Assembly (NCBI RefSeq): GCF_001420005.1
Contig: NZ_LJAK01000004.1
Span: 62,001-126,000, forward strand
DNA: 64,000 nt
Reading direction: 5' to 3'
DNA from: Loktanella sp. 3ANDIMAR09
GTDB lineage: Bacteria > Pseudomonadota > Alphaproteobacteria > Rhodobacterales > Rhodobacteraceae
Positions 1-64,000 of the stretch are shown here, piece after piece; position 1 is the stretch's first letter, and the number at the start of each line of letters is the position of its first letter. The position numbers were made by a program, and so were the translations under genes. Below the pieces are notes generated by a model, which saw nothing but the letters and a program-made list of their open reading frames with translations, was not told the origin of the DNA and made no database searches.

Positions 1-963
1 CTGGTCCAGCACGCTGGACAGCATATCGGGATTGTCGCGCACCGTTTCGGCAGCGCGGGTCAACACCGTTTTCTGCATCGCACCCAGCTCGCTTGCCTCG
101 ATACGCGCGATGACGGCATCCGCGTCGAAACCTTCGGGGGTCAGCAGTTCGGTCAACGGAACCTCGGCCGCGTCAGTGCCGGCATCGGCGGCAGCAGCAT
201 CGCCTTCGGTCGTTTCTTCGGCGGTTGCGACTTCTGCCTCGGCGGCCACGTCCGCGTCAGGTGCAACAGCCTCTGCCTCGGCTACGGCTGCATCTGCCTG
301 ATCTGCGGCTGCATCAACACCTTCGGCAGCTGCATCGGCGGTCGCATCAACTGCGGCGGCGGCATCGGCGGCTGCGTCTTCGGTCGCGGCGGCAGCATCA
401 TCGACGGCTGCGGCGGCATCGGCTGCAGCATCTTCGGTCGCCGCGGCGGCGTCTTCGGTTGCAGCAGCCGCATCCGCAGCTGCGTCTTCGGTTGCGGCGG
501 CAGCATCATCGACGGCTGCGGCGGCATCGGCTGCGGCATCTTCGGTCGCGGCGGCGGCGTCTTCGGTTGCAGCTTCAACTTCGGCTGCGGCTGCATCTGC
601 GGCGTCTTGGACGGCAGCGGCGGCCTCGGCGGCAGCGGCATCAGCCTCAGCGGCCATCGCTTCGGCTTCGGCAGCGGCGGCCTCTGCGGCGGCGGCCGTT
701 TCTTCGGTCGCGTCACCTGCTGCGTCCGTCATGGCGTCAACCGCTGCATCTGCTGCGGCAGCAGTTTCTTCAGTCGCATCCTCGACTGCCGCGGCCGTGT
801 CTGCGGCAGCGTCTTCGACGGCCGTTTCTGCCTCTTCTGCGGCGACGGCGACGTCATCCGTCTGGCCTGTCACAACAGCCTGAGGGTCCTGCCCATCTAC
901 AAAATACTGATACCCGAAAAAGCCGAGAACAGCGACGACAACGATGATGACAAGTGCTTGCAT
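1..963 (-). CDS. Ala/Glu/Asp-rich membrane-anchored protein, partial (3' end outside window)
   Basis: Reading leftward from an ATG at 963, the frame is open to base 1 with no stop, giving at least 321 residues. The first ~22 residues (MQALVIIVVVAVLGFFGYQY) form one transmembrane helix with a short N-terminus, so the rest is probably periplasmic. Residues ~40-250 are low-complexity, built from Ala plus Glu/Asp/Thr in units such as ATEDAAADAAAAVDDAA, and probably form an extended or helical acidic rod. The C-terminal part is more ordinary sequence (LTELLTPEGFDADAVIARIE). An AAGGA ribosome binding site lies 10 nt upstream. The opposite strand also has long open frames here, but those are Arg/Pro/His-rich shadows. 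Function unknown; a cell-envelope role is inferred only from the topology. Confidence 0.7.
   Translation of the reverse strand, partial: MQALVIIVVVAVLGFFGYQYFVDGQDPQAVVTGQTDDVAVAAEEAETAVEDAAADTAAAVEDATEETAAAADAAVDAMTDAAGDATEETAAAAEAAAAEAEAMAAEADAAAAEAAAAVQDAADAAAAEVEAATEDAAAATEDAAADAAAAVDDAAAATEDAAADAAAATEDAAAATEDAAADAAAAVDDAAAATEDAAADAAAAVDATADAAAEGVDAAADQADAAVAEAEAVAPDADVAAEAEVATAEETTEGDAAAADAGTDAAEVPLTELLTPEGFDADAVIARIEASELGAMQKTVLTRAAETVRDNPDMLSSVLDQ
371..572. repeat. Near-perfect direct repeat inside the Ala-rich gene (period 108 bp)
   Basis: Bases 371-464 recur at 479-572 with about four mismatches. The period is 36 codons, so the reading frame is kept, and the unit encodes the acidic Ala-rich block. 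It looks like a recent in-frame duplication. Confidence 0.8.
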
Positions 964-1137
964 GGCATTTGGTCCTTCTGATCCAGTTTCACCTTTTGGT
1001 GATCCGGTTCCTACTTGGTGTCAGTTGCAGGAAAAGAAAAGGGGTAACCCGCAACCACCAATTGCCGCTTGAAGGTCGCGGTGCAGCGCATTACCTACAT
1101 TTGCAACCCTCAAGACAACGATCGAAGGATAAAGATC

Positions 1138-1683
1138 ATAGGACGCAGACCCCACAACGCGCCACCACAGCGCGACACTGGCCCCCGCATCAACGACCGC
1201 ATTCGGGGCGGAGACATCAGACTCATCGGCGCCGAAGGCGAGAATGTCGGCGTTGTGTCGCCCGAACGGGCGCTGGCCATGGCCGAAGAGGCCGGTCTGG
1301 ACCTGGTAGAGATTTCCCCCAACGCCAATCCGCCCGTCTGCAAAATCATGGATTTCGGCAAGTACAAGTACGAAACCCAGAAGAAAGAAGCCGAAGCGCG
1401 CAAGAAGCAGAAGATCATCGAGATCAAGGAAATCAAATTCCGTCCGAATACCGATGACAACGACTACGGCGTCAAGATGCGGAACGTCTACAAGTTTCTG
1501 GCGAACGGCGACAAGGTCAAGATCACCCTGCGTTTCCGTGGCCGCGAAATGGCGCACCAGGAACTGGGCCGCGCCCTGCTGGAACGTGTGGCCGAGGACA
1601 CCAAGGAACACGGCAAGGTCGAAAACTTTCCCAAGATGGAAGGCCGCCAGATGGTCATGCTGATCGGGCCACTTCCCAAGTAA
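1138..1683 (+). CDS. infC: Translation initiation factor IF-3
   Basis: IF-3 binds the 30S subunit, blocks premature joining of the 50S subunit and checks the start codon-anticodon match. The protein has the usual N-domain ([43 protein letters not shown]), a Lys-rich helical linker and the C-domain ([38 protein letters not shown]). Length is ~181 residues, normal for the family. No ATG, GTG or TTG sits where homologues start. The natural start is AUA at 1138 or AUC at 1135, behind AAGGA at 1125-1129. Rare infC start codons are known in bacteria and underlie autoregulation by IF-3. The frame also opens upstream to 1069, but that adds residues unlike IF-3. A strong terminator follows. Confidence 0.95.
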
Positions 1684-1705
1684 GCGACCCAATCGGCAAA
1701 GTTCG

Positions 1706-1737
1706 GGGGTCAGCGCATCGGCGCTGACCCCTTTTTC
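1706..1737 (+). terminator. Rho-independent terminator after infC
   Basis: An 11-bp perfect stem (GGGGTCAGCGC / GCGCTGACCCC) with an ATCG loop is followed by five T residues, 23 nt after the infC stop. Confidence 0.92.
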
Positions 1738-1795
1738 ATTGCGACAGGCCTATCTGCAGCGGGCCGGGGCGGCTCCTGCCCCCGCCCGCCCGTTT

Positions 1796-3718
1796 TCAGC
1801 TATCGCGCAGCAGCGGCGTGATATTGCGTACAGACGCACGGCGATTTTCGCGTTCGGCTTCCAGCGTCCGCACCTTGAGATAGGATTCGCCGTAGCCCTG
1901 CGTCACCAGGTTTTCCGGCGGCACACCGAAATACTGCGTCAGCGCCAGCGCCACCGTTTCCGCACGCCGGTCCGACAGGCCCAGGTTATAGGCCGCAGCG
2001 CCGACCGCATCGGTGTGGCCCTCGATCAGGAAAACAGCACTCGGATCATCCGAGATCACCGCCAGCATCGCCCGGCCCAGTGCACCCAGCTCTTCGGCCT
2101 CGCTGAGCTGGATCGCAGCGGAACCGCTGGCAAAGGTGATCGTGTCTAACTCGACTTGCGGTGCCAGTTCGCGCACCTGCTGCACCTCGCGGATCTGTTC
2201 CAGCGAATAGGCCCGGCCCGTCTGGGTCAGCAGACCGGCCGACAAGGCTGCGCGCAATGCCGCGTCATCTGCATTGCCCAATTGAGTTTCCCGCCCGGTC
2301 TGCACCTGCGGCAGGGACGCGACATCAATCGGGTCCACCTGTTCCAGATCGTTGATCAGTTGCACCTGGGTGCCATCCACACGCGTCAGCGTGCGGCGCA
2401 GCACCGTTCCGTCGGCCGCACGGATGGTGGTCACGAAACTGCCGTCTTCTCGGGTGACGGTCGTCAGGGTCGATCCATCGTCAAAGGTCTGGGTTGCGAT
2501 CTGCGCGCCAGGTTGTCGCAACAGCGTGTTGTCGTCACGCAGTACCCGCAATTCGCCTTCACGTTCCACGATCACACGGTCGCCGGAATTGGACACGACA
2601 GCATCACCATTGTTGAGGATCGCACCAACCGTTGCGGCCCCCAACCCCAGCAGCAGGGCCTGTTCGAACCGGGACAGCCCGTCGTCGTCATCCTCTGCGG
2701 TGGCGGTATCGCTCAGCACCTGCGTGTCGAAATCCTCGTCAGCGGACCGCACATCCTCTGACTGGACTTCCTCGGTCACGACTTCTGCACTGTCGGGTTC
2801 AGCCGTCGCAGCGGCGGATTGCTGACGTGCCGCGGCGCGTTCGGCACGGCGTGCGTCACGGGCGGCCAACTCTTCTGCCGTCGGTTCTGACAATGTTTCG
2901 GCGTCTGCGATGTCAGTTGCAGGAGCCTCATCGACCGCCGGGTCCTCTGCCTGCGCGTCCGGCGCGGCCGTCACATCAGGGTTAGATGTCTGTGCGGCAT
3001 CCGTGCCTTCTCCAGCGTCAGTGGCCTCCGCCTCTGCCTCTGCTTCTGGCGCGACTTCAGCTTCATCTGCAGTGTCACTGGCAGGCGTCGTCGTCTCTGG
3101 TACCTCTGTCTCTTCGCTGGCTGGAACGTCTTCAGCGACCGGGGCTGCCTCTTCCGCAGGTGCTTCCTCATTCACCGGTGACTCTGCCTCGGCCGGGGCC
3201 GCCTGCTCTGCCTCAGGCGTTGCCGCCTCGACCGGTACAGCTTCGGTGGCGGGCTCTTCGGTGGCAGGCTCCTCAGTGTTCTCAGCCTCAGCTTCGGGTG
3301 CGGTTGCCGGGGCTTCCGGTTCCGCGGCGACAGGTGCCTCATCCACCGGTGCGGCCTCTGCCGGGGCAGCCTCATCCTGCGCGGCGGGTGCGTCAGCCTC
3401 AGTCGCATCCTCCGCCGGATCCGCTGACACCTCATCGCCTTGCTCTTCGGCAACGACAGGTTCGCCCTCGGCCGTGGCGTCTTCGATCAGCGCCTGTGCG
3501 GCCGCCAGTTGCGCAGGTCCACAGACCGCGGGATCATCCGTCACGACCAGATCAGCAGTCACGGCTTCTTCTCCGATGGCCGCCGCCAGGGCCTGCGCAT
3601 CCGCCATGGCGGCACCGTCGGGCAAATTGCACGGAAAGACCGCCTCCTGCGCCGAAGCGGATGAGACGGACAGCCCGATCATCAGGGCCGTGGTAGAGGT
3701 CAGGGTCAATCGCGTCAT
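1796..3718 (-). CDS. OmpA-family outer membrane protein with long acidic Ala/Pro/Glu linker
   Basis: 640 residues from an ATG at 3718, chosen because it follows GAGGAA and opens a clean signal peptide (MTRLTLTSTTALMIGLSVSSASA). After a short domain to ~residue 90 comes ~230 residues of Ala/Glu/Pro/Asp low complexity (APAEAAPVDEAPVAAEPEAP type), then a region with a possible membrane helix (ALLLGLGAATVGAIL). A glycine/threonine-rich stretch follows (DDGSTLTTVTREDGSF). The C-terminal ~110 residues are an OmpA/MotB-type peptidoglycan-binding domain with IEGHTDAVG and NLGLSDRRAE, which carry the conserved Asp and Arg. The protein probably ties the outer membrane to the cell wall across the periplasm. 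The first 12 residues of the longer frame overlap an upstream terminator and are rejected. Confidence 0.88.
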   Translation of the reverse strand: MTRLTLTSTTALMIGLSVSSASAQEAVFPCNLPDGAAMADAQALAAAIGEEAVTADLVVTDDPAVCGPAQLAAAQALIEDATAEGEPVVAEEQGDEVSADPAEDATEADAPAAQDEAAPAEAAPVDEAPVAAEPEAPATAPEAEAENTEEPATEEPATEAVPVEAATPEAEQAAPAEAESPVNEEAPAEEAAPVAEDVPASEETEVPETTTPASDTADEAEVAPEAEAEAEATDAGEGTDAAQTSNPDVTAAPDAQAEDPAVDEAPATDIADAETLSEPTAEELAARDARRAERAAARQQSAAATAEPDSAEVVTEEVQSEDVRSADEDFDTQVLSDTATAEDDDDGLSRFEQALLLGLGAATVGAILNNGDAVVSNSGDRVIVEREGELRVLRDDNTLLRQPGAQIATQTFDDGSTLTTVTREDGSFVTTIRAADGTVLRRTLTRVDGTQVQLINDLEQVDPIDVASLPQVQTGRETQLGNADDAALRAALSAGLLTQTGRAYSLEQIREVQQVRELAPQVELDTITFASGSAAIQLSEAEELGALGRAMLAVISDDPSAVFLIEGHTDAVGAAAYNLGLSDRRAETVALALTQYFGVPPENLVTQGYGESYLKVRTLEAERENRRASVRNITPLLRDS

Positions 3719-3734
3719 GGTATTCCTCGCAAAC

Positions 3735-3766
3735 AAAAGGTGCCCCCGGCACATGCCGGGGACACC
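3735..3766 (-). terminator. Terminator of the cox operon (minus strand)
   Basis: Read on the minus strand, an inverted repeat built on CCCCGGC / GCCGGGG with a four-base loop is extended by GGTG/CACC arms and ends in TTTTGTTTG. It lies ~60 nt beyond the coxM stop and just before the OmpA gene, so it insulates the two. Confidence 0.8.
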
Positions 3767-3826
3767 TGATCAACCCTTGGAAATCACCCCCGTTCCTGCG
3801 GCGCAGGACCGGTGGCGGGGTTCCGC

Positions 3827-4615
3827 CTAGACGGCCCGCGCGACTGCCCGCTTTGCCATGACGCCGCACAGATGCGCACGGTAATCCTTGGACCCGTGCA
3901 GATCGCCGATCATGCCGTCCGCATCGACCGACAGCCCGTCCAGCGCATCGGGTGCGAAATTGGCCGACAGCGCGTCCTCGGCGGCAGACCAGCGGAACAC
4001 GCCGGATTCCGACGCACCCGTGATCGCCACCCGCACACCGTCCGCAAACCGCGCGACAAAGACCGCAACCAGCGGGAACCGGGACGCGGGCTGGATGAAT
4101 TTCTCGTAGGCAGCCGCCTGCGGGACGGGAAATTTCACTTCGGTGACGATCTCGTCTTCTTCCAGGGCCGTCGTGAACATCCCCTGAAAATAATCATCCG
4201 CCGCGATTTCCCGCCGGTCTGTGCAGATGGTCGCACCACAGCCCAGAACCGCCGCCGGATAGCAAGCAGAGGGATCATTGTTCGCCACACTGCCACCGAT
4301 GGTGCCACGGTTGCGCACGGCAGGATCACCGATCCGGCTCGCCAGATAGCTCAAGGCCGGAAAACTGTCGGCAACAGCCTCGGCCACCGCGCGGTGCACT
4401 GTCGCACCTTTCACGCAGATCCGGCCTGCGCTGTCGGTGCTCACTCCCTTCAGATCGGCGATCCCGTGCAAGCTGACCAGCGTTTCCGGCATCGCCAGAC
4501 GCGCCTTCAACGTCGGGATCAGTGTCTGTCCTCCACTCAGCGCCTGTCCGCCAGCGGCGATGGCCGCCTTTGCCTCGTCCAGCGTCGTGGGGCGCGCAAT
4601 ATCAAATGCGTACAT
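3827..4615 (-). CDS. coxM: Carbon monoxide dehydrogenase-type medium (FAD) subunit
   Basis: 262 residues, the FAD-binding subunit of a molybdenum hydroxylase that passes electrons from the 2Fe-2S clusters of CoxS to FAD and on to the quinone pool. Visible FAD-binding motifs are SGGQTLIP near residue 28 and TIGGSVANNDPSACYP near residue 110; the CO dehydrogenase flavoprotein C-terminal domain follows. An AGAGGAGAG ribosome binding site precedes the ATG. It is the last gene of the minus-strand cox operon, 95 nt after coxL, with a repeat element between. The family also includes other aldehyde or xanthine oxidising enzymes, so CO is the likely but not certain substrate. Confidence 0.93.
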   Translation of the reverse strand: MYAFDIARPTTLDEAKAAIAAGGQALSGGQTLIPTLKARLAMPETLVSLHGIADLKGVSTDSAGRICVKGATVHRAVAEAVADSFPALSYLASRIGDPAVRNRGTIGGSVANNDPSACYPAAVLGCGATICTDRREIAADDYFQGMFTTALEEDEIVTEVKFPVPQAAAYEKFIQPASRFPLVAVFVARFADGVRVAITGASESGVFRWSAAEDALSANFAPDALDGLSVDADGMIGDLHGSKDYRAHLCGVMAKRAVARAV

Positions 4616-4649
4616 TGTGTCTCTCCTCTTGGCGGATCTGCGGGATCAC

Positions 4650-4699
4650 CGCATCATCTTGCCGAAAATACTCCGGGGTCCGGGGCAGCGCCCCGGTCC
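4650..4699. repeat. Dispersed intergenic repeat, copy A
   Basis: Contains GCATCATCTTGCC then GAAAATACTCC, followed by a GGGGTCCGGGGCAGCGCCCCGG palindromic tail. Related to copies at 7138, 11091 and 19399. It sits between coxL and coxM. Confidence 0.75.
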
Positions 4700-4710
4700 C
4701 TCACTCTCAC

Positions 4711-7092
4711 CTAGGCCGCGTCGGTCCTTGCGGCGTGCATCGCGGCCCAGACGCGATGCGGCGTCAGCGGCATGTCGATATGGGCCACGTTCATGCCGCC
4801 CGACTGGATCGCGTCGATGACCGCGTTCACGACCGAAGGTGGCGACCCGATGGCGCCGGCCTCACCGCAGCCCTTTACCCCCAGCGGGTTGTGCGTACAG
4901 GGCGTCTGGCAGGAATGGTCAACCGAATAGAACGGCAGATCATCCGCGCGCGGCATGGCGTAATCCATGTAGGACGCGGAAATCAGCTGGCCGTCGGCAT
5001 CATAGGCGCAGTTTTCCAACAGCGCCTGACCGATGCCCTGCGCGATCCCGCCATGCACCTGGCCCGACACGATCATCGGGTTGATGACATTGCCGAAATC
5101 ATCCGCAGCAGAGAAACGCTCGATTTTGACGTGGCCCGTTTCGGGGTCCAGCTCGACCTCGCAGGCATAGGCCCCAGCCGGATAGGTAAAGTTGGCAGGA
5201 TCGTAGAATGCCGTCTCCTCCAGCCCCGGTTCGATATCCGTCAACGGATAGTTGTGCGGCACATAGGCCGCCAGGGTCACATCGCCCCAGGCCACGGATT
5301 TGTCCGTGCCTGCGACGCTGAATGTGCCGTCCTTCAGCTCAATGTCCCCTTCAGAGGCCTCCAGCAGGTGGGCCGCGATCCTCTTGGCCTTGTTGATGAC
5401 CTTCTCGGCCGCGCGCACCATGGCCGATCCGCAGACCGCCAGCGACCGCGACCCATAGGTGCCCATCCCGAACGGAATTTTCGACGTGTCACCGTGGACG
5501 ATGTCGATCTGGTCCTCGGGAATACCGATCATCTCGGAAATCACCTGCGGAAAGGACGTCTCGTGCCCCTGTCCGTGGCTGTGGGCCCCGACCATGACGC
5601 TGATCGATCCGGTCGCGTTCACCCGCACCGTCGCCGCGTCATACAGACCCGCCCGCGCGCCAAGCTGCCCCACAAGGTTCGACGGCGCGATGCCGCAGGC
5701 CTCGATATAGCTGTTCACACCCAGACCGCGCAGCTTGCCGCGGGCCTCGCTCTCCTTGCGTCGCGCTTCAAAGCCCGCGAAATCGGCAATCTCGGTCAGC
5801 TTGTCCATCGTGGCGTTGTAATCGCCGGTATCGTATTCCACTGCGACAGGCGTCGCATAGGGGAACTGGGTGATATAATTCTGCCGACGCAACGCTACCG
5901 GATCGACGCCCAGCTCGCGCGCGGCCATGTCGATCACCCGTTCCAGCTGATAGGTCGCCTCGGGTCGGCCCGCACCACGATAGGCGTCGACCGGCACCGT
6001 ATTGGTGAACACCGCCTTGACGTTCACATAGACCAGCGGCGTCTTGTAGTTGCCCGCCATCAGCGTGCCATGCAGCCAGGTCGGCACTGAAGGCGCAAAG
6101 GTCGACAGATAGGCCCCCATGTTGGCGTAGGTCTCGGTCCGGATCGCGGTAAAGTTGTTGTCCGCATCCAGTGCCAGCTGGATCTTGGACACGTGATCCC
6201 GGCCATGCGCATCGGACATGAATGCCTCTGACCGCGTGGACGTCCATTTGACGGGACGGTTCAGCGCCTTGGCGGCAAATGTGCAGAACGCCTCTTCCTG
6301 ATAGTGGAAAATCTTGGTGCCGAATCCGCCGCCCACATCGGGGGCCACGACCCGCAACTTGTGTTCAGGAATGCCCAGCACGAATGCACCCATCAGCAGG
6401 CGGATCACATGGGGGTTCTGGCTGGTGGTGTGCAGCGTGTGCATGTCGTCGGCACGGTCGTATTCACCCACGGCGACCCGCGGTTCCATCGGGTTGGCCA
6501 CCAGTCGATTGTTGACCAGTTCAAGGGTGGTGACATGCGCTGCCGCCGCGAATGCAGCATCGGTCGCGGCCTTGTTTTCCTCGACAAAACCCCAGTCGTA
6601 ACACAGGTTGCTCGTCAGTTCGTCGTGGACCTTGGTCGCCCCCTCGGCCACGGCGGCCTTCATGTCGACCACGGCTGGCAGCTCGTCATAATCCAGAACG
6701 ATCGCCTCGGCGGCATCGCGGGCCTGCGCACGGGTTTCCGCGACCACAGCGGCAACGGGCTCGCCCACGTGCCTGATCTTGCCATGCGCGAGCACCGGGT
6801 GACGCGGTTCCTGCATCGGCTGGCCGTGACGGTCGGTGATCTGCCAGCCACAGGGGATCGACCCCACCGCCTCGAAATCCGCACCCGTAAAGATACGCAC
6901 GACACCCGGCATCGCCGCGGCCTCTGCGGTATCGACACCATTCAGCTTGGCGTGGGCCACATCAGCGCGCAGGAAATGCACATAAAGCTGGCCATGAATG
7001 TTGATGTCGTCGGTATATTTTCCTGTACCGGTCAAAAACCGGATGTCCTCGCGCCGCTTGCTGCTGGCACCAATTCCACTGTCTTTGGGCAT
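4711..7092 (-). CDS. coxL: Form II carbon monoxide dehydrogenase-type large (molybdenum) subunit
   Basis: 793 residues, the catalytic subunit that holds molybdopterin cytosine dinucleotide. Residues 370-376 read AYRGAGR, the active-site loop typical of form II (putative) CoxL; true form I enzymes carry AYRCSFR with a Cys that binds Cu. Other family landmarks are PDVGGGFGTK near residue 251, the C-terminal GAHSHGQGHETSF block and the active-site Glu in KGCGEAGAIGSP near the end. Length is normal. GGGAGAGAG precedes the ATG. Form II enzymes have been linked to CO oxidation in some bacteria, but in roseobacters they have been reported not to support it without form I, so the physiological substrate is open. 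Confidence 0.95.
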   Translation of the reverse strand: MPKDSGIGASSKRREDIRFLTGTGKYTDDINIHGQLYVHFLRADVAHAKLNGVDTAEAAAMPGVVRIFTGADFEAVGSIPCGWQITDRHGQPMQEPRHPVLAHGKIRHVGEPVAAVVAETRAQARDAAEAIVLDYDELPAVVDMKAAVAEGATKVHDELTSNLCYDWGFVEENKAATDAAFAAAAHVTTLELVNNRLVANPMEPRVAVGEYDRADDMHTLHTTSQNPHVIRLLMGAFVLGIPEHKLRVVAPDVGGGFGTKIFHYQEEAFCTFAAKALNRPVKWTSTRSEAFMSDAHGRDHVSKIQLALDADNNFTAIRTETYANMGAYLSTFAPSVPTWLHGTLMAGNYKTPLVYVNVKAVFTNTVPVDAYRGAGRPEATYQLERVIDMAARELGVDPVALRRQNYITQFPYATPVAVEYDTGDYNATMDKLTEIADFAGFEARRKESEARGKLRGLGVNSYIEACGIAPSNLVGQLGARAGLYDAATVRVNATGSISVMVGAHSHGQGHETSFPQVISEMIGIPEDQIDIVHGDTSKIPFGMGTYGSRSLAVCGSAMVRAAEKVINKAKRIAAHLLEASEGDIELKDGTFSVAGTDKSVAWGDVTLAAYVPHNYPLTDIEPGLEETAFYDPANFTYPAGAYACEVELDPETGHVKIERFSAADDFGNVINPMIVSGQVHGGIAQGIGQALLENCAYDADGQLISASYMDYAMPRADDLPFYSVDHSCQTPCTHNPLGVKGCGEAGAIGSPPSVVNAVIDAIQSGGMNVAHIDMPLTPHRVWAAMHAARTDAA

Positions 7093-7137
7093 TGCTCTCT
7101 CCCTGAACCGCGCATCGACGCCTCTCGGCCCGCCTGC

Positions 7138-7160
7138 GCATCATCTTGCCAAAAATACTC
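7138..7160. repeat. Dispersed intergenic repeat, copy B (short)
   Basis: GCATCATCTTGCC followed by AAAAATACTC, matching copies A, C and E, but the GC-rich tail has diverged. Located between coxS and coxL. Confidence 0.7.
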
Positions 7161-7197
7161 AAACCGGCGGCCCGCCTCCCTGCGCGCCGCCCGCAAA

Positions 7198-7680
7198 TCA
7201 CTCGGCGGCCATCGCGGGCATCTCCTGTCCGCTGGCTGCCATGATCGCCTTGACGATGTTGTGGTAGCCCGTGCAGCGGCAGATATTGCCCTCAAGGTAC
7301 TGGCGCACCTCGTGCTCGGTGGGCTTTGGGTTTTCCTTGAGCAGGCTGGCGGCCGTCATGACCATACCGGGCGTGCAATAGCCGCACTGCAAACCGTGAT
7401 GATCCTGAAACGCCTGCTGAATTGCGGACAGCGTTCCGTCCTCGGCCGCCGCACCCTCGATGGTGGCGACCTCTGCGCCATCGGCCTCGGCCGCGAACAT
7501 GGTGCAGGATTTCACCAGTTCTCCGTTCACATGCACGGTGCAGGCGCCGCATTGCGACGTGTCGCAGCCCACATGCGTCCCGGTCAGACGCAGGTCGGAC
7601 CGCAGGAAATCCACCAGCAGTGTGCGGCCCTCGACCTCTCCGGTCACCTCCCTGCCGTTCACCTTCATCGTCAGCTTCAT
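7198..7680 (-). CDS. coxS: Carbon monoxide dehydrogenase-type small (2x 2Fe-2S) subunit
   Basis: 160 residues from the ATG at 7680, chosen because GGGAGG lies 7 nt upstream; a longer in-frame start at 7701 lies before that site. The N-terminal plant-type ferredoxin domain has [16 protein letters not shown] and a later SC. The C-terminal four-helix domain has CGYCTPGM and ICRCTGY. These eight cysteines ligate the two clusters that carry electrons from the molybdenum site to FAD. The gene order S-L-M matches form II clusters; form I clusters are M-S-L. Confidence 0.95.
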
Positions 7681-7786
7681 GTGCAATCCTCCCTTTCGCA
7701 TCGGGATCAGTTAAGCACCCAATTTCACGTCTGAGAAGGCCTTCTTGACGCTGCAATGCGGCATCGGCGGATGCTGCGTCGCGTCA

Positions 7787-8791
7787 TCACCGCGCGGTGA
7801 TCGGCCTGCGCGGCAAGGGGCGCGACGGCATTTCCTTGAGCAGGCCACCCACGCCCATCGCGGCGATTTCAGCCGGACCGACCGGCAGGCCGCAGATGAC
7901 CCGTTCCAGCACCCAGTCCGCCCCGTTCAATGCAGGCGACCGCGCGCAGCCAGGCAGGCCTATGACAGGTTTTTCACCCAGTTGCGCAATGAACAGCAGG
8001 TTGCCGGGATCGACCGGCATGCCATAGTGGATCATGCGCCCGCCCGCCTGCATCACACCGGTCGGCGCGGTATCCGCCACATCAGAGGTCGCAGAGGCCG
8101 TCAGGATCAGCGCAAGATCGCCCGGTGCCTCATGCAGCGCCGCAGCAATCTCAGATGCGTCATGCGACACCACGACGCGTTCCGACAGGGTCACCCCCAA
8201 CCGCGCAAGGCGCGTGGCCAGCGCGCGCCGCCCCTTGGGGTTCGGTGTGGTGGCATCGGTTGTCGTCTCGATCAACGTGGCAGTGCTCAGGCGCGGCGGA
8301 TGCAGGGTGATCGGCTGACCCGATGCGGCCTGACAGGCCCGGTCGAGATCCGCGCGCGGCACCCCGAAAGAGATCACCTTGATCGTCGCGATCAAGGTAT
8401 CCACCGCTACCCGCGTGAGGGGTGCCAGCGTCGCCACGGTGATCATCGGGCTGACGGCATTGACCGCGTTGATCGCCTCGGCCGCGATTCCCACGACACC
8501 GGCGCGCGTGGCCACGATGTTGACCCGGCCCGTGCTGGCAGGCGTCACCCGCAGGTGCAGCCGCCCTTCGGGCACCAGCGCGGCACCCAGCTGTGCTGCG
8601 GCGCGGTTTTCGTCCAGATCATCGGCTGCCAGCAGTGCGACTGTAACGCGATCGTGACCCGCTGCCGCAAGCTCTGCCAGATGCGCGGCGGACAGAACGG
8701 TCCCCTTGCGAATCCGCGTGGTTCCACAGTCGAGCGAATGCGCGAGAATCGCGCCCAGCGCATCCGCCGTCCGGACGGGGCCGAACCTCAT
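7787..8791 (-). CDS. Molybdopterin-binding protein (MoaB/MoeA-like fold)
   Basis: 334 residues. The second half has the molybdopterin-binding-domain pattern, with LALILTASATSDVADTAPTG near residue 230 and a MIHYGMPVDPGNLLFIA block like the MPT-site GMPVDPGN of MoeA/CinA-type proteins. An N-terminal region (RKGTVLSAAHLAELAAAG) also resembles MoeA. It starts inside the stop of the XdhC-family gene (4-nt overlap), so the two are translationally coupled. The likely job is cofactor handling or insertion for CoxL, inferred from the fold and the operon. In some related genomes this kind of domain is fused to a MobA-like nucleotidyltransferase, which is absent here. Confidence 0.75.
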   Translation of the reverse strand: MRFGPVRTADALGAILAHSLDCGTTRIRKGTVLSAAHLAELAAAGHDRVTVALLAADDLDENRAAAQLGAALVPEGRLHLRVTPASTGRVNIVATRAGVVGIAAEAINAVNAVSPMITVATLAPLTRVAVDTLIATIKVISFGVPRADLDRACQAASGQPITLHPPRLSTATLIETTTDATTPNPKGRRALATRLARLGVTLSERVVVSHDASEIAAALHEAPGDLALILTASATSDVADTAPTGVMQAGGRMIHYGMPVDPGNLLFIAQLGEKPVIGLPGCARSPALNGADWVLERVICGLPVGPAEIAAMGVGGLLKEMPSRPLPRRPITAR

Positions 8792-9753
8792 GGGGCGCGG
8801 CGCAGGGTGGCGATCACTTGCGCCATCACGCTGACCGCGATTTCGGCAGGTGCGCGCCCGCCCAGATCCAGACCGACGGGTGCGTGAATGCGGTCGATCT
8901 GTGCGGCGGTAAAACCGGCCTCGGTCAGCCGCGCGACACGTTTGGCGTGAGTGCGTGTCGATCCCAGACAGCCCAGGTAGAATGCCTCCGATCCCAAAAC
9001 CTGCATGATCGCGGGATCGTCCAGTTTCGGATCATGGGTCAGCGTCACGACGGCGGTGCGGCTGTCGGGGGCAAGTGCCGTCAACGCCGCGTCAGGCCAA
9101 TCCTCGATGATCGTCTCGCCTGGAAACCTGTCAGCCGACCCGAACACGCCGCGCGGATCGATCAGCACCGGATCGAAACCGCAAGCCCGCGCCATGGGCA
9201 AGAGCACCTGCGCGATATGCACGGCCCCCACGACGATCATCCGCAGCGGCGGGTTGTGCACGGCGACAAAGGTACGTGCGTCGTCCTCCACACCGGACCG
9301 GTCCAGCCGGAAACGGTCGGGATGATCCGCAGGTACCGCAACCCTGCGCGCGCCGCCCTCCAGATCAATGACATAGGCCACGGGGTCCTTGGCCGCGATC
9401 CGGGCGCACAGGGTTTCCAGCACATCCAGCGGCATTGCCCCGCCCACAGGTTCGACCAGCACCCGGATGCGCCCGCCACAGGCAAGCCCCACGGCAAAGG
9501 CATCGTCGTCGCTGACCCCGTAGTCCAGCAGGCGCGGCTTGCCGTCTTGCAACGCCTCGATGGCCTCGAGGATCACGGCCCCCTCGACGCAGCCGCCGGA
9601 GACCGACCCTTCCATGTTGCCATCGCCGTCGATGACCAGCAGCGAACCGACCCCGCGCGGCGCACTGCCCCATGTCTCGATCACCGTGGCCACGGCGACG
9701 GCGCGGCCCGCCCGGTGCCAGTCCAGCGCGAGGGTCAACAGATGCGGTGTCAT
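8788..9753 (-). CDS. XdhC/CoxI family molybdenum-cofactor maturation protein
   Basis: 321 residues with the XdhC N-terminal domain (VIETWGSAPRGVGSLLVIDGDG, GSVSGGCVEGAV) and the C-terminal Rossmann domain (RMIVVGAVHIAQVLLPMARACGFDPVLIDPR). Family members bind molybdenum cofactor and help sulfurate or insert it into xanthine-oxidase-family enzymes. It follows coxE by 7 nt and overlaps the next gene by 4 nt, so it is firmly part of the operon. It corresponds to the accessory gene usually called coxF or coxI. Confidence 0.88.
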   Translation of the reverse strand: MTPHLLTLALDWHRAGRAVAVATVIETWGSAPRGVGSLLVIDGDGNMEGSVSGGCVEGAVILEAIEALQDGKPRLLDYGVSDDDAFAVGLACGGRIRVLVEPVGGAMPLDVLETLCARIAAKDPVAYVIDLEGGARRVAVPADHPDRFRLDRSGVEDDARTFVAVHNPPLRMIVVGAVHIAQVLLPMARACGFDPVLIDPRGVFGSADRFPGETIIEDWPDAALTALAPDSRTAVVTLTHDPKLDDPAIMQVLGSEAFYLGCLGSTRTHAKRVARLTEAGFTAAQIDRIHAPVGLDLGGRAPAEIAVSVMAQVIATLRRAP

Positions 9754-9760
9754 GGCAGGG

Positions 9761-11080
9761 TCATCCTATCGTGTTGGCCGCGCGGGTGAACGCAAACGGG
9801 TTTTGCGCGGCGTCGGTTGCAGTGTCCGCGAGGGCCGCCATCAGCCGCTGTTTCTCGCCCGTATCATCGGGCCGCGCCAAGGCTTGCGCAAGCCCGGCAA
9901 GCGAGGCGATGTTGTGCCCCGACCGAAAGCTGGACACATGCGGCAACATCGCAGCGATCCCCTTGGCCTTGGGTGCGAAACCGTCCCACCGCAAAAGCGG
10001 GTTCAGCCAGATCAGCTGACGCGCGGTCAACGACAGGCGCTGCATTTCGCGCCCCAGATCGGCTGTCGGGTCACGGTCCAGCCCGTCGGTGATCAGCAGC
10101 ACGACCGCCCCCTGCCCCATGACGCGTCGCGACCAGTCGCGGTTGAAATCATGCAGGCAGGCGGCGATGCGCGTCCCGCCTTCCCAGTCCTGCGCCTCTG
10201 CCCCGGCGGCGGACAGCGCCGCATCCACGTCGCGGGTGCGCAGATGACGGGTGATGTTCGTCAGCCGCGTGCCAAAGGTAAAGGCATGGACCTGCGCCCA
10301 GCCCTGCCCCTGCGCATTGGCGACACCGTGCACGAAATGCAGCACGGCGCGGGAATATTGCGACATGGACCCCGAGATGTCGCACAGCACCACGAGATTC
10401 GGATAACGCAGCCGCCTGCGTTTGGTCGCAAGTTCCGTGATCTCTCCACCCCGGCGCATTGCCATCCGCTGGGTGCCACGCCAGTCGGGAATACGCCCGG
10501 AAAGGGCTTGCGTGCGCCGCGATTGCAGGGGTTTCACCGGCAGCGACATCTGCGCCAGAATGCGGCGGGCGGCGGCCATTTCAGCAAGACTCATCTGTTC
10601 GAAATCCAGACTGCGCAACCGTTCCTGCGTGCTGATGGTCTGGCTCGCGTCGATGTCCAGCAGGATTTCGTCGTCCCTGGCCTCGTCCTGTGGCTGTGGC
10701 ACGTCGCGTTCTTCGCCGTCCAGCAAGGCCTCTGCCGCGCGTTTTTCGGCCGCCTGGGCGGTGCGTTCCTCGGCCACGCCGCGCACCATGGGCTGCATGA
10801 AGGACATCATCTGCTCAAGGTATCGCGGATCGCGCCAGTACAGCCGAAATATCTGGCCAAAGGTCGCCTGTTCCTCTCGCTTTGAGACAAAACAGGCATG
10901 CAGCGTCCAGTAGAAATCCATCCGGTCGGTGAAACCCGCCGCCTGCACCGCGCGCACCGCGTCGATCACGCGCCCCGGTCCGATGGGCAGACCCGCCCGG
11001 CGCAGGGCGCGGGCGAAATGGGTGATGTTCTGCGCCAGTTTCGGGTTCTCCGGCAGTGCGAGGTCAGCGAGGTCTACCAC
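9761..11080 (-). CDS. coxE: CoxE, VWA-domain protein for molybdenum hydroxylase maturation
   Basis: 439 residues with a C-terminal von Willebrand factor A domain. The metal-site motif is seen as DISGSMSQYS near residue 235, with TDGLDRDP later. Family members act with the MoxR ATPase CoxD in maturing the CoxL active site. The annotated start is a GTG at 11080, since the family sequence (LALPENPKLAQNI) begins only a few residues in; the ribosome binding site is weak. A repeat element separates it from coxD. Confidence 0.9.
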   Translation of the reverse strand: MVDLADLALPENPKLAQNITHFARALRRAGLPIGPGRVIDAVRAVQAAGFTDRMDFYWTLHACFVSKREEQATFGQIFRLYWRDPRYLEQMMSFMQPMVRGVAEERTAQAAEKRAAEALLDGEERDVPQPQDEARDDEILLDIDASQTISTQERLRSLDFEQMSLAEMAAARRILAQMSLPVKPLQSRRTQALSGRIPDWRGTQRMAMRRGGEITELATKRRRLRYPNLVVLCDISGSMSQYSRAVLHFVHGVANAQGQGWAQVHAFTFGTRLTNITRHLRTRDVDAALSAAGAEAQDWEGGTRIAACLHDFNRDWSRRVMGQGAVVLLITDGLDRDPTADLGREMQRLSLTARQLIWLNPLLRWDGFAPKAKGIAAMLPHVSSFRSGHNIASLAGLAQALARPDDTGEKQRLMAALADTATDAAQNPFAFTRAANTIG

Positions 11081-11090
11081 CGCTGCACCG

Positions 11091-11144
11091 CTGGGGGTTT
11101 CACACCCCCAGACCCCCGTGGAGTATTTCCGGCAAGATGATGCA
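11091..11144. repeat. Dispersed intergenic repeat, copy C (inverted)
   Basis: Reads CTGGGGGTTTCACACCCCCAG, then GGAGTATTTCC and GGCAAGATGATGC, which is the reverse complement of copies A, B and E. The palindromic part could act as an RNA hairpin between coxD and coxE. Confidence 0.72.
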
Positions 11145-12047
11145 TCAGACGGGAATCGAAGCGCGTGCCTCGTCCAAGATCTGTTTTGCCTTGGAGCCTT
11201 CGAGCTTTTGGATGTCGTCCTGATATTTGAGGATTGCGCCCAGCGTGTCGGCGATCACCGCAGGCGACAGGTCGATGACGTCCAGTGCAAGCAGGCATTT
11301 TGCCCAGTCGATGGTTTCGGCAACCCCCGGTTTCTTGAACAGATCCTCGGTGCGCAGACGCTGGACAAAGGCCACGACCTCGCGCGACAGGGCGGCGGAT
11401 GCCTGTGGCGCGCGGGCGTGCAGGATGTCGATTTCGCGGTCGAAATCCGGGTAATCGACCCAATGATAGAGGCAGCGACGTTTGAGAGCGTCGTGCACTT
11501 CACGGGTGCGGTTCGAGGTCAGGATGACGATGGGCGGTTCTGGCGCCTTTATCGTGCCCAGTTCCGGGATCGTCACCTGAAAATCCGAGAGCGCCTCGAG
11601 CAGAAATGCCTCGAAGGGCGCATCCGTCCGGTCCAGCTCGTCGATCAGCAGGACGGGCGCGCCGCCCGGCTGTGGCCGCATGGCCTGCAGCAACGGACGT
11701 TCGATCAGGTAGTCTTGGGTAAAAAGCTCTGCCTTCAGCGCGGCACGGTCGGTGCCGCCCGTTGCCTCTGCCGCGCGAATGGCGATCATCTGTTCGGCAA
11801 AGTTCCACTCGTAAACCGCTGACGCCGCGTCCAGCCCCTCGTAGCATTGCAGCCGGATCAGCCGGCGCCCCAGCGCCGCGGCGATCGCCTTGGCGATTTC
11901 GGTCTTGCCTGTGCCGGCCTCACCCTCGAGGAACAGGGGGCGGCCCAGCTTGAGCGCGAGGAATGTCACCGTGGCAAGGCTGCGCCCGCAGATGTAGTCC
12001 TGTTGCGCCAGCCCGGCCTGCACGGCGTCGATACTGTCAAATTTCAT
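11145..12047 (-). CDS. coxD: CoxD, MoxR-family AAA+ ATPase
   Basis: 300 residues, MoxR-type AAA+ ATPase. Walker A is GEAGTGKTEIAKA near residue 42, Walker B is PVLLIDELDRTDAPFEAFLLE near residue 130, and sensor 1 is ILTSNRTREVHDALKRR. Known CoxD proteins act with CoxE in making the CoxL active site functional. The ATG at 12047 is preferred over a GTG at 12053 because GGGGGAGG then has proper spacing. It is the first gene of the operon, so the promoter should lie in the 194 nt between it and the divergent gene at 12242. Confidence 0.93.
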   Translation of the reverse strand: MKFDSIDAVQAGLAQQDYICGRSLATVTFLALKLGRPLFLEGEAGTGKTEIAKAIAAALGRRLIRLQCYEGLDAASAVYEWNFAEQMIAIRAAEATGGTDRAALKAELFTQDYLIERPLLQAMRPQPGGAPVLLIDELDRTDAPFEAFLLEALSDFQVTIPELGTIKAPEPPIVILTSNRTREVHDALKRRCLYHWVDYPDFDREIDILHARAPQASAALSREVVAFVQRLRTEDLFKKPGVAETIDWAKCLLALDVIDLSPAVIADTLGAILKYQDDIQKLEGSKAKQILDEARASIPV

Positions 12048-12241
12048 TGTCACCCTCCCCCTCGTGCCTCAAACCTGCACCACATGGCCCAGAGGTCAAG
12101 CACAGCATGGACGACCTTGGTGAAAGGCCGTAGATTTGCGCCGAGGGCGACACCGCACAATGTCCCAAAAGCGGCGCGCCGACTGCCTAATTTCGCCCCA
12201 TTGCGAAGGCATCTGACAGGCCTGAACCGCGGAGAACTGCC

Positions 12242-13195
12242 ATGACCGACCACAGATTGACCTTCGAGACGGACCTCAAGGGGCTGGAAATCGATGATTG
12301 GCTCGTGGCACTCGAGGAGCTGGTGGAGGATCACGGGTCCTATACACCGCTTGGAGAAGATTTCGGCGCGGCCTTTCTGGATGCCGGCCCCAAACTGCTT
12401 GTGACGTTCGAGAACGCAACCGAAGTCATGAGCCTGCCCGATGCCGCCCCCCGTGGTTTCGCCTTTGCCCGGCGCGAAGGCTGGTCGCATCTGGCCATCA
12501 TCAGCCGCGGCGAAAGCTGGTTTCGTGACGAGCGGGTTTACCGGCATTTCGACCGCCTGATCGACGACGGGTTTTTCGAGGATTTCGAGGACGTGCTGTT
12601 TTATGGTGCGCAAGCCGGCGGCTATGCGGCGGCCGCCTTTGCTGTCGCGGCACCCGGTGCGCGCGTGCTGGCCCTGCGGCCACAGGCAACGCTGGATCCG
12701 GCAGTTGCCGGCTGGGACATGCGGTTCGTGAAATACCGCGGCCAGAATTTTACCCGCCGCTATGGCTATGCCCCCGACATGATCGACGCAGCCCAGCGCG
12801 CCTATGTCGCCTATTGTCCGCAGCAGCGCATGGACGCGATGCATGCCGCGTTGTTCACGAAACCCAATGTATCCATGCTGCGCGTTTCAGGACTGGGCGG
12901 TCGCATGGATGTCATGTTCGAGGCGCTGCGCGTGCTGGATGACGTGATCCGGGCGGCCATGGACGGCACCCTGACCCATGCCCGCTTTGGTCAGTTGATG
13001 CGTGCGCGCAAGCAGTCCGGTGCCTATCTGCGCAACCTGCACAAGCGTCTGCTGGATACCGGCCATGACGCACTGGCCTTGCAGTTGTGTTATTCCGTTC
13101 TGGCGCGCGGACCGAACCCGTTCTTTGCCAAGCAATTGCAGGAAATGGGCAAACCGCTGCCCAAATCCGCCAAGGCCGAGATCGACGCGGTCTGA
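12242..13195 (+). CDS. Alpha/beta-hydrolase-like protein of unknown function
   Basis: 317 residues, soluble. The segment DVLFYGAQAGGYAAAAFAVA near residue 120 has the shape of a strand-elbow-helix of an alpha/beta hydrolase, but the position expected for the nucleophile (G-x-S-x-G) reads G-A-Q-A-G, so catalysis by that mechanism is unlikely. From memory, similar Rhodobacteraceae proteins are often labelled PAPS reductase, with no support here: no PAPS loop or C-terminal Cys is visible. A good site (CGGAGAACTGCC) precedes the ATG. It is divergent from coxD and 37 nt before pyrC. Confidence 0.65.
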   Translation: MTDHRLTFETDLKGLEIDDWLVALEELVEDHGSYTPLGEDFGAAFLDAGPKLLVTFENATEVMSLPDAAPRGFAFARREGWSHLAIISRGESWFRDERVYRHFDRLIDDGFFEDFEDVLFYGAQAGGYAAAAFAVAAPGARVLALRPQATLDPAVAGWDMRFVKYRGQNFTRRYGYAPDMIDAAQRAYVAYCPQQRMDAMHAALFTKPNVSMLRVSGLGGRMDVMFEALRVLDDVIRAAMDGTLTHARFGQLMRARKQSGAYLRNLHKRLLDTGHDALALQLCYSVLARGPNPFFAKQLQEMGKPLPKSAKAEIDAV

Positions 13196-13232
13196 TCTGG
13201 TCAGAGCCAGTGGTTGCGTATAAAGACGCGCC

Positions 13233-14285
13233 ATGCCTGATAGAGATTTGACCGAACTGACGATCCGCCGCCCCGACGACTGGCACCTGCACCTGCGGGA
13301 CGGTGCCATGCTGCGCGCGGTCCTGCCCGAAACCACACGGCATTTCGGCCGCGCCATCGTGATGCCGAACCTCGTGCCGCCTGTCGTGACGGCCCGTGAT
13401 GCAACGGCCTACCGCGCCCGCATCAGGGATGCGATGCCCGCCGGTGCGCAGTTCACACCGCTGATGACGCTCTACCTGACCGAGGACACGGATCCCGACG
13501 ATGTGGCGCGCGCCCACGCCGAAGGCATTGCAACGGCCGTCAAACTTTACCCTGCCGGGGCCACGACGAATTCCGCGTCTGGCGTGCGCGATTTCGACAA
13601 GGTGCGACCGGTGCTGGACCGGATGGCCGAAATCGGCATGCCCTTGTGCGTCCACGGCGAGGTCACCGACAGCGCCGTCGATATTTTCGACCGCGAAGCG
13701 GTGTTCATCGAAAAGGTCCTCAAGCCGATCCGCAAGAAGAACCCCGACCTGCGGATCATCATGGAACACGTCACTACCGAGGATGCGGTGGATTATGTCC
13801 GCGACACGCCGAAAAACCTGGCCGCGACGATCACGACCCATCACCTGATCATCAACCGCAATCACATTCTGGCCGGTGGCATCCGCCCGCATTACTACTG
13901 CCTGCCGGTGGCCAAGCGCGAAAAGCACCGTGTCGCACTGGTGCAGGCTGCCGTGTCCGGCGACGTGCGGTTTTTTCTGGGCACCGACAGCGCCCCGCAT
14001 ACGGATGCACGCAAGTTGCAGGAATGCGGCTGCGCGGGCGTATTCAGCGCGCCGAACACCATGTCCTGTCTGGCCGAGGTGTTTGATGCGGCCGGGAAAT
14101 TGCCCAAGCTCGAGGCCTTTGCCTCGCTCAATGGGCCTGCGTTCTACCGGCTGCCGCCGAACCCGGACACGATCACCCTGCGCAAGGGCGATCCCGTCGC
14201 CTATCCCGATCATATTGCCACCGATGACGGGCCGGTGACGGTGTTTGACCCCGGCTTCCCGCTGCATTGGCGCGTCGTGGACTGA
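13233..14285 (+). CDS. pyrC: Dihydroorotase
   Basis: 350 residues, class II dihydroorotase, which cyclises N-carbamoyl-L-aspartate to dihydroorotate in pyrimidine synthesis. The zinc ligands and substrate Arg are seen in HLHLRD (residues 18-23). The carboxylated bridging Lys is K104 in [12 protein letters not shown], and further ligands are in CVHGEV, ITTHHL and the Asp of GTDSAPH. Length matches E. coli PyrC. Just upstream of pyrE, with 105 nt between, so the two pyrimidine genes are probably co-expressed. Confidence 0.97.
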
Positions 14286-14390
14286 CCCTGCGCTGACGGG
14301 GCGACCTGCCAGCACGGCATCTGTGCTGCCTCTTAACATCCGGCCCCAAAGGCCCTAAACCCGCGCGAAGCCACAGCCAGGAGCCGCGCC

Positions 14391-15068
14391 ATGATCCCGT
14401 CGTCCTTTCCCGAAAAATCCGAAATTGCCCGCCTGACGGCGTCCATGCTGCTGGAAATCGGCGCGATCGATTTCAATGCGACGACGCCGTTCACCCATGC
14501 CTCTGGCAAACAGGCCCCGACCTATGTCGACTGCCGCAAGCTGATCTCTTTTCCGCGTATCCGGTCGACCCTGATGGATTTCCTGACCGTCAGCATCATG
14601 CGCGACTGCGGGTTCGAGGCTTTTGACAACGTGGCGGGTGGTGAAACCGCGGGCATCCCGTTTTCGGCGCTGGTGGCCGAACGCATGGCGCTGCCGATGA
14701 CCTATGTGCGCAAGAAGCCCAAGGGTTACGGCCGCAACGCGCGGATCGAAGGGGTGATGTCAGAAGGTCAGCGCGTGTTGCTGGTCGAGGATCTGACCAC
14801 CGATGGCGGATCGAAGCTGTCTTTCGTGGATGCGATCCGCGACACGGGCGCGACCTGCAACGCCACGGCTGTGATTTTCTACTACGGCATCTATCCCGGC
14901 GTCGAGGAATCGCTGGCCGCCCATGGGGTCAAGCTGGTGTCGCTGTGCACCTGGTGGGACGTGCTGGAGGTGGCGCGCGCCAACCAGAGCTTTGACGCAG
15001 CGACCCTGGACACGGTCGAGGCCTACCTGCGCGATCCGAACGGATGGCAACCGGGTATCATGGTCTGA
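14391..15068 (+). CDS. pyrE: Orotate phosphoribosyltransferase
   Basis: 225 residues. It makes OMP from orotate and PRPP, two steps after PyrC. The PRPP-binding motif is [14 protein letters not shown] near residue 125, and the [14 protein letters not shown] flexible loop is present. CAGGAG lies ahead of the ATG. Length is typical for the alphaproteobacterial form. Confidence 0.96.
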
Positions 15069-15107
15069 TCACCATCACGGCCTGATCACCATCGCGGCCT
15101 GATCAAC
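15064..15107. repeat. Short tandem repeat after pyrE
   Basis: CTGATCACCATCACGGC is repeated almost exactly (CTGATCACCATCGCGGC) and then starts a third time as CTGATCAACG. It begins in the pyrE stop codon. Confidence 0.8.
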
Positions 15108-15117
15108 GTATCCTTAT

Positions 15118-15173
15118 GCCGGACCGGGGGCGCTGCCCCCGGACCCCCGGGATATTTCAGACCAGAAGAAGAC
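15118..15173. repeat. Dispersed GC-rich intergenic repeat, copy D
   Basis: A palindrome CCGGGGGCGCTGCCCCCGG is followed by ACCCCCGGGATATTTC and AGACCAGAAGAAGACC. It is nearly the exact reverse complement of the element at 31600-31651. Read toward dnaB it could fold as a terminator-like hairpin after pyrE. Confidence 0.8.
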
Positions 15174-15203
15174 CTGGGGTCTGCGCGAATCCAGCCGATC
15201 GCG

Positions 15204-15212
15204 TTATCCACA
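15204..15212 (+). promoter_or_regulatory. Consensus DnaA box upstream of dnaB
   Basis: TTATCCACA, a perfect match to the DnaA-box consensus, lies 77 nt upstream of the dnaB start codon. Regulation of dnaB by DnaA is plausible but rests on a single 9-mer. Confidence 0.5.
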
Positions 15213-15289
15213 GAAACATACAATTTGAGGCAGGCCTGCGGCTGGGTTACACCCGTCGGCACAGCGGACCGGGGAATAGGGGACAGGGC

Positions 15290-16792
15290 ATGAACGAGGC
15301 GACAAGTTTCAATGCGACGGGCGTGGAAGAGGCCAGCATCGACCAGATGCCCCATTCGATCGAGGCGGAACAGCAGTTGCTGGGTGCAATCCTGACCAAC
15401 AACGACATCTTTGACCGGATCGCCTCCATCGTCGGCCCGCAGCATTTCTATGACCCGGTGCACGCACGGATTTTCGAATGTGCCGCGGCCCGGCTGGCCA
15501 AGAACGCGCTGGCCAGCCCCGTTACCCTGAAAAGCTACATGGAAGAGGATGAGGGCCTCAAGGAGTTGGGCGGCGGGGCCTATCTGGTCCGGCTGGCGGC
15601 CTCTGCGGTGTCTGCCTTTGCGGTGCGCGACTATGCGCAGATGATCTACGACCTCGCGATCCGGCGGCAATTGATCCAGGTGGGTCAGGAAATCGCGTCC
15701 AAGGCAAGCAAGGTCGATGTCGCATCCGAACCAAAGGATCAGATCGTCGAGGCGGAACAGGCGCTTTATGCTCTGGCAGAAAGCGGGACGGCGGACAGCG
15801 GGTTCCAGTCGTTTCTGCGGGCGGTCACCGATGCGGTCAACGTCGCCAATGCCGCCTACCAGCGCGATGGTGGTCTGGCTGGCGTGTCCACGGGACTCAA
15901 TGATCTGGACAAGAAACTGGGCGGGCTGCACAAATCCGACCTGCTGATCCTCGCGGGGCGTCCATCGATGGGCAAGACCTCGCTGGCCACCAACATCGCC
16001 TACAACATCGCCAAGGCCTACAAGAAAGGCACCCTGCCGGACGGATCCGAGGGTGCGGTCAACGGTGGCGTGGTGGGGTTCTACAGCCTCGAGATGTCCG
16101 CAGAACAGCTGGCCGCCCGCATCCTGTCGGAGGCGGCCGAGGTGCCGTCCGAACAGATCCGCCGCGGCGACATGTCAGAGGTCGAATTCCGCCGTTTCGT
16201 GGATGCCGCCAAGAAGCTTGAATCCTGCCCGCTGTTCATCGACGACACCCCGGCGTTGCCGATTTCCCAGCTGGCCGCACGGGCGCGCCGTCTGAAACGG
16301 ACCCACGGGCTGGACGTGCTGGTGGTCGACTACCTGCAACTGGTGCGGGGCACCGGCAAGGGCGAAAACCGGGTGAACGAAATCTCGGAGATCACGATGG
16401 GCCTGAAGGCCATCGCCAAGGAGCTGAACATCCCCGTGATCGCCCTGTCCCAGCTGTCGCGTCAGGTCGAATCCCGCGAGGACAAGCGCCCGCAGCTGTC
16501 GGACCTGCGCGAATCCGGCTCGATCGAGCAGGACGCCGACGTCGTGATGTTCGTGTTCCGCGAGGAATACTACAAGGAACGCGAAAAACCCGGCGACCAC
16601 GAGATGGAAAAGATCGCCCTGTGGCAAGAGGAAATGGAACGTCTGCGTGGCAAGGCAGAGGTCGTGATCGGCAAGCAGCGTCACGGCCCCATCGGCACGG
16701 TGGAACTGTCGTTCGAGGGCCGGTTCACCCGTTTTGGCAACCTGGTCAAACCCTGGCAGGACAATGGCGGCGGCGGTGACGTCGGATTTTGA
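15290..16792 (+). CDS. dnaB: Replicative DNA helicase DnaB
   Basis: 500 residues from the ATG at 15290, just before MNEATSFN; the longer open frame runs back through repeat D and is rejected. The N-terminal domain starts at MPHSIEAEQQLLGAIL. The RecA-like domain has Walker A GRPSMGKTSL near residue 225, Walker B VLVVDYLQLV and the Arg-finger region. The C-terminal RHGPIGTVELSFEGRFTRF is typical of DnaB. It is the ring helicase that opens the replication fork. No intein is visible. It overlaps the next gene by 29 nt. Confidence 0.97.
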   Translation: MNEATSFNATGVEEASIDQMPHSIEAEQQLLGAILTNNDIFDRIASIVGPQHFYDPVHARIFECAAARLAKNALASPVTLKSYMEEDEGLKELGGGAYLVRLAASAVSAFAVRDYAQMIYDLAIRRQLIQVGQEIASKASKVDVASEPKDQIVEAEQALYALAESGTADSGFQSFLRAVTDAVNVANAAYQRDGGLAGVSTGLNDLDKKLGGLHKSDLLILAGRPSMGKTSLATNIAYNIAKAYKKGTLPDGSEGAVNGGVVGFYSLEMSAEQLAARILSEAAEVPSEQIRRGDMSEVEFRRFVDAAKKLESCPLFIDDTPALPISQLAARARRLKRTHGLDVLVVDYLQLVRGTGKGENRVNEISEITMGLKAIAKELNIPVIALSQLSRQVESREDKRPQLSDLRESGSIEQDADVVMFVFREEYYKEREKPGDHEMEKIALWQEEMERLRGKAEVVIGKQRHGPIGTVELSFEGRFTRFGNLVKPWQDNGGGGDVGF

Positions 16793-17237
16793 GATCCGCG
16801 CCGTCACGCAAGCTGACGTCCCTGATCTGGTCGTTATGTCGGACGCGCTTGGCGCGTTTCATGGCGACGACAGCCGTGCCTGCGCGGATGCCCTGACGCG
16901 CGACCTTTTTGACACACCACCCTGGCTGTGGGGGCTGATCGCGCGACACGGATCGCGTCCGGCAGGCTATGCCCTGATGGTCCCGACCGCACAGGCGCAA
17001 CACGGGCTGCGCGGGTTGAACCTGCACCACATCTTCGTTGTACCCGACCTGCGCGGGTGCGGTCTGGGGCGCGCGATCATCACCGCTGTAGAGGATCACG
17101 CACGCGGACTGGATTGCGCATATGTCAATATCGGCACCGATCCCGACAATACCGGCGCGCAGGCAGCCTATAGGGCGATGGGCTATGCCCTGCGAAACCC
17201 CGGCCCAACCTTCCGCAAGGTCCTGAAGCCTGCCTAG
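16764..17237 (+). CDS. GNAT-family N-acetyltransferase
   Basis: 157 residues starting inside the 3' end of dnaB. The acetyl-CoA-binding motif A is seen in HHIFVVPDLRGCGLGRAIITA (about residues 88-108) and the C-terminal GAQAAYRAMGY is typical of the family. The substrate cannot be told from sequence. The start is uncertain, as an upstream in-frame ATG at 16734 exists. Translational coupling to dnaB is possible from the overlap. Confidence 0.8.
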   Translation: MAAAVTSDFEIRAVTQADVPDLVVMSDALGAFHGDDSRACADALTRDLFDTPPWLWGLIARHGSRPAGYALMVPTAQAQHGLRGLNLHHIFVVPDLRGCGLGRAIITAVEDHARGLDCAYVNIGTDPDNTGAQAAYRAMGYALRNPGPTFRKVLKPA

Positions 17238-17314
17238 CCGCCATCCCACGCGCGCGTTATTTGCATCCCGCGCAGCACCGCCTATCTTGGGTTGAACCAG
17301 CAGGAGCAGCCCCA

Positions 17315-18598
17315 ATGTCCGACGACGATCCCCGCCTGTCCCGTGCGCAGGCGCGCGGCATCCGTAACGCCCGCGACCTGCAAACTCACGTCGACTGGCT
17401 GGACAGCATCACGGGAACGGCGCTGGGTGTGCTGGCCGTGGCATCGGGCATCTATACCTACCTTGGCGTGTCATCGCTGCTGGATGACAATGGGGCACTG
17501 TCGGTCTTTGCGGCGCTTGCCTATTCGGTGGCCGTCTCGGTCGGGATTTTTGTGTTCTGGTCCTACATGATGCGCCTTTTGCCCGCCGTGCGCACCGGGG
17601 CCGCGCGGATCGGGCTGATGCTGTCGATGGCGCTGGGGTCACTGGCCATCGTGGCGATGTCGTCCTGGCTGAACGCGGCAGCACTGGCCGGGGCCGCCGC
17701 CGTCGAACAGCATCTGGCTGAAACCGTACAGGACTATCAGGCCGCCCTCGAACGCGCGGACGAGATCACGCAATCCGCACAATCGCTGGGGCGTGACGTG
17801 GCTCGCGTGCGGCAGTCCTTTGACGATCTGTCCGAACAAGAAGCGACGGGTCAGCTCTCGGGATTTGCCGGTCAGGGGGCGGTGTTCCGTCTCTTGCGCC
17901 AGAAATCGGACGAGCTGACGGCGCTCGAGGCGCAGATCACCGCACAGCAACCTCTCGTGGAACAGGCCTTTGTCGAAGGCAACGCGATCCTGTCGCGCAT
18001 GCGTGCGCTGACCGTGGAACAAGGGCCGGTCGAGGCGCGGTCCGTGCCCTTTAGCGAAGAGGCCGTGCGCCTCGCGAATGTCATCACGCAGTTGCGCCAA
18101 CTGTCCGTTGCGCCGCTTGTCAGCCGTGCCGCCACCGACCTTGCGGATTCGGTCGTCCTGCCGCAGCTGGACGGCAGCAACGACACCACGCGGGCCGGAC
18201 AGCAGGCAACGATCGACGCCGTGCTGGCCGTGCTGCGCCAACGCGCCGAGGGGCTGCAATCGGCAGCGCAGGCCGTGCTGTCCATGACACCGCCTGCCGA
18301 CATCAGCTACACACCGATTTCATCCGCAGACGCCGTGATCAAATACGCCGGCAGCTTTGTTCCCAGTTGGGCGGGGGCCATTGCCATCGACCTGCTTCCG
18401 GCCGTGCTGGTGCTGATCCTTGCCGTCACGCAGGCCGCGATCCGTGTCGGGCGCGAAGGCACCGCCACCGAGGACAGCATGACCCTGGCCGAACTCCGCG
18501 CGGCCGTGACAGCGATCCGCGACATGGACACATCGCTCGATCGCGCGCCGCGGCCCGGCCCGCCACCACCACCGCCCGCCCAAGAGCCGGACACATGA
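17315..18598 (+). CDS. Predicted inner-membrane protein with periplasmic coiled coil
   Basis: 427 residues from an ATG behind CAGGAG. Three hydrophobic helices lie in the first ~130 residues (TGTALGVLAVASGIYTYLGV; LAYSVAVSVGIFVFWSYMM; IGLMLSMALGSLAIVAMSSW). A ~200-residue helical, Gln/Glu/Ala-rich region with coiled-coil character follows, then a fourth hydrophobic helix near residue 365 (AGAIAIDLLPAVLVLILAV) and a Pro-rich tail. The stop overlaps the start of the ClpP-like gene (ATGA), implying joint expression. I do not recognise a named family. Confidence 0.72.
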   Translation: MSDDDPRLSRAQARGIRNARDLQTHVDWLDSITGTALGVLAVASGIYTYLGVSSLLDDNGALSVFAALAYSVAVSVGIFVFWSYMMRLLPAVRTGAARIGLMLSMALGSLAIVAMSSWLNAAALAGAAAVEQHLAETVQDYQAALERADEITQSAQSLGRDVARVRQSFDDLSEQEATGQLSGFAGQGAVFRLLRQKSDELTALEAQITAQQPLVEQAFVEGNAILSRMRALTVEQGPVEARSVPFSEEAVRLANVITQLRQLSVAPLVSRAATDLADSVVLPQLDGSNDTTRAGQQATIDAVLAVLRQRAEGLQSAAQAVLSMTPPADISYTPISSADAVIKYAGSFVPSWAGAIAIDLLPAVLVLILAVTQAAIRVGREGTATEDSMTLAELRAAVTAIRDMDTSLDRAPRPGPPPPPPAQEPDT

Positions 18599-19362
18599 CG
18601 GCCAGACCGCACCAGACGGGCCGCTGGCTGAAATGGATCCTCGGGCTGCAGGTCCTGTTTGCGGGTGTCATGCTCAGCTCTGACCTGGCACGTATTCTGC
18701 CGCAGATCGCGAGCCCCTCCTCCGCGCCCGCCCTGACAGAACCACTGGGCCCCGGCGACCAGACCCGGCGCTATGACCCCAACCAGGTCAGTCCGCGCGC
18801 ACCCCGGCCGGGCTCGCGCCCGATCCCTGCAACGACGGACATGCCCTCGCGGCTGGAATTCGTCGATACCGTCTGGAACGGGGCACCAGTCATCACCCTG
18901 ACCGGCACCATCGCACCCGGCGACGCCGACCGGTTTGCGACCTTTCTTGCCAGCGTCGATCCTGCACCCGAACAGGCGTTTCTCAACAGTCCGGGTGGGT
19001 CGGTCAGCGATGCGCTGACCCTCGGGCGCGCCCTGCGCGATGCAGGGATCGGCACGCGCATGACGGGGACGGATATCTGCCTGTCTGCCTGCCCCTACAT
19101 CCTGTCTTCCGGCACCACACGACAGGTCGAGTACGGCGCATTGGTCGGCGTGCACCAGCATTATTTCGGTGAAAACACCGCCCTGCCCGCTTTTCTCGCC
19201 GTCGAGGACATTCAACGCGGCCAGGGAGAGGTCATGACCTTTCTCGACGAGATGGGCGTTGATCCGCTGGTCATGCAGCACGCGCTGGTCACCCCGCCGG
19301 ATGAAATTTACCTGCTGACGGCCCAGGAGTTGACCGCATACCGGATCGTCACGGCGAACTAG
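18595..19362 (+). CDS. Periplasmic ClpP-like serine protease-fold protein (COG3904-type)
   Basis: 255 residues. A single N-terminal membrane helix ([16 protein letters not shown]) and a Pro-rich spacer lead into a ClpP/crotonase-type domain. [21 protein letters not shown] and [18 protein letters not shown] carry the oxyanion GG and the candidate nucleophile Ser of LSAC, and GVHQHYF supplies a His. This pattern is that of the periplasmic ClpP-like family. Overlap with the upstream coiled-coil membrane protein suggests they work as a pair. Substrate unknown. Confidence 0.75.
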
Positions 19363-19398
19363 GGTCACGCGTGACCACCGGCAGCACCGGACAGCCTG

Positions 19399-19456
19399 CA
19401 TCATCTTGCCCGAAATACTCCCGCCGGAGGCGCACGCATTTTCGCAGAAAATGCGT
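19399..19456. repeat. Dispersed intergenic repeat, copy E, with adjacent hairpin
   Basis: GCATCATCTTGCC then CGAAATACTCCCGCCGGAGGCG, matching copies A-C. Directly after it, 19436-19456 forms CGCATTTTC-GCA-GAAAATGCG, a 9-bp hairpin that may end the preceding transcript. Confidence 0.7.
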
Positions 19457-19516
19457 TCCCCCCGCTGGCCACGCCTGCCGATTGCCCAGCCCGCAAAACA
19501 GTGGCACAAGGCAGGC

Positions 19517-20572
19517 ATGAGCACTGGACATCTGACAATCGATCTTGGCGCGGTGGCTGCCAACTGGCGCAGCCTGAACGACCTGACCTCTTGCGAAACC
19601 GCGGCGGTGGTCAAGGCGGATGGCTACGGCCTGGGGGCGGGTCGCGTGGCGGCGGCGCTGGCAAAACAGGGCGCGCGGATTTTCTACGTCGCGGTCGCCG
19701 AAGAAGGTGCCGCCCTGCGCGCAGCCCTGGGCGACCGGGCCCAGATCCGCGTGCTGACCGGCCACATGAAAGGCGACACGCAGCTGCTGGTGGACCATCA
19801 GCTGACACCGATCCTGAACAGCCTGTCACAGATTGACCGCCATTTCCGGGATCTGCCGGACCATCCCTTTGGTCTCCAGCTTGATACCGGCATGAACCGG
19901 CTGGGGCTGGAATGGGACGACTGGGCACAGGTGGCCGAACCCGCTCTGCGGCGCAAACCCGTGGTGGTGATGTCGCACCTTGCCTGTGCCGATGAACCAG
20001 ATCATCCCATGAACCCCTATCAACTGGACGTGTTCCACCAGATGACCGACGGCATCACCACGCCGCGCAGCCTTGCTGCGACCGGCGGGATGCTGCTGGG
20101 GTCCGCATATCACTTTGACGAATGCCGTCCCGGCATCGGTCTATACGGTGGCCTGCCCTTTGCAGGCGCGCGGCCCGTGGCCCGGCTTGATCTGCCGATC
20201 GTGCAGATCCGCGACCTGACCGAAGGTGAGGTCGTGGGCTATGGGAACAGCTGGCAGGCCGAACGTCCCACGCGCCTCGCCACCTTGTCGGCCGGATATG
20301 CCGACGGGTTGCTGCGCGCCGCGTCAGGCCGCGCGACGCTGTGGTCGGGGTCACAGCCCTGCCCGCTGGTCGGCCGCATCTCGATGGATCTGATCACGGT
20401 GGATATCACCGATCTGCGCGACGATCCTGTTTCGCTGTCCATCCTGTCACCGGATCAGACCGTGGACGATCTGGCCCGTGCAGCCGGCACCATCGGCTAC
20501 GAAATCCTGACCAGCCTGGGTGCACGCTACAGCCGCCGCTACGCCGGAGAGGCGACCCGATTCGGTGCATAA
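19517..20572 (+). CDS. alr: Alanine racemase
   Basis: 351 residues from the ATG at 19517; the longer open frame runs through the repeat and hairpin upstream and is rejected. It is a PLP enzyme converting L- to D-alanine for peptidoglycan. The PLP Lys is K33 in [21 protein letters not shown], the second catalytic Tyr in [10 protein letters not shown] and [11 protein letters not shown] complete the barrel and C-terminal domain. Length is usual. It stands alone, with 311 nt of noncoding DNA after it. Confidence 0.96.
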
Positions 20573-20883
20573 TCCGATAAATCTGGCAATATTTTGACGC
20601 CCTCCGGCAACACACTGCGACAAAGCGTCGAAATCAGCTTCTTGAGCCCGAAATTATCCACAATTTTGGATCAACTGGCGGAAAAATGCCTAACGATCTG
20701 AAAATCTTGACGGTTTTCGCAACTGTCGATTGACCCGAGCCGCCCCAATCCCGCAGTGCGCCGATCATTGTTTCGCAGGTGGATACAGTCGAGGGGAACC
20801 GTTCCGCAAAGCATGTAGGCCCCCCGGACAATTCGCCTTATGGTTAATCCGTTGTAAGAGACTTTTTGATCGGACCCGCCGCG
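20573..20883. other. Noncoding stretch after alr, with one DnaA box
   Basis: AT-richer than its surroundings and without a credible gene. TTATCCACA, a perfect DnaA-box match, is at 20654-20662. The region must also hold the promoter of the gene at 20884. No cluster of DnaA boxes, no 13-mers and no flanking dnaA, so it is not called an origin. Confidence 0.55.
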
Positions 20884-21675
20884 ATGTCGCTTTCCATTCG
20901 TTACGTGATCCAGATCATGCATGCCGTATCGTTGTTCGTCGTGGCCGTGCTGGCGGTGGCCGCGTTGGTGTTCACCGCACTCAGTGCGCTTGGCGTGACC
21001 GGTTGGCTGACAGTCGAGGCCTCACTTGGTGGGGTCCCCTATCCGCAGGCGGGCATGTGGCTTCAGATCGGTTTGACGGTCCTGCTCGCCGCAATGGCGT
21101 TTTTCCTGCCGACCAATGCCCGGATGATGGCACTGGAACGCAGTCACCGGGATTTCCAGATCAGCATGGACGATATCAAGGTCGCCTATAACGCGGTGCA
21201 TCATGCCGACCGCCAGGGCATCTTCAGTCTCAGCTCCGAATTTGATGCGGTGCGCGAACGGCTGGCCTATCTGCGCGATCACCCGGATCTGGTGCGTCTG
21301 GAACCCGGCGTCCTAGAGGTGGCGGCACAGATGGGCCAGACATCCCGGCATCTGGCCGAAGTCTATTCCGAAGAACGGGTCGCCCGCGCCAAGGCGTTCC
21401 TCGCCGCCCGCCAGAAAGAGGCCGAGGACCAGCAGGAACAGATTCTCGAGGCGTTGCACATCTGCGAACAGATCCGCAGTTGGTCAGCACAGGTCGAGAT
21501 GGAAGAATCCCGCGTCGCAAACCAGCTCGCGCATCTGGACGAGGCATTGCAGGGCGTTCTGCCGCTGCTGGGATATGCGCTGGAACACGACGCATCGCTG
21601 GATGAGGACACCGAACAGGACGCACCGCCCAGCAACATCGTTAATCTGCCCGCACAGAAACCAGCCGCCGAATAG
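20884..21675 (+). CDS. Membrane protein with two helices and a cytoplasmic coiled coil
   Basis: 263 residues from the ATG at 20884; a TTG at 20866 is possible but unneeded. Two hydrophobic helices (AVSLFVVAVLAVAALVFTAL and WLQIGLTVLLAAMAFFLP) come first. A long charged helical region follows to ~residue 235 (SFEDA-like coiled coil rich in Glu, Gln, Arg), then an acidic tail. From memory, related Rhodobacterales proteins are sometimes labelled DNA repair protein; nothing in the sequence supports that. It lies 59 nt ahead of radA, which may be the origin of that label. Confidence 0.65.
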   Translation: MSLSIRYVIQIMHAVSLFVVAVLAVAALVFTALSALGVTGWLTVEASLGGVPYPQAGMWLQIGLTVLLAAMAFFLPTNARMMALERSHRDFQISMDDIKVAYNAVHHADRQGIFSLSSEFDAVRERLAYLRDHPDLVRLEPGVLEVAAQMGQTSRHLAEVYSEERVARAKAFLAARQKEAEDQQEQILEALHICEQIRSWSAQVEMEESRVANQLAHLDEALQGVLPLLGYALEHDASLDEDTEQDAPPSNIVNLPAQKPAAE

Positions 21676-21734
21676 GCTGACGCCCACGAAAATGCGCCGT
21701 TGCCAGCCCCCACGCTTTGGGGCAAAAGGTGAAC

Positions 21735-23099
21735 ATGGCAAAGGATCTGACATTCACCTGTTCCGACTGCGGTGCGGCATCGGCCAAATGGTCAGGGCGT
21801 TGCGACGCCTGCGGCGCATGGAACAGCATCGTCGAGGATGCGGGCCTGTCCAGCGGCCCCAAAAAACAGGGGCTGGGCAAACATCGCGGCAAATCGATCC
21901 CGCTGACAGACCTGGCCACCCAAGAGGCGGAACCGCCCCGCACGCAGTCCGGTGTCACCGAACTTGACCGTGTTCTGGGGGGCGGCCTGACCAAGGGGTC
22001 GGCCCTGCTTGTCGGCGGGGATCCCGGCATCGGCAAATCGACACTGCTGCTACAGGCTGCGGCACGGTTTGCGCGCAACGGCCTGCGTGTCGTCTATATT
22101 TCAGGCGAGGAATCGAATGCACAGGTGCAGATGCGTGCCCGCAGGCTGGGTTTGGAAAAATCGCCCGTGCGTCTGGCCGCCGAAACCAACCTGCGCGACA
22201 TCCTGACGACACTGGATCAGGACACGCCTGATCTGTGCGTGATCGATTCGATCCAGACCATGTGGTCCGACACCGTCGAAAGCGCGCCGGGCAGTGTCAG
22301 TCAGGTCCGGTCCTGCGCGCACGAGTTGACGACTTTTGCGAAAAAGCGCGGCATGTCCGTCGTCATGGTCGGCCATGTCACCAAGGAAGGTGCGATCGCA
22401 GGCCCCCGTGTCGTCGAACACATGGTCGATACCGTCCTCTATTTCGAGGGCGAGCGTGGCCACCAGTTCCGCATTCTGCGCAGTGTGAAAAACCGCTTTG
22501 GCCCGGCCGATGAAATCGGTGTGTTCGAAATGACCGGCAAGGGTCTGGCAGAGGTGAAAAATCCCTCTGCGCTGTTTCTGTCCGAACGCGGTGAACCGGC
22601 CCCCGGTTCTGTCGTCTTTGCCGGGGTCGAGGGCACGCGACCGGTCCTGTGCGAAATTCAGGCGCTGGTCGCACCCTCGCCGCACAGCCAGCCGCGCCGC
22701 TCGGTCGTGGGTTGGGACGGCGGGCGGCTTGCCATGATCATGGCAGTTCTGGAATCGCGTTGCGACGTGCCGTTCACCGGATTGGACGTCTATCTGAACG
22801 TCGCGGGTGGCCTGCGGATCAACGAACCCGCCGCCGATCTGGCGGTGGCCGCAGCACTGGTTTCCGCCCGAGAGGATGCAGCCCTGCCCAGGGAGGCGGT
22901 CATTTTCGGTGAAATCAGCCTGTCGGGTGCGTTGCGTCCGGTCATTCAGACGGAAAATAGATTGAAAGAGGCGCAGAAACTTGGTTTTACCTCGGCGATC
23001 ATGCCGCGCGCGCCCAAGGGCACGCAAGGCGCCGGGATGGACCTGCGGGAAATGCAGGATCTGGCCGGTTTCGTAGAACAGGTTTTTGGCGCGCGCTAG
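21735..23099 (+). CDS. radA: DNA repair protein RadA
   Basis: 454 residues. An N-terminal zinc finger (CSDCGAASAKWSGRCDAC) precedes a RecA-like ATPase domain with Walker A GGDPGIGKST near residue 97 and Walker B LCVIDSIQTMW. The RadA-specific KNRFG motif is near residue 255, and a C-terminal Lon-protease-like domain follows (LDVYLNVAGGLRINEPAADLA). RadA drives branch migration and processing of recombination intermediates. The ATG at 21735 matches the family start MAKDLTFTC. Confidence 0.97.
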   Translation: MAKDLTFTCSDCGAASAKWSGRCDACGAWNSIVEDAGLSSGPKKQGLGKHRGKSIPLTDLATQEAEPPRTQSGVTELDRVLGGGLTKGSALLVGGDPGIGKSTLLLQAAARFARNGLRVVYISGEESNAQVQMRARRLGLEKSPVRLAAETNLRDILTTLDQDTPDLCVIDSIQTMWSDTVESAPGSVSQVRSCAHELTTFAKKRGMSVVMVGHVTKEGAIAGPRVVEHMVDTVLYFEGERGHQFRILRSVKNRFGPADEIGVFEMTGKGLAEVKNPSALFLSERGEPAPGSVVFAGVEGTRPVLCEIQALVAPSPHSQPRRSVVGWDGGRLAMIMAVLESRCDVPFTGLDVYLNVAGGLRINEPAADLAVAAALVSAREDAALPREAVIFGEISLSGALRPVIQTENRLKEAQKLGFTSAIMPRAPKGTQGAGMDLREMQDLAGFVEQVFGAR

Positions 23100-23126
23100 C
23101 GGCCACGGGCCAGCCGGGGGACGCAC

Positions 23127-23696
23127 ATGGACGGTTTCACCATCATTGACGGCATCGTGGCCGCCACAATCGTTATTTCGGCACTGCTGGCCTATTCGCG
23201 TGGTCTGGTCCGCGAGGCGATGGCCATTGCAGGCTGGATCGGGGCGACGATACTGGCGTTCCTGTTTGCCGGTCAGGCCGAACCGCTGGTGCGCCAGATC
23301 CCGGTGCTGGGCGATTTCATCGGTGACAGCTGCGAATTGTCGATTATTGCGGCCTTTGCCGTGGTGTTCGCCGTGGCTCTGGTGGTCGTGTCGATATTCA
23401 CACCGCTGTTTTCCAGCGTGATCCAGCGGTCGGCGCTGAATGGCCTGGATCAGGGATTGGGGTTCCTGTTCGGCGTTGCCCGCGGTGTCCTGCTGGTGAC
23501 GGTGGCGTTCTTTGTCTACCAGACGGTGCTGTCTGCACAGGATATCGCCATGGTCGAGGACAGCCGTTCCGCACGCATCTTTACCCAGTTCGGCGGCACG
23601 CTCGAGGATCGCGACCCCGAGGCAGCATTGGGCTGGATCACGTCGCAGTATGCGGCGCTGATCGGCGAATGCGGTGCCACGACCGACGTTCAGTAA
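23127..23696 (+). CDS. cvpA: CvpA family membrane protein
   Basis: 189 residues with four hydrophobic helices, beginning FTIIDGIVAATIVISALLAY and SRGLVREAMAIAGWIGATIL, the typical CvpA N-terminus. The family is needed for colicin V production in E. coli and is often found next to purF; here purF is the second gene downstream. It is 27 nt after radA and convergent with the AI-2E family gene, whose stop is 3 nt away. Confidence 0.9.
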   Translation: MDGFTIIDGIVAATIVISALLAYSRGLVREAMAIAGWIGATILAFLFAGQAEPLVRQIPVLGDFIGDSCELSIIAAFAVVFAVALVVVSIFTPLFSSVIQRSALNGLDQGLGFLFGVARGVLLVTVAFFVYQTVLSAQDIAMVEDSRSARIFTQFGGTLEDRDPEAALGWITSQYAALIGECGATTDVQ

Positions 23697-23698
23697 CC

Positions 23699-24826
23699 TC
23701 AATCATCCTTGTGCGCGCCGTGATCCTCAAAGGCGATCGGCGCGCGTCGCAGGTCCCGCAATTCCGAGGTGTCCGCGCCTGACAGAAAGTTGCTGACGAT
23801 GGCCAGGCTGTCGATATTGTCGGCCACCACCTTGAACACCACCAAGAACGGCACAGCAACCAGCGCCCCCGGAATGCCCCACAGCCACGCCCAGAGGACG
23901 ACCGTCAGGAAAACCGCGACGGTATTCATCTTGAGCTGACGGCCCAGCAGCGACGGGGTCACGAAATTGCCCTCGATCGTGGTGAACGTCAGGTAGATCA
24001 AGGGGGCCAGAAGGGCATATCCAAAGTCGTCAAAAGTGATGATCGAAATCGCCCCGACCATCAAAACACCTGCCATCGCCCCCAGATACGGCAGAAAGTT
24101 CAACAAGAACGCGACGATACCCCAAAGCCAGCCATAGGGCAGCCCCAGCAGGGTCAGGGCCACGCCGATGCACAGCCCCAGCGATGCGTTGATGACCGTG
24201 ATCGTCAGCAGGTAATGCGACACCTTGCGTTCGATGTCATAGACCATCGTCAATGCGCGCTTCTTGCCGCTCATGGTCTCAAAGCTTTGGACCAGCTTGA
24301 TGTAGAACATGTCACCCGATGCCAGCAGAAACGTTGCCAGCACCAGCGCCACAGCCAGTGTTGCGCCCAACGTGCCGGCCATGTCGAATGCACTATCCAG
24401 CATGGTCGGCTGTTGCACCACGACCTCTTGGGCTGCCTCACCACCGGCGGCGGCCATCTTGGCCACGTCCTCGCCAGCCTGCCGCACACTTTCCAGCTGG
24501 CGGAACACGCCGCCCAGTTTGAACTGCAATTCGCGCGCCAGATCATCGAAATCCGACATCCAGGTGCTGACCGTGCCCGCGCCGAACAGAATGATCAATC
24601 CGATCAGGGTCGTGGTGATCGCGATCAGGCCGACGCCGGATGCCCAATGCGGGACCCCGATCCGCGACAACCCGCGCGACACCGGCGACAACGTCAAGGC
24701 AATCAGGAACCCCAGCATGACAGGCAGGATCAGGTCGCGCGCAAAATAACAGGTCACGAAAATCGCAATCAACATCAACAGCGTCAGGCTGCGCCGAATG
24801 GATTCGAGGTGTGTTGCTGATTTCAT
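23699..24826 (-). CDS. AI-2E family (PerM/TqsA-like) transporter
   Basis: 375 residues from the ATG at 24826, where the hydrophobic sequence begins (SLTLLMLIAIFVTCYFARDL). About eight membrane helices are visible, with a soluble helical insertion at ~70-150 and the family motifs LLNFLPYLGAM and GALVAVPF near the end. Members include the autoinducer-2 exporter TqsA and Na+/H+ antiporters, so the substrate is open. The longer open frame to 25000 is rejected because it reads through the intergenic region shared with purF. Confidence 0.88.
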   Translation of the reverse strand: MKSATHLESIRRSLTLLMLIAIFVTCYFARDLILPVMLGFLIALTLSPVSRGLSRIGVPHWASGVGLIAITTTLIGLIILFGAGTVSTWMSDFDDLARELQFKLGGVFRQLESVRQAGEDVAKMAAAGGEAAQEVVVQQPTMLDSAFDMAGTLGATLAVALVLATFLLASGDMFYIKLVQSFETMSGKKRALTMVYDIERKVSHYLLTITVINASLGLCIGVALTLLGLPYGWLWGIVAFLLNFLPYLGAMAGVLMVGAISIITFDDFGYALLAPLIYLTFTTIEGNFVTPSLLGRQLKMNTVAVFLTVVLWAWLWGIPGALVAVPFLVVFKVVADNIDSLAIVSNFLSGADTSELRDLRRAPIAFEDHGAHKDD

Positions 24827-25043
24827 CTGGTCAGGGGGCTCTCGTTCTGGCTGCAACTGGGGCAAAGCGCCGCAGCTTGGACTCCCAACACCGCAGGTCA
24901 CGCAATGTTCCCGATCACGTGATCGCGGTGGCCATTTTCGGTCTGACATGCGCCGCCATGCAAATGTCGTGTGACAGTCTCGTGACTCTGCCGCGGGCAT
25001 TGGTTAAACGCATGGCAACCGCCCCCGGAACCGGAGCTGCCAC

Positions 25044-26543
25044 GTGCGCAATGCGAGCCATCCTGCCCCCGCGAAATCATTGCCCTCTCATCCGTTCGAT
25101 CCCGATGATGACAAGCTCAAGGAGGAATGCGGCGTCTTTGGCGTCGTCGGCGTATCAGAGGCATCAAACTTTATCGCGCTCGGCCTGCACGCGCTGCAAC
25201 ACCGTGGCCAAGAGGCCGGTGGCGTCGTCACCTACGACAGCACCACCGGATTCAATCAGGCCCGCCGCATGGGTCTGGTGCGGGACAATTTCACCAGCGC
25301 GGAAACACTGGCCCTCCTGCCCGGCAACATCGGCATCGGCCACGTGCGCTATTCCACGGCCGGGTCCAAGGGGCAGACGGCGATTCGTGACGTGCAGCCA
25401 TTCTTTGGTGAATTTTCCATGGGCGGTGCTGCGATTGCACATAACGGCAACATCACCAATGCCGTGGCCCTGCGCCGCGAGCTGATCGAGCGTGGCTCGA
25501 TCTTTCAGTCGTCCAGCGATTCCGAATGCATCATCCACCTGATGGCGCGGTCCATGGGCCGCACCATCCCCGACCGCATGGAAGAAGCCCTGCGCAAGGT
25601 CGAAGGCGCGTTTTCCGTGGTCGCCATGACCCGCACCAAACTGATCGGCTGCCGCGACCCGCTGGGCGTGCGCCCGTTGGTGCTGGGTCAGTTGGGCGAT
25701 GGCTGGGTGCTGGCGTCTGAAACCTGCGCATTGGACATCGTGGGTGCCGATTTCATCCGCGAAATCGCACCGGGCGAAATGGTGGTCATCAGCGCAGACA
25801 GCGGCGTCCAAAGCCATTTCCCCTTCCGTCGCCAGAAATCGCGGTTTTGCATCTTTGAACACGTGTATTTCAGCAGGCCGGATTCGTCGCTGGGGGGCCG
25901 TTCCGTCTATGAAACCCGCGAGGCCATCGGCCGCGAACTGGCCAAGGAAGCGCCGGTCGAGGCAGATCTGGTCTGCCCCGTCCCCGACAGCGGAACGCCT
26001 GCGGCCATCGGTTATTCGCTGGAATCCGGCATTCCCTTTGCGATGGGGATCGTGCGCAACCAGTATATGGGCCGCACGTTCATCGAACCGTCCGAGCAGA
26101 TCCGCAACATGGGCGTGCGCCTGAAACTGAACGTGAACCGGGCCCTTATTCAGGGCAAACGGGTGATCCTGGTCGACGACAGCGTGGTGCGCGGCACGAC
26201 CAGCCAGAAAATCAAGGAAATGATCCTCGAGGCTGGTGCCGCTGCCGTGCATTTCCGGATTGCCAGCCCGCCGACAGTCTGGCCCTGCTTTTACGGCGTG
26301 GACACGCCGGAACGTGAAAAACTGCTTGCCGCCCGCATGACAGAAGCCGAGATGACAGCCCATCTGGGCGTCGACAGCCTCAAGTTCATTTCGCTGGACG
26401 GACTTTATCGTGCAGTGGGTGAAAAACAGGGCCGCGATCCGAAATCCCCGCAGTATTGCGACGCCTGTTTTTCGGGCGAATACCCCATCGTGCCTTCGGA
26501 CAAGATCGAGGCCGGTTTCAAGACCAAGGAACCGGCGGAATAG
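25044..26543 (+). CDS. purF: Amidophosphoribosyltransferase
   Basis: 499 residues. It makes phosphoribosylamine from PRPP and glutamine, the first step of purine synthesis. The N-terminal nucleophile Cys is C29 in KEECGVFG, so the first ~28 residues are a propeptide or leader to be removed. HALQHRGQEAGG and VRYSTAGS belong to the glutaminase domain, and the PRPP loop is VILVDDSVVRGTTS near residue 375. C-terminal cysteines (YCDACFSGEYP) fit the Fe-S-containing B. subtilis type. The start is a GTG at 25044 behind GGAG. Confidence 0.96.
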   Translation: MRNASHPAPAKSLPSHPFDPDDDKLKEECGVFGVVGVSEASNFIALGLHALQHRGQEAGGVVTYDSTTGFNQARRMGLVRDNFTSAETLALLPGNIGIGHVRYSTAGSKGQTAIRDVQPFFGEFSMGGAAIAHNGNITNAVALRRELIERGSIFQSSSDSECIIHLMARSMGRTIPDRMEEALRKVEGAFSVVAMTRTKLIGCRDPLGVRPLVLGQLGDGWVLASETCALDIVGADFIREIAPGEMVVISADSGVQSHFPFRRQKSRFCIFEHVYFSRPDSSLGGRSVYETREAIGRELAKEAPVEADLVCPVPDSGTPAAIGYSLESGIPFAMGIVRNQYMGRTFIEPSEQIRNMGVRLKLNVNRALIQGKRVILVDDSVVRGTTSQKIKEMILEAGAAAVHFRIASPPTVWPCFYGVDTPEREKLLAARMTEAEMTAHLGVDSLKFISLDGLYRAVGEKQGRDPKSPQYCDACFSGEYPIVPSDKIEAGFKTKEPAE

Positions 26544-26659
26544 ACCGCAAAACCACGGCCGCCCGGTTCATGATCGTGCCGGGTGCCAGCGCCCCCGTCT
26601 GGTGCCGACTGCGACGGCCGGGGCCATGCGTGCTTGCGCAGGGATGCAGACCAACCGTA

Positions 26660-26705
26660 AGGCCCAGACAGGGCCTATTCCAATGACCTGACCCTCGTCA
26701 GGTCA
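26660..26705 (+). terminator. Two hairpins downstream of purF
   Basis: AGGCCC-AGACA-GGGCCT at 26660-26676 and a perfect 9-bp stem TGACCTGAC-CCTC-GTCAGGTCA at 26684-26705. The second is followed by ATCCTGTTTTA, a weak T-run. One or both probably end the purF transcript. The 226-nt gap otherwise holds only the promoter area of the next gene. Confidence 0.55.
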
Positions 26706-26769
26706 ATCCTGTTTTATTGACCTATCCCTCGGCCGCATTATCTGCCCACGACCGACTAATGAAAGCAGG

Positions 26770-27735
26770 ATGAACATGGAAGAAGTTGACGCAAACCCCG
26801 GTTTGATTTTCGATAAATTGGACGCGTGGATCGACGGGTTGTTTCGCCTTCTTCCCAATATTGCCGTCGCAGTCGTTGTGATTCTGCTGTTCTGGCTGTT
26901 CGCCCGTGGCATCGGCAGCCTTGTGCGCCGCGCAGCAGAAAAACGCGGCAGGCCCAGCCTGGCCGACGTGGGGTCCAGTCTGGTCAAATGGGCGTTGATC
27001 ATCGTGGGTTTGATGCTGGCCGTCACCATCGTGGCCCCGACAATTCGACCCGGCGATTTGCTGGCGGGCCTCGGCGTAGGGTCCGTGGCCATCGGTTTCG
27101 CGTTCAAGGACATCTTGCAAAACATGCTCGCGGGTATCCTGATCCTGCTGCGGCAACCGTTCGAGGTCGGCGATCAGATCATCAGCGGTGGCCACGAAGG
27201 CACCGTCGAACGGATCGAGACCCGCGCCACATTGATCAAGACATACGACGGGCGCCGTGTCGTCATCCCCAATGCCGATATCTACACCGACAGCGTGGTG
27301 GTCCTGACGGCCTACGATATCCTGCGCAGCGAATTGGACGTGGGCATCGGTTGCAATGACGACTGGAAAGAGGCGCGCCGGATCCTGGAAGAAACCTGTG
27401 GATCAATTGAAGGCGTGATGGCCGACCCCGCACCCGAAACCATCCCTGTCGCACAGGGCGATTTCGCAAATATCATCCGCCTGCGCTGGTGGACCAAATC
27501 ACCGAAAAAGGACCGCATCCACATTCGGGGCGAGGTCATTCAGGAAACTTACATCGCATTGGACAAGGCCGGTATCGATCTGCCCTATCCGACGCAGGTT
27601 CACCTGTTCCACGACCAGACAGAGGCCAGCGACGGCATCAGGTCGCAGCAACGCGAAGGCTGGCCCACCACCGGCAATGATCCCGAACCCCGCCGCATCG
27701 CGGACGCCTTGCGGGATCGTGATCGCAATGGCTGA
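26770..27735 (+). CDS. Small-conductance mechanosensitive channel (MscS family)
   Basis: 321 residues. Three N-terminal membrane helices are present; the third, pore-lining one is the Gly/Ala-rich PGDLLAGLGVGSVAIGFAFKD. The conserved beta-domain follows (QPFEVGDQIISGGHEGTVERIE, IPNADIYTD) and then the cytoplasmic alpha/beta domain. It opens on membrane tension to release solutes in osmotic down-shock. It is somewhat longer than E. coli MscS because of a polar tail. AGCAGG lies just ahead of the ATG. Confidence 0.93.
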   Translation: MNMEEVDANPGLIFDKLDAWIDGLFRLLPNIAVAVVVILLFWLFARGIGSLVRRAAEKRGRPSLADVGSSLVKWALIIVGLMLAVTIVAPTIRPGDLLAGLGVGSVAIGFAFKDILQNMLAGILILLRQPFEVGDQIISGGHEGTVERIETRATLIKTYDGRRVVIPNADIYTDSVVVLTAYDILRSELDVGIGCNDDWKEARRILEETCGSIEGVMADPAPETIPVAQGDFANIIRLRWWTKSPKKDRIHIRGEVIQETYIALDKAGIDLPYPTQVHLFHDQTEASDGIRSQQREGWPTTGNDPEPRRIADALRDRDRNG

Positions 27736-27882
27736 ACCCGGGCCGGCGCTGCGCTGAAAACCGCCGATCCGGTCACCTGATTTGAGCACGGAAAAGCGCG
27801 GATGCCGCACTGCGGCATTTGCCGCTGTTCCCTGACGCAAAACCGGTGCACTGGCCGCCAGAGCCCAGCCAGAGCCGAGAAC

Positions 27883-28155
27883 ATGACCGACGCAAGTACA
27901 ACAAACCCCGTCCCCGCCAATGTGGCACAGATCGCTGTCGCAGAGGAAAAACTGGACATGACGAAACTGGCACTCATCGGGCTGCGGCTGTCGCAAAACG
28001 GGAATGCGGCGCTGATCCGAACGGCACGTGGTGCAATCAGCCAGGTGACGATCGGTGACCGCGTGGACAACATGACCGTCGTGGCCGTGTCTGAACATGG
28101 CCTCAGCCTTTTGGACCGACGCGGTGTCACCCGCAGGTTGACGATGCCAGGCTGA
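27883..28155 (+). CDS. Small protein resembling PilP/GspC-type HR domain
   Basis: 90 residues, no membrane helix. Residues 30-90 (LALIGLRLSQNGNAALIRTARGAISQVTIGDRVDNMTVVAVSE) show the alternating beta pattern seen in PilP and GspC homology regions. That is a fold-level impression only. The ATG at 27883 follows GCCGAGA and gives a compact protein; upstream in-frame codons read through an unlikely region. It sits between the MscS gene and an SDR, 38 nt ahead of the latter. Confidence 0.55.
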   Translation: MTDASTTNPVPANVAQIAVAEEKLDMTKLALIGLRLSQNGNAALIRTARGAISQVTIGDRVDNMTVVAVSEHGLSLLDRRGVTRRLTMPG

Positions 28156-28193
28156 CACTGGACAGCGCCGTCTTGCTGCGGCAAAGGGTGCGC

Positions 28194-28838
28194 ATGACAG
28201 ATAAGATCGCTCTCATCACCGGTGCCTCTCGTGGCCTGGGCGCGGCACTTGCCACCGCCCTCGCACCCACGCACCATATCGTTGCCGTTGCACGCACCGT
28301 TGGCGCGCTCGAGGAACTGGACGACGCGGTCAAGGCCGCAGGCGGTCAGGCCACCCTTGCGCCAATGGACATTTGTGTGGACGCCGCCATGCAACAACTG
28401 TGCCGCGGTATTTTTGACCGTTGGGGCAAACTGGATCTGTGGATCCACACGGCAATCCACGCGGCACCTTTGGCGCCTGCCGGACACATCGGCCCCAAGG
28501 ACCTTGCGAAATCGCTCGAGGTCAACGTGACGGCCACGGCCCGGCTGATCGGCTATGTCTCGCCGCTTTTGGGTGCGCAGGGGCGCGCGGTGTTCTGCGA
28601 CGACCACCCCGCAGGTCAGAAATTCTACGGCACCTATGGTGCGACCAAGGCCGCGCAGCTGGCACTGGTCAACAGTTGGGCCGCCGAGACGGTCAAGACC
28701 GGACCGCAGGTCCGCCTGATCAACCCCGCCCCGATGCCCACGGCATTGCGCGCCCGGTTCTATCCCGGCGAAGACCGCAGCGCATTGGCCAGCCCGGCCT
28801 CAGAGGCCGCCCGCCTGCTGCCTGAAATACTGGCCTGA
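28194..28838 (+). CDS. Short-chain dehydrogenase/reductase
   Basis: 214 residues. The NAD(P)-binding TGASRGLGAAL motif is at residues 9-19 and the catalytic Tyr-Lys is in YGATKAAQ. The usual Asn-Ala-Gly is replaced by HTAIHAAP-type sequence, and it is at the short end for the family, so substrate and even activity are uncertain. AAAGGG precedes the ATG at 28194. It ends in a strong terminator. Confidence 0.82.
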   Translation: MTDKIALITGASRGLGAALATALAPTHHIVAVARTVGALEELDDAVKAAGGQATLAPMDICVDAAMQQLCRGIFDRWGKLDLWIHTAIHAAPLAPAGHIGPKDLAKSLEVNVTATARLIGYVSPLLGAQGRAVFCDDHPAGQKFYGTYGATKAAQLALVNSWAAETVKTGPQVRLINPAPMPTALRARFYPGEDRSALASPASEAARLLPEILA

Positions 28839-28850
28839 TCCCGACCCCAC

Positions 28851-28878
28851 GCGGGGCAAGCGCTTGCCCCGCCTTTTT
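28851..28878 (+). terminator. Rho-independent terminator
   Basis: A perfect 22-nt palindrome built on GCGGGGCAAG / CTTGCCCCGC is followed by CTTTTT. It ends the SDR transcript and separates it from surE. Confidence 0.9.
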
Positions 28879-28917
28879 CCATGACCTAACGTGCGGCAAC
28901 ACGCGCAAAGGGCTGTC

Positions 28918-29700
28918 ATGCGGATACTGATCACCAACGACGACGGCATCAACGCCCCGGGTCTGGCCGTCCTGCACGACATCGCGTCCGCCATCGCTGG
29001 CCCCACCGGCGAGGTCTGGACCGTGGCCCCCGCGCAGGAACAATCCGGCGTCGGGCATTGCATCAACTATACCCATCCCACGATGGTCACACAGCTGGAA
29101 CCGCGGCGTTTCGCGGTTCAGGGATCGCCCGCCGATTGCGTGCTGGCCGCATTGTTCGACATCCTGCCCGGGGAGCCCGATCTGATCCTGTCCGGCGTGA
29201 ACCGCGGCAACAACGCCGCTGAAAACGTGCTCTATTCCGGCACGATCGGCGCCGCGATGGAGGCTGCCTTGCAGGGTCACCGGGCCATCGCATTGTCGCA
29301 ATACTATGGCCCGCGCAACATGGACCCCGAACATGCCTTTGCAGCCGCCGCCGCGCATGGTGTTGCCACCATCAACAGGCTGCTCGCCGCCGACGTTTGG
29401 GACGATGCCGACTACTGCCTGTTCTGGAACGTGAATTTCCCCCCGGTCCCAGCCGCAGATGTGGCGGGATTTCAGGTCACGACCCAAGGGTTCCGCCGCG
29501 GCGGCCATCATCACATGGTGCGCGCCGAAACCCCGGGGCACCGGCATTTTCTATGGGTCAAGGGCGGCGATCAGCAACGCGCGACCGGGGCCGGCACCGA
29601 TGCACAGGCCAATGTCGATGGCTATATCTCGGCCACGCCGATGCGCGCGGACCTCACGGCGCATGATGTGATCGACCAGATGCGGGACAGGCTGGCTTGA
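28918..29700 (+). CDS. surE: 5'/3'-nucleotidase SurE
   Basis: 260 residues. The metal-binding start is [15 protein letters not shown] (Asp8, Asp9), with Ser in [11 protein letters not shown] and Asn in [19 protein letters not shown], all typical of SurE. It dephosphorylates nucleoside monophosphates, possibly in stress survival. Its stop overlaps the pcm start (TTGA), so the pair is co-translated, as in many proteobacteria. Confidence 0.96.
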
Positions 29701-30338
29701 CCGATCCGCAAACCCAGATGCAGTTTTTGTTTGCCCTCCGGTCCAAGGGGGTGACGAACGAACGCGTGCTGACAGCGATGGAACTCATCGACCGGTCACG
29801 GTTTGTCAACAAGGGCCTCTTTGCCGAACGTGCCTTTGAGGACATGCCACTGCCAATTGCCTGCGGCCAGACCATCAGCCAGCCGTCGGTCGTCGGCATC
29901 ATGACCCAGGCCCTTGATGTGCAGCCCCGTCACAAGGTCCTCGAGGTCGGAACCGGGTCGGGTTATCAGGCGGCAATCCTCAGCCAGCTCGCGCGCCGGG
30001 TCTATACGGTTGACCGTTTCCGTCGCCTTGTGACCGAGGCGCAGACGGTCTTTGACGCGCTCGATCTGCACAACATTACCGCATTGGTCGGTGACGGCAG
30101 CCACGGGTTGCCGGAACAGGCGCCCTTCGACCGCATCCTGTTGACCGCAGCCGCCGAGGACCCACCCGGCCCGCTTTTGGCGCAATTGCGCGAGGGCGGG
30201 ATCATGGTGCTGCCCGTGGGCCAGTCCGATACCGTGCAGACACTGATCCGCGTGACACGCACACCACAAGGCCTTGATTACGCGGAATTGCGCGATGTGC
30301 GCTTTGTTCCCTTGATTGAAGGCCTCGGAGAGGACTAA
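29697..30338 (+). CDS. pcm: Protein-L-isoaspartate O-methyltransferase
   Basis: 213 residues, starting with a TTG that overlaps the surE stop. The SAM-binding motif is [19 protein letters not shown] near residue 82, preceded by the substrate-side [19 protein letters not shown]. It methylates damaged isoaspartyl residues to start their repair. It is followed after ~50 nt by the NlpD-like lipoprotein, the common surE-pcm-nlpD order. Confidence 0.95.
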
Positions 30339-30390
30339 AACAATGGCCAAACCGCGCAAGACGGACCCCGCAGTGGACAGGAGCCCATCC

Positions 30391-31599
30391 ATGACCCAGA
30401 CCCGCCGTAACGCAGCTCTGCGCCTGACCTTCAGTTGCGCGGGGATCGCCTTGCTGGCGGCCTGCGACGCCGGCTTGCCCGACATCGACTTGCGGGATCG
30501 CACAGGCGCATTCGACACATCACCTGCGGTTGGCAATCTGCCGGATCGCCCCGACCCCGACCAGCGGGGCGTCATCACCTATGCCGACTACCAGGTGGCC
30601 GTTGCACGCCGTGGCGATACGGTGGCATCGATTGCATCCCGCGTCGGGGTCGATCCCGCGACACTTGCCAGTTTCAACGGGATCGAACAGGGCGTCACGC
30701 TGCGCGATGGCGAAGTGCTGGCCCTGCCCACCCGCGTGCCCGGTGCGCAAACGACGGTGCCGTTGGATGTAACCGCGGTGGCAACAACGGCGCTGGACCG
30801 CGCGGATGCAACATCGGGCGGGCTGGCTGCACCCGCAGCAACCCCGGCGCAGACCACCGCCACCCAACCGATCCGCCACCGCGTCGAACGCGGCGAAACG
30901 GCGTTTTCGATCAGCCGTCTGTACAACGTCCCCGTCGGCACGCTGGCAGAATGGAACGGGTTGGATTCCAGCCTGACCGTGCGCGAAGGCCAGTTCATTC
31001 TGGTGCCGCAGGGCGGCGGTGCCGCCGATCCCGCAGGTGGCCCGATCACGGCCCCCGGTATCGGCAGCACATCGCCCGTGCCGCCCTCGGCTGCGGCCCC
31101 CCTGCCCGCCAGCACGCCATCGGTCGCAACACCTGTTACACTGCCTGATGCGCCTGATCTGACGACAGCGGCCCCGACAGTGTCGGAAACAGCATCCGCA
31201 CCGCCTCAGCCGGCAGCCCCCGCCCCGGCGGCCACACCCGCAGCGAGCGAGGCACGTTTCGTCCGGCCCTTGGCGGGTGCGATCATCCGCGACTACAGCC
31301 CCGGGCGCAACGAAGGCATCGACATCGCCGCGACCGCCGGCACCACGGTCAAGGCCGCCGACAGCGGCACCGTTGCCGCCGTCACACAAGACACATCAGG
31401 CACATCCATCGTGGTTGTCAAACATGCGGACAACCTGCTGACCGTCTACACGAACCTTAAAAACCTGAGCGTCGCCAAAGGGGACAGCGTCGCACGCGGC
31501 GGCAATCTGGGTCAGGTTGGCGCAGGCGACCCGACCTTCGTACACTTCGAGGTGCGGCGCGGACTGAACTCGGTCGATCCGAACGAATTCCTGCCCTGA
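30391..31599 (+). CDS. NlpD-like lipoprotein: two LysM domains and a degenerate M23 (LytM) domain
   Basis: 402 residues from the ATG at 30391, chosen for CAGGAG upstream and the lipobox ALLAAC (Cys25). LysM repeats are at ~72-115 (RRGDTVASIASRVGVDPATL) and ~165-210 (ERGETAFSISRLYNVPVGTL). An Ala/Pro/Thr linker follows, then an M23 domain from ~295. The M23 domain reads NEGIDIAA where active enzymes have HxGIDxA, and TFVHFEVR where they have HLHFE, so at least two metal ligands are missing. This fits an amidase activator such as E. coli NlpD rather than an active endopeptidase. The context surE-pcm supports nlpD. Confidence 0.88.
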   Translation: MTQTRRNAALRLTFSCAGIALLAACDAGLPDIDLRDRTGAFDTSPAVGNLPDRPDPDQRGVITYADYQVAVARRGDTVASIASRVGVDPATLASFNGIEQGVTLRDGEVLALPTRVPGAQTTVPLDVTAVATTALDRADATSGGLAAPAATPAQTTATQPIRHRVERGETAFSISRLYNVPVGTLAEWNGLDSSLTVREGQFILVPQGGGAADPAGGPITAPGIGSTSPVPPSAAAPLPASTPSVATPVTLPDAPDLTTAAPTVSETASAPPQPAAPAPAATPAASEARFVRPLAGAIIRDYSPGRNEGIDIAATAGTTVKAADSGTVAAVTQDTSGTSIVVVKHADNLLTVYTNLKNLSVAKGDSVARGGNLGQVGAGDPTFVHFEVRRGLNSVDPNEFLP

Positions 31600-31651
31600 G
31601 CCTTTCTTCTGGTCCGAAATATCCCGGGGGTCCGGGGGCAGCGCCCCCGGG
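31600..31651. repeat. Dispersed GC-rich intergenic repeat, copy F
   Basis: CTTCTGGTCCGAAATATCCC is followed by the palindrome CCGGGGGCAGCGCCCCCGG. It is almost the reverse complement of the element at 15118-15173. It lies between two converging genes and may serve as a bidirectional terminator. Confidence 0.8.
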
Positions 31652-31656
31652 CGATC

Positions 31657-32499
31657 CTAATGGATCGCCACGCCGCGTCGCCCTGCCAAATCCGTAAAAT
31701 ACTGCCAGGCCACGCGACCTGACCTGCTCCCACGGGTGGCCTGCCATTCGATGGCTTCGGCGCGCAGTGTGGCGTCATCAATGGCGATACCGTAGGACTC
31801 GCAATAGCCCCGGATCATGGTCAGGAACTGATCCTGATCGCAGGCGTGGAACCCCAGCCACAGGCCGAAACGGTCCGACAGTGATACCTTTTCCTCGACC
31901 GCTTCGCCCGGTGTGATCGCCGTGGCGCGTTCGTTTTCGATCATCTCGCGCGGCATCAGGTGCCGCCGGTTCGATGTGGCATAGAGCACGACATTGTCAG
32001 GCCGTCCTTCGATCCCACCGTCCAGCACAGCCTTGAGCGATTTGTAATGTGCATCATCGTGGCTGAACGACAGGTCATCGCAAAACAGGATGAACTGCGC
32101 CTCCGCGCCGCGCAGCAGGTGCAGGCAGCGGCTGATCGACGGCAAGTCCTCGCGCTGGATCTCGATGATCTTCAGCTGCGGATGGCTGGCATTCAGTTTG
32201 CCATGCACCGCCTTGACCAGACTGGATTTTCCCATCCCGCGCGCGCCCCACAGCAGTGCGTTGTTCGCAGGCAAGCCTTCGGCAAAGCGGCGTGTGTTTT
32301 CCAGCAGCGTATCACGCGACCTGTCGATCCCGACCAGCAGATCCACATCGACACGGGACACGCGGTCAACGGGCACCAGCCGGTCGGGATCGGCCTGCCA
32401 GACAAATGCGTTCGCCGCGCTGAAATCCGGGGCGACCGCAGGGCCCGGACGCAGCCGTTCCAGGGCGGCTGCGATCCGTTCGAGGGCTGCATCACTCAT
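31657..32499 (-). CDS. ATP-binding protein of the DUF815 family
   Basis: 280 residues, AAA+-like. Walker A is WGARGMGKSSLVKA near residue 85, Walker B is FILFCDDLSFSHDD, and the sensor region is LYATSNRRHLMPREM. DUF815 proteins are widespread in alphaproteobacteria without a firm role. It overlaps the tatC stop by 4 nt and so belongs to the tat operon here, suggesting co-expression with protein export but no more. Confidence 0.87.
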   Translation of the reverse strand: MSDAALERIAAALERLRPGPAVAPDFSAANAFVWQADPDRLVPVDRVSRVDVDLLVGIDRSRDTLLENTRRFAEGLPANNALLWGARGMGKSSLVKAVHGKLNASHPQLKIIEIQREDLPSISRCLHLLRGAEAQFILFCDDLSFSHDDAHYKSLKAVLDGGIEGRPDNVVLYATSNRRHLMPREMIENERATAITPGEAVEEKVSLSDRFGLWLGFHACDQDQFLTMIRGYCESYGIAIDDATLRAEAIEWQATRGSRSGRVAWQYFTDLAGRRGVAIH

Positions 32500-33365
32500 T
32501 TCGCGTCATCATCGATGGGGTTTCCGTCCAGATCCTCGTTTTCGCCGACGACGCCTTCGGCGCGCAGCTTGGCCAGACGCTGCCGTTCGACACGCGCGAC
32601 AAGCTGGATCGACACCTCATAAAGACCGTAAACCACGACAAACAGGATCACCTGACTGACGACATCCGGCGGGGTCGCCAGCGCCGCCACCAGCAGGATG
32701 CCGACCACGGCATATTTGCGCGTGTTGCGCAGACCCACCGCGCTGACCAGACCGGCCTTGCCCATCAGGGTCAGCAGGACGGGCAGCTGAAAACACAGGC
32801 CAAAGGCCACGATGAATTTGATCGTCAGGTTCAGATAGGCCTTGGCCGAGCCCTGAAACAGCAGACCCGCCGCCTGCGTCGTCGCCCCCTCTGGTCCGTC
32901 GGTCAGTGTGTTGCCCTGCTGAAACCCGAGAAAGAAATCGAACGCCAGCGGCGTGATGACGAAATAGGCGAACGACGCGCCGAGGAAAAACATGAATGGC
33001 GAGGCCACCAGAAATGGAAGGAACGCGCCCTTTTCGGTCTTGTACAGCCCCGGTGCCACGAACCGCCACAACTGGTAGCTGATGACCGGGAACGCCAGCA
33101 CCAGACCGCCCAGCAATGAAATCTGGATCGCGACAAAGAAGCCTTCTTCGAGGGCGATAAAGATCAGACCGCAGTCCTGCCCGTCCAATTCAAGCGCGCG
33201 GCACAGCGGACGTGTCAGGAAATCAAAGATCGGGTTCCAGACGGTGAAGCAGATGATCATCCCGATGATGAACGCAACCAGCGACCGGATCAGCCGGTCA
33301 CGCAATTCGGTCAGATGCTCGATCAGCGGGGCGGCGCTGTCGTTGAGTTCGTCGGCAGCGCTCAT
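32496..33365 (-). CDS. tatC: Twin-arginine translocase subunit TatC
   Basis: 289 residues, six membrane helices. The start [21 protein letters not shown] holds the conserved HLxELRxR motif that binds the twin-arginine signal. The loop Glu region and FALSFAYF-like helix 3 are in place, and the C-terminal cytoplasmic tail is longer than in E. coli. It overlaps tatB by 4 nt. TatC with TatB is the receptor for folded proteins with RR signals. Confidence 0.96.
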
Positions 33366-33835
33366 GCCTTGGCCTCATCCTTGGGTTTGGGGGGCGTGGC
33401 CGGACTATCGGTCGCCTCGGCTGACATGAAATCAGCGTTGTCCGCGTCCATTTCAGCCTGCGCGGCCTCGCGCGCCTGACGGTCCTCGGCCGCCTGTGCC
33501 GCGGCGGCACTGATCTTGTCCTTGGCCGCCTGCCGTTCGGCAGACAGCTTGGCCGTGGCAGATGCGGGCTTGTCCTTCAGACCGGCGGCCTCGCGGGCCT
33601 TGTCCAGCCCAAAGGCCTGCGGATTAGCCGCCGCCTTGATCGACTTGGAGATATCCTTGACCCCCGCATCGTCGGCCGCAGCCTCCATCGCGCGGCTGAA
33701 TTCGGACGCCATGGCCCGCGCCTTGCCGGTAAACTGTCCCAGCGTACGGAACATGTTAGGCAGGTCCTTTGGCCCGATCACGATCAGGGCCACGATCCCC
33801 AAAAGGATCATTTCGCTCGCGCCAAGGCCGAACAT
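33362..33835 (-). CDS. tatB: Sec-independent translocase protein TatB
   Basis: 157 residues. The N-terminal helix has the TatB signature ([20 protein letters not shown] then GPKDLP), followed by an amphipathic helix ([19 protein letters not shown]) and a long Ala/Lys-rich tail. Glu8 and the Gly-Pro hinge are present. It lies 23 nt after tatA. Confidence 0.95.
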
Positions 33836-33858
33836 GGGCAGCGCCCCCTATCTGTGGC

Positions 33859-34086
33859 TTAGACTTTGTCTTTGTCGGCTTTGTCGACGCTTGCGTCAGG
33901 TGTGACGTCGCGCGCATCGCCAAAGCTGTCGTCCAGTTCTTTCTTGCCGTCGTCGACGCCGCGTTTGAACGCGGTGATGCCCTTGCCGACCTCGCCCATC
34001 AGCGACGAAATCTTGCCGCGCCCGAACAGGACCAGCACGACGACAGCGATCAGCAGAAGGCCCGGAAGGCCGATGTTGTTCAACAT
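33859..34086 (-). CDS. tatA: Sec-independent translocase protein TatA
   Basis: 75 residues. A single membrane helix ([20 protein letters not shown]) with the FGRGKI hinge is followed by an amphipathic helix ([18 protein letters not shown]). Oligomers of TatA form the export pore. It is the first gene of tatA-tatB-tatC-DUF815; the promoter should lie in 34087-34264, shared with the divergent regulator. Confidence 0.95.
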
Positions 34087-34264
34087 TTCAAATTCCCCTT
34101 TGCGCGCGGCGGATGGCTTTCCGCGGCGATCATGACCCCACAGACATAAAACGCGGTGCCCCCGTTTGAAAGGGCTTTCACGGAATTGCAGGCGGGCAAT
34201 CCGCCTTTTTTTGCTGGACTTTTCATAACTTGCGACAGAAACCTGTCAGGAGGGAGGATCGCCT

Positions 34265-34921
34265 GTGAAACGTGCCGACAGGCTGATGCGGATCGTGCAA
34301 TTGCTGCGCCGTGGCGGGCTTCATCGGGCCGAGGCGCTGGCGCAGGCCACAGGCGTGCACGTCCGCACGATCTATCGCGACATGGACACGCTGGCCGCCT
34401 CCGGCGTGCCGGTCTCGGGCGAACGCGGCGTGGGCTACAGGATCACGGCAGCGGTCACGCTGCCCGCGCTGAACCTGACCATGGACGAGGTCGAGGCGCT
34501 GACGATCGGTCTTGCGGTCGTGGCACAGGGCCAGGATGCGGAACTGTCACGCGCTGCACAGGGTCTGTCGGCAAAACTGGACGCGCTCTTGCCAGAGGAA
34601 TCGGGCGATCCCGCGCATCACGCACTGGCGATCTATCCGTTTGCCGATGCCGCACGCGGGTTTCAGCACCTGGCGGCGCTGCGGCAGGCGGTGCGGGCCC
34701 GCCAGCGCGTGCAGGTGACAATAGGCGATCAGACCGCGACGTTGCGGCCGCTGCGTCTGGACTATTGGGGCAGGCTCTGGACGTTGACGGCGTGGAACGA
34801 AACCGGTCGCAGGTTCGATGACCTGCGACTGGATCAAATGACGGGGCTGCGCCTGTTGCCCGGTCTGTTCGTCGACGAACCGGGCAAGACTCTGGCCGAC
34901 TATCGCGCAGGTGCCGTCTAG
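34265..34921 (+). CDS. YafY-type HTH/WYL domain transcriptional regulator
   Basis: 218 residues from a GTG behind AGGAGGGAGGA, an unusually strong site. The N-terminal winged helix is RADRLMRIVQLLRRGG with VHVRTIYRDMDTLAASGVPV, typical of the DeoR/YafY class. The C-terminal part (RLDYWGRLWTLTAWNETGRRFDDLRLDQM) is a WYL ligand-sensing domain. The target is unknown; the convergent TSUP gene overlaps its stop by 4 nt, and the divergent tat operon shares its promoter region. Confidence 0.9.
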   Translation: MKRADRLMRIVQLLRRGGLHRAEALAQATGVHVRTIYRDMDTLAASGVPVSGERGVGYRITAAVTLPALNLTMDEVEALTIGLAVVAQGQDAELSRAAQGLSAKLDALLPEESGDPAHHALAIYPFADAARGFQHLAALRQAVRARQRVQVTIGDQTATLRPLRLDYWGRLWTLTAWNETGRRFDDLRLDQMTGLRLLPGLFVDEPGKTLADYRAGAV

Positions 34922-35730
34922 AACAGCACCTTGCGCAGCATGTTCAGCGCCACGAGGATCAGGAACACGCCAAACCCCCGCTTGAGCGGTTTTGCGTCGA
35001 TCCGGTGGGCCAGCGCCGCCCCCATCGGGGCGGTGATCAGTGTCATGGCGATGACCAGCAGAAACGCCACCGCATTGACGGACCCGATGGTAAAGGGTGG
35101 CGCGTCCTGCATCGGCGTCAGCAGAAATCCCACCACCGCAGGCACTGCGATGATGACCCCAAACCCTGCGGCCGTCGCCACGGCCCGGTGGATCGGCACC
35201 CCGAACAGCGACATGACCGGCACGCCGAACGACCCGCCGCCAATCCCCATCAGCACCGACAAAAAGCCCAGCACCGGTGACAGGATCGCGCGCAGCACAC
35301 CCTTTGGCATCGCATCGCCCAGCCGCCAGTGATTGCGCCCCGTCGCCATGTAAAGGCCGACAATCACGGCCAGAACGCCGAAAATCGCCTGAAGCGCGCT
35401 GGTGCGCAGCTGTGCCACCAGCAAGGTGCCAAGGATTGCACCGATCACGATGCCCGGCGCCCATGTTTTCAGGATATCCCAGTCAACGGCACCCTTCTTG
35501 TTGTGCGACATGACCGACCGGATCGAGGTCACGATGATCGTCGCCAACGACGTGCCAAGGCACAGGCGCATCACCTCCGGTCCGTCGAACCCCAGCCCGA
35601 CAAAGGCGTAGTAGAACGCAGGCACCAACACGATGCCACCACCGACGCCCAGCAAACCGGCCAGAAGCCCACCAAAGGCGCCGATGACCAGCAACAGCGC
35701 CCCCATCTGCAACAGCAACACAACATCCAT
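34918..35730 (-). CDS. TSUP (TauE/SafE) family sulfite/anion permease
   Basis: 270 residues, about eight membrane helices, Gly-rich, with the family repeats LLAGLLGVGGGIVLVPAFYY and FLSVLMGIGGGSFGVPVMSL. Members export sulfite, sulfoacetate and similar anions, which suits an organism oxidising organosulfur compounds, but the substrate here is unproven. It lies 12 nt after the dusA end in the same direction, so it may be read with dusA. Confidence 0.9.
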   Translation of the reverse strand: MDVVLLLQMGALLLVIGAFGGLLAGLLGVGGGIVLVPAFYYAFVGLGFDGPEVMRLCLGTSLATIIVTSIRSVMSHNKKGAVDWDILKTWAPGIVIGAILGTLLVAQLRTSALQAIFGVLAVIVGLYMATGRNHWRLGDAMPKGVLRAILSPVLGFLSVLMGIGGGSFGVPVMSLFGVPIHRAVATAAGFGVIIAVPAVVGFLLTPMQDAPPFTIGSVNAVAFLLVIAMTLITAPMGAALAHRIDAKPLKRGFGVFLILVALNMLRKVLF

Positions 35731-35742
35731 GACCGGTTCCCC

Positions 35743-36741
35743 CTATTCAGCGGCAACCTGCGTCACGAAGGCGAGCGCGTCCAGCATCGTTTGCGATGAC
35801 GCGCCGTCGCGCGATGCATTTTCCGACAGGTGACGCCGCCACATCCGCGCGCCCGGCCGGCCCTGAAACAGCCCCAGCATGTGCCGGGTGATCTGGTGCA
35901 GGCGGCCACCCTGCGCGATATGCGCATCGACATAAGGGACCATCTGCATGACCGCCTCATGCGCCGTGATGGCGTGATCTGTGCCAAAAATACGGCGGTC
36001 GGCGTCCAGCAGGATCGCACTGGGGTCGTGATAGGCCGCCCGCCCGACCATCACGCCATCCAATCCCCTGGCCAGAAAATCCTCTGCAAGATCAAGGCTG
36101 TCTATCCCGCCGTTCACGCTGAGATGCAGGTCGGGAAAGCGGTCCCGCATCGCAAGCACGAGGTCGTAATCCAAGGGCGGTATATCGCGGTTTTCCTTGG
36201 GGCTGAGACCTTGCAACCACGCCTTGCGCGCATGGATCGTGAACCGCGTCACACCCGCCCCCGCGACCCGTTCCAGAAAATCGGGCAGCACCTGCGCGGG
36301 GTCCTGATCGTCCACGCCGATCCGGCATTTCACGGTGACCGGAAGATGCGTTGCCTCTTGCATCGCGGCAACACAGGCCGCGACCAGATCGGGTTCTGTC
36401 ATCAGGATGGCCCCGAAACGCCCTGACTGCACTCGGTCCGACGGGCAACCGCAATTCAGGTTGACCTCGTCATAACCTGCTGCGGTCGCGATGCGGGTCG
36501 CCTCTGCCAAGAGCGCAGGCTCTGACCCACCCAGCTGCACGGCCACGGGATGTTCCTGTGCATTGAACTGCAAGAGCCTGTCGGTGTCGCCCAACACCAC
36601 GGCAGGTGCCGTCACCATTTCGGTATAAAGCAACGCCTGCCGCGACATCAGCCGGTGAAAATACCGACAATGCCTGTCGGTCCAATCCATCATAGGGGCA
36701 ATAGACAACCGCGCTGCCTCGGTGGCTGCGTTCAATAGCAT
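35743..36741 (-). CDS. dusA: tRNA-dihydrouridine synthase A (5' end supplied by a genomic island)
   Basis: 332 residues. The FMN enzyme reduces uridine 20 in the tRNA D-loop. SIAPMMDWTDRHCRYFHR, the active-site Cys in NLNCGCPSDRVQ and VNGGIDS are typical of DusA. The start is the ATG at 36741 behind AAGGAGATCTTTTG. The first 16-18 codons (MLLNAATEAARLSIAP) differ from a second, displaced dusA start near 63.7 kb (MTQGNSILHTAARLSVAP), so the present N-terminus and promoter seem to have been brought in by an inserted island that kept the gene whole. An in-frame start at 36804 is rejected because it would place the strong site inside the gene. Confidence 0.96.
   Translation of the reverse strand: MLLNAATEAARLSIAPMMDWTDRHCRYFHRLMSRQALLYTEMVTAPAVVLGDTDRLLQFNAQEHPVAVQLGGSEPALLAEATRIATAAGYDEVNLNCGCPSDRVQSGRFGAILMTEPDLVAACVAAMQEATHLPVTVKCRIGVDDQDPAQVLPDFLERVAGAGVTRFTIHARKAWLQGLSPKENRDIPPLDYDLVLAMRDRFPDLHLSVNGGIDSLDLAEDFLARGLDGVMVGRAAYHDPSAILLDADRRIFGTDHAITAHEAVMQMVPYVDAHIAQGGRLHQITRHMLGLFQGRPGARMWRRHLSENASRDGASSQTMLDALAFVTQVAAE
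36686..36693. repeat. att core copy 1 (attL side) inside dusA
   Basis: TCCATCAT, encoding the Met-Met-Asp of dusA on the minus strand. The same core recurs at 58192-58199 and 63648-63655, each time at the junction of dusA-start and other DNA. The true crossover region may be a few bases wider. Confidence 0.75.
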
Positions 36742-36866
36742 CAAAAGATCTCCTTGGGGCCGCTTGTATTTAGAACGGACCGTTACTGCGCACCATACGC
36801 ACACGGCTCATGGTTCGCTACCCTGCCCCGTGCAGCGACAGGCGTTCGACGGCGTGTGGGACGGCT
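36694..36866 (-). promoter_or_regulatory. dusA: Island left-end module: replacement dusA start and promoter region
   Basis: This stretch aligns with 58200-58372 without net gaps: the dusA codons, then CACCATACGCACACGGCT (36791-36808 versus 58297-58314) and CCCCGT..GACAGG further on. No such similarity is seen beside the third dusA start at 63.7 kb. It must carry the working promoter of dusA. The next ~100 nt to the IS remnant hold no gene. Confidence 0.72.
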
Positions 36867-36965
36867 TGGTCGCCGCCTCATCGGACGATCTTCTCTTCAA
36901 GAAGCGCGGCCCCGCCAGTTTTCGTGTGACGAGCAGGTTCCGGTGGTTACCGACCCGCGCGCCTG

Positions 36966-37531
36966 GGGTCAGGACACAATCATTTCCGCTTGGCTGGGTA
37001 ATTCACGGTTCGAAAAACCAGCGGTGAACATGTCTGGTGTATTCTGGCCTACCGATGCGCAGATGGCGCGTCTGAAGCCCCTCTTTCCCGACTCACAAGG
37101 CAAACCCCGCGTCGACGATTGGCGTGGGTTGAGTAGAATTGTCTTCGTCAATCGTAATGGTTCACGGTGGTAGGACGCGCCTACGAAATATGGGCCTCAC
37201 AAGACGCTGTACAACCGTTGGAGGCGGTGGAGCGACAAAGGGATCTTTGCTCGGAAAACGGCAGGTCTGGCCGCCTATCACGGCGAAAAGGAGACTATGA
37301 TGATCTACGCCACGTACCTAAAGGCACATCGCACAGCGACCGGTCTGGGCGTCGAATGGGGGACGTGGACGCCTGATCGGCCGGACCAAAGGCGGCATGA
37401 ACACCAAGTTGCGCGCCATCTGCGACAGCCAATGACGTCCGCTGGACCTCCTTGTGACCTCGGGACAGATCAGCGATCGCATCGGTGCCCGTGCATTGCC
37501 TATGAGCCCTGCCTCTAGCTCAGGTGTCCTT
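36966..37531 (+). pseudogene. Degenerate IS5-family (IS427-group-like) transposase remnant
   Basis: From the ATG at 37030 the translation MSGVFWPTDAQMARLKPLFP resembles the start of IS5/IS427-type transposases. An in-frame TAG interrupts it at ~37171, after which YGPHKTLYNRWRRWSDKGIF and, in a shifted frame, IYATYLKAHRTATGLGVEWG and HEHQVARHLRQ continue the family pattern. It stops near SDRIGARALP, less than two thirds of the usual length. CAGGACAC at the left edge (36970) pairs with GTGTCCT near 37524 as possible terminal repeats. The element is dead. Confidence 0.8.
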
Positions 37532-37571
37532 GCGGACAGGACACAATCGCCTGAAACATCCCGCGTTCGTT

Positions 37572-38552
37572 TCATTTTCTCCCGTAGCGCCGCCACTGAT
37601 CGTGAAGTGTTCCGATGATCCCCTTTCTGAAGAGCATGATGCAGAGCACGAAGATAATGCCCAGGATAACGGACAGCGGAAAGCCGGTCGTGGCGAAGAC
37701 ATTCTGGATTGCGACGATCAAGCCGGCTCCGACCACAGGGCCAAGCATCGTTCCCACGCCGCCCAGCAATGTCATCAGGATAACCTCTCCGGACATATGC
37801 CAGTCCACGTCCGTCAGCGTCGCGATCTGGAAGACCAGCGCCTTGGTTGCCCCGGCCAGACCTGTCAGCGTCGCCGACATTACGAAGGCCGCCAGCTTGT
37901 AGCGATTGACCCGGTAGCCCAGTGACACGGCGCGCGGCTCATTCTCGCGGATCGCGCGCAGGACCTGACCGAAGGGCGAATGCACGATGCGCCAGATCAC
38001 CGCCATACCGACCAGAAACACCCCGCAGACCAGCGCGTACATGGCCATCGGGTCACTCAGGTCGATCAGGCCGAGCAGCCGACCGCGCGGCACGTTCTGG
38101 ATCCCGTCTTCTGCATTTGTGAAACCCGCCCGCAGGAACAGGAAATAGACCATCTGCGCCAGCGCCAGCGTCGTCATCGCAAAGTAGATACCCTGCCGCC
38201 GGATCGCGACCACACCCATGGCCAGTCCAAGGCCCGCCGCGCACAGGGTGCCGAACAGGATGCCCGTCAGCGGCTCAAAATCCCAGACCTTAACCGCATG
38301 GGCAGTGGCATAGGCGGCCCCGCCGAAGAAGGTCGCGTGGCCGAAGGACAGCAGGCCGGTGTAGCCCAGCAGCATGTTGAAGGCGGACGCGAAGAGCGCG
38401 AAGCACAGCAGCTTCATCACGAAAACCGGATACGCCATGAAGGGGGCCACGATCAGCGCGGCGAGGATCGCGGCAACCACGGCGATGCCCTTCCTGGGCA
38501 GGCCCGCGCGCTCTTTCGCGGCGAAGTCGGTAGAGGTGTCGGATACGCTCAT
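37572..38552 (-). CDS. LIV-type ABC transporter permease (LivM-like), system 1
   Basis: 326 residues from the ATG at 38552, just after the LivH-like stop and behind GTGAGG. About nine helices and the LivM signature LLGYTGLLSFGHATFFGGAAY, the EAA-like loop AIRENEPRAVSLGYRVNRYKL and GGVGTMLGPVVGAG are visible. It forms the membrane channel with the LivH-like protein. Last gene of a minus-strand operon: binding protein, GST, LivG, LivF, LivH, LivM. Substrate not predictable; LIV-type systems also move amides, urea and aromatic acids. Confidence 0.93.
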   Translation of the reverse strand: MSVSDTSTDFAAKERAGLPRKGIAVVAAILAALIVAPFMAYPVFVMKLLCFALFASAFNMLLGYTGLLSFGHATFFGGAAYATAHAVKVWDFEPLTGILFGTLCAAGLGLAMGVVAIRRQGIYFAMTTLALAQMVYFLFLRAGFTNAEDGIQNVPRGRLLGLIDLSDPMAMYALVCGVFLVGMAVIWRIVHSPFGQVLRAIRENEPRAVSLGYRVNRYKLAAFVMSATLTGLAGATKALVFQIATLTDVDWHMSGEVILMTLLGGVGTMLGPVVGAGLIVAIQNVFATTGFPLSVILGIIFVLCIMLFRKGIIGTLHDQWRRYGRK

Positions 38553-38559
38553 GTCAGCC

Positions 38560-39447
38560 TCACGCGGTTTTGCCGAACAGGCCGCTCGGACGGAAGAAGA
38601 GAACAATCGCCATGATCACGAAGACCACGATGTTGGACGCCTCGGGATAGATCACCTTGGTCAGCCCCTCGATCAGGCCCAGCAGAAATCCCGTCAGGAT
38701 CGCCCCGCCGATCGAGCCCATCCCGCCGATGACGACGACGGCGAAGACCACGATCACGATGTTCGACCCCATCAGCGGGCTGACTTGAAACACGGGTGCG
38801 GCCATGACGCCCGCGAAAGCGGCCAGGAAGGCCCCGAAGGCGTAGGTCGCCGTCAGCAGCAAAGGCACGTTGACGCCGAAGGCCTCGACCAGCGGGCGAT
38901 TTTCGGTGGCGGCCCGCAGCAAGGCTCCCAGCTTGGTCCGCTCGATCAGGGCCCAAGTGGCAAGGCAGACGATCAGCGACACCACGATCACGAAGGCGCG
39001 GTAGTGGGGCATGATCATGAATCCAAGGTTCGACGCGCCCGACAGGGCGGATGGCGGGCTGAAGTTCTGCCCCGCGACCCCGAATTGATACTGCGCCAGA
39101 CCCTCCACGATCAGCGCGATGCCGAAGGTCAGCAGAAGGCCGTATAGCGGATCGAGACCTTGCAGATGCGTAAGAAGCCCACGCTCGATGGCGGCGGCGA
39201 AGATCGCCACGATCAGGGGTGCTGCGACCAGCAGAATCCAGAACGGCAGGCCGAACCATTCGCCCAAGAGGAACGCCGCGAAGGCCCCCATCATGTACAG
39301 CGCGCCATGGGCGAAGTTGATGATCCGCAGCAGCCCGAAGATGATCGCAAGCCCCAGCGACAGCAGCGCGTAGAACGCCCCGTTGAAAAGGCCGATCAGA
39401 AGTTGGCCCGCCAGAACCGGCAGCGGAATTCCGAAGATGTCTGCCAT
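38560..39447 (-). CDS. LIV-type ABC transporter permease (LivH-like), system 1
   Basis: 295 residues, ~8 helices, with the LivH start FNGAFYALLSLGLAIIFGLL followed by RIINFAHGALYMMGA. The cytoplasmic coupling loop is LLRAATENRPLVEAFGVNV, and GGMGSIGGAILTGFLLGLIEG lies near the end. Only 2 nt separate its start from the LivF-like stop, so they are co-translated. Confidence 0.93.
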   Translation of the reverse strand: MADIFGIPLPVLAGQLLIGLFNGAFYALLSLGLAIIFGLLRIINFAHGALYMMGAFAAFLLGEWFGLPFWILLVAAPLIVAIFAAAIERGLLTHLQGLDPLYGLLLTFGIALIVEGLAQYQFGVAGQNFSPPSALSGASNLGFMIMPHYRAFVIVVSLIVCLATWALIERTKLGALLRAATENRPLVEAFGVNVPLLLTATYAFGAFLAAFAGVMAAPVFQVSPLMGSNIVIVVFAVVVIGGMGSIGGAILTGFLLGLIEGLTKVIYPEASNIVVFVIMAIVLFFRPSGLFGKTA

Positions 39448-39449
39448 GT

Positions 39450-40151
39450 CTATACCCCTACGACTTCGGTGATCTGGCTGGCGTGGGCGTCGAATTCGTC
39501 CCGCGCGAAGCTGCCGGCGATGCGGCCGTTCTCGATCAGGAAAAACCGGTCGGCGAGCGATTTGGCGAAATGGAAGTTCTGCTCGACCAGCAGCATCGTC
39601 ATCCCCTGCTCTTTCAGTTTGCGCAGCATGTCGGCTATGGATTGGACGATGACGGGGGCGAGGCCCTCTGTCGGCTCGTCCAGCAGCAGAAGTTTCGGCC
39701 CGGTGCGCAGGACCCGCGCGAGTGCCAGCATCTGCTGCTCCCCACCTGACAGGGTGCCGCCCCCGGCCCGCCCCCGCTCCTTCAGGTTCGGAAAGAAGCG
39801 GTAGATGTCCGCTTCCGTCATGCCGTCCGTGCCGATCTGCGGCAGCAGGCGGAGGTTTTCGGTGACAGACAGCGAATGGAAGATCCCGCGTTCCTCTGGG
39901 ATGTAGCCGAGCCCATGATAGGCAACGCGGTGGCGCGGCACGTTCATCAGGTCGGCCCCGTCCAGACGGATCATCCCCTCGCGCCGGGACAGAAGGTTCA
40001 TGATGGCGCGCAGCGTGGTGGTCTTGCCTGCCCCGTTGCGCCCGATCAGGGCCACCGTCTCTCCCGGCCGGACAGACAGGGAAAGGCCGTGCAGCACATG
40101 GCTTTCGTCGTACCAGCCGTGCAGGTCGCGGATCTCCAGAAGATCACTCAT
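39450..40151 (-). CDS. LIV-type ABC transporter ATPase (LivF-like), system 1
   Basis: 233 residues from the ATG at 40151. Walker A GRNGAGKTTTLRAIM, signature LSGGEQQMLALARVL, Walker B LLLLDEPTEGLAPV and the LivF-type YIPEERGIFHSLSVTENL are all intact. It overlaps the LivG-like gene by 8 nt. It pairs with LivG to power import. Confidence 0.94.
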   Translation of the reverse strand: MSDLLEIRDLHGWYDESHVLHGLSLSVRPGETVALIGRNGAGKTTTLRAIMNLLSRREGMIRLDGADLMNVPRHRVAYHGLGYIPEERGIFHSLSVTENLRLLPQIGTDGMTEADIYRFFPNLKERGRAGGGTLSGGEQQMLALARVLRTGPKLLLLDEPTEGLAPVIVQSIADMLRKLKEQGMTMLLVEQNFHFAKSLADRFFLIENGRIAGSFARDEFDAHASQITEVVGV

Positions 40152-40932
40152 GCCCTGCCCCCATGTAGCTTTCGCGCACTTCCTGATTGGCGCGGATCTC
40201 TTCGAACGACCCCTCTGCCAGTACCGCACCGCGGGCGAGGACCGTGACCCGGTCACATAGGTCGTCCACCACATCGAGGTTGTGCTCGACCATCAGAACC
40301 GTGCGATCCTGTGCGGCCCGGCGGATCAGCTCGGCGATGGCGCCGATGTCGGCGCTGGCCATGCCCGCCATTGGCTCGTCCAGCAGCATCACCTGCGGGT
40401 CCAGTGCCAACGTCGTCGCCAGCTCCAACGAGCGTTTGCGCCCATAAGACACATCGGATGCGCGCTGATCCCCTAGATCCAGAAGGTTCACCTGATCGAG
40501 CAGCGCGTCCACCCGGTCATCCAGGACGGACAGGCGGCGCGTTGGTTGCCAAAACTGCACGTCCATCCCGTGTTTGCGCTGCAAAGCCACGCGGATGTTC
40601 TCGCGCAGGGTCAGATGCGGGAAGACCGCCGAGATCTGGAACGACCGGACCATGCCCCGCCGCACGACCTCTTCGGGTTTGGCGCGGGTGATGTCTTCCC
40701 CGCCCAGATGGATCTTGCCCGCCGTCGGCGTCAGGAACTTGGTCAGCAGGCCGAACAATGTGGACTTGCCCGCGCCGTTTGGCCCGATCAACCCGTGGAT
40801 CGTGCCGCGCGCTACCTCGAAGGTCACATCGTCGATAGCGGTGAACGCACCGAAGGTCTTGGTCAGGCCGCGCGCCGACAGCGCCACCTCGGACGTCGCA
40901 GCCCGCGGCAGGGTGCGGTCGTGCTGGCTCAT
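40144..40932 (-). CDS. LIV-type ABC transporter ATPase (LivG-like), system 1
   Basis: 262 residues from the ATG at 40932, which overlaps the GST stop (ATGA). Walker A is GPNGAGKSTLFGLL, LivG-type RSFQISAVFPHLTLRENIRVA follows, and Walker B is VMLLDEPMAGM. The signature reads SYGRKRSLELATTLA in place of LSGGQ, a pattern often seen in LivG proteins. The C-terminal GSFEEIRANQEVRESYMG is typical. Confidence 0.94.
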   Translation of the reverse strand: MSQHDRTLPRAATSEVALSARGLTKTFGAFTAIDDVTFEVARGTIHGLIGPNGAGKSTLFGLLTKFLTPTAGKIHLGGEDITRAKPEEVVRRGMVRSFQISAVFPHLTLRENIRVALQRKHGMDVQFWQPTRRLSVLDDRVDALLDQVNLLDLGDQRASDVSYGRKRSLELATTLALDPQVMLLDEPMAGMASADIGAIAELIRRAAQDRTVLMVEHNLDVVDDLCDRVTVLARGAVLAEGSFEEIRANQEVRESYMGAGHE

Positions 40933-41537
40933 GACGGGATCGTCTCGCTGACGGACTTGTGCCGTCCAACACGCTCGATCCACGCGTCAAGGTTCGGGAT
41001 TGCAGGACGCCACGGGTTATCGGGAAAGCGGAAATCCATGTATTGCACGGCATCCACGACGAGCAATTCGGCCAGACCAAGACGGTCCTCGGACAGCCGG
41101 TCCACCATGCCGTCCAAACGACCAAGGCTGACCTTCATGGTCTCACGCCGCCGCTCGGCCACGGGGTGGGTTTCGTCGAACTCGGTCACGGCCAGATCAT
41201 CCGAAAACAGCTTCCGCCCGGTCATTATGTAGACGGCGGCTTCGATCACGCCGAAGGCGAGGCCGCATATCTCATAATCCTGCGGACTTTTCGATTTCAG
41301 GTGCGAGCCCTCGGGCGCGATGTCGGCAGCATACATGGCAATCACCATCGCCTCGGTCAGGATGGTGCCGTCGTCCAGTTGCAGGCACGGCACCCGCTTG
41401 GCGGGGTTCAGTTCGACCAGCTGCTCCGGGTCGGCCCAAGGGTTCAGAAGTTCGATCTCGAAATCGGCCTGCGCTTCGATAAGGGCCATGTGCGCCAGGC
41501 GTGCGAACGGCGAGGTGGTGGATTTCATCAGTTTCAT
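40929..41537 (-). CDS. Glutathione S-transferase family protein
   Basis: 202 residues. The N-terminal thioredoxin fold has SPFARLAHMALIEA with Ser near the usual catalytic position, and cis-Pro in AKRVPCLQLDDG, then TEAMVIAMY. An all-helical C-terminal domain follows. It sits between the binding protein and the ATPases of the ABC operon, so its job is probably tied to the imported compound, for example glutathione-dependent cleavage or detoxification. That is inferred from position only. Confidence 0.85.
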   Translation of the reverse strand: MKLMKSTTSPFARLAHMALIEAQADFEIELLNPWADPEQLVELNPAKRVPCLQLDDGTILTEAMVIAMYAADIAPEGSHLKSKSPQDYEICGLAFGVIEAAVYIMTGRKLFSDDLAVTEFDETHPVAERRRETMKVSLGRLDGMVDRLSEDRLGLAELLVVDAVQYMDFRFPDNPWRPAIPNLDAWIERVGRHKSVSETIPS

Positions 41538-41570
41538 GGGGTCTCTCCCGATCGGATCAAATGGAAGGCC

Positions 41571-41592
41571 CGGGGGCCATCCAAGGCCCCCG
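41571..41592 (-). terminator. Hairpin after the binding-protein gene, system 1
   Basis: CGGGGGCC-ATCCAA-GGCCCCCG, 8-bp stem, 19 nt after the stop of the periplasmic binding protein and ahead of the rest of its operon. No T-run, so it is more likely an mRNA-stabilising or partial-termination hairpin that keeps binding protein levels above those of the membrane parts. Confidence 0.6.
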
Positions 41593-41610
41593 AAGTGGGG
41601 AGGAGCGCGC

Positions 41611-42813
41611 CTAGTTTGTCGCGGCGGCGGTCAGCGGGCAGCCACTGTCGGCCGCCGACAGGAACAGGCTGTCGCCCGGAATGGTCGCCACGATCTCGTA
41701 GATGTCCGCCGGACCCTCGCTTTCATCGGGCGTGTTCACCTCTGCCAGCAGCATGTCGTAGACCACGCGTCCGTTCTCCTGGATCGAGGCGTTCTGGTAA
41801 AACCCGTCGCTCAGCGGCATTTCCTTCATCTTGGCGGTGACCGCCTCTGCATCCGTCGTGCCTGCCTCTGCCACGGCATTCAGAAAATGCATGACCCCGG
41901 AATAGGCGCCCGCATGGCCCATGGTGGGCACCTGCCCGCCATTCATCTCCATGATGCGGTTGCCGAAGTCGCGGGTCTGATCGTTCAGATCCCAGTAGAA
42001 GGACGTTGCCATGCGGATGTTCTGCGCCTGCTCAAGGCCCAGCGCCTGGACATTGTTGGCGAAGACCAGCATCGCGGCAAGGTGGTCCGACAGGCCGAAG
42101 TTCCCGGCCTGCTTGATCGTCGTCTCCAGATCCGTGCCCGCGTTCGCCAGCCCGAAGATCTTCGCGCCCGAGCCTTGCGCCGACAGCAGCGCCGAGGCCA
42201 TGTCGTTGGTGTTCAGCGGATGCACCGTCTCGCCCACCACGCTTCCGCCCGCTTCCTCGATGGCGGCGGTGGCGTCGGCGGCAAGGGCGTGGCCGAAGAC
42301 GTAATCGGGCGTGATCATGTACCAGCTATCGCCGCCCTGCTCGACCACCGCACCGGCCACACCTCGGGCCAGCTCGCGGGTCGTGGGCGCCCAGTGAAAG
42401 CTGTAGGGCGTGCATTGATCGCCCGAGAAGTTGGGCGCGTAGCCGCCCGTCGCCAGCGTTACCACACCGCTCTCCCCGGCCCGCGCCTGCGCGGCCAGAC
42501 CCACGGCAGAGGAGCCGCCGAGGGTCATCGCGACGACGCCCTGTTCATCAATCAGCTGTTGCGCCAGCGCCGATCCCACGTCGGGCTTGTTCTGGTGATC
42601 GGCAGAGATCACCTCGATCGGGCGGCCCAGAACCTCTCCGCCGAAATCCTCGACGGCCATCTCGACGGCGCGCAGGGTGTTCGGCCCGCCGTTGCCGGAA
42701 TAGATACCGGTCATGTCGTCCAGCACCAGCAGGCGGACGGGTCCGTCCTGTGCGAAGGCGGGCAAGGCGGCGGTGGCCAGAAGGGCTGCGGCAAGCGTCT
42801 TTGTCAGGGTCAT
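41611..42813 (-). CDS. LIV-type ABC transporter substrate-binding protein, system 1
   Basis: 400 residues from the ATG at 42813 behind GGGAGAG, giving a signal peptide MTLTKTLAAALLATAALPAFAQ. The type I periplasmic-binding fold is seen in VRLLVLDDMTGIYSGNGGPN and VDFGGEVLGRPIEVISADHQNKPD-like segments, with the family DYVFGHALAADATAAIEEAGG in the second lobe. It captures the substrate outside and delivers it to the LivHM channel. First gene of the minus-strand operon and divergent from the CitF-like gene, with 293 nt between that must hold both promoters. Confidence 0.92.
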   Translation of the reverse strand: MTLTKTLAAALLATAALPAFAQDGPVRLLVLDDMTGIYSGNGGPNTLRAVEMAVEDFGGEVLGRPIEVISADHQNKPDVGSALAQQLIDEQGVVAMTLGGSSAVGLAAQARAGESGVVTLATGGYAPNFSGDQCTPYSFHWAPTTRELARGVAGAVVEQGGDSWYMITPDYVFGHALAADATAAIEEAGGSVVGETVHPLNTNDMASALLSAQGSGAKIFGLANAGTDLETTIKQAGNFGLSDHLAAMLVFANNVQALGLEQAQNIRMATSFYWDLNDQTRDFGNRIMEMNGGQVPTMGHAGAYSGVMHFLNAVAEAGTTDAEAVTAKMKEMPLSDGFYQNASIQENGRVVYDMLLAEVNTPDESEGPADIYEIVATIPGDSLFLSAADSGCPLTAAATN

Positions 42814-43106
42814 GTCTCTCTCCCGTTGGTGGTCCCGCACCGACCGGCAGGGCGGTGCGCTCGGGGCACAGATGCCCCCTTGTCCATGCAAGACTGCTTT
42901 GAAAAGCGCCGTCACAGGAAAGACGAAAGCAAGCTTGGGGCTATAGATTTCGGCTATGACCCGCGCCTCAGTCCCAGAGGATTGACCCTGATGAGGCCAT
43001 CCGACCGCTTGGCTAGACGATTATCGTATGGCGTTTGCAGCTTATCCGTCTTTCACTGCGCCAGCCCTGCATGTGTAGATAACGGTGACAGCCGAAGAGG
43101 ACTCCG

Positions 43107-44603
43107 ATGAACCAGACGCAGCGCATCCCGCAATGGATTCTCGATCAAGGCCCGTTCTCGCGCACGTCGCTTGCACACGTAAGCAAGACCGCGCGGCATG
43201 GGTCTGGCAAGGTCAGCCCCGATCTTGATACGACCCTTGCCAAGCTTGGACTGCGCGACGGGGCCACGCTTTCGTTCCATCATCACCTGCGCAACGGCGA
43301 TGCGGTGATGGTCGCCGTGATCGACGCCTGCGCGCGGGCGGGTCTGCGCGATTTGCATGTGGCCGCGTCCTCGATCTTTCCGGTCCACGCGCCACTTGTC
43401 GCCCATATGGAAAGCGGCGTCATCGGGGGGATGAGCACGAATTTCCTGTCCGGTCCCGTCGCGCAGGCCGTCTCACGCGGTGTGTTGAAGACACCGGTGA
43501 TCCTGCGCACCCACGGTGGCCGTGCCCGCGCGATCGCAGATGGCACGCTGAAGATCGACGCCGCCTTCATCGCCGCCCCCGCTGCCGACCCGCTGGGCAA
43601 TATCTCGGGCACCCATGGCCCGCGCGCCTGCGGCGTCCTTGGCTACCCGCAGTGTGACGCCCGACACGCGGCCCAGGTCATCGCCGTGACCGATACGCTG
43701 ACAGAGTTTCCGGTGCCCGGCATCCAGATCGGTCACGACCGCGTGGATCAGGTCGCGCTTGTGCCGACGCTGGGCGATCAGGACGGCATCCTGTCGGGCA
43801 CCACCCGCCCCAGCACCAAACCGGCCGACCTGGAAATCGCCCGGCTGGCCACCGCCGTCATCGACGCCAGCGGCCTTCTGGTGGACGGCTTCAGCCTGCA
43901 GAACGGCGCAGGGGGTGCATCGCTGGCAACGGCGAAGGCCCTTGGAGAGCGGATGACGGAACGCGGCGTTACCGGCAGCTTCGCCAGCGGCGGCATCACC
44001 GGCTTCCACGTCGACATGCTGGAAGCGGGCCTCTTCCGCGCGCTTCTGAATGTGCAGTGCTTCGATCTGGCGGCAGTGGAGTCCTTTGCCCGCGACAGGC
44101 GGCATCAGGGGATCTCGGCCTCAATGTACGCGAACCCGTACCAGCGCGGGTCTGTCGTGGATCGCCTGGATGCGGTGGTTCTCGGCGCGACCGAGATCGA
44201 CTTGGACTTCAACGTCAACGTCACCACCCTGGCCGATGGTACGATCGCGGGTGGATCGGGCGGGCACGCCGATACGGCAGCGGGCGCGAAGCTCGCCATC
44301 GTCACCACCAAGCTGACGGCAGCGGGCTTTCCAAAGATCGTCGAGCGGGTGGGCACCCTGACCACGCCGGGGGCCACAATCGACGTGCTGGTCACCGATC
44401 AGGGCATCGCCGTGAACCCCACCCGGCCCGACCTGCACGAGCGGCTGACCCACGCGGGTCTCGCCCCGGTTCCTATCACCGATCTGCAGGCCCGCGCCCG
44501 CAATCAGTCCGACCGCGCGCCGATCCGGTCCGAAAGCGATGACATCGTGGCGATCTGTGAATACCGTGACGGCAGTGTCACCGACGTTATCCGCCGTATC
44601 TGA
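43107..44603 (+). CDS. Citrate lyase alpha-subunit family protein (candidate citramalate CoA-transferase)
   Basis: 498 residues, close to the ~510 of CitF. Family marks are GSGKVSPDLDTTLAKLGLRD near the start, TLSFHHHLRNGD, and SASMYANPYQRGSVVDRLD near residue 335. CitF normally swaps acetyl on the citrate lyase acyl carrier for citrate. Here no carrier subunit (CitD) or prosthetic-group genes (CitG, CitX) are nearby. Instead the next gene is a class I fumarase and the one after a CitE-like lyase. This set fits the route mesaconate, (S)-citramalate, citramalyl-CoA, acetyl-CoA plus pyruvate, in which a CitF-like protein acts as CoA-transferase. The family call is firm, the substrate is inferred. 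Confidence 0.85.
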   Translation: MNQTQRIPQWILDQGPFSRTSLAHVSKTARHGSGKVSPDLDTTLAKLGLRDGATLSFHHHLRNGDAVMVAVIDACARAGLRDLHVAASSIFPVHAPLVAHMESGVIGGMSTNFLSGPVAQAVSRGVLKTPVILRTHGGRARAIADGTLKIDAAFIAAPAADPLGNISGTHGPRACGVLGYPQCDARHAAQVIAVTDTLTEFPVPGIQIGHDRVDQVALVPTLGDQDGILSGTTRPSTKPADLEIARLATAVIDASGLLVDGFSLQNGAGGASLATAKALGERMTERGVTGSFASGGITGFHVDMLEAGLFRALLNVQCFDLAAVESFARDRRHQGISASMYANPYQRGSVVDRLDAVVLGATEIDLDFNVNVTTLADGTIAGGSGGHADTAAGAKLAIVTTKLTAAGFPKIVERVGTLTTPGATIDVLVTDQGIAVNPTRPDLHERLTHAGLAPVPITDLQARARNQSDRAPIRSESDDIVAICEYRDGSVTDVIRRI

Positions 44604-44612
44604 GGACCTCCC

Positions 44613-46109
44613 ATGCCGCCCATCACCGAAGCCCACGTCATTGACAGCATCGCCGACGCGCTCCAGTTCGTGGCCTGCTATCATCCGACGGATTTCATCA
44701 CCGCCATGGCGGACGCCTACGAGCGCGAGGAAGCGCCCGGCGCCAGGAACGCCATTGCCCAGATCCTGACCAACTCGCGCATGTGCGCGCTGGGAAAGCG
44801 GCCCATCTGCCAGGATACCGGGGTGGCGAACGTCTTCGTGAAGCTGGGCGTTCAGGCCGCTACGGACTGGAAACGCCCCCTGCAGGACATCGTGGATGAC
44901 GCGGTGCGCCGCGCCTACATGCTGGATACGAACCCCCTGCGGGCTTCGGTCGTGCGCGACCCCTTCGGGATGCGCAAAAACACTGGCGACAACACCCCAG
45001 CCATGCTGCATGTCGAGATGGTGTCGGGCGACAAGCTGGACATCACCGTCTCGGCCAAGGGCGGCGGGTCCGAGAACAAGACCAGGTTCGCGGTGCTGAA
45101 CCCCTCGGCCTCTGTCGCGGATTGGGTGATTGAGACGGTCCAGACCCTTGGCGCGGGCTGGTGCCCGCCGGGCATGCTGGGGATCGGCGTCGGCGGTTCG
45201 GTGGACAAGGCGATGGCCATGGCCAAGATGTCGCTCAACGATCCGGTGGACATGGCCGATCTGCTGGCGCGCGGCCCATCGAATCCGGTCGAAGAGCTAC
45301 GATGCGAGATCTACCGCCGCGTCAACGATCTGGGCATCGGCGCGCAAGGCTTGGGCGGGCTGACCACGGTGCTGGACGTCAAGGTGAACCACTATCCCAC
45401 CCACGCGGCCTCCCTACCCGTGGCGCTGATCCCCAATTGCGTCGCCACGCGCCACGTCCACTTCACGCTGGATGGAAGCGGCGCGGCGACATTCGATCCG
45501 CCTGACCTCTCGCTCTGGCCCGAGGTGACGCTGGAGGCCGCCGCCGCCGATGCCCGCCGCATCGACCTTGACGCGCTGGACGACGCCACGTTGGCCTCTC
45601 TGGAACCGGGCGACACGCTTCTGGTGTCCGGCACACTCTATACCGGCCGCGACGCCGCCCATAAGCGCATGGTCGAAACGCTGGACCGGGGCGAGGATCT
45701 GCCGGTCGATCTGCGCGGGCGCGCCATCTATTACGTGGGCCCCGTCGATCCCGTGGGCGACGAGGTGATCGGCCCCGCTGGTCCGACCACGTCGACCCGG
45801 ATGGACAAGTTCACCGACCGTGTGCTGGGAGAGACCGGTCTCAAGGTCATGATCGGCAAGGCCGAACGTGGCCCCGAGGGATTGCGCGCCATCGCAAAAC
45901 ACGGCGCGGTCTACATGATCGCGGTCGGCGGCGCGGCGTTCCTGGTGTCGAAGGCCATCAAGGAGGCGCAGCCCGTGGCCTACGAAGACCTCGGCATGGA
46001 GGCTATCTACAAGCTGCGGGTGAAGGATATGCCCGTGACGCTGGCCGTGGACACCAAAGGCAACTCCATCCACGAGATCGGCCCGAATGCCTGGCGCAAG
46101 AGCGCCTGA
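44613..46109 (+). CDS. Class I (Fe-S) fumarate hydratase family, candidate mesaconase
   Basis: 498 residues, a single chain with both the alpha and beta domains of class I fumarases. Likely 4Fe-4S ligands are the Cys of RPICQDTG (near 65), GWCPPG (near 185) and IPNCVATRH (near 280). The beta domain has the GPTTSTRMDKFTD active-site segment and an IGKAERG loop. It starts 9 nt after the CitF-like gene. Class I fumarases can hydrate mesaconate to (S)-citramalate, and the neighbours make that the likely role rather than a spare TCA enzyme. Confidence 0.9.
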   Translation: MPPITEAHVIDSIADALQFVACYHPTDFITAMADAYEREEAPGARNAIAQILTNSRMCALGKRPICQDTGVANVFVKLGVQAATDWKRPLQDIVDDAVRRAYMLDTNPLRASVVRDPFGMRKNTGDNTPAMLHVEMVSGDKLDITVSAKGGGSENKTRFAVLNPSASVADWVIETVQTLGAGWCPPGMLGIGVGGSVDKAMAMAKMSLNDPVDMADLLARGPSNPVEELRCEIYRRVNDLGIGAQGLGGLTTVLDVKVNHYPTHAASLPVALIPNCVATRHVHFTLDGSGAATFDPPDLSLWPEVTLEAAAADARRIDLDALDDATLASLEPGDTLLVSGTLYTGRDAAHKRMVETLDRGEDLPVDLRGRAIYYVGPVDPVGDEVIGPAGPTTSTRMDKFTDRVLGETGLKVMIGKAERGPEGLRAIAKHGAVYMIAVGGAAFLVSKAIKEAQPVAYEDLGMEAIYKLRVKDMPVTLAVDTKGNSIHEIGPNAWRKSA

Positions 46110-46114
46110 GGCCC

Positions 46115-46912
46115 CTACCCCGCCGCCCGAGACAGGATCCGTCGGGCGGCGTCTTCCACCGGATTGTCGATCATCTTGCCATCCAGCGCGACGGCGCCCG
46201 ATCCGCTGGCCTCTATCGCCTCGATCACTCGGCGTGCCCACGTCACCTCGTCTTCGCTCGGGGCAAAGATTCGGGCGACGGGCTCGACCTGCTTGGGATG
46301 GATCAACAGCTTGCCGGCAAAGCCCAGCCGCTTGGCGTAGCGTGTATCGTCCTCCAGCGCGGTCGTATCGTCGAGCTTGACGGTCACGCTGTCGATCGGC
46401 GGCTCGGCACCGGCCAGCCGTGACTGCATGACCAACTGGCCGCGCGCATACGCCAAGGCATCGCGGTCCGGCGCGGCACCGATATCCAGCGCGAAGTCGA
46501 GATGGCCAAAAGCGGCGCGGGGCGTGTCGTCCCGCGCAAGCAGCTCCGCCGCCCGGTGCAGGCCCAGCGCGGTTTCGATCTGGGGGATCAGCTCCACCTG
46601 CCGACCTGCCGCCGCCCGCACGGCTGATAGGGTACCGGTGCTCTGTGCTTTCGGGACCATGATCGCCGTGGCACGGCACCGCGGCAGCCACGCCAGATCA
46701 GCCTCGAACCCCGGCGCGGTGGCATCGTTGATCCGAACGACCACCCGCGTCCAGTCCAGTTCGGCAGTTGCGATGGCATCCCGCGCGGCGGGCTTATCCT
46801 TCGCGCGCACCGCGTCCTCCAGATCAAGGATCACGCGATCCGCCCCGGACCCAAGCGCCTTTTCAAAGCGCTCGGGCCGGTTCGCGGGCACGAAAAGATA
46901 CGTCGTATTCAT
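46115..46912 (-). CDS. CitE-like (HpcH/HpaI family) lyase, candidate citramalyl-CoA lyase
   Basis: 265 residues. LFVPANRPERFEKALGSGAD, DLEDAVRAKDKPAAR and the Mg-binding GHLDFALDIGA are typical of CitE/MCL-type aldolases acting on acyl-CoA esters. Stand-alone CitE-like proteins split malyl-, citramalyl- or similar CoA thioesters. It is convergent with the fumarase (5 nt between stops) and followed by SnoaL-like and GST-like genes on its own strand, so it is probably read with those. Confidence 0.88.
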   Translation of the reverse strand: MNTTYLFVPANRPERFEKALGSGADRVILDLEDAVRAKDKPAARDAIATAELDWTRVVVRINDATAPGFEADLAWLPRCRATAIMVPKAQSTGTLSAVRAAAGRQVELIPQIETALGLHRAAELLARDDTPRAAFGHLDFALDIGAAPDRDALAYARGQLVMQSRLAGAEPPIDSVTVKLDDTTALEDDTRYAKRLGFAGKLLIHPKQVEPVARIFAPSEDEVTWARRVIEAIEASGSGAVALDGKMIDNPVEDAARRILSRAAG

Positions 46913-46943
46913 GGTTGTGTGTCCGACGAGGGTCCGACAGGAG

Positions 46944-47369
46944 TCAGACGGGTATCATACCGATCTGCTGTTGCAGCCCAAGGTTGTCGATGGCGGGCCA
47001 TTGCTCGGCGATCTTGCCGTCCTCCATGCGGAAGAAATCCAGCACCATCACGTCAAACCGTTTGCCGGACGCCGGATGATCGCCGAACGGGCCGTCATGG
47101 ATTCCGCGGAATTGCAGCCGCACCAGCACCTTGTCGTTCTCTTCGATGATGTCCTGAATATCCAGTTCGACCTCCGAGAAGGCCCCCAAAAGGACATCGC
47201 CCAAGTCCAACACGCCCTGCGGCCCCACCACCTCGAACGGAAGGTTGGTATCGTTCCGGCGGTAGGTCGAGGCGACGTTTGCCTCAAGCCATTCCCGATC
47301 CTTGGAGGCGAAAGCCTTGAAGTAATCAGCGGCGCGTTTCTTGTTCGGGGTGTTCGCAAGTTCTGTCAT
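46944..47369 (-). CDS. SnoaL-like / NTF2-fold protein
   Basis: 141 residues with the NTF2-like pattern: helices at the start (KRAADYFKAFASKDREWLEANV), then LVRLQFRGIHDGPFGDHPASG and VMVLDFFRMEDGKIAEQWPAID. The family has cyclases, isomerases and binding proteins. It lies 31 nt upstream of the CitE-like gene on the same strand. Two more copies of this fold occur fused in the gene at 61526, in island 2. Confidence 0.82.
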   Translation of the reverse strand: MTELANTPNKKRAADYFKAFASKDREWLEANVASTYRRNDTNLPFEVVGPQGVLDLGDVLLGAFSEVELDIQDIIEENDKVLVRLQFRGIHDGPFGDHPASGKRFDVMVLDFFRMEDGKIAEQWPAIDNLGLQQQIGMIPV

Positions 47370-47390
47370 GTCTCTCTCCTTGTCGTGTCA

Positions 47391-48317
47391 TCAAACCGGC
47401 AGCGTTTCGAATCCCGCGCGCGGGAAATGAACGTGCAGGGTGCCTGTCTCTTCTGTCTCGATGGCGACGACGACCTCTTGCGCATTGGCCGCAACCATGG
47501 TGCCCGTCACCGGCACACGTGCGTTATCATCCGGCGTCACGGTGACCCGCGTGCCCATGGCGATGCCGCTGGGGTCTTCCCCTTGCGGCAGGTGAGCGGG
47601 ATCTGGCTCTGCCGCCTTCGCCGCTGCCACGGCCTCTTCGGAGGCCATGTCGGTCTTCGAACCGTGGCCTACCGCCGCGACCCGGTCCATCCAATCGGTG
47701 ACGTCAGACCCGAGATGAAGTTGCGCGTCTATGGCATCGGCACCGGCATTGGCGCGCAACAGCCACAGCGAATGGTGGCAAGTCAGATCAGCCGCGCTCA
47801 GGCTGTCGCCGGTCAGGAACGGGCCATTCTGGGACAGCATCGACGACAGCCATTCACCGTAGGCTGTCAGCTGCTGAACATAGGTCGGCAGCATCGGGGC
47901 CATGCCCTCTTTCGATACATCATAGCCCAGATAATGATCGCGCCGGTCGTCGATGAACTCCTGCGGCAGGTGCTCTCCGATATGGGCGACCAGCACGCCG
48001 ATGGCGGGCTTCCACGTGGCGCGATCCCACCACAGAGACAGCGCCTTCGCGATCCCCTCTCCCTGCGGGTACAGGGTGGGCGTGGCCTTCACCCGCTCCA
48101 ACGCGGCGAAGATCACTTCGGTATCGCAGAACACATCGGCACCGATCTGCAAAACGGGAATGCGGCGGTAGCCGCCGGTCAGCAGGTCAAGCATCGGACG
48201 CGGCGGGACGGACTCCACGATGACCGAGCGCCAGTCCAAACCCTTATGACCCATCGCAAGGCGGACCTTCTCGGAAAAGGGGGACAAGTCGTAGTGGTGC
48301 AGAATGATGTCGGTCAT
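47391..48317 (-). CDS. Glutathione S-transferase-like protein with C-terminal beta extension
   Basis: 308 residues. Residues 1-80 form the thioredoxin-like domain (YDLSPFSEKVRLAMGHKGL, cis-Pro in RRIPVLQIGAD, CDTEVIFAAL). Residues ~90-220 form the helical domain. A ~70-residue C-terminal segment (GTRVTVTPDDNARVPVTGTM) is all beta and not part of ordinary GSTs. It begins the minus-strand set GST, SnoaL-like, CitE-like, divergent from the LysR gene. The substrate is unknown. Confidence 0.82.
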   Translation of the reverse strand: MTDIILHHYDLSPFSEKVRLAMGHKGLDWRSVIVESVPPRPMLDLLTGGYRRIPVLQIGADVFCDTEVIFAALERVKATPTLYPQGEGIAKALSLWWDRATWKPAIGVLVAHIGEHLPQEFIDDRRDHYLGYDVSKEGMAPMLPTYVQQLTAYGEWLSSMLSQNGPFLTGDSLSAADLTCHHSLWLLRANAGADAIDAQLHLGSDVTDWMDRVAAVGHGSKTDMASEEAVAAAKAAEPDPAHLPQGEDPSGIAMGTRVTVTPDDNARVPVTGTMVAANAQEVVVAIETEETGTLHVHFPRAGFETLPV

Positions 48318-48382
48318 AGGGCCTCCCTGGAGCGTCTTTCGTCCCGGAAAACCGGGTTCGCGCCAATCTAGCAGCAGGCCCG

Positions 48383-48401
48383 TCGGTCACGGTAAGACCG
48401 A
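48383..48401. promoter_or_regulatory. Candidate LysR-type operator
   Basis: TCGGTC-ACGGTAA-GACCGA, a perfect 6-bp inverted repeat with 7-nt spacer, lies between the GST-like gene and the divergent LysR gene. Its shape fits a LysR recognition site controlling both promoters. Confidence 0.55.
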
Positions 48402-48506
48402 GTTCCGACACCCCCGATAGGCAAAATGTCTAGCCCGATGCGCTTCGTGGCGGTCTTCCCCGACGCGGAAAAGCCCCATATCCTTCCGCCCGCAGGAGGA
48501 CGAATC

Positions 48507-49457
48507 GTGGACATCAAGCAGCTACGCTACTTCATCGCGATCGCGGAAGAAGGCTCATTGTCCGCGGCGGCCCTTCGGGTATCCGTCGCACAGCCGTCCT
48601 TGTCGCAGCATGTGCTGACTTTGGAGCGGGAGCTGGGCGTCACGCTTCTGGAACGCTCGCCGCGCGGGGTCTCCTTGACCGCCTCTGGAGAAGTCCTGCT
48701 GGCCCACGCGCGCGCCATCACCGGATCGCTGGAACAGGCGGTCGAGGCGGTGCGGCAGTCGGGCGCCGAACCCATGGGAGAGGTCACATTCGGCCTGCCC
48801 TCCTCTGTCTCCATGGTTTTGTCTGTCCCGCTGGCAGAAACCACCCGGCTGGAGCTGCCCAAGGTCCGCTTGCGCGCCATCGAGGCGATGAGCGGATTCA
48901 TCCAGACCTGGCTGGAAGACCAGTCCATCGACCTCGGCCTTCTGTACGACGTTTCCGCCGTACGCCATCTGACGCACACCAAGCTGATGACGGAAGAGTT
49001 GTGCTTCTTCTCGGCCCCTGACAACTGGCCCTTCGAAACCGCGCCGGGCACACCCGTGAAACTCGCTGAGCTGCAGGGGCTGGATCTGATTTTGCCCTCG
49101 CAGCACCACGGGCTGCGCACGATGATCGACCGGTTCACCAAGGCCAGCGGCGTGACGCTCACCGTCGGCACGGAAATGGACGCGCTGAGCCAGATCAAGA
49201 TCATGGTGTCGCGCGGATCGGCGCATACCATTCTGGCCCCCGCCGCCGCGCAGGATTTTCTGGAGCGCGAAGAGCTGGTCATGGCGCCCATCACTGACCC
49301 GCAGATGGTCCGCCCCATCTATCTTGTGCGCAACCCCGCCAAACCGGTCACCAAGGCCAGCCGGGAGTTGGAGCGCGTGACGCTGTCGGTCATCCTTGAC
49401 CTGGTGCAACGCGGGATCTGGAAGGCCGACCAGGGCACAATGCTGGCCGAAGATTGA
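48507..49457 (+). CDS. LysR-family transcriptional regulator
   Basis: 316 residues from a GTG at 48507 behind AGGAGGA, giving MDIKQLRYFIAIAEEGSLSA, the typical LysR start. The HTH is LSAAALRVSVAQPSLSQHVLTLERELG. The effector domain runs from ~90 to the end. The longer frame to 48426 would swallow the strong ribosome binding site. It stands between the GST/SnoaL/CitE set and the SDR-aldehyde dehydrogenase genes and is the only regulator in island 1, so it likely controls the catabolic genes in response to their substrate. Confidence 0.92.
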   Translation: MDIKQLRYFIAIAEEGSLSAAALRVSVAQPSLSQHVLTLERELGVTLLERSPRGVSLTASGEVLLAHARAITGSLEQAVEAVRQSGAEPMGEVTFGLPSSVSMVLSVPLAETTRLELPKVRLRAIEAMSGFIQTWLEDQSIDLGLLYDVSAVRHLTHTKLMTEELCFFSAPDNWPFETAPGTPVKLAELQGLDLILPSQHHGLRTMIDRFTKASGVTLTVGTEMDALSQIKIMVSRGSAHTILAPAAAQDFLEREELVMAPITDPQMVRPIYLVRNPAKPVTKASRELERVTLSVILDLVQRGIWKADQGTMLAED

Positions 49458-49573
49458 TCCCCTGCCCCGCGCTAGAGGCTGCGCCTATACAGATCAGAGC
49501 CGATCCGTATTTGCGCGACCCGGGCCCTGCTGCGATCCTTCCGGCAACTGAAGATTACGCAAGAGGTTCGCCT

Positions 49574-50371
49574 GTGGGAGAGAGATTGAAAGACAAGGTG
49601 GTGTTCATCACCGGCGCCGGATCCATCGGCGAGGGCTGGGGCAACGGCAAGGCCGCCGCCGTGCAGTTCGCCCGAGAAGGCGCGAAGGTCTACGCCTCTG
49701 ACATCAATCAAGAGGCGCTGGACGAGGTGGTGGGCATCATCCGCGACGAGGGCGGCACGATCGAGGGGCGGACCTGCGACGTGTCGAAGGCCGATCAGGT
49801 CGAAGCAACGGTGCAGGCCTGCATGGACGCCTTCGGCCGCATCGACGTGCTGCACAACAACGTGGGCATCATCGATCCGGGCACGCCCGAGCAGCTGAGC
49901 GAAGAGCAGTGGGACCGGCTGATGGCGATCAACGTCAAGTCGATTTATCTGACCTGCCGCCACATCCTGCCGATCATGGTGGAACAGGGCAAAGGCGCGA
50001 TCATCAACGTCAGCTCGATCGCCTCGACCCATTCGCTGGGCTATCCCTGCATCAGCTATACAGCCTCCAAGGGGGCTGTGAATGCCTTCACGCGCGACAT
50101 CGCGCTGAACTACGGACCCAAGGGCATCCGCTGCAACACGATCCTGCCGGGCCTGATGAACACGCCGCTGATACATCAGAAGAACGTGGTCTCGGTCTAT
50201 GGTTCCGCCGAGGAAATGGTTCGCCAACGCGACGCGCTCGTGCCCGTGGGGCACATGGGCGATGGATGGGATGTGGCCCATGCGGCCGTCTTTCTGGCAT
50301 CGGACGAGGCGAAATCCATCACCGGGATCGAGCTGCCCATCGACGGCGGCATCACCCTGAAGATCAAGTGA
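49574..50371 (+). CDS. Short-chain dehydrogenase/reductase (SDR)
   Basis: 265 residues from a GTG at 49574. The cofactor motif is TGAGSIGEGWGNGKAAA, somewhat longer than usual; HNNVGIID replaces the common NNAG; the catalytic Ser is in INVSSIAS and Tyr-Lys in YTASKGAV. The C-terminal PIDGGITLKIK is typical. A TTG at 49586 is an alternative start. It precedes the aldehyde dehydrogenase by 26 nt, which suggests alcohol to aldehyde to acid oxidation in two steps. Confidence 0.88.
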   Translation: MGERLKDKVVFITGAGSIGEGWGNGKAAAVQFAREGAKVYASDINQEALDEVVGIIRDEGGTIEGRTCDVSKADQVEATVQACMDAFGRIDVLHNNVGIIDPGTPEQLSEEQWDRLMAINVKSIYLTCRHILPIMVEQGKGAIINVSSIASTHSLGYPCISYTASKGAVNAFTRDIALNYGPKGIRCNTILPGLMNTPLIHQKNVVSVYGSAEEMVRQRDALVPVGHMGDGWDVAHAAVFLASDEAKSITGIELPIDGGITLKIK

Positions 50372-50397
50372 CCGACCCGGTCCCAAGGAGGTTCGAC

Positions 50398-51837
50398 ATG
50401 AACACGCAATCGACTATCGAGCTTGAGCAGCTGAACCACTGGATCGACGGGGCGTCGGTTCCGGCCTCTGGCGACTACATGGAAATCACCAACCCCATGA
50501 CAGGAGCGCCCGGCCTGCTGGTTGCCAAAGGGGGCGCGTCAGAGGTTGACTCGGCCGTTCAGGCGGCCGCACGTGCCGCCAAGGGATGGCGCAACATGGT
50601 CGCCGCAGAGCGCGGCCGCCTGATGCTGGCGATGGCGCGGAAGATCCGCGACAACGCCGATATGCTGGCCGAGATGGAGCGCGCCGATACCGGAAAGCCC
50701 ATGGCCGGTGCACGGGCCGAGATCGAAGGCTCCGCCGCCTATTTCGAGTTCTACGGCAGCCTCGTCTACCTGCCCACGGGTGAGCTCTTGGACGTGGCGC
50801 CAGACCAGCACGTCTTTACCAAGCGAGAGCCCTACGGCATCGTGGGTGTCATCACCCCGTGGAACCTGCCCATGAACCAGGCCGCGCGCGCCGTCGCCCC
50901 CGCCCTCGTCGCGGGCAACGTGGTCGTCTGCAAACCCTCCGAGATCACCTCGCGGACCACCATCGCAATGGCCGAAATGGCGACCGAGGTTGGTTTTCCC
51001 GATGGCGTCATCAACGTGGTGCTTGGCACGGGTGAAACGGTCGGAGAGGCCATCGTCAGCCACGCACAGATCCGCAAGGTCGCGTTTACCGGGTCGGTCG
51101 GCGTGGGCCGCGCCATCGGCCACATCGCCGCCGAGCGCATCATCCCCCTGACGCTGGAGCTGGGCGGCAAGTCCGCAAATATCGTCTTCGAGGACGCCGA
51201 TCTGGACGTCGCCGCGGCAGAGGCCGTGAAAGGCTTCACGCTGAACGCCGGTCAGGTCTGCTCGGCGGGCACGCGGCTTCTGGTCCAACGCTCCATCTAC
51301 GACACGTTCATGGAAAAGGTCGTGGCCGAGACCCAGAAGGTGACCCCGGGTGAGAGCCTAGGGCCCCTGATCACGCCCGCCCAGTTCAAACGCGTGCAGG
51401 AGTATTTCGGCGTCGCCCAGCAGGACGGGGCGAAGTGCCTGACCGGTGGCGACGTGGCAAAGGTGCCTGATCACGAAGATGGCTTCTACGTACAGCCCAC
51501 CGTCTACGGCGATGTCAGTAATGACATGCGCATCGCGCAGGAAGAGATCTTCGGCCCGGTCCTTGTCGCCATTCCATTCGACGACGCCGACGACGCCATA
51601 CGCATCACGAACGACAGCGACTACGGGCTGATCGGCACACTCTGGACCCGCGACGTGTCGCGCGCGCTGCGGGTGGCGGACGAGATCAACGTGGGCCAGG
51701 TTTTCGTCAATGTCTGGAACACGATGTCGGTGCAGACGCCCTTCGGCGGCCACAAGAACAGCGGCTACGGGCGGGAAAAGGGGATCGACGCGATCCACCA
51801 CTATTCTCACGTGAAAAGCGTTTCGGTCAAAATCTAA
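50398..51837 (+). CDS. NAD(P)-dependent aldehyde dehydrogenase
   Basis: 479 residues. It follows a perfect AAGGAGG. The catalytic Cys is in GQVCSAGTRL, the general-base Glu in LTLELGGKSANIVF, and the nucleotide site in TPWNLPMNQAARAVAPAL and FTGSVGVGR. It resembles betaine-aldehyde or 4-hydroxybutyrate-type dehydrogenases, but the substrate is not set by these motifs. It is followed by a terminator, then the second ABC transporter. Confidence 0.93.
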   Translation: MNTQSTIELEQLNHWIDGASVPASGDYMEITNPMTGAPGLLVAKGGASEVDSAVQAAARAAKGWRNMVAAERGRLMLAMARKIRDNADMLAEMERADTGKPMAGARAEIEGSAAYFEFYGSLVYLPTGELLDVAPDQHVFTKREPYGIVGVITPWNLPMNQAARAVAPALVAGNVVVCKPSEITSRTTIAMAEMATEVGFPDGVINVVLGTGETVGEAIVSHAQIRKVAFTGSVGVGRAIGHIAAERIIPLTLELGGKSANIVFEDADLDVAAAEAVKGFTLNAGQVCSAGTRLLVQRSIYDTFMEKVVAETQKVTPGESLGPLITPAQFKRVQEYFGVAQQDGAKCLTGGDVAKVPDHEDGFYVQPTVYGDVSNDMRIAQEEIFGPVLVAIPFDDADDAIRITNDSDYGLIGTLWTRDVSRALRVADEINVGQVFVNVWNTMSVQTPFGGHKNSGYGREKGIDAIHHYSHVKSVSVKI

Positions 51838-51858
51838 TCGCCTTCCCAGGAAGTTACG

Positions 51859-51890
51859 AAACGGCGTCGCAGCCCTGCGGCGCCGTTTTT
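51859..51890 (+). terminator. Rho-independent terminator after aldehyde dehydrogenase
   Basis: AACGGCGTCGCAG and CTGCGGCGCCGTT form a long stem with one mismatch, then TTTTTC. It separates the SDR-ALDH unit from transporter system 2. Confidence 0.85.
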
Positions 51891-52023
51891 CGTGCCGCGC
51901 AAGGCCGGGTAGAGCGTTTGCCTCTGGCAGCCAACGGGTCTGCGTATTGGACGCGCCGTCCGCCCAGCGCTTCAATTCGACCAGATCACACCGCCGGAAA
52001 CGGCACATCTGGGAGGATAAACC

Positions 52024-53319
52024 ATGCTCAAGAGAACGCTTCTTGGCGCGACCATTCTGGCCAGCGCTCTGGCCTCAGCAGCCCACGCGCAGGACAAGCC
52101 TGAAGAGATCACCATCGGAATCGCCACGTTCCTGACCGGCCCTGCCTCGGTCTTCGGCGTGCCCGCGCGCGACGCGGCAGAGATGCTGGTGGAAGACCTG
52201 AACGAGGCCGGTGGCATCGACGGTGTGCCCGTGCGCGTGAACTTCATCGACGAAGGCGCGGGCGGAGAGGCCTTCACCGCAGAATACCGCCGTCAGGTGC
52301 AGGACGAAGGCGCGGACATCATGTTCTCGGGCATCTCTTCGGGCAACTGCATGCAGATCGCGCCGCTGGCCGAGGATCTGGAAGTCATCAATATCATGTG
52401 GGATTGCGGCACGCAGCGTGTGTTCGAAGAGGGCGAATACGACTACGTCTTCCGCACCCAAAGCCACGCCACAGGGGACATGCTGGCGCTGGTTCTGTAC
52501 CTGCTGAAGACCAAGCCCGATTTCCAGACCATCGCCGTGGTCAATCAGGACTACGCCTGGGGCCGCGACAGCTGGGAGATCTTCTCGACCGCGCTGAAGG
52601 CGATGAAGCCCGATGTCGAGGTGGTGGGCGAATTCTTTCCAGCCTTCGGCGCGCCCGATTTCTCGACCGAGATCAGCCGCCTGTCGGCCACCCGTCCTGA
52701 CGTGATCCTGTCGACGTCTTGGGGCGGCGATCTGAACACTTTCGTGCAGCAGGCGTCCCAACGTGGCCTGGTGAACCAGAGCCAGTTCATCCTGGGGCTT
52801 GGCGAAAGCTCTCTTGAAGCGCTTGGATCGGCCCTTCCGGACGGCGTCATCATCGGCGGCCGTGGAGACCACTACTTCGAGCACCCCGAGATGGTCGGGC
52901 AGGAGAACTTCGACAGCTTCGTCGCCGAGTTCAAGGAGACCACCGGATCGTACCCGATCTACTCGGTCTTCCACATGGTGCAGGCCTTCGAGGCGCTGAA
53001 AGCGGCCTACGCCAAGGCCATCGAGGATGGAGACGGCGTGTGGCCCGACGATCAGGCGCTGATCGCGGCCTACGAAGGGCTGGAGTTCCAGGGCCTTGGC
53101 CGCCCTGTCACGATCCGGGCCGAGGATCACCAGGGCATCGAAGCGCAGATCGTCGGCACGACCGTTCAGACGGGCGATTATCCCTTCGCCACGCTGGAAA
53201 ACATCATGATCTTCGACGGAGAGACGATCACCACCCCGGTCGGTGAAAGCTCGATCGAGTGGGTCTCGTCGCTGACGCCGGAGTTCGTCCAGCAGGTCGA
53301 ACCGACGACCTTCGACTGA
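52024..53319 (+). CDS. LIV-type ABC transporter substrate-binding protein, system 2
   Basis: 431 residues with signal peptide MLKRTLLGATILASALASAAHAQ shortened by signal peptidase I at AHA-Q. Type I periplasmic-binding fold: ITIGIATFLTGPASVFGVPARD, then EYRRQVQDEGADIMFSGISSGN and VVNQDYAWGRDSWEIF. GGGAGG precedes the ATG. First gene of the second complete plus-strand LIV operon. It is only distantly like the system 1 binding protein, so the two likely import different compounds. Confidence 0.92.
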   Translation: MLKRTLLGATILASALASAAHAQDKPEEITIGIATFLTGPASVFGVPARDAAEMLVEDLNEAGGIDGVPVRVNFIDEGAGGEAFTAEYRRQVQDEGADIMFSGISSGNCMQIAPLAEDLEVINIMWDCGTQRVFEEGEYDYVFRTQSHATGDMLALVLYLLKTKPDFQTIAVVNQDYAWGRDSWEIFSTALKAMKPDVEVVGEFFPAFGAPDFSTEISRLSATRPDVILSTSWGGDLNTFVQQASQRGLVNQSQFILGLGESSLEALGSALPDGVIIGGRGDHYFEHPEMVGQENFDSFVAEFKETTGSYPIYSVFHMVQAFEALKAAYAKAIEDGDGVWPDDQALIAAYEGLEFQGLGRPVTIRAEDHQGIEAQIVGTTVQTGDYPFATLENIMIFDGETITTPVGESSIEWVSSLTPEFVQQVEPTTFD

Positions 53320-53327
53320 TCCCGCCG

Positions 53328-53350
53328 GGCCCGGCGAACTGCCGGGCCCC
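53328..53350 (+). terminator. Hairpin after the binding-protein gene, system 2
   Basis: GGGCCCGGC-GAACT-GCCGGGCCC, a perfect 9-bp stem without T-run, 8 nt after the stop. It is in the same place as the hairpin in system 1, which fits a partial terminator or mRNA stabiliser in both. Confidence 0.65.
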
Positions 53351-53382
53351 TACCCTATCGCACTGACTTCGGGGGAGTCTCG

Positions 53383-54288
53383 ATGGACTATACGCTAATC
53401 CTTCTGGCGATCTTCGACGGGCTGTCCTACGCCGCGCTCGTCTTCATGGTTGCTGTCGGCCTGACACTGATCTTCGGCGTGCTGCAGATCCTGAACGTGG
53501 CCCACGGTTCGCTCTACGCCATCGGAGCCTACCTCACGGCCTCAATCGGGGGCGCGATCTTCGCCGCTGGCTACGCGCCGATCCTGGCCTTTCCGCTGAT
53601 GCTGATCGCCGCTGCTCTTGTGGGCATCCTGCTTGGCGGGCCCATCGAATACCTGTTGCTTCGGCGGATCTATCACAAGCCAGAGGTTCTGCAGCTTTTG
53701 GTGACCTTCGCGGTTTTCATGATCCTGGAGGACGTTCAGCGTCTGGTCTGGGGCAACCAGCCCTATTTCGAATCTTCTGCGCTGCAGATGCTGGGCAATA
53801 TCCAGGTCTTCGGCGTCTATTACACCGTCTACCAGTTGATCCTGCTGCCGGTCGTCGCCGCGCTGACGCTGATCGGACTGCGCTTGTTCCTGCGACGCAC
53901 CCTGACCGGCCGCCTGATCACCGCCGTGACCGAAGACCGCGAGGCTGCGCAAGCGATCGGCATCGACGCCAACCGGGTCTATCTGCTGACCTTCGTGGTC
54001 GGGGCCGGACTTGCGGGCCTTGGCGGCGCGCTGGCGTCGCCCACCACTTCGGTGCTGCCCGGCATCGGGGCAGAGATGATCGTGCTCAGCTTCGCCGTCG
54101 TCGCCACTGCGGGCCTTGGCCGGATCGAGGGCGCGGCCATCGCCGCCTTGCTCATCGGGCTTGGCCGGTCGGCGGCGACCTACACCTATCCCGAACTGCA
54201 GGTGCTGGTGCCGTATCTCATCATGCTGGCTGTTCTGCTGGTCCGCCCCGAGGGACTGTTCGGCAGCCCCGCCGCGCGTAAGATTTAA
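53383..54288 (+). CDS. LIV-type ABC transporter permease (LivH-like), system 2
   Basis: 301 residues, ~8 helices. GLSYAALVFMVAVGLTLIFG with VLQILNVAHGSLYAIGAYL is the LivH start; the coupling loop is AVTEDREAAQAIGIDANRVYL, and GGLGRIEG-type sequence follows as TAGLGRIEGAAIAALLIGLG. It lies 9 nt ahead of the LivM-like gene. Confidence 0.92.
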   Translation: MDYTLILLAIFDGLSYAALVFMVAVGLTLIFGVLQILNVAHGSLYAIGAYLTASIGGAIFAAGYAPILAFPLMLIAAALVGILLGGPIEYLLLRRIYHKPEVLQLLVTFAVFMILEDVQRLVWGNQPYFESSALQMLGNIQVFGVYYTVYQLILLPVVAALTLIGLRLFLRRTLTGRLITAVTEDREAAQAIGIDANRVYLLTFVVGAGLAGLGGALASPTTSVLPGIGAEMIVLSFAVVATAGLGRIEGAAIAALLIGLGRSAATYTYPELQVLVPYLIMLAVLLVRPEGLFGSPAARKI

Positions 54289-54297
54289 GGAGCCACC

Positions 54298-55278
54298 ATG
54301 AGCACCCGTCATTTCCTTCCCCTGCTTGCGCTTCTGCTTTTGCTGTTCGTGCCGATGGCAGCGCCCGGCCTGCAGATCCTGCTGACACTGGCGCTGGCCA
54401 AGGCCATCGCCGTCATGGGCGTCACGCTGCTGCTGCGCGCCGGTCAGGTCAGCTTCGGCCACGCCCTGTTCTTCGGGATCTCCGCCTACGCCGCAGCCTT
54501 CATAGCGGCCACGTCGCTCGACGATCTTGTTCTGCTGCTGATCGCAGGCACCGCTGGCGCGGCCCTTTCGGGGCTTCTGGTCGGCCTCTTCGTGGTGCGC
54601 TATCGGGGCATCTTCTTCGGGATGCTGAACCTGGCGTTTTCGATGATCTTCTGGTCGATCCTCGAAAAGTTCTACCACTACACCGGCGGCGCGGACGGGC
54701 TGCGTCTGCCCCGCCCGACCGTCCTCGGCCTGTCGCTCGATCGCGCTCCGTTCGAGCTGTTGCTGTTCTACCTGACGCTGGCGCTGACCATCGGCCTCGG
54801 CTGGTTCACCTTGCGTTTCCTCGGCTCGCCCATCGGCCAGCTGTTCCAGACCGTGAAGACAAACGAGACACGGTTGGAGTACCTCGGCGTCTCGGCCCGG
54901 ACCACGCTGCTGAAAGGCTACGTTCTGTCCGCGGCGCTTTGTGGCATTGGTGGAATCCTCGTGGCCACGGCCCAAGGGATCGTGACGCCCAGCTACGCCT
55001 ACTGGATCCGCTCGGGCGAGATGGTGTTCATCGCCGTTCTGGGTGGCGCAGGCTCGATCCCCGGCGCGGTGGCCGGCGCATTGGCCTACGAAATCGTGCG
55101 CGCCTACGCCGCCGCTTTCGCCGCCGACATCTGGCAGCTGGTTCTGGGCGTCTTCCTTCTGGTCGTGATCCTCTTCGCGCCGGGTGGCCTGGCCGGAATC
55201 TATACCGCCATCGCGAACCGCCTGTCCCGGCGCGACCCGTCCCCCACCGCGCACAGCCCAAATGAGGCCCGCCAATGA
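54298..55278 (+). CDS. LIV-type ABC transporter permease (LivM-like), system 2
   Basis: 326 residues, ~9 helices, with LLLRAGQVSFGHALFFGISAY, the coupling loop TVKTNETRLEYLGVSARTTLL and LGGAGSIPGAVAGALAYE. AAGGAG leads the ATG. Its stop overlaps the LivG-like start by 4 nt. Confidence 0.92.
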   Translation: MSTRHFLPLLALLLLLFVPMAAPGLQILLTLALAKAIAVMGVTLLLRAGQVSFGHALFFGISAYAAAFIAATSLDDLVLLLIAGTAGAALSGLLVGLFVVRYRGIFFGMLNLAFSMIFWSILEKFYHYTGGADGLRLPRPTVLGLSLDRAPFELLLFYLTLALTIGLGWFTLRFLGSPIGQLFQTVKTNETRLEYLGVSARTTLLKGYVLSAALCGIGGILVATAQGIVTPSYAYWIRSGEMVFIAVLGGAGSIPGAVAGALAYEIVRAYAAAFAADIWQLVLGVFLLVVILFAPGGLAGIYTAIANRLSRRDPSPTAHSPNEARQ

Positions 55279-56027
55279 CCGATCCCCTGTTGGAAGCACG
55301 CGGGCTTGAGATCCGCTTCGGCGGCGTCGTCGCCGCGGACGGCGTTAACCTGACGATCGACGAGGGAAAAAACCTTGCCATCATCGGCCCCAACGGCGCC
55401 GGCAAGACGACCTTCCTGAACATCTGCACCGGCTGGCTGAAGCCATCCAAGGGCCAGGTGTTCTTCCGGGGGGAAGACGTGACCAGGCTACCACCGCGCA
55501 AGATCGTGCAGCGCGGCGTGGCCCGTGCCTTCCAGATTCCGCAACTGTTCGGAGAGCACACGGCGATGGAGAACCTTATGATCGCCGTCTCGGCGCGCGA
55601 AGGCCGCCAGTCCCCACTGTTGCAGATGCAGTCCCAGCCCGAACGCTCGGAGATGCAGGATCTGCTTGAGCTTGTGGGCTGCACTGACGTGGCTGACGCC
55701 CGCGTGGATGAGCTGTCCGAAGGTCAGCGCAAATTGATCGACATCGCGGTGGCCCTCGCCCTAAAGCCGCGCTTGCTGCTGATGGACGAGCCGACCTCCG
55801 GCGTGGCGTCCTCCGAGAAGTTCGAGATCATGGACATCCTCGTGAAGGCCCTCGCGCAGGCCGATGTCACGGCGGTCTTCGTCGAACACGACATGGGGAT
55901 CGTCGAGAACTACGCCGACGAGGTCGCTGTGTGGAATTCGGGAGAGGTCCAGATGCGCGGCACGCCTGCGGAAATCCTCGCCCATCCTGACGTGATCCGC
56001 GACGTTATCGGAGAGGAGACCGCCTGA
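55275..56027 (+). CDS. LIV-type ABC transporter ATPase (LivG-like), system 2
   Basis: 250 residues. Walker A is GPNGAGKTTFLNICTG, followed by RAFQIPQLFGEHTAMENLMI; the signature is LSEGQRKLIDIAVALA and Walker B LLLMDEPTSGVASS. The conserved H-loop His is in VFVEHDMGIVENY. It shares a single base with the next gene. Confidence 0.93.
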   Translation: MTDPLLEARGLEIRFGGVVAADGVNLTIDEGKNLAIIGPNGAGKTTFLNICTGWLKPSKGQVFFRGEDVTRLPPRKIVQRGVARAFQIPQLFGEHTAMENLMIAVSAREGRQSPLLQMQSQPERSEMQDLLELVGCTDVADARVDELSEGQRKLIDIAVALALKPRLLLMDEPTSGVASSEKFEIMDILVKALAQADVTAVFVEHDMGIVENYADEVAVWNSGEVQMRGTPAEILAHPDVIRDVIGEETA

Positions 56028-56695
56028 TGCTGGAATTCAAGAACGCCGACGCCTTCATTGGCAAGGTTCCCATCCTGCGCGACCTGACGCTGAAGATCGC
56101 CGCCGCCGAGACCGTCGCCCTGATCGGGCGCAACGGCGCGGGCAAGACCACCACCCTGCGCAGCGTCATGGGCTTTACGGATGTGCGCGGACAGATCCTG
56201 GTGGACGGACAGGATATCACGAAGATGAAGCCCTCGCGCCGCCCTGCGCTGGGGATCGGCTACGCGCCAGAGGACCGGCGCTTGTTCACCGGCTTCACGG
56301 TCGAAGAAAACATCCTGCTGCCGGGAGAGGTCGCCGGGCTGGATGCCGCAGAACGCGCCGACCGGCTGGACAAGGTCTACTTGGTGCTACCAGAGCTGAA
56401 AGAGATGGCCGACCGCCCCGCTGGCGCCGTGTCGGGCGGACAGGGCAAGATGGTGGCGCTGGGGCGCGCTTTGATGCTGAGCACGCGCCTTTTGATGCTG
56501 GACGAGCCGTTCCAGGGCCTCGCGCCTGCGCTGGCTCAACGCTACGGCGATGCGCTCAAACGTCTGCGCGACATCGACCGGGACGTGACCGTCATCGTTA
56601 CCGAATCCAATCCGAAACTGCTGAAAAGCTTCGCCGAACGCACGCTGGTCATCGAGCGCGGCGAGATCACTGAACCCGACCGCGAAGCGGCCTGA
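56027..56695 (+). CDS. LIV-type ABC transporter ATPase (LivF-like), system 2
   Basis: 222 residues, slightly short for LivF. Walker A GRNGAGKTTTLRSVM, YAPEDRRLFTGFTVEENILL, signature VSGGQGKMVALGRALM and Walker B LLMLDEPFQGLAPAL are present. The H-loop is unusual: the usual VEQN-H is TESNPKLLKSFAERT, with Ser-Asn where a His-containing motif is common in the family. It completes transporter 2. Confidence 0.9.
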   Translation: MLEFKNADAFIGKVPILRDLTLKIAAAETVALIGRNGAGKTTTLRSVMGFTDVRGQILVDGQDITKMKPSRRPALGIGYAPEDRRLFTGFTVEENILLPGEVAGLDAAERADRLDKVYLVLPELKEMADRPAGAVSGGQGKMVALGRALMLSTRLLMLDEPFQGLAPALAQRYGDALKRLRDIDRDVTVIVTESNPKLLKSFAERTLVIERGEITEPDREAA

Positions 56696-56714
56696 ACCAC
56701 ACGGAGAGAGAGAC

Positions 56715-57464
56715 ATGAGACTGAAAGACAAATGCTGCTTCGTGACCGGCGCAGCCTCGGGCTTCGGCGAGGGCATCGCCCGGAAATTCACCGATGAGGG
56801 CGCGCGGGTCGCGGTCGTGGATATCGACGCCGAGAACGCAAAACGCGTTGCAGAGACGATCGGCAACGGGGCCATCGCGGTCACCTGCGACGTGACCAAG
56901 GCCGACCAGGTGGAAAAGGCCGTCGTCACGGTGATGGACGAGTTTGGCCGCATAGACACGCTGATTAACAATGCGGGCTGGTCCAACAAGAACGCGCCAT
57001 TGATGGAAACCGACGAAAAGACCATGCGAAAGATCTATGACGTGAACGTCATGTCGATCTTCCACATGACCAAGGCCATCGTGCCCCGCTGGCGCAAGGC
57101 CAATCCGGGCGTGATGATCAACGTAGGCTCCACCGCAGGCATCCGTCCTCGTCCCGGCCTGACTTGGTACAACTCGTCCAAGGGCGCGGCGAACATCCTG
57201 ACCAAGTCTCTGGCGGTCGAACTGGCGCCCGACAAGATCCGCGTCTGCGGGTTAGCGCCGGTCATGGGGGCGACGGCGCTTCTGGAGAATTTCATGGGGA
57301 TGCCCGACACGCCTGAAAACCGCGAGAAATTTATCGAGACCATCCCCATGGGCCGCCTTTCAGAAGCCCGCGACGTGGCAAACGCCGCCGCATTCCTCGC
57401 CTCGGATGAGGCAGAGTTCCTGACCGGCGTGATCCTGGAGGTCGACGGAGGGCGTACCGTCTGA
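56715..57464 (+). CDS. Short-chain dehydrogenase/reductase (SDR)
   Basis: 249 residues. GGAGAGAGAGAC leads the ATG. The cofactor motif is TGAASGFGEGIA, with Asp in VVDIDAEN that prefers NAD; NNAGWSN, catalytic Ser in INVGSTAG and Tyr-Lys in YNSSKGAAN follow. It is the last gene of the plus-strand operon, 19 nt after the ATPase, and is likely to oxidise the imported compound or a product of it. It is the last clear gene of island 1. Confidence 0.9.
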   Translation: MRLKDKCCFVTGAASGFGEGIARKFTDEGARVAVVDIDAENAKRVAETIGNGAIAVTCDVTKADQVEKAVVTVMDEFGRIDTLINNAGWSNKNAPLMETDEKTMRKIYDVNVMSIFHMTKAIVPRWRKANPGVMINVGSTAGIRPRPGLTWYNSSKGAANILTKSLAVELAPDKIRVCGLAPVMGATALLENFMGMPDTPENREKFIETIPMGRLSEARDVANAAAFLASDEAEFLTGVILEVDGGRTV

Positions 57465-58131
57465 GAAAGGAAATCCGTGGCATGCCGCGTCGCGAGGTCG
57501 GGGCTCTGCGGGCACCGAAATACCTTGGTCGCGCCATCGGATGAAAATGAGCCGGGTATCATTCTCTGAAGCGTGCTGCGGCGATCTCTCTCGTGACATG
57601 GTTGCGCAATGCTCTGTCGGGCAATGGGTGCATTGCGAGAAGCTGCCGGGTCAAAGCCTGTTGGCTGGCGACTTCAATCGCCACCGCGCCGAACTCCAAC
57701 TCTGGGCCGCCGTGTTAAACGGCGAGACCCCGCCCGGCATACTTGTGACGAAGCCCGTAGGATTAGTGCGCCCGACGCAAGGGAAAGTCCGGGCTCCACG
57801 TGCTTTGCGCAACGAAGCCGAGGGAGGGGCAAAACAACTTGGATGGGCAAAAAGACTGGGGCGTCGCCCAAACGGACAAGGCGCGATTCGGATAAGTGTC
57901 AGATACGCTGGACCTAGACGAATCCCCGTGACTTCCGGCCTCCGAGGACTGCTGATAACCGTCTGTAACAGGCTGTTTTGCGGGCATGGATCTGGCTGGA
58001 TCAAGAGTGTCAGCGGTAACCGTCCTTTCTTTAGCCCACCACGGCGAAAATGGACTTGGCACAAAAACGAGCCTGTTTAGTCAACTTACCGAAAAGCCCG
58101 CGCGGCGACGCGAGATCACGCGATGGCAACT
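57465..58131. other. Gene-poor right flank of island 1
   Basis: 667 nt without a credible intact gene. The longest open frame on the plus strand (from 57541) has Trp/Cys/Arg-rich composition and no family look. On the minus strand below ~58.02 kb two frames together give LPLT then DTLDPARSMPAKQPVTDG, which loosely recalls the start of P4-type integrases (MPLTDTxIxxAKPxxKPYKLTDG). A decayed integrase is possible but weakly supported. Confidence 0.45.
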
Positions 58132-58154
58132 TGAACACGTGCTGCGCACGACGC
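58132..58154 (+). repeat. Island right-end box, copy 1
   Basis: TGAACACGTGCTGCGCACG then ACGC. It matches 63588-63610 at 20 of 23 positions, and both end exactly 37 nt before the TCCATCAT core. Candidate arm-type binding site for the lost integrase. Confidence 0.7.
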
Positions 58155-58191
58155 TTAGCAAGCTATTGGAAAATCGAGAAAATCGCCACCA

Positions 58192-58247
58192 TCCATCATG
58201 GTCGCAGTAGACAACCGCGCGGCCTCGGTGGCTGCGTTTGAAGGCAT
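58192..58247 (-). pseudogene. dusA: Displaced dusA start (island 2 left-end copy)
   Basis: From an ATG at 58247 behind GAGGAGAACGC, the minus strand encodes MPSNAATEAARLSTATMMD and then runs into unrelated sequence. It is the same length as, and nearly identical to, the functional dusA start at 36741. The att core TCCATCAT is its last coding part. The upstream 120 nt match the region before the functional gene. Confidence 0.85.
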
Positions 58248-58452
58248 TCAGCGTTCTCCTCGTGTGCGCCCTCTACCGGAACGGACCCGCTGTGCACACC
58301 ATACGCACACGGCTTCTGTCCTTCTACCCCACCCCGTACAAAGACAGGAAGACGGCGGCGTTTGGGTGGAGGTGCCTCAAAACAGGGGCATTGGTGAACT
58401 CTCCAGATTCAACAAATTTCTTATTGTTGGCCGGAATCGACTACCCCTCACT

Positions 58453-58803
58453 ATGCCCAGACTCTCGATTGTTATCTCACTGGAAGACCATCAGAAGCTC
58501 AAGGCCATCGCTGCTCTCAAGGGCCAGAGCATAAAGGACTATGTCTTGGGTCGAGCACTTGGCGATGCCCCTGCACTCGACGGCATGAGCGAAGACGAGG
58601 CTTTCATGGCGCTGGCCAACTTCCTGGAGCCGAGGATCAAGCAGGCGCGGCGCGGCGCGCTTTCCGGCAAGTCGCCTGACGAAGTCTGCCTCCATAGATG
58701 CCAGCGTGACTACATCTTCTGGCTTGCAATCGACCGCCCCATCATCATCGCCGTCCTACACGAAAAAATGGATGCCGTGCAGAGGCTGAATGACAGGCTT
58801 TAG
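58453..58803 (+). CDS. RHH antitoxin-like protein with an apparent ParE-toxin C-terminal remnant
   Basis: 116 residues. Residues 1-75 (MPRLSIVISLEDHQKLKAIA, then GQSIKDYVLGRALG and EAFMALANFLEPRIKQARRG) match ribbon-helix-helix antitoxins. Residues ~86-116 (QRDYIFWLAIDRPIIIAVLHEKMDAVQRL) look like the end of a ParE/RelE toxin, whose last strands are usually xVIxxxLHxRMDxxxxL. The body of the toxin is missing, so the gene is best read as a deletion fusion of an antitoxin-toxin pair. Its stop overlaps the converging DUF418 gene. Whether it still binds DNA or neutralises a toxin is unknown. Confidence 0.7.
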   Translation: MPRLSIVISLEDHQKLKAIAALKGQSIKDYVLGRALGDAPALDGMSEDEAFMALANFLEPRIKQARRGALSGKSPDEVCLHRCQRDYIFWLAIDRPIIIAVLHEKMDAVQRLNDRL

Positions 58804-59915
58804 TGTCGGAACCAGCCATAGGTGATCCGTCGCAGGACCCATTCGAAGGGTCCCAGCCTGAAGCGGGAACGCCAGATCGCCAAGACGACGATCAGGATCA
58901 CCGTCACCGCAAGCGCGACAGCCACGGCGGTGAGCCAATCCACCGCGCCCCAGAGGCCCAACCCGTAGCCCGAGAAGACTGTCGACAGGACAATCGACTG
59001 GCCGAGATAGATGCTCAGGCTCGACCCGCCAGCGGACAGCGCCTGCGCCATGATCGGCCCCGGCGGGCGTGACAGCGCAGCAATCAGGCCGAGATAGCCG
59101 AGCGTGGCGATCGGCGCGGCGGCGACCGTCAGAACAGCACCGGGCACCGGCGGCCCCCATTGCCAGATCGCGGCCCCGGCGAGTCCAAGCGCGACCCCCG
59201 GCCCGAGACACCAGCGCCGCGACCGCCGCCAGAGCGGGTGCATTGCATCGTCGATCATGCCGGACTTCACTGCCGCAAGGCCGAGGCAGAACCAGCCGAG
59301 CGCCGCGGTGCCCTGAAACACTAGGAAGGACGGCATGATGAAGGCGAAGCCGATGCTGCGGAACAGGACGACCTCAGGAAACCCGCCATTCGTCAGGATC
59401 GCGCGCTCCATCGCGACGATGTCGGGCGGCGTCTCCGGCGTGGCCAGCAGCAGCAGTGGCGCGATGAGGGCCTGCACGATCAGCAACGCCGCGCCGACCC
59501 GCACAAGGCGCCGCACCGGCCAGTCCCGGAACAGGTAGAGGATCGAACCGGTGACGGCATAGATCGTCAGGATGTCGCCAGGAAAGAACAGGCAGCCATG
59601 CACGACCCCAAGTATCGCAAGCCCGATCATGCGGTTGCGGTAGACGCGCCCGAAGGGCAGCCCGTGCCGTGACGCCGAACGCATCAGGAACCCAAGGCCC
59701 ACCCCGAACATGAAGGAAAACAGCCCGTAGGTCTTCAGGAGCGCCAGCCCGTTGACCAGCCATAGGGTGATCTCGTCGTGCAGGGTCTCACCGCCCGGAT
59801 CGGCAAAACTGCCAAGCGCGGAAAACGCGATGAACTGGACATTGACCACGACAATGCCGAACAGCGCGACAAGGCGCAGGTAATCGGGCATGAGGGCCCG
59901 CGGCGATCCGGTCAT
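58800..59915 (-). CDS. DUF418 family membrane protein
   Basis: 371 residues from the ATG at 59915, which overlaps the TetR stop (ATGA). About ten helices are visible. Family marks are YLRLVALFGIVVVNVQFIAF near the start, SFMFGVGLGFLM, RNRMIGLAILGVVHG, and the DUF418 region LSIYLGQSIVLSTVFSGYGLG to the end. Members are thought to be acyltransferase-like or transport proteins; role unknown. Upstream frame extensions read antisense through the TetR gene and are rejected. Confidence 0.87.
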   Translation of the reverse strand: MTGSPRALMPDYLRLVALFGIVVVNVQFIAFSALGSFADPGGETLHDEITLWLVNGLALLKTYGLFSFMFGVGLGFLMRSASRHGLPFGRVYRNRMIGLAILGVVHGCLFFPGDILTIYAVTGSILYLFRDWPVRRLVRVGAALLIVQALIAPLLLLATPETPPDIVAMERAILTNGGFPEVVLFRSIGFAFIMPSFLVFQGTAALGWFCLGLAAVKSGMIDDAMHPLWRRSRRWCLGPGVALGLAGAAIWQWGPPVPGAVLTVAAAPIATLGYLGLIAALSRPPGPIMAQALSAGGSSLSIYLGQSIVLSTVFSGYGLGLWGAVDWLTAVAVALAVTVILIVVLAIWRSRFRLGPFEWVLRRITYGWFRH

Positions 59916-60517
59916 GAGCGGCTGATGACCGAGAGCGCCAGCGTCAGCATTTCGCGAATGCGTGCGGGGTCTTCGCCTGAGGCGCGTTGCGTTATCGCCA
60001 GCGCGACCTGCTCGCCCAGATATTTCGCACCGGCCTCGACCGACGGGCCATCCGGCCAATCCCCGGCATTGCGGGCAGCTTGCAGAAAGGCGGCGTATGC
60101 CGCCTGTCCAACCGCGTCGATCTCCTCCACGCGCGCCCGCGTGTCCGGCCCCAACCGGTGCTTGCCTGCGCGCATCTTGTAGAACAGGCACCCGGTCTCC
60201 ATCCGTGGATCGCTACTCGCAAATTCGATGAGCGCGTCAAGCGTCTCGCGCAGCCCCATCCCGCCTTGCAGGATCACAAAGATTTCCGACAGCACCTGTT
60301 CGGCATAGCGGTCGAGCACCGCGCGCGACAGCCCGTCCTCGCTTCCGAACTCCCGATATAGCGAGGGTTTCGAGATGCCCGCCATCTGGCAGATCGCGTT
60401 GACCGACACATCGGCTGGGTCGCTGTGCCAATACGCATTCATCGCCACGTCGAGCACCTGCTCGGCGTTCATCGTCCGCGGTCGGCCACGCGCGGGTCCT
60501 TTATTGGCATCGCTCAT
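59912..60517 (-). CDS. TetR/AcrR-family repressor
   Basis: 201 residues from the ATG at 60517. The HTH is VSVNAICQMAGISKPSLYREF near residues 40-60, and the C-terminal ligand domain (METGCLFYKMRAGKHRLGPD, VEEIDAVGQAAYAAFLQAAR) is of the AcrR type. It is divergent from the SDR at 60608 and co-transcribed with the DUF418 gene, so it likely represses both sides. The ligand is unknown. Confidence 0.92.
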   Translation of the reverse strand: MSDANKGPARGRPRTMNAEQVLDVAMNAYWHSDPADVSVNAICQMAGISKPSLYREFGSEDGLSRAVLDRYAEQVLSEIFVILQGGMGLRETLDALIEFASSDPRMETGCLFYKMRAGKHRLGPDTRARVEEIDAVGQAAYAAFLQAARNAGDWPDGPSVEAGAKYLGEQVALAITQRASGEDPARIREMLTLALSVISRS

Positions 60518-60607
60518 TTTTATACTATCCGGTATTTTATTTCTTGACGGAGCACATTTGATATTCGTACCAACCGGTAACGAAACATGCAAGCAGGAGA
60601 CCACCCC
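60518..60607. promoter_or_regulatory. Divergent promoter with candidate TetR operators
   Basis: ATAC-TATCCG-GTAT at 60522-60535 and TACC-AACC-GGTA at 60568-60579 are short inverted repeats of the TetR-operator kind. TTGACG at 60544 is a good -35 box for rightward transcription. GGAG lies ahead of the SDR start. Confidence 0.6.
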
Positions 60608-61486
60608 ATGTCCACACCCAAAAGAACCATCGTCATCACAGGCGCCAGCAGCGGATTTGGCGCGGCGGCCGCGCGGGCCTTTGCTGACCGGGGCGACCGC
60701 GTCTGGGGCACGATGCGCGACACCGCAGGTCGCAACGCCGCCAAGAAGGCAGAGCTGGAAGCCTACTCCTCGTGCATCACCATCGCCGAGATAGACGTGA
60801 CCAGCGACGCCTCGGTGGCCGAAGGTTTCGCGGCAATTCTGGCCGAGGGCCCCATCGACATCCTGATCAATAACGCGGGCATCATGTATATCGGCATGAC
60901 CGAGGCCTATTCCGTCGCGCAGGCCGCCGAACAGATGGACACCAACTATTTCGGTGCCATCCGTGCCATGCAGGCGGTTCTGCCGTCGATGCGCGCGGCC
61001 GGTTCGGGTCTCATCATCAACACAAGTTCCCTCGCCGGGCGGGTCTCGGTGCCCTTCTTCGGCACCTATTGCGCAACGAAACACGCGCTGGAAGCCTACA
61101 GCCAAAGCCTGCGATACGAGGTGTCCCCCTTCGGCATCGACGTGGCCCTGGTCGAGCCCGGCCCGTTCCCGTCGAACCTGCTGGCCGCCGGAAAGCCGCC
61201 CGCCCGCGCGGATGTGCTGGCGTCCTATGGCGACCTTGGGCAGGTGCCCTCCGCCATGGTCGCGGGTTTTGCCCAGATGCTGGCCAGCGATGAAGCCCCC
61301 GACCCTCAACTGGTGGTGGACGCCTATCTGTCGCTGGCCGATGCCGCCCCCGGCAAACGCCCCACGCGCACGGTCGTCGGCATCACCTGGGGCGTAGACG
61401 AGATGAACAACTTCACCCAGCCGAGACAGGACGCGCTCTTGAAAGAGATGCAACTCGACACCGTGCTGGGCGGGGCCGACGCCTGA
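60608..61486 (+). CDS. Short-chain dehydrogenase/reductase, TetR-controlled
   Basis: 292 residues from the ATG at 60608. TGASSGFGAAAARAFADRGD, NNAGIMYIG, catalytic Ser in INTSSLAGR and Tyr-Lys in YCATKHALEAYS are intact. The C-terminal part (FGIDVALVEPGPFPSNL) is that of classical SDRs acting on larger substrates. It is the first gene of a plus-strand pair with the secreted SnoaL-like protein, ~40 nt downstream. Confidence 0.9.
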   Translation: MSTPKRTIVITGASSGFGAAAARAFADRGDRVWGTMRDTAGRNAAKKAELEAYSSCITIAEIDVTSDASVAEGFAAILAEGPIDILINNAGIMYIGMTEAYSVAQAAEQMDTNYFGAIRAMQAVLPSMRAAGSGLIINTSSLAGRVSVPFFGTYCATKHALEAYSQSLRYEVSPFGIDVALVEPGPFPSNLLAAGKPPARADVLASYGDLGQVPSAMVAGFAQMLASDEAPDPQLVVDAYLSLADAAPGKRPTRTVVGITWGVDEMNNFTQPRQDALLKEMQLDTVLGGADA

Positions 61487-61525
61487 CCACCCCAATACCT
61501 TCCCCCTGAAAAAGGAACCAATACA

Positions 61526-62410
61526 ATGAAAAAGACCCTTACTGCCGCCATCACGGTCGCTGTCGCTGCAACAGGCGCAATTGCCGAGACCCACGCGTCA
61601 GAACTCAAATCTGCCGCCCTCAGCGCGTTCCAGGCGCTATTCACGGACTACAGCGAAGAAGGCGTGCGCACGTACATTGCCGCGGATATCGTTCAACATA
61701 ATCCTTTCGTGCCCACCGGCCGAGATGCGCTGATCGGGTTTCTGCCAAGTCTCGAAGCCTCGGCTATCACGTGGACCAACCATCGAATCTTGCAGGATGG
61801 AGACTTCGTTGTTCTGCACAATTCGTTTACCAATGCTGAGGCTTTCGGAGCGCCCGAGATCGTCACCATCGATATCTATCGGATGGAAGACGGACAGGCC
61901 GCTGAACACTGGGACGCTATCCAACCCTTCGTGACGGAAACAGCCAGCGGGCGCAGCATGGTTGACGGTCCAACCGAGGTCACGGATCTGGACAAGACCG
62001 AGGAGAACAAGGCGCTGGCCGTGGCGCTGATCGAAGACGTGCTGATGGGCAAGAACCCGGCCAAGATCACCGAGTACATCAGTTCTGAAAGCTATGCCCA
62101 GCATAACCCGTTCATCGCAGACGGGCTTGAGGGGATCGTCGCGGCGGTCGAGGCGTTGACCGCGCAAGACAACATGTTCGTCTATACCGACATCCACGCA
62201 GTGCTGGGTGAGGGCAACTTTGTCCTGACCGTCAGCGAAGGCCAATGGAACGGCACGACCAACGCCTTCTATGACCTGTTCCGCATGGAAGACGGCATGA
62301 TCGTCGAGCATTGGGACGTGATCCAGCCCGTCCCGACCGAGGGCCTTGCCAATGACAACGGCATGTTCACCGGCTTTGACGGCGTTGGCCCGGACTCGAT
62401 CGGGCAATAG
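61526..62410 (+). CDS. Secreted protein with two tandem SnoaL-like (NTF2-fold) domains
   Basis: 294 residues. Signal peptide MKKTLTAAITVAVAATGAIA with cleavage near AIA-E. Domain 1 spans ~30-145 (DIVQHNPFVPTGRDALIGFL, DIYRMEDGQAAEHWDAIQPF), domain 2 spans ~155-280 (SYAQHNPFIADGLEGIVAAV, DLFRMEDGMIVEHWDVIQPV). The repeats are clearly homologous and keep the QHNPF and RMEDG..EHWD blocks. AAGGA lies ahead of the ATG. It is probably periplasmic; the activity is unknown. Confidence 0.88.
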   Translation: MKKTLTAAITVAVAATGAIAETHASELKSAALSAFQALFTDYSEEGVRTYIAADIVQHNPFVPTGRDALIGFLPSLEASAITWTNHRILQDGDFVVLHNSFTNAEAFGAPEIVTIDIYRMEDGQAAEHWDAIQPFVTETASGRSMVDGPTEVTDLDKTEENKALAVALIEDVLMGKNPAKITEYISSESYAQHNPFIADGLEGIVAAVEALTAQDNMFVYTDIHAVLGEGNFVLTVSEGQWNGTTNAFYDLFRMEDGMIVEHWDVIQPVPTEGLANDNGMFTGFDGVGPDSIGQ

Positions 62411-62450
62411 ACATCATCACGACATAGCCCGGCCAACGGGCAGAGCCCAA

Positions 62451-62476
62451 GCAGGCGGGACAGCTGTCTCGCCTGC
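62451..62476. terminator. Palindrome downstream of the SnoaL-like gene
   Basis: GCAGGCGGGACAG and CTGTCTCGCCTGC form a 26-nt inverted repeat with one mismatch pair. No T-run follows. It may end or stabilise the transcript, or be an operator for the DUF924 gene. Confidence 0.5.
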
Positions 62477-62558
62477 ATAATCGCAACGAACGCACGAGAT
62501 CAGAAAACAGCGCACGACCGACCCGAGGTCTGCCTGATGATCGGTAGAAGGAAAGCGA

Positions 62559-63305
62559 ATGCCCACCGATGAACTGACACCTGCGAGCTTTCGGCAGCGC
62601 CCGGACGTTATTCGGGCCGTCGAAAATCCCCGCTCGCCGCGCAGCGTGCTCGACTACATGTGCGGCTGCGATACCGCTGACCCCGAAACCCGGGACAGCC
62701 TGAACCGGGACGAAACGGTGCGGCCCTTGATGACGATCTGGTTTCAAAGCGGCCGGGCCCTCGACGCGTTTTGCCAGCCCTTTGCGCCGGTTGTGCGTGA
62801 ACTGAAGGCCGACCCACCGAGCTTGATCGGCGAAGAGTGGACCAGCCTTGAAGGCAAGGTTGCCAAGGTGCTGCTGGCCGATCAACTGTCGCGATCCTGT
62901 TTTCGGGGCAGCGCAGAAGCCTTTTCCTACGACCCGATAGCCAGAGACCTGATGCGCGCATTGATGGCCCCGCAGATGATCGAAACCACGCTGACCCTGC
63001 CTGCCGCTATCCTCTATCTGCTTCCATGGGCGCTGGCGCATTCCGAAAATGCTGATGATCTGGACCTTGCCTGCGACTTTGTCGATCTGGCCATTGAGGC
63101 CTATCCGAATTTCAGATTGTTTACCGAGCGCAACAAACCAGCCATCGACCAGCACCGCCAGGTCCTGCAAAAATTCGGTCGCTACCCGCAACGAAATGCC
63201 GAGTTTGGTCGCGAGACTACGGCGGCTGAGAAAGCATGGCTCGACGACAAGGAAAACCTGCCCATCTGGGCGGGCGGCAAGGCGTCTTTCATCCAAAAGA
63301 TATAG
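62559..63305 (+). CDS. DUF924 family protein
   Basis: 248 residues, helical and soluble. DUF924 marks are VLDYM..CD near residue 30, the RPLMTIWFQSGRALDAFCQP block, VLLADQLSRSCFRGSAEAFSYD near residue 105 (family LLLDQFPRNxFRGxxxAFxxD) and the C-terminal FGRYPQRNAEFGRETTAAE. The fold is TPR-like in known structures; function unknown. It is the last gene of island 2. Confidence 0.85.
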   Translation: MPTDELTPASFRQRPDVIRAVENPRSPRSVLDYMCGCDTADPETRDSLNRDETVRPLMTIWFQSGRALDAFCQPFAPVVRELKADPPSLIGEEWTSLEGKVAKVLLADQLSRSCFRGSAEAFSYDPIARDLMRALMAPQMIETTLTLPAAILYLLPWALAHSENADDLDLACDFVDLAIEAYPNFRLFTERNKPAIDQHRQVLQKFGRYPQRNAEFGRETTAAEKAWLDDKENLPIWAGGKASFIQKI

Positions 63306-63647
63306 CGATTGAATGCCGACCACGCCGGCGTGCCGCCGCTGGGCCCTCACCCACAGATCTTTCGCAACGGGCGCATTGTCGGCACTGTCTTCGCGCATTC
63401 TGGTCGGCAACGGTGGTCCCGAACTACCTTGGCGGCTCTGTTGCTGCCGTCTGACCTGATACGCGGGGGGGCAGGGCCAAAGCGAGGCCATCGCGTTCTT
63501 GAGCGAGTCAAAATCCTTGCAGCGCGTCGTTCACGATGCCGCTTCACGAAACAGCACGATCACGCACGAAATCATGCGATCGAAACATGAACATGTGTTG
63601 CACACGACGCCCCGCAACGTATTGAAATACTATCGTAATCTCCATCA
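63306..63647. other. Right flank of island 2 with the second right-end box
   Basis: No credible gene. TGAACATGTGTTGCACACG then ACGC at 63588-63610 is the partner of the box at 58132-58154, again 37 nt ahead of TCCATCAT. A GATCACGC upstream of the box is also shared by both ends. Confidence 0.65.
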
Positions 63648-63709
63648 TCCATCATCGGGGCGACGGACAGGCGGGCGGCGGTGTGCAGAATGCTGTTGCC
63701 TTGTGTCAT
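63648..63709 (-). pseudogene. dusA: Displaced dusA start, probably the original chromosomal one
   Basis: From an ATG at 63709 behind GATGGAGGACCC, the minus strand encodes MTQGNSILHTAARLSVAPMM plus D and then leaves the family sequence at the att core. It is two codons longer than the island-borne starts, and its upstream region does not match theirs, so it is taken as the pre-insertion dusA 5' end. Confidence 0.8.
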
Positions 63710-64000
63710 GGGTCCTCCATCGCGCAATACGTCACGGGTCACTGCCCTTGCGCCGCTCGCTGCGCCGCAGGTCGCTGCATTCCCGCGCCAGCAGTCAACG
63801 TCCCACCCGCGGGCGGCATTTCATTGGCACCAAAGCCTGCATGCAGCCCATTCCGGAGGGTGTTTCATGCGTCCAGAGCCGCACCAAATACTGAACGCCA
63901 CCGCAGAAACGCGCGCGCAGTCAGTGCACTGCCGTTTGGACCCTTGGTAGATCGTCACGCCCAATCGTGAGCAGACCATCATCGCAGCTCAATTGCCAGT
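63710..64000. other. Presumed chromosomal sequence upstream of the original dusA
   Basis: 291 nt with no convincing gene; several overlapping short frames, none with family resemblance. Should contain the original dusA promoter on the minus strand. Confidence 0.4.

Follow-up and report, generated by a model that had tools for sequence, protein, structure and literature searches.

A 64-kb stretch of DNA from Loktanella sp. 3ANDIMAR09 (the window) carries three neighbouring genes that, judging from sequence comparisons, probably form a carrier-free module for the degradation of mesaconate and (S)-citramalate, in which CitF works as a free CoA-transferase. Mesaconate would first be hydrated by the fumarase, giving (S)-citramalate; CitF, no longer tied to an acyl carrier, would then transfer CoA from acetyl-CoA (or succinyl-CoA) to citramalate; and the lyase would cleave citramalyl-CoA to acetyl-CoA and pyruvate. 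The sequence of conversions from mesaconate through (S)-citramalate and citramalyl-CoA to acetyl-CoA and pyruvate is an already known pathway. With acetyl-CoA as donor, the donor would be regenerated in each turn and the net reaction would be citramalate to acetate and pyruvate, the same as in the anaerobic citramalate lyase, here run on free CoA. The core genes are as follows:

43107..44603, + strand: CitF-like protein, proposed free acyl-CoA:citramalate CoA-transferase independent of CitD (PF04223, TIGR01584, side of the tree, A405/G407)
44613..46109, + strand: single-chain class I fumarase, proposed mesaconase converting mesaconate to (S)-citramalate (PF05681 and PF05683, aligned cysteines, context of relatives)
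46115..46912, − strand: CitE-like CoA-ester lyase, proposed (S)-citramalyl-CoA lyase (PF03328, RipC_Ccl score, conserved residues)

The preliminary description had placed a CitF-like protein, a single-chain class I fumarase and a CitE-like lyase together at these positions, and the three open reading frames were indeed found to be intact and neighbouring, each with its Pfam match; the lyase gene is convergent with the fumarase gene. The CitF gene is present in a single copy, and the fumarase is the only PF05681 protein of the genome. A full-length FumC is encoded elsewhere in the genome, and the fumarase of the module therefore need not be the housekeeping enzyme. The description had also noted no CitD, CitC, CitG or CitX beside these genes. 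In genome-wide searches, CitD (PF06857), CitX and CitG were not detected in this 99.99% complete genome, with the E. coli control positive for each, and no citD-citG-citX set, which had been named as grounds for rejecting the reading, was found elsewhere in the genome. CitC was not detected among the Pfam-scanned genes of the surrounding island.

The CitF-like protein scored 491 bits against PF04223 (cut-off 27) and 519.4 bits against the citF model TIGR01584, narrowly above its cut-off of 501.45, a score that qualifies it as a CitF alpha subunit of citrate lyase (CitDEF). In the tree, which left out L084 (a 240 aa piece), L103 (a 194 aa piece) and L006 (a duplicate of L087), the protein lies among 30 alpha- and betaproteobacterial CitF on one side of a branch with 100/100 support. 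No citD was seen near any of these 30, as searched by tblastn at 1e-5 for L001-L014, L039 and L047, and for L087-L104 by tblastn at 1e-8 only together with an HMM search of their genomes; tblastn at 1e-8 had overlooked the citD of L013, which 1e-5 revealed. Furthermore, the PF06857 HMM detected no CitD in any of 21 genomes searched, 19 of which carry CitF (0/19).

The two sides of the branch also differ at an Arg-x-Arg site. Arg405 and Arg407 are present in all 11 CitF on the carrier-type side and in 7/7 held-out carrier-type CitF (eight high-scoring places in the phylum sample, seven with loci that were checked), but the pair occurs in none of the 30 CitF of the CitD-less side; these two positions were chosen post hoc out of six that differ, and the held-out check covers the carrier side only. 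The CitF studied here has A405 and G407 at these positions, and Arg405 was likewise absent from 44 other CoA-transferases aligned, each row representing one of 45 loci. This change is compatible with a carrier-independent enzyme, and CitF has apparently been rebuilt for ordinary coenzyme A in place of the carrier protein. A single-sequence structure prediction for CitF was discarded (mean pLDDT of 36.3), and no structural claim is built on it.

The clostridial citramalate lyase of glutamate fermentation (methylaspartate pathway) likewise combines a CitF-type alpha subunit with a CitE-type lyase, encoded beside methylaspartate genes, and the Peptoclostridium CitF is 48.8% identical to the CitF described here. 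However, the clostridial system has annotated citD, citC and citX and its CitF retains Arg405/Arg407, whereas CitD, the mark of a carrier-type citramalate lyase, was not found in the genome of our strain. Citrate lyase CitDEF shares the CitF family and the CitE superfamily with the module, but here no CitD, CitX or CitG was found, the Arg-x-Arg pair is missing and the lyase falls under the CitE cut-off. For mesaconate use, Burkholderia xenovorans and an engineered Pseudomonas putida combine a class I fumarase with Ict and Ccl. Ict, a CaiB/BaiF-type protein, is the CoA-transferase of that system; our locus has CitF in this role, and its three genes lie side by side. P. putida KT2440 possesses a mesaconase of its own, PP_0897 (PMC9875883).

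The core lies within a larger gene cluster with the following features:

36685..36860, strand not given: dusA 5'-end copy, left island boundary (direct repeat)
37572..42915, − strand: LIV/HAAT-type ABC transporter 1 (LivM, LivH, LivF, LivG and solute-binding protein, SBP; Pfam, synteny in L001)
40929-41537: GST-like gene within the transporter 1 region
46944..47369, − strand: SnoaL-like protein, conserved partner (PF07366)
47391..48317, − strand: GST-like protein of 308 aa, conserved partner (PF13417)
48426..49457, + strand: LysR-type regulator, conserved with the cluster (PF03466/PF00126)
49595..50371, + strand: SDR dehydrogenase, possible upstream step (PF13561; 95% identical in L001)
50392..51837, + strand: aldehyde dehydrogenase (ALDH), possible upstream step (PF00171)
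52024..56695, + strand: LIV/HAAT-type ABC transporter 2 (SBP and two ATPases by Pfam, two permeases by open reading frame and likeness to transporter 1)
56715..57464, + strand: second SDR dehydrogenase, island end (PF13561)
58191..58366, strand not given: dusA 5'-end remnant, right island boundary

Copies of the dusA 5' end are located at about 36.69, 58.19 and 63.65 kb, and the left and right copies, spaced 21506 nt apart, match with 77% identity in a 79-nt segment and 73% in an 88-nt segment. A duplicated dusA 5' end thus marks the island ends, as in the dusA-associated genomic islands (compare PMC4482086). The proposal that the module sits on a mobile island is partly supported by these duplications, but no integrase open reading frame was recognised by eye near the island ends.

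CitF, the CitE-like lyase, SnoaL, the GST-like protein and LysR recur together in six relatives (L001, L002, L004, L005, L007 and L009), and every one of these but L007 has the fumarase as well, the L004 match being a partial one at the end of the stretch. The SnoaL gene was present in 9/30 CitF loci and the 308-aa GST-like gene in the same nine, and ALDH is 71-86% identical in L001, L002, L004, L088 and L089. The core assigned by the preliminary description to 43107-46912 stands, but the conserved unit is larger than that range; the CitD-less CitF clade and the conserved SnoaL, GST, SDR and ALDH partners are additions to that description.

The presence of SDR, ALDH, GST and SnoaL suggests that the pathway starts upstream from a larger substrate, and we infer their upstream role, as we do the substrates, the CoA donor and the stereochemistry of the core reactions. 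An unlikely rival reading is that mesaconate is not the true substrate and that the core completes the breakdown of a different branched hydroxy-diacid (e.g., 3-methylmalate, itatartarate or something larger) after its oxidation by SDR and ALDH and its processing by GST and SnoaL. Such a pathway would suit the four partner genes, whose conservation in the closest relatives roughly equals that of the core, and the two ABC transporters that flank the core; however, the L003 stretch shows only CitF and the fumarase among the queries, and where a fumarase, lyase and CoA-transferase lie beside methylaspartate ammonia-lyase, the surrounding annotation lists neither SnoaL nor GST.

That last arrangement is found on three rhizobial plasmids (L143, L144 and L146), where relatives of the fumarase (59-60% identical) are encoded beside methylaspartate ammonia-lyase, a mesaconate-forming enzyme, with a CoA-ester lyase and LysR as here, but with CaiB where our locus has CitF; glutamate mutase is present in two of the three. 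No methylaspartate ammonia-lyase was found in the 64-kb window. CitF also occurs with itaconate/methylsuccinate-type genes in L088, L047, L084 and L011, and in L039, L047 and L084 CitF and pyruvate carboxylase are encoded within the same stretch. Fumarase relatives too occur in itaconate/methylsuccinate-type clusters (Ict, Ich, Ccl, Mcd, Msi), which have a related lyase; L088 carries all of their protein families plus CitF and the fumarase, with acyl-CoA dehydrogenase, MmgE, MaoC and CaiB in relatives taken as Mcd, Msi, Ich and Ict from shared families and cluster composition. Unlike these clusters, the window gave no match to CaiB, MaoC, acyl-CoA dehydrogenase or MmgE/PrpD with the queries used, and for 12/30 CitD-less CitF the fetched stretch contained no fumarase, lyase or itaconate-type genes. 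The genes surrounding the relatives suggest branched C5 dicarboxylates, mesaconate among them, as substrates. Taken together, the lack of detectable CitD, CitX and CitG, this context and the changed CitF site favour the mesaconate/citramalate reading first proposed, with its inferred substrates.

The fumarase matched PF05681 with 305.5 bits and PF05683 with 260 bits, and its Cys66, Cys184 and Cys276, which we take to be the cluster ligands, align with cysteines of the solved 'Fumarate hydratase 2' 6uqm; both the N- and C-terminal domains and the three cysteines of a class I fumarase/mesaconase are thus present. Hydration of mesaconate is an activity documented for class I fumarases, namely those of E. 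coli and B. xenovorans (PMC4682846). In the fumarase tree, the methylaspartate-cluster fumarases are sister to those near CitF, at two places. A single clade for fumarases in a mesaconate context was rejected, since the tree places them apart, and fumarase sequence alone is therefore no proof of specificity. Moreover, the family is not mesaconate-only by its gene contexts, because one relative (59%) belongs to a gentisate cluster, which would yield fumarate, another has acetate kinase and phosphate acetyltransferase but no C5 genes in its vicinity, and further ones lie in AtuA-type clusters.

The lyase scored 97.5 bits against PF03328 (HpcH_HpaI) and higher with RipC_Ccl (158.9 bits, under the cut-off of 375) than with the citE model TIGR01588 (139.9 bits, under the cut-off of 443.4), and so it reaches neither equivalog. 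Its closest match of four labelled lyases is that of a Shinella itaconate-type cluster (43.6%). R60, E113, D139 and D249, presumably the catalytic and metal residues, are kept in 5/5 lyases aligned, as expected of RipC/Ccl.

It is quite improbable that the three enzymes act instead on fumarate and malate, the fumarase converting fumarate to (S)-malate, CitF forming malyl-CoA and the lyase releasing acetyl-CoA and glyoxylate. Class I fumarases do act on fumarate, the gentisate cluster holds a fumarase relative, and CitE-superfamily malyl-CoA lyases take malyl-, methylmalyl- and citramalyl-CoA (PMC3832036); the existing FumC, the itaconate-type affinity of the lyase and the branched C5 acid contexts of several relatives argue against it. 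That the genes are what is left of a citrate lyase operon, no longer working after the loss of citC, citD, citX and citG, is very improbable, for although CitF narrowly passes the curated citF model, the three genes are intact and their conservation spans genera, the CitD-less CitF group together in the tree and share the site change, and the lyase scores better against Ccl than CitE.

No description of a CitD-less CitF or a CitF-type citramalate CoA-transferase was found in the open-licence literature searched, nor any of the rhizobial plasmid clusters of methylaspartate ammonia-lyase, CaiB, lyase and fumarase. Such CitF proteins are annotated as 'citrate lyase subunit alpha' (e.g., in R. leguminosarum), implying citrate fermentation in aerobes; the Arg405/Arg407 marker together with the absence of CitD may distinguish carrier-type from free-CoA-type CitF. 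Two CoA-transferase families, CitF and CaiB/BaiF, occupy comparable places near related fumarases. In a review, neither (S)-citramalate CoA-transferase (EC 2.8.3.11) nor mesaconase is listed with a KEGG function number (PMC8307300), and the module therefore offers testable candidates. More tentatively, the CitD-less CitF may be a separate alpha- and betaproteobacterial family of free acetyl-CoA:(S)-citramalate CoA-transferases that arose through loss of the Arg-x-Arg pair and of the carrier; joined by the fumarase and lyase, it would amount to a 'citramalate lyase' that primes itself and needs no carrier, and that may supply a gene for EC 2.8.3.11, and in marine Rhodobacteraceae it would end a branched C5 pathway whose substrate (e.g., an isoprenoid-derived diol or aldehyde) is oxidised by SDR and ALDH.

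The CitF, fumarase and CitE-like lyase genes, which the preliminary description had grouped as a mesaconate/(S)-citramalate module, do lie together as three intact open reading frames, each with an ATG start and a Pfam match:

43107-44603, + strand: CitF, 498 aa (Pfam CitF)
44613-46109, + strand: single-chain class I fumarase, 498 aa (Pfam Fumerase and Fumerase_C)
46115-46912, - strand: CitE-like lyase, 265 aa (Pfam HpcH_HpaI)

CitF scored 519.4 bits against the NCBIfam citF model, narrowly above the 501.45 cut-off, and the lyase fell below the cut-offs of both NCBIfam lyase models, of which RipC_Ccl (158.9 of 375 bits) outscored citE (139.9 of 443.4 bits). Residues R60, E113, D139 and D249 of the lyase were common to all five aligned lyases. 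Fumarase residues Cys66, Cys184 and Cys276, which presumably hold the Fe-S cluster, line up with cysteines in 6uqm, a solved structure named 'Fumarate hydratase 2'. In the predicted route, the fumarase would hydrate mesaconate to (S)-citramalate, CitF would convert citramalate to citramalyl-CoA with acetyl-CoA or succinyl-CoA as the donor, and the lyase would cleave citramalyl-CoA to acetyl-CoA and pyruvate. This reading of the core is backed by gene context and by sequence, the activities being predicted. This route is already known with Ict as the CoA-transferase (PMC4682846, PMC9875883). The C. necator Ict, however, works poorly with (S)-citramalate (kcat/KM of 0.5 versus 65.2 on (R)-methylsuccinate; PMC12290011), a weakness that leaves room for a dedicated enzyme. 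Ict is a CaiB/BaiF-type protein. As a speculation, CitF might also swap CoA between mesaconyl-CoA and citramalate in relatives that have mesaconyl-CoA.

Genome-wide searches of the organism's own genome (3.67 Mb, 99.99% complete) found no CitD, the acyl carrier protein of citrate lyase, and no CitX or CitG, the prosthetic-group enzymes, while E. coli was recovered as a control each time; of these three, none was found outside the cluster either. The genome encodes one CitF, one class I fumarase and five PF03328 proteins. A full-length FumC is encoded elsewhere (730.9 bits, cut-off 664.75), and therefore the island fumarase is not the sole fumarase.

The proposal that the core sits on a mobile island was partly borne out: dusA 5'-end repeats mark its boundaries, but no integrase open reading frame was recognised at the ends, which hold degenerate transposase-like fragments (both by eye). 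The dusA 5'-end copies at 36.69 and 58.19 kb match at 77% over 79 nt and 73% over 88 nt, with equal spacing. A third remnant (63647-63679) agrees at 94% over 33 nt with the beginning of dusA in G390, a genome of the same genus that had no CitF match in the family sample and retains tatC, tatA and a tauE-like gene as dusA neighbours (named by eye). The copies and the G390 layout fit two tandem dusA-type insertions (PMC4482086), the third remnant pointing to the second of these at about 58.3-63.65 kb. That segment carries an SDR-like open reading frame and a SnoaL-like protein (61526-62410). Also seen by eye were one or more short open reading frames resembling a toxin-antitoxin pair just beyond the right repeat (58453-58803), and putative CoxMSL-type molybdenum hydroxylase genes at 3827-7701.

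Near full-length CitF was present in 2 of 385 genomes of the class sample. Any CitF match occurred in 35 of 295 genomes of the family sample. In 17 of these the match was nearly full length, one of them interrupted by an internal stop; G550 had CitF in three pieces; and the other 17 matched over just a portion of the protein, as is seen with other CoA-transferases. CitD was found in none of 21 genomes searched, comprising 19 CitF carriers (the 17 near full-length, G550 and G355) and two non-carriers. In a tree of 41 CitF sequences, a branch with 100/100 support divided 30 from Alpha- and Betaproteobacteria from the remaining 11. For 18 of the 30, the source genome was searched whole for CitD, and the fetched stretches of the other 12 (L001-L005, L007-L011, L039, L047) contained no citD (tblastn, 1e-5). 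On the carrier side, citD was nearby in 9 of 11 (annotation or tblastn); none was found at L012 and L014, both on short contigs. The CitF reading frame is in pieces in the records of L103 (G550) and L084 (C. necator N-1 plasmid).

Among the CitD-less loci, CitF is accompanied by a CitE-like lyase, SnoaL, a GST-like gene and LysR in L001 (Palleronia pelagia), L002, L004, L005, L007 and L009; a fumarase is also present in all of these except L007, where none was seen, the L004 match being partial at the stretch end. Within the fetched stretches of the 30 loci, a fumarase relative was found in 13 (L004 partial), a CitE/Ccl-type lyase in 11 (leaving out a weak 33% match in L104), and SnoaL and GST in nine; 12 had no fumarase, lyase or itaconate-type gene. 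Solitary CitD-less CitF genes lie amid unrelated genes at L008, L010, L087 (= L006), L090 and L092-L099. Locus L088 unites MmgE/PrpD, MaoC (the family of Ich in the methylsuccinate/itaconate cluster), acyl-CoA dehydrogenase, CaiB, lyase, CitF and fumarase. These families match those of the Shinella HZN7 cluster, and they have the composition of the Pseudomonas/Cupriavidus methylsuccinate/itaconate cluster described in PMC12290011. The stretches of L039, L047 and L084 each contain CitF together with a lyase, a CaiB gene and pyruvate carboxylase; the last would make sense if pyruvate is a product.

The island fumarase has relatives, 59-60% identical, on plasmids of Ensifer adhaerens, Rhizobium sullae and Mesorhizobium. 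All three (L143, L144, L146) cluster with genes for a CaiB CoA-transferase, a CoA-ester lyase and the mesaconate-forming enzyme methylaspartate ammonia-lyase, and the Ensifer and Rhizobium clusters (two of three) also include glutamate mutase; this looks like a methylaspartate route of glutamate breakdown using free CoA. In a tree of 25 fumarases, the Mesorhizobium protein was sister to CitF-adjacent L100/L102 (100/96) and the Ensifer/Rhizobium pair to L039 (100/100), where a single LysR gene separates fumarase from CitF; therefore, CitF and CaiB seem to substitute for one another near one fumarase family. Counting against mesaconate specificity, one relative lies in a gentisate cluster, one near acetate kinase genes, and L042 and L044 in AtuA-type clusters (AtuA-family, DUF4387, dehydrogenases) on Neorhizobium and Klebsiella plasmids; furthermore, the mesaconate-context fumarases did not form one clade in this tree.

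Six positions set the two sides of the CitF tree apart in at least 80% of rows per side, the sharpest being 405 and 407 (window CitF numbering). Arginine occupied both in 11 of 11 carrier-side proteins, whereas the 30 CitD-less proteins had Ala (27), Gly (2) or Ser (1) at 405 and Gly (26), Asn (2), Asp (1) or Thr (1) at 407. A held-out check, on the carrier side only, found Arg-x-Arg in 7 of 7 CitF proteins, each with citD in its locus (phylum sample, 398 genomes). When 44 CoA-transferases of other kinds were placed on the CitF profile, with a loose alignment at this site, arginine was present at 405 in none and at 407 in four. By these residues, the CitD-less proteins therefore look like ordinary CoA-users at the site, and Arg405/Arg407 may grip the prosthetic arm of the carrier, or CitD itself. 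The novelty lies in the CitD-less CitF clade and its marker residues.
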